Origin: a virus
DNA length: 34,975 bases
Direction: 5' to 3' (one strand)
Virus record (IMG/VR): IMGVR_UViG_3300022927_000002
Location: 1 to 34,975 of that record
The notes beneath the pieces were generated by a model, which searched no databases, had not been told where the DNA came from, and saw only the letters and a program-made list of their open reading frames with translations. A program made the translations under genes and the position numbers. Shown here piece by piece: positions 1 through 34,975 of this stretch (position 1 is its first letter; every line of letters begins with the position of its first letter).

Positions 1-30
1 GAAGTAACTAAACGACCTGTACTAAATATA
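1..30. repeat. Left copy of 30-bp contig-end direct repeat
   Basis: The first 30 bases are identical to the last 30 (34946-34975). The tail-fibre reading frame continues exactly if one copy is removed, so this is best read as the overlap of a circularised assembly, not a biological terminal repeat. A physical end here is unlikely because it would lie inside a gene. Confidence 0.9.
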
Positions 31-3000
31 CGACCACCTGCAACTGATGCAGATGTTGAAGTAGTCCCCACCAACAGATTGCCTGAAGAATCAATACGCA
101 TGGCTTCTGTGGCATCATCTGTGCCTGTTGCTGAACCGTGTACAATAAAAGCCAAGCCTTGAACATCTGAGTCAGCACTTCCCTGAACTCCAGCAATAGC
201 AGATGCTCCAGTATTTGTACCAAAAGATATTGCTCCTGAATAAGCTCCAGAACCTCCAGCAGTTCCTCCATCAACGTGAATACCTGCTGCGTTAGCTTGA
301 CCTGAGTTAGTAAGAACATAATTACTAGTCCCGCCTATATTTAATCTACTGGTCGTAACACTAGATGTGCCAACTAATATGTTGCCTGAAGAGTCTATTC
401 TCATGCGTTCTGTAAGCCCAGCAGATGAAATACTATTGTTTCCTGATGTAGAAAATACTAAAGAAGTAGCAGTGTTTGATGAACTGTCAGGTGATGCTGT
501 AACTGCAGCCAAAACACTAGAGGCATCATATCCATTTAATGATTTGAACCCAATTCTTGCATTACGCCCACCAGAACCATAATCGTTATATATTGTAATC
601 CCACTATTGTCAGTATCACTTGCAATTTCTAAAGTATTAGTTGGCGAAGTCGTTCCAATACCCAAAGCTTCAGCACTTGCATCCCAAAAGAACTTGGCTG
701 TAGTTCCTGTATCTTCGTAGAAAGAGATGTCTCCTGTATCTCTATCAATACCTAATCTTGTTCTAACTGTACCTGAAGCACTTGATTGTATTAAAAAATC
801 ATTAGCACTACCATCAAGTTTTAACCTAAAGCCATTAGTAGCTGCATCCCCAAAGTTTGCACCTTCAGAACCAGCGTTTGTCTCAATTAAATCAACTGCT
901 GCACTATCAGCATTGTTTTGTGAACCACCACGTTCAAGTGTTAATTTTGCAATAGCACCTAGTTCTTCAATACGAGCATTGCCATCAACAGTCAAACCAT
1001 CAGCAGTAACTGTACCTGTTACGTCTATCCCTGTTGAGGTTGTGGATAGTTTTGTTGAGTTATCATAACGAAGCTGAACAAGAGGAGCATTCGTGTTATT
1101 TTGAATGCTTATTGCAACTTTTGCAGTGTCAGTATCTCTTAGCGTAAGGTTAGTTCCGTCAATATAAAGCGTTCCCGTCCCATTGTCTTTGATAAAACTA
1201 TTACTACCATCATGATAAATCTGTAAATCTGAACCTGCTCCAAAGACTGCTTTGTCGTTGTCACCAAAGTTAATATCTGCACTTGTTGTTAAGCCATCTG
1301 TTGTTATAACACCTGTTACGTCTATGCCTGAGCTGGTCGTGGCTAGTTTTTCTGCACCTGCATAGTAAACTTTAGATGCACCGCCTTCTCCTGCTTTGAA
1401 ATAGTTATTTCCAGATGAATCTTGTAATCGTAAGTCATTTCCTGCTGATATATTTAAGTCACCAGCACCGACATCTTTAATAAGACTATTAATACCATCG
1501 TGATAGATTTCTAAATCATTGCCTGTACCAAAAGTAGCCTTAACAGAATCACCAAAAGTAAGTGCATCTGCTGAAGCATCCCAAACCATTTTAGCTGTAG
1601 TTCCTGTATCTTCGTAGAAGCTGATGTCTCCGTTGGCTGCTATGTTCATTGCCCTATCATTATTGGCTCTAAACTCTAAATTATGGTTGCCAAAAGTATC
1701 AATAACGCCACTTTGATTACCATTAGAGTAGGTAAGTTTAGTTCCGTATGTGCCATTGCTGCTAGTTGTTTCACCTACAACAGTCAAACCATCAAAGGTT
1801 GGAGTTCCTGCAACGTCTAAACCTGTAAGCGTACCAAGACTTGTAATATTAGGTTGAGCTGCTGTTTGAATAGTACCTGTTACATTACCTTCTAAATTAG
1901 CAACTAAAGTACCAAGTGAATTAAGTGTAATATTTCCTGTAGAAGTACCATCTGCTGTTGTTAATCCTAGTGTGAATTTATCAACAGATTCATCCCACAT
2001 AAAGATACCATTATCAGCAGTACCTCTATTGATCAACATACCTGAATCGTTTACAGGACTACCTGTTAATCCTGCATTAAGCTGGAATAAGTTATCTTCT
2101 ATATCTAGGTTAGTAGTATCAAGAGATGTAAGAGTACCATTGACTGTTAAATTACCTGCTACTGTTAAGCTGTCAGCAATTTGCACGTCATCAGGTAGTG
2201 TTAGCGTTATATTTGCAGACTCACTTCCACTACCTGTAACAGTGATCTTATTAGCAGTACCAGTTACTGTTGCAACATAGTTACCAACTGTATCAGTTCC
2301 AAGTGTTACTGAATTAGCATCTACGCTTGATGCTTGTATTCCTAATGCATCAACAAATGCTTTAGTAACTCTTGTATCTATAGCTGAATTTGCTCTTGTA
2401 TCTGTATAGTATAAATTTGTACCTTCTGTTAAATCAGAAGTTGTTTTATTACCAAATGCAGAATCAAATCTTGTAGTTGTGTAATATAAGTTAGTTGTTC
2501 CTTCACTTAAATCATCTGTATCTTTAGATGTAAAAGCTGAATCAAATCTAGCAGATGTGTAATATAAATTAGTACCTTCTGCTAAATCACCTGTATCTTT
2601 GGTAGCTAATCTAGTATCAAAGTCAGTATTTGCCCTTGCTGATGTGTAATATAAATTAGTAGCACCTTCTGATACGTCATCAGTGTCTTTAGTTGCAAGT
2701 CTTGTATCAAATGCAGAATTAACCCTTGCATCTGTATAATAAAGATTAGAGCCTTCAGTTAAGTCTCCAGTATCTTTAGTAGCTAATCTAGTATCAAAAT
2801 CTGAATTAACTCTAGCTGTTGTGTAATATAAGTTACTACCTTCTGTTAAATCACCTGTATCTTTAGTAGCTAATCTTGTATCAAAATCTGTATTTGCTCT
2901 TGCTGTTGTATAATAAAGATTAGTATTTTCAACAACTATAGAAGTATCAAGAGTTGCTGTAACAGCTTGATTAGAAGCATTACCTATAAATATCTTGCCA

Positions 3001-4022
3001 TCATCTAAGTTAGGCGTAGCATTACTTCTACCAGCACCACCTACTTTTATTGATCCCTCAGTTGCATGACTTCTTTGAACTCTACCTATATTTTGTATTA
3101 AAGCAGATTCTCCACTTGGAGCAGTTGTTGTATAAGCACCTGCTGTTGTTGATACATATAATGTTTGTCCTTCTGATACTCCTGAAGTATCTAATCCTGC
3201 TAATGTTCCAAAAGTTACAACTTCAATAGCAGCATTATCATTAGCATCTTCAGCAGCAAAACCAAATGCAGGCATTTTAGAAGCATCATCAGCTTTTGCT
3301 TGTGCTACAGTTGCTACATCACCACTAACACCTGAAATATAAACTACATCACCTTTTGTTAAAGCACCATCAGCTTTAGCATTAAATCTTACAGCACCTC
3401 TTATATCACCTATAAACTGGTCAGTTGCAGTAATAGTATTAAAAGTAACATCATCAGTTGTAGCTACAGCTTGTCCTATAGCAACACTAGGAGTAGAACC
3501 TTCACCAGTTCCACCTGTTACTGTTACACCAGTTCCACCTGATAGTGATTCAACATAATCACCAGTTGTGTCAGTTCCTAAAGTAATAGAATTAATTTGA
3601 ACTACTGTATCTATATCTATATTGGCACTACCATCAAAAGAAGCTGATCCAACAACATCTCCTGATAAAGATATGGTTCTTGCAGTTGCAAGTGTTGTAG
3701 CTGTATCTGCATTACCTGTTAAGTCTCCAGTTACATTACCAGTAACATTACCTGTTACATTACCAGTGACATTTCCTGTTAAGTCACCTATAAGTGTATT
3801 TGATGCAGTAATACTAACACCTGTAGTAATCCAAGCATTATCAGCAGCGTTTCTGATCTTTAATACGCTGTTAGCTGTATCTACCCATAATTGATGGGCA
3901 AATGTAGTTGATGGTTCAGTTGCTCCACTATTGACTGTCACAATAGCAGATAAAGCATTATTTAAGTCTGCTCTAAAATCTGCACCTGACTGGTTTGCTA
4001 TGTTGTAATCGTGTTGTGCCAT
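1..4022 (-). CDS. Tail fibre protein, N-terminal two thirds (continues across contig ends to 33013)
   Basis: The frame opens with ATG at 4022 (MAQHDYNIANQSGADFRADL) and stays open to the left edge. It resumes in frame at 34975 and stops at 33013, giving 1,984 aa when joined. The N-terminus, with FAHQLWVDTANSVLKIRN near residue 42, is typical of receptor-binding fibres of marine phages and should be the tail-attachment end. Then come GNVT repeats, about seven NLYYT/FDTRLATKDT repeats of 24-29 residues, and low-complexity beta-rich sequence with phrases such as FYEDTGTTAK and RMRIDSSGNILVG, as in trimeric fibres. It lies 28 nt downstream of the fibre chaperone gene. Its role is presumably host recognition; the receptor is unknown. 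Confidence 0.9.
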   Translation of the reverse strand, partial: MAQHDYNIANQSGADFRADLNNALSAIVTVNSGATEPSTTFAHQLWVDTANSVLKIRNAADNAWITTGVSITASNTLIGDLTGNVTGNVTGNVTGNVTGDLTGNADTATTLATARTISLSGDVVGSASFDGSANIDIDTVVQINSITLGTDTTGDYVESLSGGTGVTVTGGTGEGSTPSVAIGQAVATTDDVTFNTITATDQFIGDIRGAVRFNAKADGALTKGDVVYISGVSGDVATVAQAKADDASKMPAFGFAAEDANDNAAIEVVTFGTLAGLDTSGVSEGQTLYVSTTAGAYTTTAPSGESALIQNIGRVQRSHATEGSIKVGGAGRSNATPNLDDGKIFIGNASNQAVTATLDTSIVVENTNLYYTTARANTDFDTRLATKDTGDLTEGSNLYYTTARVNSDFDTRLATKDTGDLTEGSNLYYTDARVNSAFDTRLATKDTDDVSEGATNLYYTSARANTDFDTRLATKDTGDLAEGTNLYYTSARFDSAFTSKDTDDLSEGTTNLYYTTTRFDSAFGNKTTSDLTEGTNLYYTDTRANSAIDTRVTKAFVDALGIQASSVDANSVTLGTDTVGNYVATVTGTANKITVTGSGSESANITLTLPDDVQIADSLTVAGNLTVNGTLTSLDTTNLDIEDNLFQLNAGLTGSPVNDSGMLINRGTADNGIFMWDESVDKFTLGLTTADGTSTGNITLNSLGTLVANLEGNVTGTIQTAAQPNITSLGTLTGLDVAGTPTFDGLTVVGETTSSNGTYGTKLTYSNGNQSGVIDTFGNHNLEFRANNDRAMNIAANGDISFYEDTGTTAKMVWDASADALTFGDSVKATFGTGNDLEIYHDGINSLIKDVGAGDLNISAGNDLRLQDSSGNNYFKAGEGGASKVYYAGAEKLATTSSGIDVTGVITTDGLTTSADINFGDNDKAVFGAGSDLQIYHDGSNSFIKDNGTGTLYIDGTNLTLRDTDTAKVAISIQNNTNAPLVQLRYDNSTKLSTTSTGIDVTGTVTADGLTVDGNARIEELGAIAKLTLERGGSQNNADSAAVDLIETNAGSEGANFGDAATNGFRLKLDGSANDFLIQSSASGTVRTRLGIDRDTGDISFYEDTGTTAKFFWDASAEALGIGTTSPTNTLEIASDTDNSGITIYNDYGSGGRNARIGFKSLNGYDASSVLAAVTASPDSSSNTATSLVFSTSGNNSISSAGLTERMRIDSSGNILVGTSSVTTSRLNIGGTSNYVLTNSGQANAAGIHVDGGTAGGSGAYSGAISFGTNTGASAIAGVQGSADSDVQGLAFIVHGSATGTDDATEAMRIDSSGNLLVGTTSTSASVAGGRIFSTGRLVT
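2385..2935 (-). repeat. Tandem in-gene repeats encoding NLYYT...FDTRLATKDT units
   Basis: About seven imperfect copies of a unit of roughly 75-84 bp, each encoding a block like NLYYTTARxNSDFDTRLATK followed by DTGDLTEG. Boundaries are approximate. Such repeats usually form a repeated fibre shaft and can expand or contract by recombination. Confidence 0.75.
3730..3789 (-). repeat. 12-bp tandem repeat encoding GNVT
   Basis: Four 12-bp units (GTTACATTACCA and variants on the plus strand), then a degenerate fifth, encode successive Gly-Asn-Val-Thr tetrapeptides near residue 80-95 of the fibre. A short shaft repeat and a likely site of length variation. Confidence 0.8.
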
Positions 4023-4050
4023 AATAAAATCCTATTTTCTATATATTAAA

Positions 4051-4419
4051 TCATTCAGGGATAGTTGGAAATATAACATCAGCAATATTATTGACTGACT
4101 GTTGTGTAGATGGTAAATCTCTTAATGATTGCCTGTATGTTGCCCATTCTTGTTTTTTAGAATCAGATAAAGGACAGTCATTTACTTGAGTCCAATCTGA
4201 TTGAGTTAGTAATTCGTTTCTTTTGTTTCTTAATATTTCTAATACATTATCAGTTCTTATAACCGCTTCACCATCAATTATCTTATACTCATTGGGTTGA
4301 TAATCCCCTTCAATGATTCCTTGTTCATCTTCTAATAACATTTCATGCATTTCTGCAACTGTTGAACATGAGAATTCTATTTCGCCTGTTTCTAAATTGT
4401 ATATAGTAAAAATATTCAT
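4051..4419 (-). CDS. Phage tail assembly chaperone (Phage_tail_APC-like), 122 aa
   Basis: Residues about 58-102 contain LRNKRNELLTQSDWTQ, then CPLSDSKKQEWATYRQSLRD. This R-x-x-R-N-x-L-L-x-x-S-D-W-T-Q plus W-x-x-Y-R-x-x-L-R pattern is the signature of the phage tail assembly chaperone family often found next to fibre genes (Pfam Phage_tail_APC, by recall). The N-terminal 50 residues are a small beta-like domain with an acidic stretch. The start codon overlaps the stop of the tail-tip gene by one base, so translation is probably coupled. Expected role: folding or oligomerising the fibre encoded immediately downstream. The family call is strong; the client protein is inferred from position. Confidence 0.8.
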   Translation of the reverse strand: MNIFTIYNLETGEIEFSCSTVAEMHEMLLEDEQGIIEGDYQPNEYKIIDGEAVIRTDNVLEILRNKRNELLTQSDWTQVNDCPLSDSKKQEWATYRQSLRDLPSTQQSVNNIADVIFPTIPE

Positions 4420-7400
4420 TATTGTGTGTTATCCATCATTACATTAAGTGAAAGTTGAGTATGATTGTAACTTCCTGAGAAATATATTCTCCAATAAACA
4501 GTTGATTGAGTTCCTGATAATGTAGTTATTTGTCCTGTATAAACATAAGTATATCCTCTATAAGTTCCAGCACTCCAAGAAATATTAGTATTACCACTTG
4601 CATTAACCCATGTAGTTCCATTTATTGAATATTGAACCCTACCACCACTGACATCACCAAGCACTCCTGAAAAAATAGCTACATAAGTAGCATTGTTTCT
4701 AACTTGAGTAATTGCTAAATTAAAAAATGATGCATTGCTTCCTGTATATTCTGATGTTCTTTGTACATATACTTGTCCTTCTCTTGATAAAGGCACAAAG
4801 GTTTCAGTAGTTAAATGACTTTTTATATCAGCAGATACATTATCAAAATGCTGTACGTTTAAAGTACCAACATTTATTCTTGCTGAATCTAATTGATCAG
4901 CAGTAATTTTAGTTGCTGATATGCTATTTACTTTATCATTAGTAACAGCATTATCTGCTATTTGTGTAGTGCCTACACCATCTGATTTAATAATAAGATT
5001 ACCACTACCATCAGTATCAATAGTGACATTATCTATTTGTATTCTATTAGCGTTTAAAGTTCCTGTAGAAACATTGTCTGCGTTTATATTAGTAACATTT
5101 ACAACTGAAGCATTAATAGTTCCAGTGGTAATAACATTACCTGATATAGAAGTTACATTTGAATTAACCTGAGTACCATCAATAAAAGATTCATCATTTG
5201 TTAAAGAAGATATATTATCTCCACTAACAATAATGCTTCCTGCTGTTATAACTCCTGATACATCTATTCTTGCTGCTGCTACAGTTCCAGTAGTAATAGC
5301 ACCACCTGATATAGATGTAACATTTGAATTAACTTGTCCACCATTAATAAAAGCAGAATCATTAGTTAAAGATGAAACATTATCGCCAGTAACAATAATA
5401 TTACCTGTACTAATAATATCTGAAACATTTAATCTTGCAGTGTTGACAGTACCAGTAGTGATAACACCACCACTAATTGAAGTTACGTTTGAATTAACTT
5501 GAGTACCATCTATAAAAGCAGAATCGTTTGTTAAATCTGAAATATTGTCACCTTGAACAACAATGCTGCCAGCAGTAATGATTGTTTGTGCAGAAACAGC
5601 ACCTGTTGCACCAGCTACTGACTGTACTGGTGCTGCTGATGCAGCTCCTGCTGTATCAACGTAACCAGCATTATTAGTTAAGTCTGTAACATTATCTCCA
5701 CTAACTATAATACTTCCTGTAGATATAATGTCATTAACATTTAATCTAGCAGTAGCTACAGTTCCTGACGTTATATTATCTGCATCTAAGTTAGTAACTG
5801 TAATAACTGAAGCATCTATAGTTCCTGCTGTTATTTTATTAGCTGTTATAGAATTTATCTTTGCATCAGTTACATTGCCATCTAATATCTTATTAGTAAC
5901 AATAGCATCATCTTGAATATCAGCAGTAGCAGTAGGAGCATCACCAATAGTAAATGTACCCGATGCTGGAAATCTAGCTGGTGAAGATTCAGTTCCTAAT
6001 GTATTTAAAGAAGTAATATTAGCAACATAAGAACCTGTAGGTACAAAGTTAAGATCACAATTCTCTACATCTACTATTCTATTTATTACTTGATTACCTG
6101 AATTATCTACAACATTAACCCTGTATTGATAATCAGGGAAATCAGTTGGTTCATTCCAAGATAAGAAAGGTCTACCTGTAGAACTAGAATCAGTATCAGT
6201 AAATGATAATCCTGTCGGAGCTTTAACTGCATAAGCAGAAGGTAAGTTAGCTAATTCTTCTACTGGTTCTTGAGGTGGTACTTCCCATGTATAAACATCA
6301 AAATATTCTATTAAACTAACTGCAACTAAACCATTAGGTTGTAGTTCTAATGCTTCAACTCTACAAACTTTACCTGAAAATCCTAAACCTGCATAAGTTA
6401 AATCTACTATATCTCCTACATTTAATTTATACATTTCAGGAGTTCCTAAGAACTGCATAGTTGTTTGATTTCTACTTCTAGTTAATATTGCTTTACCCAT
6501 GTTATAAGCAATATATGGATCAGTTATATAAGGAAATTCAGCTTTAATTTCTAATATTTCATCATTATCATCTGAGTAATATTCAGGAGTCGCATCATGC
6601 AAAACTGTAGCTGTATCTAATTCATATCTTTTATTAGCGTTAAAAAATTCAACAATAACTTTATTTGCTTTCTTATCTTTATTGCCATAATCAACTGATA
6701 TACCAGCATTAGCAATAATATGATTATCATTAATGCTGAATGATGATGAGCCTGTATCTTCTATTGATAATTCATACTGACCATTAATATAAAGAAAAAT
6801 ACCTCTCATGTTAGCGAGAAGCTCTTTAGCATTTTCCATTACATTTTTATTAGTATCTAAATAACCATTACAATGGAATCTTTTTATCTTCACTAAAGAT
6901 GAACCAGTAGTTTGTGAAGAATAATTTGTGCCTAAAGTATCGTTAAAATAAACTCTGTATAATGGATTTTGGTCAAAGAATTCATCTCTTTGAATATCAG
7001 TAATTTCTTTACCTGTAATAACACCATCACCATTGTTATCATAAATATCTATTAATTCACCAATTTTATTTTGCCACCAATCACTATTAGGGTCTGAACC
7101 ACCAATGGTTATAAAGCTATCACCAGCAACACCACTCCATGTTAATGATTTAGATGTACCGCCAAAAAATGGATTATCAACTTCTGTATCACAAACATCA
7201 GCAGCAGAGCTAAATGTAGAAATATTGATTTGTGATTCAGTTAATCCTTTACCGACCTCGTTGTCAGTAATGTAATTTAAAAAACATAAGGCAGGGTTAT
7301 CTGAATATGCATAAGTAGAAACATCATTAAATCTATGTGAACCACTACCACCAGCAGTAGAATCTAATCTAGGATCATAAACTTTCTTACCTCTAACTTG

Positions 7401-8072
7401 TACTGTTAGTTGCGGTACTCCTGACCAAATACCATCTTTATCATAACCATAATGAGCAGCAATATAAGCTATACCATTTAATTTATGTGCTGAAGTCCAA
7501 TTAGGCATAGAAGCTACAAGCATAGGGTCTGCTGTTTGACTTGCAGCACCATGATGTAAGTTCATTACATATCTATATTTAGAAGTAGGACTTGAACCAA
7601 ATTGACCAGCACCAGCATCAATGCCAGTACCATTTTGTGAAACTGTATTTAATGAATAGTTACCTGAAGCTATTTTATCTGAACCTATATAACCACCATC
7701 TCTAAATCTAGCAGAATCAGTTAATCTATTGCCATCTAATTCAATACTCTTACCAATAATTTCATCTACTTCACCTACTGCTAAAGCATAGACCACATAT
7801 AAATCTCTTGAATCATTTGCAGATACATCCATGTAAATAATCTGAGCACCAACTCTACGAGTACCATATATAACAGGAATCTTTCCACCAGCAGAAGTTT
7901 TATTAGCTAGAATATCTTGACCTTTAGCAAGCATATTTCTAGCTTGTAAGAATCCTTTAACTCCAACTACAAGGGTTGCTACATTTACAATAGTAGTTAT
8001 TGCTTGTAATACCTTGCTTCCTTCGTAAACACCTTTAGCCCATTGAAAAAACTGAACAACTTTATCTAGCAT
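4419..8072 (-). CDS. J: Tail tip attachment protein J (lambda gpJ-like), 1217 aa
   Basis: Length, position after the minor tail genes and architecture match lambda gpJ, the central tail-tip protein. The first 60 residues hold hydrophobic helices. Residues about 65-600 form the conserved tip/hub region (GKIPVIYGTRRVGAQI near 65; GKAILTRSRNQTTMQF near 533, a baseplate-hub-type segment). A fibronectin-III-like stretch follows (PTGLSFTDTDSSSTGRPFLSW). The C-terminal third is repetitive, with three copies of a 55-residue unit, and probably forms an elongated receptor-binding tip. Unusual feature: a canonical EF-hand loop, DNNGDGVITGKE, at residues 345-356. Start overlaps the upstream gene by one base. 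Host specificity is likely shared with the large tail fibre. Confidence 0.88.
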   Translation of the reverse strand: MLDKVVQFFQWAKGVYEGSKVLQAITTIVNVATLVVGVKGFLQARNMLAKGQDILANKTSAGGKIPVIYGTRRVGAQIIYMDVSANDSRDLYVVYALAVGEVDEIIGKSIELDGNRLTDSARFRDGGYIGSDKIASGNYSLNTVSQNGTGIDAGAGQFGSSPTSKYRYVMNLHHGAASQTADPMLVASMPNWTSAHKLNGIAYIAAHYGYDKDGIWSGVPQLTVQVRGKKVYDPRLDSTAGGSGSHRFNDVSTYAYSDNPALCFLNYITDNEVGKGLTESQINISTFSSAADVCDTEVDNPFFGGTSKSLTWSGVAGDSFITIGGSDPNSDWWQNKIGELIDIYDNNGDGVITGKEITDIQRDEFFDQNPLYRVYFNDTLGTNYSSQTTGSSLVKIKRFHCNGYLDTNKNVMENAKELLANMRGIFLYINGQYELSIEDTGSSSFSINDNHIIANAGISVDYGNKDKKANKVIVEFFNANKRYELDTATVLHDATPEYYSDDNDEILEIKAEFPYITDPYIAYNMGKAILTRSRNQTTMQFLGTPEMYKLNVGDIVDLTYAGLGFSGKVCRVEALELQPNGLVAVSLIEYFDVYTWEVPPQEPVEELANLPSAYAVKAPTGLSFTDTDSSSTGRPFLSWNEPTDFPDYQYRVNVVDNSGNQVINRIVDVENCDLNFVPTGSYVANITSLNTLGTESSPARFPASGTFTIGDAPTATADIQDDAIVTNKILDGNVTDAKINSITANKITAGTIDASVITVTNLDADNITSGTVATARLNVNDIISTGSIIVSGDNVTDLTNNAGYVDTAGAASAAPVQSVAGATGAVSAQTIITAGSIVVQGDNISDLTNDSAFIDGTQVNSNVTSISGGVITTGTVNTARLNVSDIISTGNIIVTGDNVSSLTNDSAFINGGQVNSNVTSISGGAITTGTVAAARIDVSGVITAGSIIVSGDNISSLTNDESFIDGTQVNSNVTSISGNVITTGTINASVVNVTNINADNVSTGTLNANRIQIDNVTIDTDGSGNLIIKSDGVGTTQIADNAVTNDKVNSISATKITADQLDSARINVGTLNVQHFDNVSADIKSHLTTETFVPLSREGQVYVQRTSEYTGSNASFFNLAITQVRNNATYVAIFSGVLGDVSGGRVQYSINGTTWVNASGNTNISWSAGTYRGYTYVYTGQITTLSGTQSTVYWRIYFSGSYNHTQLSLNVMMDNTQ
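5161..5655 (-). repeat. Three tandem 165-bp repeats in the J C-terminus
   Basis: The same segment recurs with starts at 5161, 5326 and 5491, a period of 165 bp (55 codons), encoding phrases such as SLTNDSAFIDGTQVNSNVTS and ITTGTV. A more degenerate copy follows toward 5700. The sequence has diverged but the period is constant, consistent with selection for a repeated fold. Confidence 0.85.
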
Positions 8073-8620
8073 TATCTACCCCACCTAACATCTTCTTTAA
8101 CTTGGGTAGCAAATTCCATACCTTTATCACCTGTACTAAATGATTGTTGTGATTCATCAGAAAAGTGTCTTCCTTTAGTTAAATTCCAATTTGCCCAATG
8201 CGATGCAACTGTCATATTAAGTGTAGAATTATCAATACTTTCTGTAATAGCAACATTTCTAATTTGCCCTGTAAAATAATTAATTGCACCTACAATAGTT
8301 TCATCTGAATTAAAATAAGCTATATAAATATCAACTGTTTTATCTGTAAAAGCACCATCTTGAACTAAAGACCTGACTTGGTCAGTAACATTTGAAAAAC
8401 CTAAATTTATTTCATCTACCTGTAATTGACCTGTTTCAGTTATTGAATCAACTGATAAAAAAGAACCGCCAGCTTCATAGCTATTAGAATCATAAGTAAC
8501 ATCAGAATACCAATCAGTTAATCTGATAGTAGATGATAAATTAAGTTCAACTAAAAAAGCTGTCTTAGTTGCTGTTGATGATACTTGAGTTTGTAAAGCA
8601 GATGATAAACTTCTAGGCAT
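8072..8620 (-). CDS. Minor tail protein, tip-proximal (possibly DUF2163 or lambda gpL-like), 182 aa
   Basis: A beta-rich protein (FLVELNLSSTIRLTDWYSDV near residue 22; INYFTGQIRNVAI near 113) that ends with residues resembling hub-associated minor tail proteins (HWANWNLTKGRHFSDESQQ). It overlaps the neighbouring genes by one base on each side, between the 201-aa minor tail gene and J, the place of gpL/gpK/gpI in lambda. It probably joins the distal tail ring to J. I see no Cys cluster like the iron-sulfur site of lambda gpL, so homology with gpL itself is unproven; a DUF2163-type assignment is a guess from overall pattern. Confidence 0.6.
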   Translation of the reverse strand: MPRSLSSALQTQVSSTATKTAFLVELNLSSTIRLTDWYSDVTYDSNSYEAGGSFLSVDSITETGQLQVDEINLGFSNVTDQVRSLVQDGAFTDKTVDIYIAYFNSDETIVGAINYFTGQIRNVAITESIDNSTLNMTVASHWANWNLTKGRHFSDESQQSFSTGDKGMEFATQVKEDVRWGR

Positions 8621-9225
8621 TAGGTTATAACCTCTCTAACATCAAATGAAATACTATAAAAACCACTAGCATCTGTTGAATACATAATCTCATTATTTTC
8701 AAGATAAACAGTGAAACTAGGTTTATTTACAGTAACAGCTTCATTATCTGCTAGAGATGCTACTAGGTTAGGTGATATAAGAACAGTTAATGCTCCACTA
8801 CCATCAGAATCAATATCTGATTGAACCATATAGACTTTACTATGATTAGCAAATTTAATTAGATCACCAGCTTTCAAAGCACCTGTTTGATTGTTTGAGA
8901 AGCCATCTATAGCAATAGAAGCATCTCCTGATGTATGAGCTCCAACTACCTGAATATCTGTTTCTAACCTGCCTGCACCTAAATTATCTAATGGTGCAAC
9001 TATAGTAAAGTCCTCAAAAGAACCTTTTTGTTTTTGTAAAAATGCAAATACTTCTTGAGCCTTTTCTTGTTGTAAAGGTGGCATTTGCACTGTAAAAGAA
9101 AAATATTGACTACCTATTTGTCTGACTTGTTTTCTACCTGATAAAGTCTGATTCAATAAAGTAGGTCTATTATCTTTGAAATTTAAACTTCTAAAATTAG
9201 GAGATGTTGGAAATTGTCCTGACAT
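8620..9225 (-). CDS. Minor tail protein, lambda gpM / distal-tail-like, 201 aa
   Basis: It immediately follows the tape measure gene with a one-base overlap, the place of gpM or the distal tail protein. The N-terminus (PNFRSLNFKDNRPTLLNQTL) and the segment QYFSFTVQMPPLQQEKAQEV, with a repeated all-beta pattern ending in FYSISFDVREV, look like a distal tail ring protein: a beta sandwich with a mid insertion, here residues about 90-150. Likely role: forming the ring that joins the tail tube to the tip. No enzyme motif. Function is assigned mainly by synteny. Confidence 0.6.
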   Translation of the reverse strand: MSGQFPTSPNFRSLNFKDNRPTLLNQTLSGRKQVRQIGSQYFSFTVQMPPLQQEKAQEVFAFLQKQKGSFEDFTIVAPLDNLGAGRLETDIQVVGAHTSGDASIAIDGFSNNQTGALKAGDLIKFANHSKVYMVQSDIDSDGSGALTVLISPNLVASLADNEAVTVNKPSFTVYLENNEIMYSTDASGFYSISFDVREVIT

Positions 9226-11129
9226 TATACTACTCCCATCTTGCCTTGATTATTCATGGCATTGTTTATGATTGATGTTATCAATCCTTTTCTTGATGCT
9301 AATAATTGGTCAAATCCAGCAGCATCTACTGTTGATATATTAAAGTTGACTGTAGCACCCATGCCTTGACCTTTAGTATGATCTATAACAGTTTCATTAG
9401 GATGTAATATTGCAGGAAATCCACCTCTGCCATCTACACCACCTGCTCTTGCACCCATACCAGTAAAACCACCACCTTCTAATTTAGGAATTGTATTTGG
9501 TATTGTTAATGATGATGTATCTATTTGAGGTTTTTTCTTAAATATACCACCAAACGATTCAAACATTTTATCTATAACTAATTTTTGTAAAGCTATTCTT
9601 ATTAACTCTCTTACTATAGAGGTAGCAAAATCTTTAAATGATGCTTTACCTTTTTCTAAGAAATCCATAGTTAATTGAGTAATACCATCATAAGACTTTT
9701 GAAATACACCCTGCATTTCTTCTTGCATGGTTTTTATATTAGTAAAGAAATCTTTATAACCCTTTTCAGCATCTGCTAAAAACTGTTGAAATGCTGTTAG
9801 TTTTGCAAAACCAGTTTTTTTGTCAGCTTCTTGTTCTTCAGGCTTTCCAAATATAAGTTCCATAAGACTTGGAACTTCATAATCTGTATCTCCTACAACT
9901 CTGTCTCTAATTCTTTTTCTAGCTTCTGCAATTTTTTCTACAGATTCATCAATCTCTCCACCTATAGCATCAACATCTATAAGTTTAATTTTACCAATAC
10001 CAAGCCTTTCAGCTACATTTGGCATTTTATCTATAGCACTATTAAACAACCCTAATATTTTATTAAGACCATTTGCTATAAATTTAATTACAGCAAAACC
10101 AGTTAATTCTTTTATACCTTGTTTAAAGGTTTCAAAAGCAATTAAACCTTTATCAATAAAATTAGGAATTGTTACGTCAAATACTTGTCTAAAGTCATTA
10201 TATATTTCTTGTCTAAATACATAAGCTGCCATTATTAATGTAGTAAATCCTGTTAATAATAAACCAAATGGATTTGCTAATATTGCCTTACCCATAGCTT
10301 TTATAGCTAAAGTAACTCCAGCTATTGCTGGTATTAATAAAGCATCTAAGTTTTGTGCAACAAAATTTATTCCATTAGCAAGTTTTGAAAAACCTTGAGT
10401 AGATTCTTGAATATCTCCAATCATAAATTGAAAATTATTTCTTAAAGCCACACCAGCTTGACCTAAAGTCATAGGCATATCTTTTATTAGATTATTAGTT
10501 TCATCAATACCTGCAATAAGAATTGGCATTACAGTTTCTGCTGTTAATTTACCAGCATGACCAAATTCTCTAAGCTCACCAACAGTCATGTTAAGACCTT
10601 CGGCTAACATCTTAGTAAGAATCGTGTTGTTTTCCATTACTGATCTAAGCTCATCACCTCTTAAAGCACCTGAAGCTAAACCCTGAGCTAACTGTCTAGC
10701 AGAGTTATTTGCTTCTTGAGCATGAGAACCAGCAATAATAAAAGTATTTGCAACCATTTGTGTAGCATCAGCAACGTCTTGTTGTGTTGCTCCTAAATGC
10801 TCAGTAGCTAAAGAAAGTCTTGTAAACAACATGGCTACAGCATCAAAATCAGACCTTGACTCTAATGCAATTCTTCTCATGTGGTTCATAGCACTAGCAG
10901 TTGCTTCTGCACTACCAGTAAAAGCATCCATTCTGTTTTTAACGCCAATCATGACGTTAGCAGCTTCAACTAATTCTCTTACAGAAAAAGCAGCAGCAAG
11001 AGTTTGCCCTAATTGACTAACAACGCTATTGACACCACCAATGTCTCTTTTAAATTTATTTAAAGCAGCAGCAGATTTGTTATTTGCGAATAAATCTATC
11101 TGATATTTAAATGCTTTAGGTAGTGCCAT
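9225..11129 (-). CDS. Tail tape measure protein, 634 aa
   Basis: Residues about 75-250 match the tape-measure N-terminal domain (MRRIALESRSDFDAVAMLFT; ASGALRGDELRSVMENNTIL; LREFGHAGKLTAETVMPILI). A hydrophobic stretch at about 260-310 (IPAIAGVTLAIKAMGKAIL, then GLLLTGFTTLIMAAYVF) fits the membrane-interacting segment. The C-terminal region (KASFKDFATSIVRELIRIAL, then GGGFTGMGARAGGVDGRGGF) resembles the end of lambda gpH. At about 1.5 angstrom per residue, the family rule, the tail would be near 95 nm. The start lies inside the end of the frameshifted chaperone frame, as G/T/H are arranged in lambda. Confidence 0.93.
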   Translation of the reverse strand: MALPKAFKYQIDLFANNKSAAALNKFKRDIGGVNSVVSQLGQTLAAAFSVRELVEAANVMIGVKNRMDAFTGSAEATASAMNHMRRIALESRSDFDAVAMLFTRLSLATEHLGATQQDVADATQMVANTFIIAGSHAQEANNSARQLAQGLASGALRGDELRSVMENNTILTKMLAEGLNMTVGELREFGHAGKLTAETVMPILIAGIDETNNLIKDMPMTLGQAGVALRNNFQFMIGDIQESTQGFSKLANGINFVAQNLDALLIPAIAGVTLAIKAMGKAILANPFGLLLTGFTTLIMAAYVFRQEIYNDFRQVFDVTIPNFIDKGLIAFETFKQGIKELTGFAVIKFIANGLNKILGLFNSAIDKMPNVAERLGIGKIKLIDVDAIGGEIDESVEKIAEARKRIRDRVVGDTDYEVPSLMELIFGKPEEQEADKKTGFAKLTAFQQFLADAEKGYKDFFTNIKTMQEEMQGVFQKSYDGITQLTMDFLEKGKASFKDFATSIVRELIRIALQKLVIDKMFESFGGIFKKKPQIDTSSLTIPNTIPKLEGGGFTGMGARAGGVDGRGGFPAILHPNETVIDHTKGQGMGATVNFNISTVDAAGFDQLLASRKGLITSIINNAMNNQGKMGVV

Positions 11130-11600
11130 TTCTTTCTTCCTTTATCTCAAGATAAGCCAACCATCCTTGAAACTCCTCAACTGTCATTGAATCAATTTCA
11201 GTTAATGTTTTGTTAAGTTTTTCAGCTAAAGCATATCTTATGTATAGCTGCTTATCTTCAATTACTTTTTTTTAACTTCTTCCTGTGAAACATTATTCAT
11301 CATTTCACTAGAAACTCTTATTAATACATCTCTATCAACCCTCTCCAATAAGGTTTTCTTATCAGCGATGGTAAATAACTTTTCTCCAGCTTCGTCTAAT
11401 GCTTTATAAATTAAAACATAAGCCAAAAGCTGTACGTCATCATCTTGAGCTAGTTTCATAAATTTAGAAGTCTCTGAAAGAGTTATTGGTTTACAATAAA
11501 TCTTAAGTGGATTATTTTCATCCTCACCCCATTCAGGGACTTCTATAATTTTAGTTTCTAGGCTATCAAAATGCTTCTTTGCGTTATCTATTGCTGACAT
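11116..11600 (-). CDS. Tail assembly chaperone GT fusion made by -1 ribosomal frameshift, 161 aa
   Basis: The G-like frame ends in GTT AAA AAA AAG TAA. Slipping back one base on A-AAA-AAG (11271-11265) continues as VIEDKQLYIRYALAEKL and ends with SMTVEEFQGWLAYLEIKEER before a TAA at 11116-11118. The extension (49 codons) has the MTxEEFxxWLAYxEI pattern of gpT-like extensions in lambda-type tail chaperones. Its only ATG would give a 23-residue peptide without a ribosome site, so it makes sense only as a frameshift extension. In lambda, gpG and gpGT bind the tape measure and tail tube and leave before the tail is complete; the same role is inferred here. Confidence 0.85.
11262..11600 (-). CDS. 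Tail assembly chaperone, G-like, 112 aa
   Basis: A small acidic protein between the tail tube and tape measure genes, the fixed place of gpG in lambda-type phages. It has a short beta-like N-terminal part (PEWGEDENNPLKIYCKPITL, the usual form of phage tail chaperones) and a helical remainder ending VSQEEVKKK. It begins four bases after the tail-tube stop. Most ribosomes should finish here; a minority shift into the T frame. Expected role: coating the tape measure and recruiting tube subunits. It is not part of the virion in well-studied relatives. Confidence 0.85.
   Translation of the reverse strand: MSAIDNAKKHFDSLETKIIEVPEWGEDENNPLKIYCKPITLSETSKFMKLAQDDDVQLLAYVLIYKALDEAGEKLFTIADKKTLLERVDRDVLIRVSSEMMNNVSQEEVKKK
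11265..11271 (-). promoter_or_regulatory. Slippery heptamer A-AAA-AAG for -1 frameshifting
   Basis: On the minus strand the heptamer A AAA AAG sits in the X-XXY-YYZ register of the upstream gene, directly before its TAA stop, in a run of eight A. It is the same heptamer as E. coli dnaX. An AGGA at 11284-11281, nine bases upstream, could act as a Shine-Dalgarno-like stimulator. I did not identify a downstream pseudoknot. Confidence 0.85.
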
Positions 11601-11604
11601 TTTC

Positions 11605-11994
11605 TTATACTGTTGTTTGTGTTAATGCACCAGTACCCTGTACTGAAACACTAGCTTCAACTAGACCATCAAATGAGCCAGTTCTTGTTACTCCAGTAAC
11701 AATAGCTGTACCAGTATAATAAGTATCACCTGCTGTATCTCCTTCAGGATATAGATTTAAAGTTACTTCTGAACCAATGGTTAAAGCACCTTGACCAGTA
11801 GTATCAGTCTCATCCCAAAATACATCTAAACTTCCTGAGAAAGAAGTCAATGATGATTTATATGTTCTAGCAGAATCGCCCATTGAAGTATCTTCTAAAG
11901 TATCAGCAGTTTCTTCGATTGAATATGATCTAACCTCAGACACTGAATCTGTACCAACTTTAACGATACCTTCGCTTCCTTTATGTGTCGCCAT
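11605..11994 (-). CDS. Major tail tube protein, 129 aa
   Basis: An all-beta protein beginning MATHKGSEGIVKVGTDSVSE with SFSGSLDVFWDETD (residues about 51-64) and GTAIVTGVTRTGSFDGLVEA (near 94-113). This is the pattern of small tail tube proteins of siphoviruses, where a central Gly-Ser-Leu/Phe-xxx-Trp-Asp strand and the closing strand pair are conserved. It lies just before the frameshifting chaperone gene, as expected for gpV. There is no C-terminal Ig domain, unlike lambda gpV. Hexameric rings of this protein should form the tail tube around the tape measure. Confidence 0.85.
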   Translation of the reverse strand: MATHKGSEGIVKVGTDSVSEVRSYSIEETADTLEDTSMGDSARTYKSSLTSFSGSLDVFWDETDTTGQGALTIGSEVTLNLYPEGDTAGDTYYTGTAIVTGVTRTGSFDGLVEASVSVQGTGALTQTTV

Positions 11995-12148
11995 TTTCTA
12001 CCTCGTCTTTCGACTTTTTCTTAGAAGAAGATTTAATTTTATCTTGCGAATGGACTGCTTCCTCTTTCCAACCCATATTCTTTAAAGACTCAACCTTAGA
12101 AGGATGAGCTATTATTGAATTCTTACCATTTGGACTAATCATTTTCAT
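11981..12148 (-). CDS. Small phage protein with GW motif and lysine-rich tail, 55 aa
   Basis: ATG at 12148 is preceded by a perfect AGGAGG and a six-base spacer, one of the best ribosome sites in the window. The protein starts MKMISPNGKNSIIAHPSKVE and continues SLKNMGWKEE; the K-M-x-S-P-x-G...HPSxV...MGW pattern recurs in short phage proteins of unknown function and as a tail on larger structural proteins. The C-terminal half is Ser/Lys-rich and probably disordered. It overlaps the start of the tail tube gene by 14 bases, so it may couple translation into it. Function unknown; a structural or assembly role is inferred from location. Confidence 0.8.
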   Translation of the reverse strand: MKMISPNGKNSIIAHPSKVESLKNMGWKEEAVHSQDKIKSSSKKKSKDEVENGDT

Positions 12149-12161
12149 AATTTGCCTCCTG

Positions 12162-12602
12162 TTAAACTGCTACATCAGGATTAGTTTCCTGAACATAATA
12201 GTTAGTTAAAAATGTAAGAGAGACATAACCCAGCGGCTTTTCTCCCTCTCCGTTAAATTCTATTTCTGTTGATTCTAAATAGCAGTCTTTAGCTAATCCA
12301 TCTAAAGTTCTATCTGCTGCTATTGCTTCCTCAACTTCTTTTGATATTGTATCAATAGTATCATCAAAGTCACTACTAGCTTTTGCATATCCTTCTACCA
12401 CTACTGACAATTCTCTACTCATAACTCTATCAGTACCTATTACTATAGGTTCAGATGTTTCTGACTTAGTATAGATAACTAATGCTGGTACTGTTTCTAA
12501 TGGATAAACCCTAGATTGATATACTCTTGATCCAGTAGTTGTTAAACCAGTTAAAGTTGTACCAAACTTTTCTCTTATCTGTTGTCTTATATGATTTGCC
12601 AT
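12162..12602 (-). CDS. Tail terminator / minor tail protein U-like, 146 aa
   Basis: N-terminal helix (MANHIRQQIREKFGTTLTGL), then a strand region VYPLETVPALVIYTKSETSE, followed by RELSVVVEGYAKASSDFDDT and a closing strand VSLTFLTNYYVQE. This helix/beta arrangement and the R..L..VVEGYA motif match tail terminators of the lambda gpU type, which cap the tube and set its length. Position between the head-tail joining genes and the tail tube supports this. It overlaps the upstream gene stop by one base. Confidence 0.78.
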   Translation of the reverse strand: MANHIRQQIREKFGTTLTGLTTTGSRVYQSRVYPLETVPALVIYTKSETSEPIVIGTDRVMSRELSVVVEGYAKASSDFDDTIDTISKEVEEAIAADRTLDGLAKDCYLESTEIEFNGEGEKPLGYVSLTFLTNYYVQETNPDVAV

Positions 12603-12952
12603 TAAACTTCCTCTAACATTAATGCACTAAAACCTGTCCTATCTGCTTGTATATTTACAACAGTATAGTTTTGTGCTGCTTTGAGTATATTACCATTAGT
12701 ATCTTTAATTGCAGATACATCTAATCTATTTCCAAATGCAATATTTGGTACATCTACAGTTCTGCAATAGGCTATTGGTTTTAATGCCTCTACACCAACA
12801 CCATCATTTAGTTCTACATATTCATTATTTAGAATTACATTGATGGTTGTGGAAGTACCATTATTTGTATAAACAGCAGATACTCCATGACCATAGTTAA
12901 TATCTAAATATCCAGCCATATCTAATTCAGTTTCTAATCTAAATTGAGACAT
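12602..12952 (-). CDS. Head-tail joining protein (gpFII-like), second tandem copy, 116 aa
   Basis: Clearly related to the protein encoded immediately upstream: both have G-H-G-V near residue 22, an NxxIxxxYxx strand, AxCRxxDVPxI (here YCRTVDVPNIAFGNRLDVSA), then GNxLK, YxVxxIxxDxTG and a C-terminal LxLEE. The DVP...L.V....Y.V..I..D..G pattern is like lambda gpFII, the attachment protein at the bottom of the head connector. This copy lacks the central insertion of the upstream copy. One-base overlaps on both sides show coupled translation. Two copies may fill different rings of the head-tail joint or bind different partners. Confidence 0.7.
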   Translation of the reverse strand: MSQFRLETELDMAGYLDINYGHGVSAVYTNNGTSTTINVILNNEYVELNDGVGVEALKPIAYCRTVDVPNIAFGNRLDVSAIKDTNGNILKAAQNYTVVNIQADRTGFSALMLEEV

Positions 12953-13353
12953 TATTCTTCCTCTAATACCAAAGAGACTAAACCTGTATTATCAGGTTCT
13001 ACCGACCTAACAACAAATGTAGTTGTTGGTTTCAAAACATTACCCTTATCAGTTGTTATTGCATCAACTCTTAATTTATCTTCTTGAGATATATAAGGTA
13101 CATCAGATGCTTTAACTATTGCTCTTGGCTGATAACCAGCAACAGGAACAGTGCCGCCTTCTATATTAAAATATTCTTGGTCAATAATAATATTAATATT
13201 CTTAGAGAATCCTGAATCAATATCAAAAAGGGTATCTATTAATGGGAAGTCATCCCATAGAGATTGTTGGACTTCAAAGAAAGTGGCAGTAACACCATGA
13301 CCTGTTGTGGTATCAACATAGGCGTTAAAATCTAATGCACTCTCTAAAGGCAT
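12952..13353 (-). CDS. Head-tail joining protein (gpFII-like), first tandem copy, 133 aa
   Basis: Paralogue of the next gene, with a shared framework: GHGVTATF near residue 18, NINIIIDQEYFNIEGGTVPV, AIVKASDVPYISQEDKLRVD, then KGNVLKPTTTFVVRSVEPDN and a final LVLEEE. It carries an extra segment of about 15 residues (QQSLWDDFPLIDTLFDID) absent from the downstream copy. The fold is predicted to be the small beta barrel of gpFII-like connectors. It lies just below the capsid gene and above the tail terminator, the right place for a head-tail joining protein. Confidence 0.68.
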   Translation of the reverse strand: MPLESALDFNAYVDTTTGHGVTATFFEVQQSLWDDFPLIDTLFDIDSGFSKNINIIIDQEYFNIEGGTVPVAGYQPRAIVKASDVPYISQEDKLRVDAITTDKGNVLKPTTTFVVRSVEPDNTGLVSLVLEEE

Positions 13354-13356
13354 GAT

Positions 13357-13572
13357 TTACTTTTTAGCTCTAGTCTTAGGAGCTTTTACTTTTGAAGTTT
13401 CTAAACCTACGCTTCTATCTTGTTTTTCAGCTTTAGGCTTACCTACATGAACTTCAGCTTTACCATAACCACATAAAGCATGACCTTCATGTTCAGGTAA
13501 TTCAACTATATCGCCAGCATGAACCTTAGAACCACCAGCCATTGTATCTGTTAATATTTTATATTTTTTCAT
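13357..13572 (-). CDS. Small basic protein after the capsid gene, 71 aa
   Basis: I favour the ATG at 13572 (MKKYKILTDTMAGGSKVHAG). An upstream ATG at 13614 would place a strong hairpin inside the gene, but neither start has a clear ribosome site. The N-terminal 45 residues look like a small SH3-like beta domain (VHAGDIVELPEHEGHALCGYG) and the tail is Lys/Arg-rich and likely disordered. Proteins of this type (KYK...G..V..GDIVEL...A..L...GKAE) often follow capsid genes in HK97-fold phages, but their function is not settled; head completion or decoration is possible. Confidence 0.7.
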   Translation of the reverse strand: MKKYKILTDTMAGGSKVHAGDIVELPEHEGHALCGYGKAEVHVGKPKAEKQDRSVGLETSKVKAPKTRAKK

Positions 13573-13580
13573 ATTTAAGT

Positions 13581-13600
13581 TGGGGGTATTGCTACCCCCA
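13581..13600 (-). promoter_or_regulatory. Intercistronic hairpin with GCAA tetraloop after the capsid gene
   Basis: On the minus strand TGGGGGTA and TACCCCCA form a perfect 8-bp stem around GCAA, a GNRA-type tetraloop. It lies 21 bases after the capsid stop. There is no following U-run, so it is probably not an efficient terminator. An mRNA-stabilising or processing element that keeps capsid message abundant is plausible. Confidence 0.65.
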
Positions 13601-13621
13601 TTCCATTTAAGCATCAGTTAA

Positions 13622-16186
13622 TTAGTCGCTTGATTTACAGAAAGATACTGCGTGTCTTACAGCAACATCAACAGTTTGTAGAGCAACAATTCTTACTCCA
13701 CCTGAAGTTGATAATGCATAAGGGTCAACAGTAATATCTAGTCCACCATACATACCAATTAATAAGTCTGCAAAGTTTCCAAAGTAGAAGTCACCACTTG
13801 TTACTTGATTGCTTCTAATAACATTATAACCATTCATAGTGTTATCAGGAGAAACAACAAATTGAGCAGTATTAGTTGCTTTTTCAGTTGTTTTTAAAGT
13901 ACCAAAGTCAGCAGGTCTACAAATATAAGCTAAAGAACCATTTAAAGCATTATCGTTTGCGACTGCGGACTCCATTGCTACGACCTCAGCCCATGTAGGG
14001 TTAGCAGCAGCAAATGTAGTTGTGTTAATACCTGAAGTATTAGCAATACCTGTAGGCTGACCACTTGTACCTGAACCAGCTAAAGCACCTAAATCAATAG
14101 CAGTAGCTATAGATTGTGTTAGGTCATCTCTGATTAAATTCTCAACATCTAATGAAGATTGTTGTAATAATAATCTAGTAGCATCAGTAAAAGCACCGAT
14201 TACTTTGGGAGACATAGTTACTGAACCTGAAGTGAATTCTGATTCAGAAGCAGCAGTACCTTCAGTTGCAATCCAACCAGCAGAAGAAGCAGCAGTTTTC
14301 TTAGGTATTACAACATTACCTTGTAATCCTCTAAGCATTGTTGCACCAGCTTGCATTACACTTGAGCTGTTTCTTAATACATCAATGAAGTCTCCACCTC
14401 TATAATCTTCAGCGATTAGAGTTGAATCATCAGATGAATTAATATCTCTTTGCTTCCAAGTTCTTAGAACTTCAGCAGGTAACATGATGCCTTGAGCATC
14501 TTTACCATATTGTCTAGCAGCTTCAGCAGAACATTCAAATTCAAATGCTGCATCTTCTTGTGCTTTTCTGTCGCTAGGATTAGCCATAGCTCTAATAGCT
14601 TTTACTAGGCTAAACTGTCTAACTTCTTTTTTAGTCATACCGATGTCTGAAGGAGTTTCTAAAGGAGTGTTGTTAGAAATATTTTCTAATAATACACCTC
14701 TAAATTCTTCAACAGAGATACCATCAGCAATCGCTTTGTCAGCTAAATCTCTTTTATTGTGTCTAGCTGCTAAATCTATAATCTCTTTTGAGTTTCTTTT
14801 AAATTCAGCTTTAGCTTCATCAATAGTTTGAGTTCTAACTTCGTCTAGGTTTATGTCTTTTTTATCTTCTGACATTTTTATCTCCTTAAAGTTAATATCA
14901 TTATTATTTTTAGAACGACCAACTCCAACAAGCCTTGACTGATCGGCTGGGACTGATACAGAGGATACCTCCATAGGAGTCCACTTAGCTTTATAGTAAG
15001 TCTCATCTTTGTCATTCATTCTTTCCAGTTTGTCGATGCGATATCCGACGGATATATTCATGCGTATCCCATCTTTTACGTCTTCAAACACTTCTTGAGC
15101 TAAAGCAGATTTTCCAAATCTGACTACTGCTAAAGACCTTTTAGCAGTCTCGTCTAGTTTGAATTCTTCAATTACACCTATTTGCTTGGTCATATCATGA
15201 TCCAAGAGAAGAGGCGCACGTCCTGAATTAATAAATTCCATATTTATATCATCAGCAGAATGTCCTAGCACTTCCATGCCAAAACTTCTTTCAACAGGTT
15301 CTTCGCTAGAAACTCCTATACGAACTCTTCTATTTTCCTCATCAAGATAAGAATGTTTAGATAAGTCAATAGTTCTATATTTCATAGGCATATCAATTAC
15401 TTTTCTTTCTTCTTCTTCATGAGCCATAGATACTTCGTCAGTAATCTCTAGTTCATCACCTTCTTTTTCTACATCCTCATGCTTTGCGAATTCAACGATA
15501 ACCTTATCGTCAGTTTCACTCACATTGAGGATATGTCTATCATCTTTATTCATAGATTTCTCCTCTTTATTTGTTGATAAAGGATGTTTTTCTGATTCTT
15601 GCGAATCAAAACTTGTTTGTCTTTCTTCTATAGCATCTTCAAATTTTATATATTCAAAATCATGCTCATCTAACCAATCTTTTGCTTGTTGAGGAGTATA
15701 TTTAGAAGAATCAAATCTAATAGATTGTATTTCTGATACTCCTTCTTTTATTCCATAAATAGCATCTATGCCATTTCCTAATTCATCATTTTCTCTTGCA
15801 AAAGAATCGTATTGTGCTGGGTCTTTTATTCTTGCTGCATGTTCATTTGGATATGGTCTAACATATTCATTTCTCTCATCTTTCATTTGATTTACTTTTG
15901 TTGTTGACCACTTATAACCAGCATCACCACCCCATAATGCCCAAGCTATTCTGCCATTAGAAGGATAACCTTCTTCACCAGCGTTAAAACCTTCTGCTTG
16001 TTTATCTACTTCATGTCTTGAGAAGAAACTATACATTCTTTTAATAGTTTCATCAGATAAATTTTCATTATTAAGAATTTGATTTGCTCTTTCAGCACCA
16101 ATTCTAGTGCCTCCACGACCAAATTCTTTTCTCCAGTCTAAACCCTTACGAGCTTCTACTTTCATTCCTTCAGTTGGTCTAGCCAT
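13622..16186 (-). CDS. Fused prohead protease / HK97-fold major capsid polyprotein, about 854 aa
   Basis: The ATG at 16186 (MARPTEGMKVEARKGLDW) has GAGG upstream and is preferred over the ATG at 16216. Residue numbers here count from 16216. Three parts: 17-200, a small-domain region (FGRGGTRIGAERANQIL, SFFSRHEVDK, GRIAWALWGGDAGYKW) seen upstream of other phage proteases; 280-430, an S78-type prohead protease with His340 in LLLDHD and Ser389 in RMNISVGYRI; 448-864, an HK97-fold capsid (delta-like acidic helical start, then GNVVIPKKTAASSAGWIATE, RLLLQQSSLDVENLIRDDLT, GSGTSGQPTGI, YICRPADF). The protease should cut the delta region during maturation. Strong in-frame ribosome sites at both domain junctions suggest that the parts can also be made separately. 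Confidence 0.92.
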   Translation of the reverse strand: MARPTEGMKVEARKGLDWRKEFGRGGTRIGAERANQILNNENLSDETIKRMYSFFSRHEVDKQAEGFNAGEEGYPSNGRIAWALWGGDAGYKWSTTKVNQMKDERNEYVRPYPNEHAARIKDPAQYDSFARENDELGNGIDAIYGIKEGVSEIQSIRFDSSKYTPQQAKDWLDEHDFEYIKFEDAIEERQTSFDSQESEKHPLSTNKEEKSMNKDDRHILNVSETDDKVIVEFAKHEDVEKEGDELEITDEVSMAHEEEERKVIDMPMKYRTIDLSKHSYLDEENRRVRIGVSSEEPVERSFGMEVLGHSADDINMEFINSGRAPLLLDHDMTKQIGVIEEFKLDETAKRSLAVVRFGKSALAQEVFEDVKDGIRMNISVGYRIDKLERMNDKDETYYKAKWTPMEVSSVSVPADQSRLVGVGRSKNNNDINFKEIKMSEDKKDINLDEVRTQTIDEAKAEFKRNSKEIIDLAARHNKRDLADKAIADGISVEEFRGVLLENISNNTPLETPSDIGMTKKEVRQFSLVKAIRAMANPSDRKAQEDAAFEFECSAEAARQYGKDAQGIMLPAEVLRTWKQRDINSSDDSTLIAEDYRGGDFIDVLRNSSSVMQAGATMLRGLQGNVVIPKKTAASSAGWIATEGTAASESEFTSGSVTMSPKVIGAFTDATRLLLQQSSLDVENLIRDDLTQSIATAIDLGALAGSGTSGQPTGIANTSGINTTTFAAANPTWAEVVAMESAVANDNALNGSLAYICRPADFGTLKTTEKATNTAQFVVSPDNTMNGYNVIRSNQVTSGDFYFGNFADLLIGMYGGLDITVDPYALSTSGGVRIVALQTVDVAVRHAVSFCKSSD
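14873..14887 (-). promoter_or_regulatory. Internal ribosome site and ATG for a separate capsid protein
   Basis: Inside the fused gene, AAGGAG at 14887-14882, a six-base spacer and ATG at 14875 are in frame. Translation from here gives MSEDKKDINLDEV onward, 417 aa, a normal length for an HK97-type capsid precursor with its delta domain. It lies between the protease and capsid parts, where a separate gene start would be expected. Confidence 0.7.
15551..15565 (-). promoter_or_regulatory. Internal ribosome site and ATG before the protease domain
   Basis: GAGGAG at 15565-15560, six-base spacer, in-frame ATG at 15553 (MNKDDRHILNVSE). It lies between the N-terminal domain and the protease region, at the end of a polar linker (HPLSTNKEEKS), and could give a protease or protease-capsid product lacking the N-terminal domain. 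Confidence 0.6.
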
Positions 16187-17672
16187 CGTCCTCATCTCCA
16201 CCAAGAATTTTAGCATCTACTGGATTCTTAGCTCCAAATGGTTGATAAGCCAATTCAATATCATATTGTTTAGCTAATTCAATTTCTTTTTGATGTTGCT
16301 CAAAAAGTTCTTCTGTGTCTCTTCCGTATGAACCACTAATATCAGCATAAGTAAGTGTTCCATTTTGTAAACCTATTACATTTGCTTGCATTTCTTTTAA
16401 AGGATCAATCCAAGCAAAACTTCTTGGGATGTAATTTACAGAACTAGCAAATTTATCAAATTTACCCATAGGTAGATTGATATAACCTGTAGATATAACC
16501 ATTTCTAACCAAGATTTAAAAACTGGGTTTATAAAATGGTCAATTACAAATTGTTGATATATCTGATACATACTTCTATCTTCTAAAGCACCCTGTCTTA
16601 TTGAAGAATAATTAACTGAAGTCAAATCATTAGATAATGAATGATAAGAAATATTTAAACCTGATGCGATACTTCTTAAAACACTTGTTGTAAATGAATC
16701 AAAAGCAGTAGTTGGATGAGTAGGATCAAATGCTTTGAAATCCATACCTTGAGGCAATTGCTCAAATACACCAGCTTGTGCGTTCATTGTTGGATTAAAA
16801 GTATCTTCATATTCTCCATCACCAACATATCCATCTCCATCAGGAGAGGTAAAGAAGCCCATTTTTGATGCTCCAACTCTAGCTGCAACTATCTCCGCCT
16901 CTAAATAACCATTTAACATTTTCACATTAGCCATTGCTGTAGCAACCAAAGAAATACCTCTAGTTTGTTCTGCTCTAGTAGGTAGGTAAGCATGGATAAT
17001 CTCATCAGCAGGAACTCTAATGTGTTGTGCTTGACTTAAATAAACTCTATCGTATGGATGATCTTTATATAAATGATAAGCAACTGGTCTATCATATTTA
17101 TCTACTTCAACACCCATTTTAACTTTGTTGCCAGTAGCTTTATAAACATCATTTTTATTTTCATCTAAATGATCTGCTTCTAAAAACTGTAACTGAAAAC
17201 CAAAAGGTGAATTACTGTTTTTTATTTTTCTAATTAATACTTCACCATCTCTACATAAAGATTCAATAAATATTTTTTGACAATCTAAAAATGATAATCT
17301 GCCATTAGTTGTGCAATTACCTACCTGACCCCATTCCTTCCAAGCTGACTCAATGAGCTGGTTTCCAGCAACGTCTAATGAGCCATTGTCATCTCGACCT
17401 TTACTGGAAACTCTTATGCCATGCTTACCGATAACATTAGATACCATCAGGTTTAAGTATCTTGCAATATAGCTATCGTTCCTTGCTAACTCTCTTGCTC
17501 TATCTCTTAAAATTCTTATGTTATCTTTTATCTCAGCATCGGCACTTGTAGAAGTGGTAACAAAATCTGCAAACAATCTTCCAGTATTAGCTCCTGAGTA
17601 GCTTCTTCTGTATGCTTGTCTTTTTTTCTGTTTAGGCTCATTTATGCCTAATATTCTGTTATACCATGCCAT
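16179..17672 (-). CDS. Portal protein, lambda gpB family, 497 aa
   Basis: Matches the lambda-type portal family (Phage_portal_2): N-terminal YRRSYSGANTGRLFADFVTT, ARELARNDSYIARYLNLMVS near residue 60-80, ISLVATAMANVKMLNGYLEA near 240, and the conserved LNISYHSLSNDLTSVNYSS followed by IRQGALEDR near 345-370. Twelve copies form the channel at the capsid vertex through which terminase packs DNA and to which the joining proteins dock. The start codon overlaps the stop of the gpW-like gene (TAATG) and the end overlaps the protease-capsid gene by eight bases. Unlike lambda, no protease domain follows within the same protein; it is fused to the capsid instead. Confidence 0.93.
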   Translation of the reverse strand: MAWYNRILGINEPKQKKRQAYRRSYSGANTGRLFADFVTTSTSADAEIKDNIRILRDRARELARNDSYIARYLNLMVSNVIGKHGIRVSSKGRDDNGSLDVAGNQLIESAWKEWGQVGNCTTNGRLSFLDCQKIFIESLCRDGEVLIRKIKNSNSPFGFQLQFLEADHLDENKNDVYKATGNKVKMGVEVDKYDRPVAYHLYKDHPYDRVYLSQAQHIRVPADEIIHAYLPTRAEQTRGISLVATAMANVKMLNGYLEAEIVAARVGASKMGFFTSPDGDGYVGDGEYEDTFNPTMNAQAGVFEQLPQGMDFKAFDPTHPTTAFDSFTTSVLRSIASGLNISYHSLSNDLTSVNYSSIRQGALEDRSMYQIYQQFVIDHFINPVFKSWLEMVISTGYINLPMGKFDKFASSVNYIPRSFAWIDPLKEMQANVIGLQNGTLTYADISGSYGRDTEELFEQHQKEIELAKQYDIELAYQPFGAKNPVDAKILGGDEDDG

Positions 17673-18289
17673 TATGTGTAACTCGAAGGATTAGAACCAG
17701 TTACCCTACCAAAATTTACTTTAATAGTGTTTCCTGATCCACGTTTATTCTTAATTCTCTGTATTTTGACTTCTTTTAGATATTCAGCTTTATATCTGTC
17801 TCTAAAAGTCATAAGTTCGTCTATAGACATTCTTGATAATGACCTACCAGCTATAGACATAGATGATTGGTCAATATTTGCTCTATTTTCAATAACTGCT
17901 TCTATTGCATCTAAAACAATCTTTGCATGACTTCTAACCGAAGCAGTTGTAGTTGCATAATTATCTTGAACTTCTACAAAACCTTCTTCTAGCTTGACTC
18001 TTGCAGAATCAGAGCTTCTAGTTATGTAAGAAACCCAGTTGTAATTACCTTTTGTATAAGAAGATGTATTACTAGCCTCAATTAAGTAGGTATCACCTGA
18101 CTCAGTTGCAGTTAATGTAAAATTAGATGCTGTAGCACCATCAACTAAATTAAATTCATAAGATAGTGAATAGTCTGCTACTGGATAATCGTTAGCTAAA
18201 TCTTCTCTTTTCCATGCCCAATAGTCTCCCAACTGAAGTTCAGTAGGAACTTGTGATGGATAATTTGTTGAATCAAATTTGTTGCTCAA
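17672..18289 (-). CDS. gpW-like head-tail joining protein with added N-terminal domain, 205 aa
   Basis: It lies between terminase and portal exactly as lambda W. The start is TTG at 18289, with GAGG seven bases upstream. Residues about 120-180 (IDQSSMSIAGRSLSRMSIDE, then LMTFRDRYKAEYLKE) look like the gpW fold: helix, beta hairpin with a polar S-I-x-x-R-S-x-S turn, then an S-x-x-E-L-x-x-x-R-x-x-Y helix. The first ~110 residues are a separate beta-rich, Ig-like region (YSLSYEFNLVDGATASNFTL) with no counterpart in 68-residue lambda gpW. In lambda, gpW binds the portal and creates the site for gpFII. The gap of 88 bases to the terminase stop contains no gene and only a weak promoter-like TTGACT. 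Confidence 0.7.
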   Translation of the reverse strand: MSNKFDSTNYPSQVPTELQLGDYWAWKREDLANDYPVADYSLSYEFNLVDGATASNFTLTATESGDTYLIEASNTSSYTKGNYNWVSYITRSSDSARVKLEEGFVEVQDNYATTTASVRSHAKIVLDAIEAVIENRANIDQSSMSIAGRSLSRMSIDELMTFRDRYKAEYLKEVKIQRIKNKRGSGNTIKVNFGRVTGSNPSSYT

Positions 18290-18377
18290 GCAAAAACCTC
18301 ATAATGTTTTAGATATATCTAATATTACACTATGGTTTTCTGCTAAAAAGTCAACATATTTACAAGGAAAAGTCAAA

Positions 18378-20198
18378 TTACTTCCAAGAAGTAGCAAAAT
18401 TGCCTCTATTTATGCCTCTTTGGGGTTTATTTTGCCCTTTTTCTTTAGGTTTTGTCTGTCTTGTTAGTATTTTTTCTTCAATTGAATCAAAATTAGGGTT
18501 TAAGATGTAAATAGCAGCAAAATTATAGACCAATGTATCCAAAGCCTCATTTCTTGGTCTTAATTGCTTCCAAATTAAAGATTTTCGACCTCTAACAAAC
18601 TTTGTAACTCTTTTTTCTGCTGTAAGCTGTTTAAAATATTCTTCATCAAGGTCTGAGCAAAAATGCAAGGTAGTTAGCTCATTTTCAGCAGCCAAACGTG
18701 CAAAAATAGCTTCTTTTGCTGAATCTGTACCAATTCCGTATAAAACAGCCTTATTTTTGCCAACAAATGTAGGTCTATTAGCAATTGGCTTACCAGCTTG
18801 AGATAAACCTTTAACCGCAAAGATTCTTCTAGCTTGTCGTGGCTTAGTAAATTGATAAACCATATTGGTATGATGACCACCTGAGTCAATAGTACAGCAC
18901 GATATGGGTATTAATCTTTCAGATTCAGTTTTAAATCTTTTCTTAAGATAGGCATCTAAGTCTGACCAAACATTTATAGCGTTTGGATCACCCCAAAATA
19001 TTTTGTAATCACAAACCCATGCTTCATAGTTTTTACCCCAACCAACTAACTGTAATTCCAATCTGTCTTTTTGTGTATCCACACCAGCAGTTAAAACTAA
19101 TACATCTTCAGGAATGTTTGTGTAATCATAATTTAATCTACGTTCAAGTAATGTTTCATATTCAACTGTTTCTCCTTGTTCTTCCCAAGATTCGCCCAAA
19201 GCAGTATTTATCCAAGTTTTTAACATTTCAGGCTGTTTTTTAGCTTCAAGAAAGTTTTTAGCCATATCAGCCCATGTTGACCAAACTGAATATAACTCTG
19301 ATATATGAAATCCTGCTGTATTAGATTTAGGTTCTGATGCAATCCATTCACCATGTTTTAACATCCATTGCTTTTTAGATTCATCTATAACTGAACCACA
19401 ATGATCGCAAGCATAAGAAGCTGTTTCAGGCTTGTTTTCATCCCAAACTACGTTTTTCCATTTTAAAACCTGTTTTTCGTTACATTCAGGACAAGGAACG
19501 TGATAAAAGCGTTTATCTGATTCTTCAAAAGCAGTTTCTATTCTTGATAATCCTTTGATTGTAGGTGTAGAACACATATATATCTTTTTATTCCAAAAAG
19601 TAGTCGTTCTTTTAGTAGCAAGTGATATAGGATCGCCCTCAGCACCAGCAGATGACTCATATCTGTCAACCTCATCCGCTAATACGATTCTAATTGGTCT
19701 TGAGGCGAGTCCTGATGCAGAATTAGAACCCACTATGTTTAAATTACCACCAGCAAATTTCTTAGATAATACTGTATTACCACTATCTCTACTTCTAGGG
19801 TCTTTAACACAATTTCTTATCTTCTCAGAATCCCTAATCATAGTAGCAAGCCTATCCTTACTAAATGCCTGAGACATCTGTAAAGTTGGCTGCATGATTA
19901 ACATAGGTGCTGGGTCTTGATCTATGTAGTAACCTATAACATTGAGAAGTATCTCCGTTGCACCAACTTGAGCAGATTTCATGAATATAATTCTTTGAAT
20001 ATCAGGATCATTAAATGAATCCATTATCTCTCTTTGGTAAGGAGCACGATCTGTACGCCAAGCTCCAGCTTCTGCTGAAGATTCAGGAGATAAACGTCTG
20101 TATCTATCAGCCCAGTCGCTAATCTTTAGATTCGGTGGTGGAGTCCATACCTGATTGGTCTCCTGTATCACCTTTTCTATATTTTTGAGGTATTCCAT
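18378..20198 (-). CDS. Terminase large subunit, lambda gpA (GpA) family, 606 aa
   Basis: N-terminal ATPase: Walker-A-like KSAQVGATE at residues 74-82, then MLIMQPTLQMSQAFSKDRLA and Walker B VLADEVD near 170; coupling motif MCSTPT near 207. A zinc-finger-like part follows (CPECNEKQ, then CDHCGSVI, near 235-270). Nuclease domain from about 370: AGVDTQKDRLELQLVGWG, TIDSGGHHTN and a third acidic region near TDSAKEAIFARLAAE. This is the GpA family of cos- and headful-packaging phages; it cuts concatemers and pumps DNA into the prohead. The assigned ATG at 20198 overlaps the small subunit gene by 80 bases and has no clear ribosome site, so the true start may differ by a few residues. Confidence 0.93.
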   Translation of the reverse strand: MEYLKNIEKVIQETNQVWTPPPNLKISDWADRYRRLSPESSAEAGAWRTDRAPYQREIMDSFNDPDIQRIIFMKSAQVGATEILLNVIGYYIDQDPAPMLIMQPTLQMSQAFSKDRLATMIRDSEKIRNCVKDPRSRDSGNTVLSKKFAGGNLNIVGSNSASGLASRPIRIVLADEVDRYESSAGAEGDPISLATKRTTTFWNKKIYMCSTPTIKGLSRIETAFEESDKRFYHVPCPECNEKQVLKWKNVVWDENKPETASYACDHCGSVIDESKKQWMLKHGEWIASEPKSNTAGFHISELYSVWSTWADMAKNFLEAKKQPEMLKTWINTALGESWEEQGETVEYETLLERRLNYDYTNIPEDVLVLTAGVDTQKDRLELQLVGWGKNYEAWVCDYKIFWGDPNAINVWSDLDAYLKKRFKTESERLIPISCCTIDSGGHHTNMVYQFTKPRQARRIFAVKGLSQAGKPIANRPTFVGKNKAVLYGIGTDSAKEAIFARLAAENELTTLHFCSDLDEEYFKQLTAEKRVTKFVRGRKSLIWKQLRPRNEALDTLVYNFAAIYILNPNFDSIEEKILTRQTKPKEKGQNKPQRGINRGNFATSWK

Positions 20199-20643
20199 CT
20201 TGAGCTAACTCGTTTAGTGCTTCATGCACTTGTTCTTTTATTATTAATTCAGCTTCTGCATATTTATCTACTGTTATGACTTGATGTGCAATTCTTGATG
20301 GCAAGCCTAACAACTTAGCTCTTGCATTAGATACATAATCAATCCATGTCTCTTGCACCAGTTCTGCTGGTATTAACTTAGCTTCCATCTCTTCTACTTC
20401 AAGTTCAGCCTTCCTAGCTTGAGCAGCAGTAAGTTTTGTTTTCTCTTCTGTTATATCACCAGTGCCATCTTTTCTAGTATATCTAGCAGATTTTCGTAAA
20501 TGATTAATATACTGTACCCTGCATACGTCTATATTAACAGGAGACCTTCCTGAACCAATAGTAAAGATTCCTTTACCTATCAAATCACTTATTGATTGTG
20601 GTGATAGATCAAGGTGTTCTGCTAATTCTTTTCTTGTAGCCAA
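20119..20643 (-). CDS. Terminase small subunit, Nu1-like, 174 aa
   Basis: The N-terminal winged-helix/HTH region (RKELAEHLDLSPQSISDLIG) resembles the DNA-binding domain of lambda Nu1. A charged helical middle follows (KTKLTAAQARKAELEVEEME) for oligomerisation, then KLIPAELVQETWIDYVSNAR and LLGLPSRIAHQV, which is the standard sequence pattern of Nu1/phage DNA-packaging proteins. It starts with TTG at 20643, 23-30 bases after the predicted transcription start. It recognises the packaging site, probably the region at 20.7-20.8 kb, and hands DNA to the large subunit. Confidence 0.88.
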   Translation of the reverse strand: MATRKELAEHLDLSPQSISDLIGKGIFTIGSGRSPVNIDVCRVQYINHLRKSARYTRKDGTGDITEEKTKLTAAQARKAELEVEEMEAKLIPAELVQETWIDYVSNARAKLLGLPSRIAHQVITVDKYAEAELIIKEQVHEALNELAQDGIPQKYRKGDTGDQSGMDSTTESKD

Positions 20644-20663
20644 GTTTTTATCGTGATTTCTTA

Positions 20664-20686
20664 ATACTCATAAGTATAAATATACT
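20664..20686. promoter_or_regulatory. Three ATACT/AGTAT half-sites at 9-bp spacing over the late promoter
   Basis: ATACT at 20664, AGTAT at 20673 and ATACT at 20682 start exactly nine bases apart and alternate in orientation, making two overlapping inverted repeats across the -10 box and start region of the late promoter. This is the kind of spacing expected for a small dimeric repressor or activator. The binder is unknown. Confidence 0.4.
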
Positions 20687-20701
20687 TGATATAAAGCTCA
20701 A
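20673..20701 (-). promoter_or_regulatory. Late promoter, sigma-70 type, firing leftward into terminase
   Basis: On the minus strand TTGAGC (20701-20696), a 17-base spacer and TATACT (20678-20673) give a near-consensus promoter. Transcription would start near 20666, about 23 bases before the TTG start of the small terminase. No comparable promoter was seen within the packaging-to-tail block, so this may drive all morphogenesis genes. Confidence 0.65.
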
Positions 20702-20765
20702 TTACAAAAGGTCATTTATATTATAAATACGGCTGATAGTACAGCTCTGTCGCTACAAAAAGAAT

Positions 20766-20783
20766 GGGGTGCCGCAACCTGCG
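20766..20783. other. Candidate cos / packaging site
   Basis: GGGGTGCCGCAACCT (20766-20780) stands out as GC-rich in an AT-rich region and loosely resembles the lambda cohesive end GGGCGGCGACCT. It contains a dyad, CGCA-ACC-TGCG (20773-20783). It lies about 130 bases upstream of the small terminase start, similar to lambda cosN-Nu1 (about 190). Its orientation relative to terminase is reversed from lambda, so the match may be chance. Nicking position not claimed. Confidence 0.35.
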
Positions 20784-20969
20784 TAGTGCTTGGCTGGAAA
20801 GTACCTTGAAGCTGAGAGCCTTATAAATAAAGGGATACAGAGGACATCAAAAAAGAACGCCTAAAAATCAAAGAAAAGATAAAAAATAATAAAAACTCTA
20901 TTATTCATGGAATTTATAAAGGTATAAAAAGAGGTAAAGATATTAATTAAAAATAATTTATATTATCTA

Positions 20970-20998
20970 TTGACTATAAATATATTTTTATATATATT
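20970..20998 (+). promoter_or_regulatory. Early promoter P1, rightward
   Basis: TTGACT (20970-20975), a 17-base spacer and TATATT (20993-20998) form a strong sigma-70 promoter. The start would be near 21005, giving a 30-base leader with AAGGAG before the ATG at 21035. Spacer and leader are very similar to the second rightward promoter at 23.0 kb. Confidence 0.75.
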
Positions 20999-21034
20999 AG
21001 TGTTATGTTTAATTTAAATAAGGAGAAAATAAAC

Positions 21035-21343
21035 ATGAGAGAATTTACTAATAATCAAATAGAAGCAATAAAACTTTTTAATGAGCATGTAGAGATGTCT
21101 GACTTTTGGTATGAAAAAGATTGTAATGATTTAAAGCCAACAGATATAACAGAATATATATACATGGATGAAGCGATAGAGCTATTAAATAAAAACGGGT
21201 GGACTGTTGAAAGTGCTGAAGGAACTATCGGCAGTTTAATAAATAAAGATGTTATGTATGAAGTTGATTACTGCATACATAAAGAAGCACCAGTTTTTGT
21301 GGTTCATTGGATTGATTTAGACAACATCAAGGTGGCTCAATAG
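21035..21343 (+). CDS. Unknown acidic early protein, 102 aa
   Basis: I place the start at the ATG with AAGGAG nine bases upstream (MREFTNNQIEAIKLFNEH). An ATG thirty bases earlier would coincide with the transcription start. The product is acidic, with a helical N-terminus, TEYIYMDEAIELLNKNGWTV in the middle and a beta-like C-terminus (VDYCIHKEAPVFVVHWIDLD). I recognise no family. It is the first gene of the rightward early transcript and shares its promoter with the ArdA-type gene, so a host-takeover or anti-defence role is a reasonable guess, not shown by sequence. Confidence 0.75.
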   Translation: MREFTNNQIEAIKLFNEHVEMSDFWYEKDCNDLKPTDITEYIYMDEAIELLNKNGWTVESAEGTIGSLINKDVMYEVDYCIHKEAPVFVVHWIDLDNIKVAQ

Positions 21344-21350
21344 CCACCTT
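21329..21350 (+). terminator. Hairpin at the end of the first early gene (weak terminator or attenuator)
   Basis: AAGGTGGCT and AGCCACCTT form a perfect 9-bp stem with loop CAAT, overlapping the TAG stop. The following TTTAATTAATAA is only a weak U-tract, so partial termination before the ArdA gene is more likely than complete stop. Confidence 0.6.
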
Positions 21351-21373
21351 TAATTAATAAGGAGAATATAAAC

Positions 21374-21910
21374 ATGGAACAAGTACAACAACAAGAAACA
21401 AAACACGGCGTATATTTCGCTAACTTAGAAGCATACAATCAAGGGCGTATGATTGGGGGCTGGTTATATCCTTTAGATTATGAAACATTAGAGGGTTTTT
21501 TAGAAGCAATTAAACAAGTAACAAGAAACGCCGATGAAGTGGCGGTGCATGATTATGATGATTTTGTTGATATGGGCGAATATCCATGCCATAAAGAGCT
21601 GTATAAATTAATTCATGCTGTAAATGATTCATATCTTGATAATGAAATCCTATTTAAATATATGGCAAATCAACATAATTATTCTATTGATTTAATAGAT
21701 GAAGCTGAAAATTCCCATGTAACCACTTGCGACAATTTCAGAGACTTTGCCTATGAAATGGCTGATCTAGATATTGAAACGAATGTTAACAAAGATGCAC
21801 AACAATTTGTTATAAATAATTTTGATTATGAATCTTATGAGAGAGATTTAAAACATAGTTATTATGTTATTGATTTAGATAACTATGATGTTGCTATATT
21901 TTCACATTAA
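21374..21910 (+). CDS. ardA: ArdA-family antirestriction protein, 178 aa
   Basis: The N-terminus matches ArdA: VYFANLEAYNQGRMIGGWLY (residues 13-32), then DYETLEGFLEAIKQVT, and ADEVAVHDYDDF near 53-64, the typical A-x-L-x-x-Y-N-x-G-x-x-x-G-x-W and E-x-x-x-H-D-Y signature. The rest is strongly acidic (DLDIETNVNKDAQQFVINNF), in keeping with ArdA proteins that mimic bent B-form DNA and block Type I restriction enzymes. Length is close to conjugative-plasmid ArdA (about 165-170). AAGGAG precedes the ATG. Early transcription would let it act as phage DNA enters. Family call is good; activity on a particular enzyme is unknown. Confidence 0.85.
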   Translation: MEQVQQQETKHGVYFANLEAYNQGRMIGGWLYPLDYETLEGFLEAIKQVTRNADEVAVHDYDDFVDMGEYPCHKELYKLIHAVNDSYLDNEILFKYMANQHNYSIDLIDEAENSHVTTCDNFRDFAYEMADLDIETNVNKDAQQFVINNFDYESYERDLKHSYYVIDLDNYDVAIFSH

Positions 21911-21920
21911 GGGGGTAATA

Positions 21921-22061
21921 ATGAAATATAAAATAATAATTAATAGCGGAACTCTTAAAGGCTTTTTAGCCTTTAGGGGTTCATGTCTTGCAACTATGCA
22001 AGATAAATATAAACGCCTACAGAATCAAGGGCATAAATTAAAATTAATAAGGGGTGAATAA
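21921..22061 (+). CDS. Unknown small basic protein, 46 aa
   Basis: ATG at 21921, eleven bases after the ArdA stop, with GGGGG upstream. It reads MKYKIIINSGTLKGFLAFRG and ends GHKLKLIRGE; the stop TAA shares a base with the next ATG at 22061 (TAATG), which shows translational coupling. The compact beta-strand/turn pattern could be a small DNA- or RNA-interacting domain, but I recognise no family. A hairpin (AAAGGCT-TTTT-AGCCTTT, 21957-21974) lies within the coding sequence. It is basic, whereas its neighbours are acidic. Confidence 0.7.
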   Translation: MKYKIIINSGTLKGFLAFRGSCLATMQDKYKRLQNQGHKLKLIRGE

Positions 22062-22495
22062 TGAAATTTTTAATAACTCATACATGGAATGGTGGAGGAA
22101 TGAGAGACTCTAAAATTCATATTTTAGATAGTTTTTCTAATCATATAAAAAGAGATGTTGAAAAAATGTTCTTAGAGGATGATATGCAAAATATCAAATA
22201 TGAAAATAATACTAACAGCTTTTATTATAATTTAAATAATGATTTAAATGATACGGGTAGAATTAGATTTGAACCTTTACCCGATGATGCTCTAGCTGTT
22301 GCATTATATCCAAATGTAAATGAATCAGAAATTATTACTGACAACGATATTTTAGAAGCATATATAAAAGATGTTTTAAATGATGAGTATAATGAGCATA
22401 AAAAAATATATAACTATTTAGCTGATGTTGAATATGAGCCTAACTATTTAATGCTTTGCACGTTGCCAGTAGTTAGACAAGTAGACCATTTTTAA
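22061..22495 (+). CDS. Unknown acidic early protein, 144 aa
   Basis: The last gene of the first rightward transcript, coupled to the 46-aa gene by a TAATG overlap. It begins MKFLITHTWNGGGMRDSKIH and is rich in Asp, Glu and Asn (PNVNESEIITDNDILEAYIK). No motif that I recognise. High acidity next to ArdA raises the possibility of another DNA-mimic inhibitor, which is inference only. A strong terminator follows 18 bases downstream. Confidence 0.75.
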   Translation: MKFLITHTWNGGGMRDSKIHILDSFSNHIKRDVEKMFLEDDMQNIKYENNTNSFYYNLNNDLNDTGRIRFEPLPDDALAVALYPNVNESEIITDNDILEAYIKDVLNDEYNEHKKIYNYLADVEYEPNYLMLCTLPVVRQVDHF

Positions 22496-22512
22496 TATTA
22501 ATCTAACCAATC

Positions 22513-22539
22513 AAAGGCGGTATTATTACCGCCTTTTTT
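22513..22539 (+). terminator. Rho-independent terminator of the first early operon
   Basis: AAAGGCGGTA and TACCGCCTTT form a perfect 10-bp stem with a TTAT loop, followed by an uninterrupted U-tract (TTTTTT at 22534-22539). Textbook intrinsic terminator, 18 bases after the stop codon at 22495. The A-run on its 5' side could also help stop leftward transcripts. Confidence 0.92.
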
Positions 22540-22732
22540 ATGCCTTCAATATATAAGAGAGCCTTAGAGCCTTTTTAAGACGTTTTAATATTAAAGCCTT
22601 GTATTACTATCAATATATAATTATATTGCAATAGACGGCTTTTCTGTGCCTTGTTTTTTTTCTCTGTTGCTTCTTTTTGTTTCTGTTGCTTTCTTTTTTT
22701 TCTTGCGGTGATTTTTTGATTCAAATATAAAT
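22540..22732. other. Gene-free pyrimidine-rich stretch next to the repeat array
   Basis: No coding frame of merit on either strand. From about 22648 to 22717 the plus strand is almost pure pyrimidine with recurrent CTGTTGCTT-like words. Together with the repeat array that follows, this makes a gene-free span of 568 bases (22496-23063), the largest in the window. Such strand-biased tracts next to direct repeats often mark replication origins. Confidence 0.55.
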
Positions 22733-22987
22733 TTGCCTTAAATATAAATTTGCCTTAAATATAAATTTGCCTTAAAAGTAAATTTGCATCAAAAGTAAAT
22801 TTGCCTTAAATATAAATTTGCCTTAAATATAAATTTGCATCAAAAGTAAATTTGCATCAAAAGTAAATTTGCCTTAAATATAAATTTGCCTTAAATATAA
22901 ATTTGCATCAAAAGTAAATTTGCATCAAAAGTAAATTTGCATCAAAAGTAAATTTGCCTCGATCTTAAATTTGCCTTAAATATAAAT
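22733..22987. repeat. Array of fifteen 17-bp direct repeats
   Basis: Fifteen uninterrupted 17-mers. Type A is TTGCCTTAAATATAAAT; type B is TTGCATCAAAAGTAAAT; copy 3 is an A/B hybrid and copy 14 is TTGCCTCGATCTTAAAT. The order is A A A/B B, A A B B, A A B B, B, C, A, giving a 68-bp higher-order unit. Partial copies flank it, and the downstream one runs into the -35 box of the second early promoter. There are no spacers, so it is not CRISPR. Iterons of a replication origin or a protein-binding array are the main candidates. Confidence 0.95.
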
Positions 22988-23000
22988 TTGCATTTAACTA

Positions 23001-23028
23001 TTGCTATTTATATATTTTTATATATAAT
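23001..23028 (+). promoter_or_regulatory. Early promoter P2, rightward
   Basis: TTGCTA (23001-23006), 16-base spacer, TATAAT (23023-23028). The spacer (TATATTTTTATA core) and the leader containing TTATGTT, AAGGAG and AAACATG closely resemble P1 at 20.97 kb. It begins one partial repeat unit after the 17-bp array, so array-bound proteins would affect it directly. Confidence 0.75.
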
Positions 23029-23063
23029 AGGTTTATGTTCAATAAAAGTAAGGAGTTATAAAC

Positions 23064-23339
23064 ATGAATAAAACACAATTAAAGAAAAACGATAAATTAG
23101 CATTTAATCTTGCTGTTGAAATGATGAGCAAGTACGCAAAAGAATGTGAAAAAGATAAAAAAACAAAAGAAATGAATCCTATTATAGGAACATATCAATT
23201 GATAAATCAACTGGCAATAGGTCTGATATACAAGGCTGATGGCTGGGAAGATGCCATTCTTGATGTAATTGATGATGCTATCAATGATGCAAGGGATACA
23301 GTCATGGCAACAAAAGAAAAGGAGTATCTAAATGTCTAA
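23064..23339 (+). CDS. Unknown early protein, 91 aa
   Basis: The first gene after P2, with AAGGAG before the ATG. It begins MNKTQLKKNDKLAFNLAVEM, with a basic Lys-rich part (ECEKDKKTKEMNPIIGTYQL) and an acidic helical end (AILDVIDDAINDARDTVMAT). Predicted all-helical. No family recognised. Its end overlaps the next gene by eight bases, so the three genes 23064-23819 form one coupled unit bounded on both sides by the 17-bp repeats. Confidence 0.75.
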   Translation: MNKTQLKKNDKLAFNLAVEMMSKYAKECEKDKKTKEMNPIIGTYQLINQLAIGLIYKADGWEDAILDVIDDAINDARDTVMATKEKEYLNV

Positions 23340-23601
23340 AAATAAATACGAAGCAAACGATATCTATGAATTATCAAATCAATTAAGCCTAGATGACATG
23401 GTTACATTGATTAATTGTTTTTCAAGCAATATCGGTGCATACATAGGAAGTGCTGGAAATCATGTAATTGATTCAGAATTAGATTGGGCTTGTACTAATG
23501 GGCATAGCATACAACTAAATTTGCAGTCTGTTAGTGAATACGAAGATCTTAAAGATTGGAAATTTTTAATGGATGGTTTAAAGAAAAGGAGTAAAAAATG
23601 A
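23332..23601 (+). CDS. Unknown early protein, 89 aa
   Basis: ATG preceded by AAAAGGAG, inside the end of the previous gene. It reads MSKNKYEANDIYELSNQLSL, then DDMVTLINCFSSNIGAYIGS, and ends in a lysine cluster (LKKRSKK). The acidic N-terminal part may form a helix-loop-helix. No recognised domain; function unknown. The stop overlaps the next start by four bases (ATGA). Confidence 0.72.
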   Translation: MSKNKYEANDIYELSNQLSLDDMVTLINCFSSNIGAYIGSAGNHVIDSELDWACTNGHSIQLNLQSVSEYEDLKDWKFLMDGLKKRSKK

Positions 23602-23819
23602 ATCTAACTAAAAAACAAATAATAGAAAAACTTAAAAGCATACAGTATGAAGTTGATAACATCTTTAATGAAAGGGTAGATAGATTTGACATAGAGTTAC
23701 TAGACTTTCACAAAGATCCTGAGCCTGATTATGGTTATATATCACATTTAGGGCATGAGGTTTATGAGGCTCAAAGAGTTCAAAAAGTAATTTTAGAAAT
23801 AATAGGAGAGGAGGACTAA
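23598..23819 (+). CDS. Unknown early protein, 73 aa
   Basis: Third gene of the P2 unit, with AAAAGGAG before its ATG. It begins MNLTKKQIIEKLKSIQYEVD and has an acidic centre (ELLDFHKDPEPDYGYISHLG) and a final helix VQKVILEIIGEED. Possibly a small coiled-coil regulator; no family recognised. The gene ends three bases before the repeat-derived terminator hairpin region at 23.82 kb. Confidence 0.7.
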   Translation: MNLTKKQIIEKLKSIQYEVDNIFNERVDRFDIELLDFHKDPEPDYGYISHLGHEVYEAQRVQKVILEIIGEED

Positions 23820-23821
23820 AT

Positions 23822-23862
23822 TTGCGGTAAAGGTAAATTTGCCTTAAATATAAATTTGCCTT
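23822..23862. repeat. Second cluster of the 17-bp repeat
   Basis: A variant copy (TTGCGGTAAAGGTAAAT), then an exact type A copy, then a partial copy running into the end of the leftward gene at 23862. It marks the convergent junction between the P2 unit and the leftward early genes. Confidence 0.9.
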
Positions 23863-23873
23863 TATCTTTTTTT
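23829..23873 (+). terminator. Repeat-built terminator of the P2 operon
   Basis: AAAGGTAAATTT (23829-23840) pairs with AAATTTGCCTTT (23852-23863) as a 12-bp stem with one G-U pair and an 11-base loop. ATC and seven T (23867-23873) follow. The stem is made from neighbouring 17-bp repeat units, one altered by GCC to GGT, and the U-tract lies inside the last codons of the opposing gene. Confidence 0.7.
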
Positions 23874-24524
23874 CATGTGTCTTAGAAATTGTTTGTGTAA
23901 TTCTTTGTGCAAATTATTCTTAACGACCATTTCTCCAACTTTAAAGAAATCAATAAACTTTCTATGCTTAATGAATGGGGTATAAGCAACCAACAGTTTT
24001 AATCCATCTCTACCTTTAACTCCTTGCCTTTCCCAAATACCATAAACTTTTGATCCTTGACCTTTAGGAACTCCTTGAAAACGAGAGCCTTTTCTTTGTG
24101 AATCAGTAGTTTTATCTATTCTTGATAATAAACCACCCTTTTTAGATAGTTTTACAATATTACCAAATTTGCCTTGTTTAGGTAAACCATCTCTTGTTGG
24201 AGAGGGATAACCTCTATTTCTTGCAGGTTCATCATCTCCACTGTAAATGTAATGTAAGTATTTCGCCGCCCAATCCTTGACTCTTACAGTCATAGCTAAT
24301 TTGCTACTACTTGGTTTAGCAAATTGAGATATAACAACACTTTTAATTGTTTGTGGTCTTGGCTTATCTAATTTATCGTGCAGGTGTGACCTTTCAGCAT
24401 TAACAATTTTTTCGCCAGTATAGTTCATGGCTCTAGCCATAATTTTATTGAAATCTTTTTTGTTTAAACTTCGGTCAAGTTCTTTTCTAACTTGTCTTAG
24501 ATTTGATTTTAAAACTATCCGCAT
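23862..24524 (-). CDS. Unknown basic protein, weakly like lambda minor tail protein Z, 220 aa
   Basis: A very basic protein starting MRIVLKSNLRQVRKELDRSL, with DFNKIMARAMNYTGEKIVNA and LDKPRPQTIKSVVI. This helix arrangement recalls lambda gpZ (tail completion), which has A-x-N-R/Y near its N-terminus and a region of strong basic charge followed by a final helical R-x-x-x-L-x-K end. The middle (RNRGYPSPTRDGLPKQGKFG) is Gly/Lys-rich. It lies far from the head-tail genes and is flanked on both sides by 17-bp repeat copies. Other options are a nucleic-acid-binding protein or an HK97 gp10-like protein. I give the Z assignment low weight. Confidence 0.75.
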   Translation of the reverse strand: MRIVLKSNLRQVRKELDRSLNKKDFNKIMARAMNYTGEKIVNAERSHLHDKLDKPRPQTIKSVVISQFAKPSSSKLAMTVRVKDWAAKYLHYIYSGDDEPARNRGYPSPTRDGLPKQGKFGNIVKLSKKGGLLSRIDKTTDSQRKGSRFQGVPKGQGSKVYGIWERQGVKGRDGLKLLVAYTPFIKHRKFIDFFKVGEMVVKNNLHKELHKQFLRHMKKR

Positions 24525-24531
24525 ATCAAAT

Positions 24532-24553
24532 TTGCCTTAATTATAAATTTGCC
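24532..24553. repeat. Third cluster of the 17-bp repeat
   Basis: One full copy (TTGCCTTAATTATAAAT, one mismatch to type A) plus the first five bases of another, immediately upstream of the ATG at 24524. Read on the minus strand, the AAGG in the repeat sits near that start and may serve as its ribosome site. Confidence 0.85.
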
Positions 24554-24711
24554 CAATGACTTTTTTTATCAAACTTTAAACCATTCTCATTTGCTACTTT
24601 AAGAATAGTCGATTTGCTTCTACCTAAAGACATTACCACCTCGTTTAGCGATTTGCCTTTATCGATTTGCCTTTTAAGTTGCGAAACATCAATTTGCGGT
24701 TTATTGCTCAT
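24541..24711 (-). CDS. Small helix-turn-helix protein, 56 aa
   Basis: ATG at 24711 shares a base with the stop of the DUF3310 gene (TAATG). The protein runs MSNKPQIDVSQLKRQIDKGK then SLNEVVMSLGRSKSTILKVA and NENGLKF. The segment SLNEVVMSLGRSKSTILKVA has the form of a resolvase/homeodomain-type helix-turn-helix (GKSLNEVVMSLGRSKSTI). At 56 residues it is essentially one DNA-binding unit. It may regulate phage promoters or bind the repeats that overlap its own 3' end. The regulatory role is inference. Confidence 0.8.
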   Translation of the reverse strand: MSNKPQIDVSQLKRQIDKGKSLNEVVMSLGRSKSTILKVANENGLKFDKKSHWANL

Positions 24712-24929
24712 TATAAGTTCTTGTAATGTTCTTTTAATTTATTAATATACCAAATTGCTTTCTCTAAGTCTTGAATATTGGCATCTTTATATTTATGCCT
24801 GTGTAGGTACTTAATTGCATTACCCTCAAGATACGAAGGGAAATTTGCACCTAACTGTTGCTTTATGTAGTCGATACATTCCAATTTGCCTTTATTATAA
24901 TGGGGTGGTTTGTTGATGGGATCACTCAT
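24711..24929 (-). CDS. DUF3310-family protein (putative nucleotide kinase-associated), 72 aa
   Basis: ATG at 24929 has AAGGAG with a good spacer and is preferred over an ATG 90 bases upstream, which lies inside the zinc-ribbon gene. The protein carries the full DUF3310 signature: KPPHYNKGKLECIDYIKQQL, then YLEGNAIKYLHRHKYK and DLEKAIWYINKL. This family is widespread in phages, sometimes fused to or annotated as a nucleotide kinase; its biochemical activity is not established. It overlaps the upstream gene by eight bases. Confidence 0.9.
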   Translation of the reverse strand: MSDPINKPPHYNKGKLECIDYIKQQLGANFPSYLEGNAIKYLHRHKYKDANIQDLEKAIWYINKLKEHYKNL

Positions 24930-25077
24930 TTGCTTCTCCTTTTGGTAAGTAAACTTCAATATATGCTTCACATTTAGGGCATGATAAATTCGTGACAATA
25001 TCATATTCTTCATTCTCATCAGCTATATCATGATCTCCACCCCAAATAACCTTAGTTCCACAATGCCAACAAGTCAT
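24922..25077 (-). CDS. Zinc-ribbon micro-protein, 51 aa
   Basis: ATG at 25077 with AAGGAG upstream; the ATG overlaps the previous stop (ATGA). It reads MTCWHCGTKVIWGGDHDIAD ... TNLSCPKCEAYIEVYLPKGE. Cys3/Cys6 and Cys33/Cys36 form two CxxC knuckles, a classical zinc ribbon. Proteins of the form CWHCG...IWGGDHD...LSCPxC are, as I recall, common in marine phages, with unknown function; binding nucleic acid or RNA polymerase is possible. Conserved length and a strong ribosome site argue that this very short gene is real. Confidence 0.88.
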   Translation of the reverse strand: MTCWHCGTKVIWGGDHDIADENEEYDIVTNLSCPKCEAYIEVYLPKGEANE

Positions 25078-25256
25078 TTGCTTCTCCTTACTAATTCATT
25101 CCTACATTTTTGTATGACCTTTTTCTTTGCACTTGGTGATTCAATATAATCATTAAGTTCTGCAATTGTCATACACTTCAAATAATAATGTTCAATACTT
25201 AATTTGCCTGTAGCCCTATCTCTTATCTTGGCACTAGGTTTTAGTTTTATCGGCAT
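25074..25256 (-). CDS. Unknown small basic protein, 60 aa
   Basis: The ATG at 25256 has AGGAG seven bases upstream and gives MPIKLKPSAKIRDRATGKLS; an earlier ATG at 25304 lacks a site and lies inside another gene. The pattern IKLKPSAKxRDRxTGK...HYYLKCMTIAELNDYIES is typical of a small phage protein found in marine and T4-like phages. It is basic with a helical second half. Function unknown; a DNA-associated role is possible. It begins inside the 3' end of the preceding 43-aa gene. Confidence 0.8.
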   Translation of the reverse strand: MPIKLKPSAKIRDRATGKLSIEHYYLKCMTIAELNDYIESPSAKKKVIQKCRNELVRRSK

Positions 25257-25365
25257 CTTTTTTCTCCTTTTTCTTTTTTCCAAATACTTTTTCCCAATTT
25301 GCATCTATCTTCTTAGAATCTTCAGGTCTACGTTTACTACCCTTGCCTCCGTGCCATTTAGTCAT
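25234..25365 (-). CDS. Micro-protein of MTKWHGGKGS type, 43 aa
   Basis: ATG at 25365 inside the last codons of the upstream gene (eight-base overlap). It reads MTKWHGGKGSKRRPEDSKKI, then DANWEKVFGK and a lysine-rich end. The W-H-G-G-K-G-S-x-x-R-P start is a recurrent phage micro-protein signature that I recall from cyanophages and other marine phages; its function is not known. The overlap with the next gene start (23 bases) and the similar arrangement of neighbours support it. Confidence 0.75.
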   Translation of the reverse strand: MTKWHGGKGSKRRPEDSKKIDANWEKVFGKKKKEKKDADKTKT

Positions 25366-25852
25366 AATCTACTCTTTGTATATTTACAGATTTATCCAAT
25401 TTGCTTAAAAGTTCTTTTGCTCTCATAAAATCAGTTGGGATACAACGTAATAATTCTTCAATGCTAAATATCATAATATCTTTTTCTTCTTTGTGTATTA
25501 ATTCTAATACTGGCTTCTCATCATCAGTATCACATACCAATGCAGTCTTTTTATCAAACGTAAAGCATTTTGCATTTGGTTGGATCATAATATATCCACT
25601 TTCTTCACATTTGATATTTAACTGCTCATAAGCTCTCATCATCATTTCCACCATAGCAATTTGCTTTTTAGGGGAGTCTTCTCGTAAAGATGTTTTTAGC
25701 ATTTGCTCTGCTTTAAGAAATTTGATCTCAAAGTCAACGCCTACCATTTTATAGATTCGTTTCCAATTACCCCACTTAACTTGAGTTTCAGCTTCATAAA
25801 TCCTCAACTCTTTTAATTTATCTTTTAAAGATTCTTCTAAATAATTACTCAT
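25358..25852 (-). CDS. Unknown protein, 164 aa
   Basis: It starts MSNYLEESLKDKLKELRIYE, a charged helical region running to about residue 80 (LKTSLREDSPKKQIAMVEMM), then a beta-rich part (YIMIQPNAKCFTFDKKTALV) and an acidic end. An AGGA lies upstream of the ATG at 25852. No domain recognised. It is the first gene after the primase-helicase, separated from it by a 136-base repeat-rich spacer, so it probably belongs to replication or its control. Confidence 0.78.
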   Translation of the reverse strand: MSNYLEESLKDKLKELRIYEAETQVKWGNWKRIYKMVGVDFEIKFLKAEQMLKTSLREDSPKKQIAMVEMMMRAYEQLNIKCEESGYIMIQPNAKCFTFDKKTALVCDTDDEKPVLELIHKEEKDIMIFSIEELLRCIPTDFMRAKELLSKLDKSVNIQRVDYD

Positions 25853-25880
25853 ATTTTATATCCTGTGTTATGTGTGTACA

Positions 25881-25983
25881 TCTAAGTGTGTATCTGTGTA
25901 GTCCTTACGGACTACTACACACACACACACTTATATAATGTACCGCTACACACTTACACACTTGTTTACACACTTACACACTT
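25881..25983. repeat. CA/TG-rich intergenic block with direct repeats and a hairpin
   Basis: Two copies of TACACACTTACACACTT (25947-25963 and 25967-25983, 20-bp period), a run of ACACACACACAC near 25917-25930, further AAGTGTGTA words on the left in the opposite orientation, and a perfect 7-bp stem hairpin GTAGTCC-TTAC-GGACTAC (25898-25915). It lies between the primase-helicase and the next gene. Candidates: origin iterons, operator or Z-DNA-prone element. Confidence 0.85.
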
Positions 25984-25988
25984 TAACA

Positions 25989-27962
25989 TTATAATAGCTC
26001 ATAATCTTCATAAGGTCTGAACTCAACTAGCCTGTAACCCTGCTTGGTTGTCGCATTTTTGTCTCTTGTAGCATGAACTATGATTCCAGCTTTTTCTAAC
26101 CTTGCAAAAGCATTATTTGTGTTATCTCTACCAATTTCCTTACCACTTCCGTTAAAAACAGCATGATGCCCAAAAGTAGAGTGTGTAAACCATTTTTCTT
26201 CAGGTTTTTCCTCATCTAGTGCTAATGAGTACATTAAACCTGCTATCTTTTTATCTACTATGTGATCTATTTTTGATTGTGATTCCTCATCAGATTCAAT
26301 CTCTGCATCAGTCTCAATTAATAATCCTGAAGTTACATCAAGACCTTCACCAACTAAATGCTCCTCATGGAATACAAAGTTTTTCTCTGCCATACCCATT
26401 CCGTCTTTATTCTTAGTTTGCTTCATCTTGACAAACATTTGCTCTGCACTATCAACAGTCTTATCTTTTCTCTCAACTAAGAACTCACCATCAATAGAAG
26501 CATCAAGAACAGAACTACCTCTAGCTCTTCCTTTATTCCCTCTACCTGTATGATGAACAAGCAATACTGTACAATCAAAATCATGTATCAATTGGTCTGC
26601 GGCTTTGACAAACTTATTAACCTCTTGAGCTGAATTCTCATCACCACTAAAGTTACGCTGAAACGTATCAAAGATAATTAAACCGATTTGCCCTACTTCT
26701 TGTTTAAGCAAATTAATCTCATCTTCTAACTTCTGATACTCTTCAGGCTCGTTAATCCTTGAACCTCTGTTAGATAAAAACAATGGTGCTTCTTTTAAAC
26801 TACCGCCATGTTTGCTTTGGTTATAAGCAGCCAATCTCCTACGAATTCCTGCAACTCCCTCACCTGCAAGATAGACTACTGGTGCTTTTTTTGCATTATG
26901 TCCATAGAAATCACTACCTCTTGCTACTGCACAAGCCATAGCTATCGCGATAAACGATTTGCCTGATTTCGGCTCACCAAACACTGTTATAAGTCTTTGT
27001 GTTTCAAAAACATCTGTTATAAGCCAATCAGGATTCGTTACCTGCGATAAAACAATATCGGCTCTCTGAAAGCGTAACGCACCTTTAGGTAGCTTTTCTT
27101 TTTGTCCTTTGACAAAGTTAATAAAGTCATCTGCTGATTTAAAATAACCCCTCTGATAAGCATCATAAAGATCATCTTTATCATTAAAATCTTTTGGTGG
27201 CTGTATAATCCTAATTGATTTGCATCCTTCTTTTCTAAGATGTTCAGCTAGTTCTTCTGCACAATTCTTACCTGCTTTATCATTATCAGGAAATATCCAT
27301 ACTTCTCTATCTAATACAGGCTTCCAGTCTGCTTTCTTCCAACTATTGACTCCACCATGCCAAGTACAAGAATCAAGCGTATCTCCTATTATTGCCTCAC
27401 AGCCCTTCAGAGCCTTCTCACCTTCATTTACTACGATTGGCTTGGTAGGGTACTTATCCGTATAGTAAATTGGCATGAGAGGGCTCTCAGGACGTTTTAG
27501 ATGCCATAAACCATCAGCACCTAATGTAAATGGTGCATATTTCTGTTTAATGGCATGACCTTCAGGGAATCTAAGAACAATAAAATTATTGCTATATTTA
27601 AGACTGACGATTGACTGTTTGTATAAGTCAATCATTTGATCTCTATTGAATGACCTAGCATTACTTGTGGTTTCACTTTTAGGGGGGTTAAAACCACTTA
27701 ATAAGGAGTCATTTGAATGTAATGCTAAGTCATAACCAAACTGTTTTAAAACTGTATTTATATCTTGATTTAAGTGTTTTATTAAATCAATTACACCACC
27801 ACCGACTCCTGCCTCGTGATCGTAAAATGTACCCTCTTTTTTATTAAGAACCATTGAACCCTTGTTACCCCATCTAAGCTCGTTAGATGAGGTCTTGCTG
27901 GGTTCTCCTAGTAGTTGCTTGGCAACTTCAGGAGCTATTCTTATCCAATCTATCTGTTGCAT
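25989..27962 (-). CDS. Toprim / RecA-fold primase-helicase (RepA-like ATPase), 657 aa
   Basis: The N-terminal 70 residues resemble a primase zinc domain without its cysteines (TFYDHEAGVGGGVIDLI). The Toprim domain has Glu180 in VVNEGEKALKG and Asp226-x-Asp228 in WIFPDNDKAGKN. The helicase-like ATPase has Walker A GEPKSGKS (329-336), Walker B GLIIFDTFQ (431-432) and VLLVHHTGRGNKGRARGSS near 468, as in RepA/DnaB-type hexameric helicases and KaiC-like ATPases. The C-terminal 60 residues may be a winged helix (NNAFARLEKAGIIVHATRDK). It should unwind the phage origin and prime synthesis; without zinc ligands, primer synthesis is uncertain. The start overlaps the upstream stop (TGATG). Confidence 0.88.
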   Translation of the reverse strand: MQQIDWIRIAPEVAKQLLGEPSKTSSNELRWGNKGSMVLNKKEGTFYDHEAGVGGGVIDLIKHLNQDINTVLKQFGYDLALHSNDSLLSGFNPPKSETTSNARSFNRDQMIDLYKQSIVSLKYSNNFIVLRFPEGHAIKQKYAPFTLGADGLWHLKRPESPLMPIYYTDKYPTKPIVVNEGEKALKGCEAIIGDTLDSCTWHGGVNSWKKADWKPVLDREVWIFPDNDKAGKNCAEELAEHLRKEGCKSIRIIQPPKDFNDKDDLYDAYQRGYFKSADDFINFVKGQKEKLPKGALRFQRADIVLSQVTNPDWLITDVFETQRLITVFGEPKSGKSFIAIAMACAVARGSDFYGHNAKKAPVVYLAGEGVAGIRRRLAAYNQSKHGGSLKEAPLFLSNRGSRINEPEEYQKLEDEINLLKQEVGQIGLIIFDTFQRNFSGDENSAQEVNKFVKAADQLIHDFDCTVLLVHHTGRGNKGRARGSSVLDASIDGEFLVERKDKTVDSAEQMFVKMKQTKNKDGMGMAEKNFVFHEEHLVGEGLDVTSGLLIETDAEIESDEESQSKIDHIVDKKIAGLMYSLALDEEKPEEKWFTHSTFGHHAVFNGSGKEIGRDNTNNAFARLEKAGIIVHATRDKNATTKQGYRLVEFRPYEDYELL

Positions 27963-28582
27963 CAGAATGGTATATCGTCATCAGTTAATTCATTCTGACT
28001 TACCATCTCTGCTACTTTATCAGCAAGACCTTCGTTTGGACTTTTAAATCCATCATCTTCTGAAGTATCACCATCATTATCATAGAAAGGTGGTATTTCA
28101 AAACCATCAAATCTAGGTGCAAATTTATTGAATTTAAAATCAAGTTCAGATGATCTACCAATTCCTACCTGTATTTCTTTTGAGCCTAAATACTCAACTA
28201 CAGGCAAAGAACCGCTATTTGCATCCATTTGATTCCAAAAGCCAGTTAGTATCTTATTAAAAGCACTTGATTCAGCATAAGTGAATCTACTCCAAATAAG
28301 TGCGTGTTCATGTCCAAAAGGCATAACTACACAACTAAAGGCTCTTTTCCAATCATCAGCAGGCTTTGGTGATGCTTGACCAAATTTGCTGTCCCATTGA
28401 TACTGATATTCACCAGCATAACGACCCCAGCCTGACTTAAATGTTGCAGGGTCTAACTGCAAATATTTAATATCAATTGGTGTTTTACCATTAACAAAGA
28501 ACTTCTGATCTGCTGTTTTAAAAGCAAGATAATAGTCTTTGCTGTCTCCATTGGAATTTGACATTCCGCCTAATATATCCAT
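27962..28582 (-). CDS. Probable single-stranded-DNA-binding protein with SSB-like tail, 206 aa
   Basis: The protein ends NELTDDDIPF: the acidic-IPF tip is the hallmark of SSB tails that recruit host replication and repair proteins. The body is beta-rich with many aromatic residues (GWGRYAGEYQYQWDSKFGQA; CVVMPFGHEHALIWSRFTYA), fitting an OB-like ssDNA-binding core, though it is not a standard bacterial SSB. Residues 155-195 form an acidic linker (PPFYDNDGDTSEDDGF). It has AGGAG before its ATG and is coupled by one base to the primase-helicase, as expected for a replisome pair. The role is inferred from tail and context. Confidence 0.75.
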   Translation of the reverse strand: MDILGGMSNSNGDSKDYYLAFKTADQKFFVNGKTPIDIKYLQLDPATFKSGWGRYAGEYQYQWDSKFGQASPKPADDWKRAFSCVVMPFGHEHALIWSRFTYAESSAFNKILTGFWNQMDANSGSLPVVEYLGSKEIQVGIGRSSELDFKFNKFAPRFDGFEIPPFYDNDGDTSEDDGFKSPNEGLADKVAEMVSQNELTDDDIPF

Positions 28583-28596
28583 ATACTCTCCTATGG

Positions 28597-28806
28597 TTAA
28601 TGTATTGTTTTCTCAATACTGTTTAAGTAATCAGTTTCAAGTTGGGTGTAACACCTTTCCTTAAAACTTTCATAATCCTCGTCATTTATTATTCCGAGAA
28701 ATTCACAAGCACTTTGTATTTTGTCATAGGCAAACCTACAATAATCCTCAAAGTCCTGCTCAAGCAGGTAGCTGTTTAAATCCATCTGCCTTTTGTATGA
28801 TTTCAT
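28597..28806 (-). CDS. Unknown small acidic protein, 69 aa
   Basis: It begins MKSYKRQMDLNSYLLEQDFE; an internal ATG at 28785 (MDLNSYLL) with AAGG upstream is an equally good start. The gene overlaps the resolvase-like gene by 47 (or 26) bases. The protein is predicted helical and acidic (EDYCRFAYDKIQSACEFLGI, then NDEDYESFKERCYTQLETDY). No family recognised. Confidence 0.65.
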   Translation of the reverse strand: MKSYKRQMDLNSYLLEQDFEDYCRFAYDKIQSACEFLGIINDEDYESFKERCYTQLETDYLNSIEKTIH

Positions 28807-29194
28807 CTAGCCTTTCGCATATATCTGATAATGGACACATATATGCACATTGCCAGTTGGGTTGTTCAAATTGATTAAAAAGCCATAAAGGCACAACACA
28901 CATGATACTTCTCCTATCGAATTTATATATCAATATAGGAATCAAGTCATCACCAGCACTCTCTATTGCTTGTTGCCACCATGCGTTCTTATAAACATTC
29001 TGATTGCCATTGTTCTTATATCTTTTACACTCAATAGCAAAGTTCCTGAAATAAATGTCAGCCATTCCTCTAGTCTGATATTGGTCTAAATTTCTTTTTA
29101 CTCTTTCATCTAAACCTTTTTCTTCTAATACAATATTAAGTTTATTGACTATTAATCTCTCAAATGCTGCACCTTTATTTCTTGCGTTTACCAT
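28760..29194 (-). CDS. PD-(D/E)XK nuclease, Holliday-junction-resolvase-like, 144 aa
   Basis: The start NKGAAFERLIVNKLN and the core QTRGMADIYFRNFAIECKRY give Glu12, Asp46, Glu55 and Lys57, the E...D...E-x-K set of the archaeal Hjc-like / phage resolvase group of PD-(D/E)XK nucleases. It probably cuts branched recombination or replication intermediates before packaging. The C-terminus is less typical (SIMCVVPLWLFNQFEQPNWQ). The ATG overlaps the stop of a 35-residue membrane protein by one base (TAATG). Confidence 0.78.
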   Translation of the reverse strand: MVNARNKGAAFERLIVNKLNIVLEEKGLDERVKRNLDQYQTRGMADIYFRNFAIECKRYKNNGNQNVYKNAWWQQAIESAGDDLIPILIYKFDRRSIMCVVPLWLFNQFEQPNWQCAYMCPLSDICERLDEIIQKADGFKQLPA

Positions 29195-29301
29195 TAATCT
29201 AACTCATTTAAAATATATACTGCTGCTATCACACTTATAATCGCACCAATAAAAACCAATCCAAATATTCCTGCAATAAAATATAATATCCAATCAAGCA
29301 T
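29194..29301 (-). CDS. Small single-pass membrane protein, 35 aa
   Basis: ATG at 29301. The sequence MLDWILYFIAGIFGLVFIGA then IISVIAAVYILNELD is almost wholly a transmembrane helix. It overlaps the upstream 54-aa gene by eight bases and the downstream nuclease gene by one, which supports translation. Function unknown; similar tiny membrane proteins are common between phage early genes. Confidence 0.65.
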   Translation of the reverse strand: MLDWILYFIAGIFGLVFIGAIISVIAAVYILNELD

Positions 29302-29458
29302 CGAATCTTGTCCTTACTATCTTGCCACTCATGTATTGTATTTCTCTATAATGCTCTCCAGCACCTTTTTGAAAATAGTAATACTTTATTTGCTTATCTA
29401 ACTTTTCTTGCTCTAATTCTTTTCTACGCTTCTCAACTGCTGCTTTATTTTGACCCAT
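29294..29458 (-). CDS. Unknown basic micro-protein, 54 aa
   Basis: ATG at 29458, overlapping the end of the preceding ribbon-helix-helix candidate by 14 bases. It reads MGQNKAAVEKRRKELEQEKL, a highly charged helix, then DKQIKYYYFQKGAGEHYREI and a basic end. Possibly a nucleic-acid-binding or coiled-coil peptide. No family recognised; support comes from the overlap pattern, which repeats along this stretch. Confidence 0.6.
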   Translation of the reverse strand: MGQNKAAVEKRRKELEQEKLDKQIKYYYFQKGAGEHYREIQYMSGKIVRTRFDA

Positions 29459-29609
29459 TTTTCTTACTCTCTTTATAAGAAACCATGCCTAGCTTTAAGA
29501 CCATTTGCGTTGCAGTCTCAATATTCATGTTGTTTTTGATTGCGAATATCTTGATCTCTTTATGTAGATCATCCGATATCCAAAGTGCTTTTTTTATTTT
29601 TTCGTCCAT
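29445..29609 (-). CDS. Candidate ribbon-helix-helix regulator, 54 aa
   Basis: ATG at 29609 with AAAGGAGAG upstream. The protein reads MDEKIKKALWISDDLHKEIK then IFAIKNNMNIETATQMVLKL. The pattern (short basic strand KKALWI, helix SDDLHKEIKIFAIKNNM, turn, helix IETATQMVLKL) fits an Arc/CopG-type ribbon-helix-helix DNA-binding domain, in which the strand reads the operator. At 54 residues it would act as a dimer. It may be one of the proteins that bind the promoter half-sites or repeats of this phage; no direct evidence. Confidence 0.68.
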   Translation of the reverse strand: MDEKIKKALWISDDLHKEIKIFAIKNNMNIETATQMVLKLGMVSYKESKKNGSK

Positions 29610-29629
29610 TCTGACTCTCCTTTTTAATA

Positions 29630-29740
29630 TTAATATTTATTTTGCAATAAAGCTAGAACTTTATTACCCTCTCTTCCAAAAACCCTTATACTTAGTTCAA
29701 GGGCGTAAGATAAACTCTCCATAAAACTTAATACTCTCAT
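29630..29740 (-). CDS. Possible micro-protein, 36 aa
   Basis: An open frame from ATG 29740 (MRVLSFMESLSYALELSIRV, then FGREGNKVLALLQNKY) fills the gap between the RecE-like gene and the ribbon-helix-helix candidate. A poor ribosome site (AAGGG about 11 bases upstream). It is predicted helical and amphipathic. Included because genes here are otherwise packed without gaps; it could equally be non-coding leader. Confidence 0.4.
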   Translation of the reverse strand: MRVLSFMESLSYALELSIRVFGREGNKVLALLQNKY

Positions 29741-29758
29741 ATATCTATTCGCCCTTTC

Positions 29759-30589
29759 TTATAAAACCAAATCCACAACATTAGGACTATTGTAAATACT
29801 AAGAGGTTTACCCTTTTGATATTCTTTATAATCCTCTAGGTATTGCTCCATCATGTTCCAACCATAATCCATTTGCTCTTTAGTAATTCTAAAAACCTTA
29901 GATGCATAAGGTTCTGTTTTTTCTTGTGCTATAAAGACAAAGTCTGTTACATCATATCCAGCCATCTGTAATCCTCTTCTATAAAATGCTGCTTGTAAGT
30001 CATAGCCATACTTTTTGACTGACTTATTAAAAGCATAAGGTTCGCAAGATATAGTAGTTTTATAATCTACTATTACTATTTCATTATCTGAATTAGGTTT
30101 ATCTAGTGGCGGACACATTAAATCAGGTCTACATTTGCATAGCACATCATCTTCGTACCAGTAGATACTTGCTTCAGCCAATTTGCCTTTTGCATTTAAG
30201 TAAGCATTACCCTCATATATCATATTTGCCTGCATATCAAAGATCATGTGTGCATCTTCTTCTTTTAAGACTATATAACCTTGCTCCTCATATTCAGCTT
30301 TCTCTTCTTTAAATGCTTTAGTGTAAGGAGAACCGCTTATAACTCTTACTTCTTTATCAAAAGCCTCTTTGCCCTCTACTAATAAAGAATGAGCTGCTGT
30401 ACCAAACTTTAGTGCAGGAGTAGATTCAGATTTATGATTAACTGCGTGTAATTGCGATTGACCAAATCTTCTAACATAACTACTACTGATACCTACACCA
30501 GCATGATAATCTTCATTGGGTATGTCTTTATAAATAAGAGCCTGACCTTTTTGTTCTGACTCAAAGTTCTTTAGTGATTCTATTCTCAT
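29759..30589 (-). CDS. RecE-like (exonuclease VIII type) PD-(D/E)XK exonuclease, 276 aa
   Basis: The opening IYKDIPNEDYHAGVGISSSY, FGTAAHSLLVE (His67), a Glu at 139 in LAEASIYWYED, CRPDL (Asp156), IVDYKTT (Asp175-x-Lys177) and YGYDLQAAFYRRGL are the ordered motifs of RecE C-terminal / DUF3799 nucleases. These degrade one strand of duplex ends 5' to 3' to start annealing recombination. A RecT- or Erf-type annealing partner would be expected nearby, but I see none; the SSB-like protein may stand in. The start codon overlaps the previous stop (ATGA). Confidence 0.88.
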   Translation of the reverse strand: MRIESLKNFESEQKGQALIYKDIPNEDYHAGVGISSSYVRRFGQSQLHAVNHKSESTPALKFGTAAHSLLVEGKEAFDKEVRVISGSPYTKAFKEEKAEYEEQGYIVLKEEDAHMIFDMQANMIYEGNAYLNAKGKLAEASIYWYEDDVLCKCRPDLMCPPLDKPNSDNEIVIVDYKTTISCEPYAFNKSVKKYGYDLQAAFYRRGLQMAGYDVTDFVFIAQEKTEPYASKVFRITKEQMDYGWNMMEQYLEDYKEYQKGKPLSIYNSPNVVDLVL

Positions 30590-30768
30590 GTGTTGACTCC
30601 CATCAAATAAGCTATCTCTGTTAGAGAATCTCTGACTATATACTCCTTATCATCTACTTGAACTTTATTCTCTCCAGTAAATACATCTCTGTAGTAACCT
30701 CTTATTTGCCTTTTGGCTAAGATCAAAGGTTTTGTTTTACCAACTTCGTTTAATGTTATCTCTCTCAT
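30586..30768 (-). CDS. Unknown small protein, 60 aa
   Basis: It begins MREITLNEVGKTKPLILAKR and continues QIRGYYRDVFTGENKVQVDD. A compact beta-type protein, lysine- and arginine-rich at the N-terminus, with no family recognised. Its ATG overlaps the stop of the 32-aa gene (ATGA), and its stop overlaps the RecE-like start, so it is translated as part of that unit. Confidence 0.7.
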   Translation of the reverse strand: MREITLNEVGKTKPLILAKRQIRGYYRDVFTGENKVQVDDKEYIVRDSLTEIAYLMGVNT

Positions 30769-30863
30769 TTTCTGTCATTCTTATCTTTAATAATTAAAGC
30801 TGCTCCATAACATAGGTAACAAGCTGCTGCTAATATTATTAGTGTTTGTGGACTTTCTATCAT
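30765..30863 (-). CDS. Small single-pass membrane protein, 32 aa
   Basis: ATG at 30863 with a strong GGAGG and a six-base spacer. It reads MIESPQTLIILAAACYLCYG then AALIIKDKNDRK: a transmembrane helix with a basic cytoplasmic end. The excellent ribosome site and the ATGA overlap into the next gene make translation likely. Function unknown. Confidence 0.68.
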   Translation of the reverse strand: MIESPQTLIILAAACYLCYGAALIIKDKNDRK

Positions 30864-30893
30864 AATTAACTCCTCCATATAATTAATATAAAT

Positions 30894-30922
30894 ATATTAA
30901 ATTATATTTATATAATATGCAA
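30894..30922 (-). promoter_or_regulatory. Candidate leftward early promoter before the recombination genes
   Basis: On the minus strand TTGCAT (30922-30917), a 17-base spacer and TAATAT (30899-30894) lie upstream of the 32-aa gene and the RecE unit. The block is extremely AT-rich, so -10 matches are easy to find by chance. It sits in the only sizeable gap between the lysis-side genes and the recombination genes. Confidence 0.4.
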
Positions 30923-30925
30923 GTG

Positions 30926-31372
30926 TTAAATTATTGAGTTTAAAACAGGAACAGAATTAAGAGCATCAAGGGTTTCCTTAAGTGAATCTAATTCCATATT
31001 ATCGGTAATGGATTTTTTATCAAAGGTGAAATAATTTTGTGATGAGGTATTTGCCTTAAACATAATTCTCTTCTCATCATCATAAAAGAATACAAAGGCT
31101 AAAATATCGCAACGATAGTTTTTATAGGTTTCAGACATGGATCGTGAGTTTTCAGCAGCAAAGACAAACTTCTTTTCTTTAGTAGCTCGTCTGCTTTTTA
31201 CCTGAACAGTATATTTGCCTCCTGACACCTCCATCAGCAAATCGGCAGGATGTTTTTCTTGCGTTGGGTAACAAAAGTCAGCGTACTCAAGCAGAAACGT
31301 TTGTACTAATGATTCTCCTAATGCACCAAGTCGAGAATTATTTTGATGCTGGTCTGATGTTTTTCTTGGCAC
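30926..31372 (-). CDS. PD-(D/E)XK endonuclease-like protein, 148 aa
   Basis: GALGESLVQTFLLEY (Glu20), HPADLLMEVS (Asp44) and YTVQVKSRRA (Gln57-x-Lys59) are the GE...D...QxK triad of the PDDEXK_5-like endonuclease group, related to Holliday junction resolvases and intron-type nucleases. The start is GTG at 31372, overlapping the lysozyme end by 35 bases. It may degrade host DNA, resolve junctions or guard against competitors. The third PD-(D/E)XK fold protein in this phage. Confidence 0.75.
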   Translation of the reverse strand: MPRKTSDQHQNNSRLGALGESLVQTFLLEYADFCYPTQEKHPADLLMEVSGGKYTVQVKSRRATKEKKFVFAAENSRSMSETYKNYRCDILAFVFFYDDEKRIMFKANTSSQNYFTFDKKSITDNMELDSLKETLDALNSVPVLNSII

Positions 31373-31781
31373 TTTTACACAAAGCTAGTTTTCTTGAATT
31401 CCTAGCTGCCCTATTTGGTGTTTGAACTGCATACTTACTTCTTAATACTTCCTCTGATGCTTCCAACCAACAACCCATCTCCATCAGAGCTCGTGTTTGT
31501 CTAAAATTCATAAATCCTGTTATGCCCATTTGAAATGCCATGTCTACACATACCTCTTGAGCAGGTACAGGAAAACTTCTCCATACTTCCCATACCTTAT
31601 CTAAATTAGCTACAACTCTAATAATATCATTTTCAAGCAAATACATAGCTTCATCTTCTGATATGCCATTCTTATCTAAGCAACGACCTACGCCAATTGT
31701 GTTGTACCCTAAGCTGCATTTATATAAGTTCAGACACAATCCCTCATTCTTGATCAGCATTTCTTTTATGTTTTCGTACAT
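31338..31781 (-). CDS. Endolysin, T4-type lysozyme (GH24), 147 aa
   Basis: I choose the ATG at 31781, one base after the holin stop; an upstream ATG would lie within the holin gene. From this start, NEGLCLNLYKCSLGYNTIGV gives Glu13 and Thr28, which match catalytic Glu11 and Thr26 of T4 lysozyme. The Asp20 position is Cys22. The rest follows the family (LLENDIIRVVANLDKVWEVW, then LVDMAFQMG-like VCVDMAFQMGITGFMNFRQT and RNSRKLALC). It hydrolyses the peptidoglycan backbone. No signal peptide, so release needs the upstream holin. Confidence 0.9.
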   Translation of the reverse strand: MYENIKEMLIKNEGLCLNLYKCSLGYNTIGVGRCLDKNGISEDEAMYLLENDIIRVVANLDKVWEVWRSFPVPAQEVCVDMAFQMGITGFMNFRQTRALMEMGCWLEASEEVLRSKYAVQTPNRAARNSRKLALCKSAKKNIRPASK

Positions 31782-31782
31782 A

Positions 31783-32154
31783 TTATTTTTTAGTTTTTTC
31801 GTAGGTTCTAAGTGTTGACATACCAAGCATAGCCATAACGATTGTAGATAATTGGCTAAAGTCAAACTCAGGTGTTTCAAATTGAACTCCATTGACGATA
31901 AGAATGTATTGAATGATAGGTTCTAAAATAAAATGATAAGTGAGTGATAAACCGCAGCACCAACCGATAAAAGGACGCCAGCCTGAGACAAATATGTTAT
32001 TGTGTTTTGCTTCAACTTTATTTACTTCTAATTGTGCTTTGTTTAACGAAATTATTTCTTTCTCAAGTTCATGAGATAGTTTTATTTTCAAATCTTTATC
32101 AGCAACAAATTTATCTAATATGTCACCGACAGGTTGGATTAGTTTATCTATCAT
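31783..32154 (-). CDS. Holin of the 3TM / GTA-holin family, 123 aa
   Basis: The helical cytoplasmic N-terminus (IDKLIQPVGDILDKFVADKD) and the diagnostic VSGWRPFIGWCCGLSLTYHF then LSTIVMAMLGMSTLRTYEKT match the 3TM holin family (W-R-P-F-I-G-W ... L-G-x-x-x-x-R-x-x-E-K). Membrane segments are about 55-78, 80-92 and 102-117. It permeabilises the inner membrane at the end of infection and lets the lysozyme through. It lies directly upstream of the endolysin gene and overlaps the small membrane protein gene by four bases. Confidence 0.88.
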   Translation of the reverse strand: MIDKLIQPVGDILDKFVADKDLKIKLSHELEKEIISLNKAQLEVNKVEAKHNNIFVSGWRPFIGWCCGLSLTYHFILEPIIQYILIVNGVQFETPEFDFSQLSTIVMAMLGMSTLRTYEKTKK

Positions 32155-32387
32155 AATTTAACAATCAAGGTGATAATGCCACTTAATAGTATTAATATGA
32201 CTGCACCCAAACCACCTTTAATAGACCAGTCAATTGAATTTAATTTAGATTCAGTTTTGTTATCTAAATCTTTAACTGAATCTTCTATTTTTTTAAGTCT
32301 ATTCCAGTTTTGAGTCCATCTTTCACCGCATTGGATTTCGTGTTTTTCTAATTCAACTCCGATATCTTGTGCGGTGACTCTAGGCAT
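32151..32387 (-). CDS. Small C-tail-anchored membrane protein, possibly holin accessory, 78 aa
   Basis: A charged coiled-coil-like region (RWTQNWNRLKKIEDSVKDLD, residues 22-41) is followed by one C-terminal membrane helix (GLGAVILILLSGIITLIVKL). This layout is like XhlA-type haemolysins and other lysis accessory proteins. It sits immediately before the holin, with a four-base overlap, and one base after the 86-aa gene. A role in lysis timing is inferred from layout. Confidence 0.7.
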   Translation of the reverse strand: MPRVTAQDIGVELEKHEIQCGERWTQNWNRLKKIEDSVKDLDNKTESKLNSIDWSIKGGLGAVILILLSGIITLIVKL

Positions 32388-32648
32388 TTATTTTTCCTCT
32401 ACTACCTCAACTTCTTCTTCAGCATTGATAGCTCTATCAAATGATTCAATAACTAAGTTTTTATATTCATTAGTAATGACATAATCATCATAATACTCTT
32501 GAAGTCTAGCTAGTTTTTTACCAGCAACATTTAACTTAGCAGCAAGTGCCATTTGCTCTTCGTTTAGATCAGAAGCTCTGTACTCTTTACCATTGAATGT
32601 AATTATTACTGGTTCTTGGTTTTCCATTTTATTTTCTTCTTTACTCAT
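32388..32648 (-). CDS. Unknown acidic protein (DUF6447-like pattern), 86 aa
   Basis: ATG at 32648 with TAGGAG upstream. After a short acidic start it reads VIITFNGKEYRASDLNEEQM, then KLARLQEYYDDYVI and a Glu-rich end. The I-x-F-x-G-K-E-Y-x-x-x-D-L-x-x-E opening, followed by a helix, recalls small proteins encoded near tail genes in marine phages (DUF6447, by recall). Function unknown. Confidence 0.72.
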   Translation of the reverse strand: MSKEENKMENQEPVIITFNGKEYRASDLNEEQMALAAKLNVAGKKLARLQEYYDDYVITNEYKNLVIESFDRAINAEEEVEVVEEK

Positions 32649-32686
32649 TTAACTCTCCTATAAGTTATTTAAAATTAAATTATATA

Positions 32687-33010
32687 CTAAGATTCTAAAG
32701 TTTTTGTTACTGACGTTGGATTTTTTTGACTTTCTATTTGTGAATCTAAATTTGCTTCTAAATCTGCAACAGCTTCTTCACCCATAGCATCAATAACCCA
32801 ACCCTTAACCATATCTGATGTTACATCAGCAAATGATGTAAAGTTAGATAAATCAGATGTATCTAATGATTGTGTACCATAAGATGATGCTAAATAATCT
32901 CCATCTTCTGCGTTTAATCTCCAATGCACGTTATAAACAACGTCTGCATTACCATCTAGTGTTGGGTAAGTATCAACTGTTGAAACGTCCCAAGTATAAT
33001 TAATTGCCAT
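32687..33010 (-). CDS. Small protein downstream of the tail fibre, 107 aa
   Basis: ATG at 33010, two bases after the fibre stop, with AAAAGGAG. It reads MAINYTWDVSTVDTYPTLDG then NADVVYNVHWRLNAEDGDYL and ends in a helical, acidic part. Proteins beginning with T-W-x-V/I...D-V-V-x-x-V-H-W-R are frequent next to fibre genes in marine phages. They may be accessory virion or fibre proteins; there is no defined activity. Confidence 0.78.
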   Translation of the reverse strand: MAINYTWDVSTVDTYPTLDGNADVVYNVHWRLNAEDGDYLASSYGTQSLDTSDLSNFTSFADVTSDMVKGWVIDAMGEEAVADLEANLDSQIESQKNPTSVTKTLES

Positions 33011-33012
33011 TT

Positions 33013-34975
33013 TTATTCTCCTTTTAATAAGTTAATTTCAGATTGTAAGGCTTCAATCTGTGCTTGTTGTTCTTGTATAGCTTTAGTTAAAAGAGGTACA
33101 AGTTTGCTGTGGTCAATGCCCTGATATTCAGGATTACCTTCATCATCAACTGCATCTTTTTCACCTGAAATAGCTTCAGGAACTATATCTTGTACTTCGT
33201 GTGCTAAGAAACCATCAACTGTTGTATCTGCATCAGCTATAAAGTTAAATCTAGCTGGTTTTAATTGTGCAACTCTATCAAGAGCATTAAAGTCGTAATC
33301 TACATTTTCTTTTAATCTGTAGTCTGAAGATGTGTTGTAGGCAACACTTGTTGTTCCATTATGGTTAATACTTCCTGCAACTTGATTTCCTGAATTTAAA
33401 AATACTGCAAAGTTTGAACCAGTACTAGCATAGGTTGTTTTTGCAACATAACCATTATGTGTTGCTCCATTAAATGATGAAAGAACTTTTGAAGCACTTA
33501 ATTGTGCAGTAGCACCCACCAACAAGTTGCCTGAACTATCAATACGCATATCTTCTGCACCATCAGAACCAAAGAATCTATGATAGCCACCAGTTTTATA
33601 GCCCATGTAACCTATGTTATTGCCACCTAGTATTTGGTATGTACTTGCTTGTGAGCTAAACTGAATACGACCAAGATTAGCAGCACCATCAGCTTGTAAT
33701 ATCATCGTGCCTGAAGTATCAATACGCATTCTTTCTGTACCTACTGTTCTGAATACCATAGGATGACTTGTACTTGTATTTATAGATAATCCACTTACAC
33801 TATCAGGATATATGTACGCTGCAATAGAATCATCAGCCGAATATAATCTAATTGCACCTGCTTTATTATTATCTGTTCCTTGTATAGCAAGTGTTGTAGC
33901 ACCTGAACTTGGTTGGGATATACTTGTCCTCCCAATTCCAACGTTGCCTGATGTGTCAATTTTTAAAGCAGTATTGTAGGTAATAGCTGAATTTGCTGTG
34001 CCTGAAACTGCATTATAAAATGTATGATTTCCAAAACTTTGTTCATATAAAGTTGAATATCCGTCTGTTGTATATTTTAAACCACCGTTATGATAAACAT
34101 TTTGTCCTGAATATATATATGAAGAACTTTGTGAACCTACAAAACCACCTTTAGTTACTAAAGAACTAAAATTGGTATCCCAAGAAGGAGATGTATTTCC
34201 AAGACGTAATTGTCCTGAAGAATCAATACGCATTCTTTCTGAGCCGTTGACTTGGAAATTCATACTAGTATCGTCAGTCGCAATGCGTCCGTTGTAAGCA
34301 TTATCAGCGTTATTCCTAAAGCTAACAGAAGCATTACCATCGCTAACTCTACCTTTTAACCAAATGTGATTACCAGCAGTGTCATAGACTCTTAACTTTC
34401 CTGCGGTAAATGTATTGTCACCAATTCCAACGTTGCCATCACTATCAATACGCATGGCTTCTGAACCTGCGTTTGACTTAGTTACTTGAAATTTTAATCC
34501 TGATGACCTTAATGCTGCTATACTGTAATCAGCATCTCTATAAGAAATTATAGCTGGTGCTGATGCATTAGAACTTAGACTTCCTGATGCTAAAATTATT
34601 GAAGCTGTAGGTGTTGTAGAGCTTGTTTGACTTGCTGCTTTTACAAGTATTGATGGGCTAGATGCATCATCTTCTATAATAGCTTGACTTGATAGGTAGA
34701 GATCTTTCCATCTTGCTCCTGTAGAACCTAAATCAATTAAAGCATCTCTAACATTGGTATTACTAGTATTAAAAGGCTCTATAGTATCACTAATTGAATT
34801 AGTTCTTATACCAACATCACCAGTACCAATATACATAATACTACTTGCTGTACCAATACTTCCAACTGTTGAGCCGTTTTTGGCGAACTCTACAATAGTG
34901 CCATCCGTATTGTTTCTGCGGAAATAATGACCCTCGTCATCAACAGAAGTAACTAAACGACCTGTACTAAATATA
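33013..34975 (-). CDS. Tail fibre protein, C-terminal third with S74 chaperone domain (continues from position 1-4022)
   Basis: The right-hand part of the fibre that begins at 4022 and crosses the contig ends; the frame enters at 34975 inside a CGT codon. It carries five RMRIDSSG-like beta units, then the intramolecular chaperone of endosialidase (peptidase S74): SSDYRLKENVDYDFN with the Ser...Lys pair used for self-cleavage, FLAHEVQDIVPEAISGEKDA, HSKLVPLLTKAIQEQ and a final coiled coil IQEQQAQIEALQSEINLLKG. Family knowledge: this domain trimerises the fibre and then cuts itself off. An ATG at 34836 is internal, not the true start. Confidence 0.92.
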   Translation of the reverse strand, partial: IFSTGRLVTSVDDEGHYFRRNNTDGTIVEFAKNGSTVGSIGTASSIMYIGTGDVGIRTNSISDTIEPFNTSNTNVRDALIDLGSTGARWKDLYLSSQAIIEDDASSPSILVKAASQTSSTTPTASIILASGSLSSNASAPAIISYRDADYSIAALRSSGLKFQVTKSNAGSEAMRIDSDGNVGIGDNTFTAGKLRVYDTAGNHIWLKGRVSDGNASVSFRNNADNAYNGRIATDDTSMNFQVNGSERMRIDSSGQLRLGNTSPSWDTNFSSLVTKGGFVGSQSSSYIYSGQNVYHNGGLKYTTDGYSTLYEQSFGNHTFYNAVSGTANSAITYNTALKIDTSGNVGIGRTSISQPSSGATTLAIQGTDNNKAGAIRLYSADDSIAAYIYPDSVSGLSINTSTSHPMVFRTVGTERMRIDTSGTMILQADGAANLGRIQFSSQASTYQILGGNNIGYMGYKTGGYHRFFGSDGAEDMRIDSSGNLLVGATAQLSASKVLSSFNGATHNGYVAKTTYASTGSNFAVFLNSGNQVAGSINHNGTTSVAYNTSSDYRLKENVDYDFNALDRVAQLKPARFNFIADADTTVDGFLAHEVQDIVPEAISGEKDAVDDEGNPEYQGIDHSKLVPLLTKAIQEQQAQIEALQSEINLLKGE
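34946..34975. repeat. Right copy of 30-bp contig-end direct repeat
   Basis: Identical to positions 1-30. See the left copy: with one copy removed the fibre frame is continuous, so this marks the closure point of the circular assembly. Confidence 0.9.

Follow-up and report, generated by a model that had tools for sequence, protein, structure and literature searches.

A polar 17-bp repeat array and a strand-specific coding word in a marine phage genome: candidate parts of a stoperator-like system

What is the function of a long array of short direct repeats in the largest gene-free span of a phage genome? The window analysed here is a viral record of 34,975 bp. It probably represents the circularly assembled and nearly complete genome of a tailed phage, because one long minus-strand tail gene extends past both of its ends. 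An initial annotation had described a fifteen-copy array of 17-bp units at 22733-22987 and had proposed either replication origin iterons or an operator array controlling the adjacent promoter P2. Long tandem repeats also occur within the large tail/fibre genes of the window (2403-2923 and 5118-5579, with periods of 78-87 bp and 165 bp).

The fifteen units are real, and their order is A, A, A/B hybrid, B, A, A, B, B, A, A, B, B, B, C, A. A sixteenth copy of the core AAATTTGC, overlooked in the initial annotation, lies at 22984 and abuts the promoter. For this reason, the array is better stated as 22728-22997 (+ strand), with 16 cores in a single orientation, arranged head-to-tail at an exact 17-bp spacing, and with 15 full 17-bp units. 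TRF reports tandem repeats at 22721-22993 both with a period of 17 (15.9 copies, 87% matches, score 318) and with a period of 68 (4.0 copies, 91%, score 427). Fifteen exact unit matches occur genome-wide, 14 of them inside the main array and one at 23834; with up to three mismatches allowed, there are 37 matches in the window vs 17.9 (sd 3.6) in shuffles. Among relatives, the invariant part of the unit is approximately TTTGC(C/A)T(T/C)A, and the remainder varies, while the 17-bp spacing is nearly always retained. The AABB super-period had been read as a sign of growth by block duplication, and as a local duplication history this reading holds. The pattern is found only in the window phage and a near-identical sister, and relatives carry 5-19 units in other orders; it is thus not a conserved feature and records local duplication only.

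The placement of the array also stood up to inspection. The largest gene-free span is a 568-bp gap at 22496-23063. In it, a terminator-like stem-loop (22516-22539, + strand; GGCGGTA-TTAT-TACCGCC followed by a T-run), which was read from the sequence and is not in the terminator-scan list, closes + operon 1. A pyrimidine tract (22646-22703, + strand) lies between this operon and the main array, and promoter P2 (23001-23028, + strand; TTGCTA-16-TATAAT, with a weak -35 box) follows. In most relatives, the final array unit is found at a fixed distance just 5' of the P2 -35 box (AAATTTGCATTTANNTATTG...). The other promoter, P1 (20970-20998, + strand; TTGACT-17-TATATT), drives operon 1 and has no array unit upstream. 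Early and replication genes are transcribed leftward toward the cos region, and in array-bearing phages, two + operons oppose them head-on. Between the stop of the tail gene and 21350, no intrinsic terminator for leftward transcription was found. The island at 20970-23819, with its head-on + operons, an ArdA antirestriction gene within operon 1 (21374-21910, + strand) and many small, highly variable ORFs, lies at one end of the genome and is a probable counter-defence island. The physical genome end (cos region, 20747-20781) was placed at 20781 because many independent contigs of the array-bearing type (L027, L032, L038 and others) start exactly there. Array-less phages own a different conserved end (GGTTATTCGCGACC...).

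Two satellites, which share the unit and the orientation of the main array, were absent from the initial annotation, as were dispersed single-strand sites. Satellite 1 (23817-23865, + strand) consists of three array-type units at the convergent junction between + operon 2 and a minus-strand gene for a tail-completion type protein (23862-24524). Satellite 2 (24527-24556, + strand) has two units in the window and 2-11 in relatives. It lies between this tail gene and the minus-strand gene for a 56-aa helix-turn-helix (HTH) protein (24541-24711), and it overlaps the HTH stop codon and the ribosome-binding site of the tail gene.

Relatives were gathered by pattern and protein scans of IMG/VR, which yielded many contigs without an array and about 55 with one. 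The same unit at the same place, which the initial annotation had suggested looking for in related phages, was indeed recovered: the three-part layout of array and two satellites is kept in the approximately 55 contigs. Their gene order is terS (-), cos, P1, variable + operon 1, terminator, main array of 5-19 units and P2, followed by variable + operon 2, satellite 1, tail gene (-), satellite 2, HTH (-) and DUF3310 (-). A few contigs of this type are without operon 2 or without the main array. Collinear close relatives, with terminases 90-94% identical, have neither the array nor the + cargo block, and only two neighbouring genes clearly differ in version between them and the array-bearing phages, namely the 56-aa HTH gene (33-48% identity) and the tail gene (30-38%). 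Searches for the array returned only two weak, AT-rich Listeria phage matches in annotated phage records and one chance-like three-unit match, in a cyanobacterial MAG, in bacterial genomes. The nearest isolated phages are CRP-822-type roseophages, with a similar gene order and terminases about 50% identical. No array was found in CRP-821, and its ORF at the HTH position beside the tail gene is an unrelated 60-aa sequence. Two assemblies have unusual structures. The 65,678-bp G021 (L232-L235) holds two distinct array-type genomes head to tail, with primases 75% and 77% identical to that of the window, and is a concatemer or an assembly chimera. G004 (L120, L121) has different tail-gene alleles beside HTH version B at its two contig ends, which suggests allele swapping at the tail-gene/HTH spot or a chimera.

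The repeat core is not confined to the array. ATTTGC(C/T)TT is enriched inside coding genes, on the + strand only, over a domain of about 9 kb (22728-31372). Outside the array and satellites, ATTTGCC occurs on this strand at 24167, 24651, 24665, 24884, 25202, 26686, 26957, 30181, 30224, 30704, 31049 and 31213. Array-bearing phages show the enrichment in their early and replication genes; the counterparts of these genes in array-less phages lack it, and so do the structural genes of both types. Expected counts were obtained by shuffling synonymous codons within genes. In the early genes of the window, GCAAAT was counted 30 times vs 11.6 expected and GGCAAAT 12 times vs 3.2, and none of 200 shuffles reached either value. 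Pooled over the redundancy-reduced early genes of array-bearing phages, GGCAAAT on the coding strand was observed 179 times vs 59.9 expected (z 20.9), whereas the early genes of array-less phages gave 4 vs 4.5. The corresponding counts in late genes were 8 vs 5.5 (array-bearing) and 18 vs 15 (array-less). GCAAAT came first by far in an unbiased ranking of hexamers across gene families. One 7-mer, TGACTCC, scores equally high with 19 counts, apparently from one conserved gene position. The reverse complement of the core word showed no enrichment in coding genes.

The + strand cargo genes allow strand and transcript to be told apart. On their coding strand, ATTTGC was counted 31 times vs 18.6 expected and GCAAAT 15 times vs 15.5; the polarity therefore follows the DNA strand and not the transcript. 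A motif acting at the RNA level is ruled out, as the word appears in the opposite form in transcripts of the + strand genes; a check for such a motif also gave no Rfam family match. When the cargo was split at the main array, operon 1 on the left had 5 words vs 5.4 expected and operon 2 on the right had 23 vs 10.5 (z 5.6). The domain is thus bounded on its left by the main array, and on its right it ends near 31.4 kb. Four complete or long genomes (G017, G018, G020, G021) repeat the pattern, and five array-less genomes do not. The core word ATTTGCC is thus under selection within genes over the stretch between the array and about 31.4 kb. The density of coding-region sites is highest in the HTH gene, at the promoter-distal end.

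Which protein could read this word? The initial annotation had pointed to two small DNA-binding proteins, of which one, the HTH protein encoded at 24541-24711, co-varies with the array, whereas the other, omega-like ORF does not. The HTH protein has a resolvase/Hin-like tri-helical core that AlphaFold2 predicts with confidence (mean pLDDT 82). With this model, Foldseek placed it near the DNA-binding domains of the Hin, gamma-delta and Tn3 resolvases (2gm4, 5cy1, 1gdt), with no significant match, and a search of solved structures gave two matches only, one spanning 23 residues and one weak. An array lies within 2.5 kb of HTH version A in 57 of 60 contigs and of version B in none of 75 (Fisher p 6e-35, with contigs treated as independent, which phylogenetically they are not). 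Some array-bearing contigs had been recruited via array or tail-gene scans, while the HTH scans were independent of array presence. The three exceptions without a nearby array comprise two cut contigs and one 38% outlier. On trees of three early genes, the A/B state switches 5-6 times, and in independent pairs that differ in this state, the site count nearly always tracks the version, in too few pairs for significance. Three phages (L172, L022, L153) carry version A with few or no scattered sites, and by the trees, they look like recent recombinants. A hexamer scan for a word dedicated to version B yielded nothing comparable. The HTH and tail genes are physically linked, so the co-variation could be hitch-hiking. 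A clade of three (L024/L236/L154) keeps arrays and sites with no HTH gene nearby. The HTH protein is nevertheless the likeliest putative binder of the array word. The omega-like ribbon-helix-helix ORF (29445-29609; 54 aa) was set aside as a binder, being 71-78% identical in most array-less phages; its similarity to omega repressors is weak, with a Pfam E of 0.0014, under the curated cut-off. The primase was likewise rejected as a partner, as it does not co-vary with the array.

From these features, we infer, tentatively and with a little less than even confidence, that a polar, phage-encoded operator or stoperator-like system controls early genes and has the array as its anchor and left wall. 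The asymmetric word TTTGCCTTA would be recognised by a small protein of the phage, for which the 56-aa HTH protein is the most likely candidate. Copies of this protein would line up head-to-tail at 17-bp intervals along the array and the satellites. Others would sit on the single sites, which all face one way and are scattered through the early region as far as about 31.4 kb. Two jobs can be envisaged for the system. The sites immediately before the weak -35 box of P2 may set the activity of this promoter, and leftward RNA polymerase from the early/replication operon may be slowed or stopped. Such a roadblock would spare the opposed cargo operons antisense transcription and would prevent passage beyond cos. 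The sites all face leftward traffic and culminate in a densely packed wall ahead of operon 1, which fits a directional roadblock, and the fixed spacing between array and P2 fits an added promoter role. The earlier proposal of an operator array controlling P2 is thereby borne out in outline through the fixed position of the last unit in relatives, and the gene for its putative regulator co-varies with the array. The clade with arrays and no nearby HTH gene speaks against this explanation. Moreover, the sites are densest at the promoter-distal end, whereas efficient silencing of the early operon would call for a different distribution. The phages of this group are described as almost free of integrases and as probably lytic (PMC12629253), which leaves no silencing in a lysogen to be accounted for.

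The other proposal of the initial annotation, that the array consists of origin iterons for a phage initiator, fared poorly and is now regarded as highly improbable. Direct repeats of about 17 bp in tandem, adjoining AT-rich DNA in a gene-free span, do resemble the iteron origins of phages and plasmids. However, the array is missing from collinear relatives that have the same replication genes, no initiator is linked to it, and dispersed single-strand sites in coding DNA are no property of iterons. GC skew, which had been proposed as a check, merely follows gene orientation and is uninformative for origin placement. Another locus fits better. In every phage examined, with or without an array, a short iterated word and a hairpin lie between the primase-helicase gene and ORF 25358-25852; in the window, these are AGTGTGTA-type iterons with the hairpin TAGTAGTCC-GTAA-GGACTAC at 25853-25988 (- strand). 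Such loci were noted in the window and in L116, L118, L024, L022, L145 and others. The word varies by lineage (AGTGTGTA, GGAAGT, TTTGGTTTGG, GGGTGT, GTATGTAT and GGTAG) and, as read by eye, tracks the primase tree and not array status; the array does not track this tree. The locus at 25853-25988 is the better candidate for the replication origin and is likely the real one. With their swapped words, the loci beside the primase make up a natural and clean series of candidate origins in which the evolution of initiator specificity can be studied.

Three further explanations were weighed against the operator-like system. The binder might be another phage or host protein, with the array as a titration sink or as an upstream activating sequence for P2 only. 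The fixed spacing to the weak -35 box would suit such a role, and a second candidate binder exists in a 46-aa conserved protein (21921-22061, + strand) with a predicted beta-beta-alpha-beta fold (AlphaFold2), which is encoded in operon 1 of most array-bearing phages and is retained in the clade without the HTH gene. This protein occurs as two sequence types. Its fold is not HTH-like, and it was rejected as a universal partner because it is missing from the array phages L148 and L151; in addition, a sink or a P2-only role leaves the single-strand sites over 9 kb of coding DNA unexplained. We regard this explanation as unlikely. The strict strand polarity in both coding and non-coding DNA is also reminiscent of Chi-like sites (word AAGGCAAAT), which would act with a host RecBCD/AddAB-type nuclease to protect or recombine DNA entering from the cargo-side cos end. 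Some 2 kb separate the array from the physical end. The array lies on the side away from terS, and by analogy with lambda, this would be the end ejected first. Yet operon 1, closest to that end, has no enrichment, so the polar word is not enriched from the entry end inward. Three pelagiphages do not show word enrichment, annotated phage records do not carry the array, and the array co-varies with a phage HTH version. We consider the Chi explanation quite improbable. Finally, the repeats might aid recombination at the borders of swapped cargo modules or might be a mobile tandem repeat with no regulatory role. The cargo between arrays is highly variable while arrays persist, and the copy number ranges from 5 to 19, but synonymous-site selection in conserved replication genes, strand polarity and the fixed placement at P2 would all be left unexplained, and the likelihood of this account is very low.

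Among known systems, the closest resemblance of the putative operator system is to the stoperators of the cluster A mycobacteriophages L5, Bxb1 and TipsytheTRex (PMC9283540, PMC6550527). In both cases, many short asymmetric sites are dispersed in one orientation through a phage genome, some at promoters and most not, and the binder, putative here, is a phage-encoded protein with an HTH. Cluster A stoperators are about 13 bp, lie mostly in short intergenic gaps and form no long tandem array, and their binder is a 183-aa two-domain repressor of temperate phages (PMC9283540, PMC6550527). Unlike this repressor, which combines an HTH with a Stoperator domain, the candidate here has 56 aa and a single predicted tri-helical domain. 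The orientation of L5 sites follows the direction of transcription (PMC6550527), whereas the sites here are intragenic and lie on one DNA strand even in oppositely running genes (+ operon 2 and the minus-strand genes). The phage here is probably lytic, and its site domain ends at an array of 16 units. Reversal of L5 sites abolishes repression (PMC9283540), which is the closest precedent for an orientation-dependent action. The Hin and resolvase HTH domains share the predicted tri-helical fold of the candidate binder, but the latter is a stand-alone protein with no recombinase domain. The C1 protein of phage P1 is a larger repressor, unrelated to the 56-aa HTH candidate. Its operators are 22 dispersed asymmetric 17-bp sites (ATTGCTCTAATAAATTT; PMC8546580), and their AT-rich word is loosely similar to the one found here. 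Unlike the present case, P1 is credited with neither a long tandem array nor a one-strand domain in the excerpted part of that source. In the CRP-822-type group, integrase is almost absent, and SAR11 or SAR86 hosts are predicted for low-GC members (PMC12629253).

A bolder version of the operator-like reading, which we regard as possible but doubtful, is that of a direction-reading DNA domain. The small HTH protein or another factor would read the one-strand word over 9 kb of coding DNA, with the array wall as its bound, and would act on any leftward machine whatever the direction of the genes. The cassette of protein, satellites and array would move between phages, and the genes of the recipient would then gain the word by synonymous change.

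In these marine phages, a strand-specific DNA word under selection is layered on protein-coding genes, and sister phages without the word provide a natural control, which makes both the binder and the direction of its action directly testable. If the roadblock reading is true, a stoperator-like system would exist in lytic phages, uncoupled from lysogeny, and a horizontally moved regulator would be able to rewrite the synonymous sites of its new genome.
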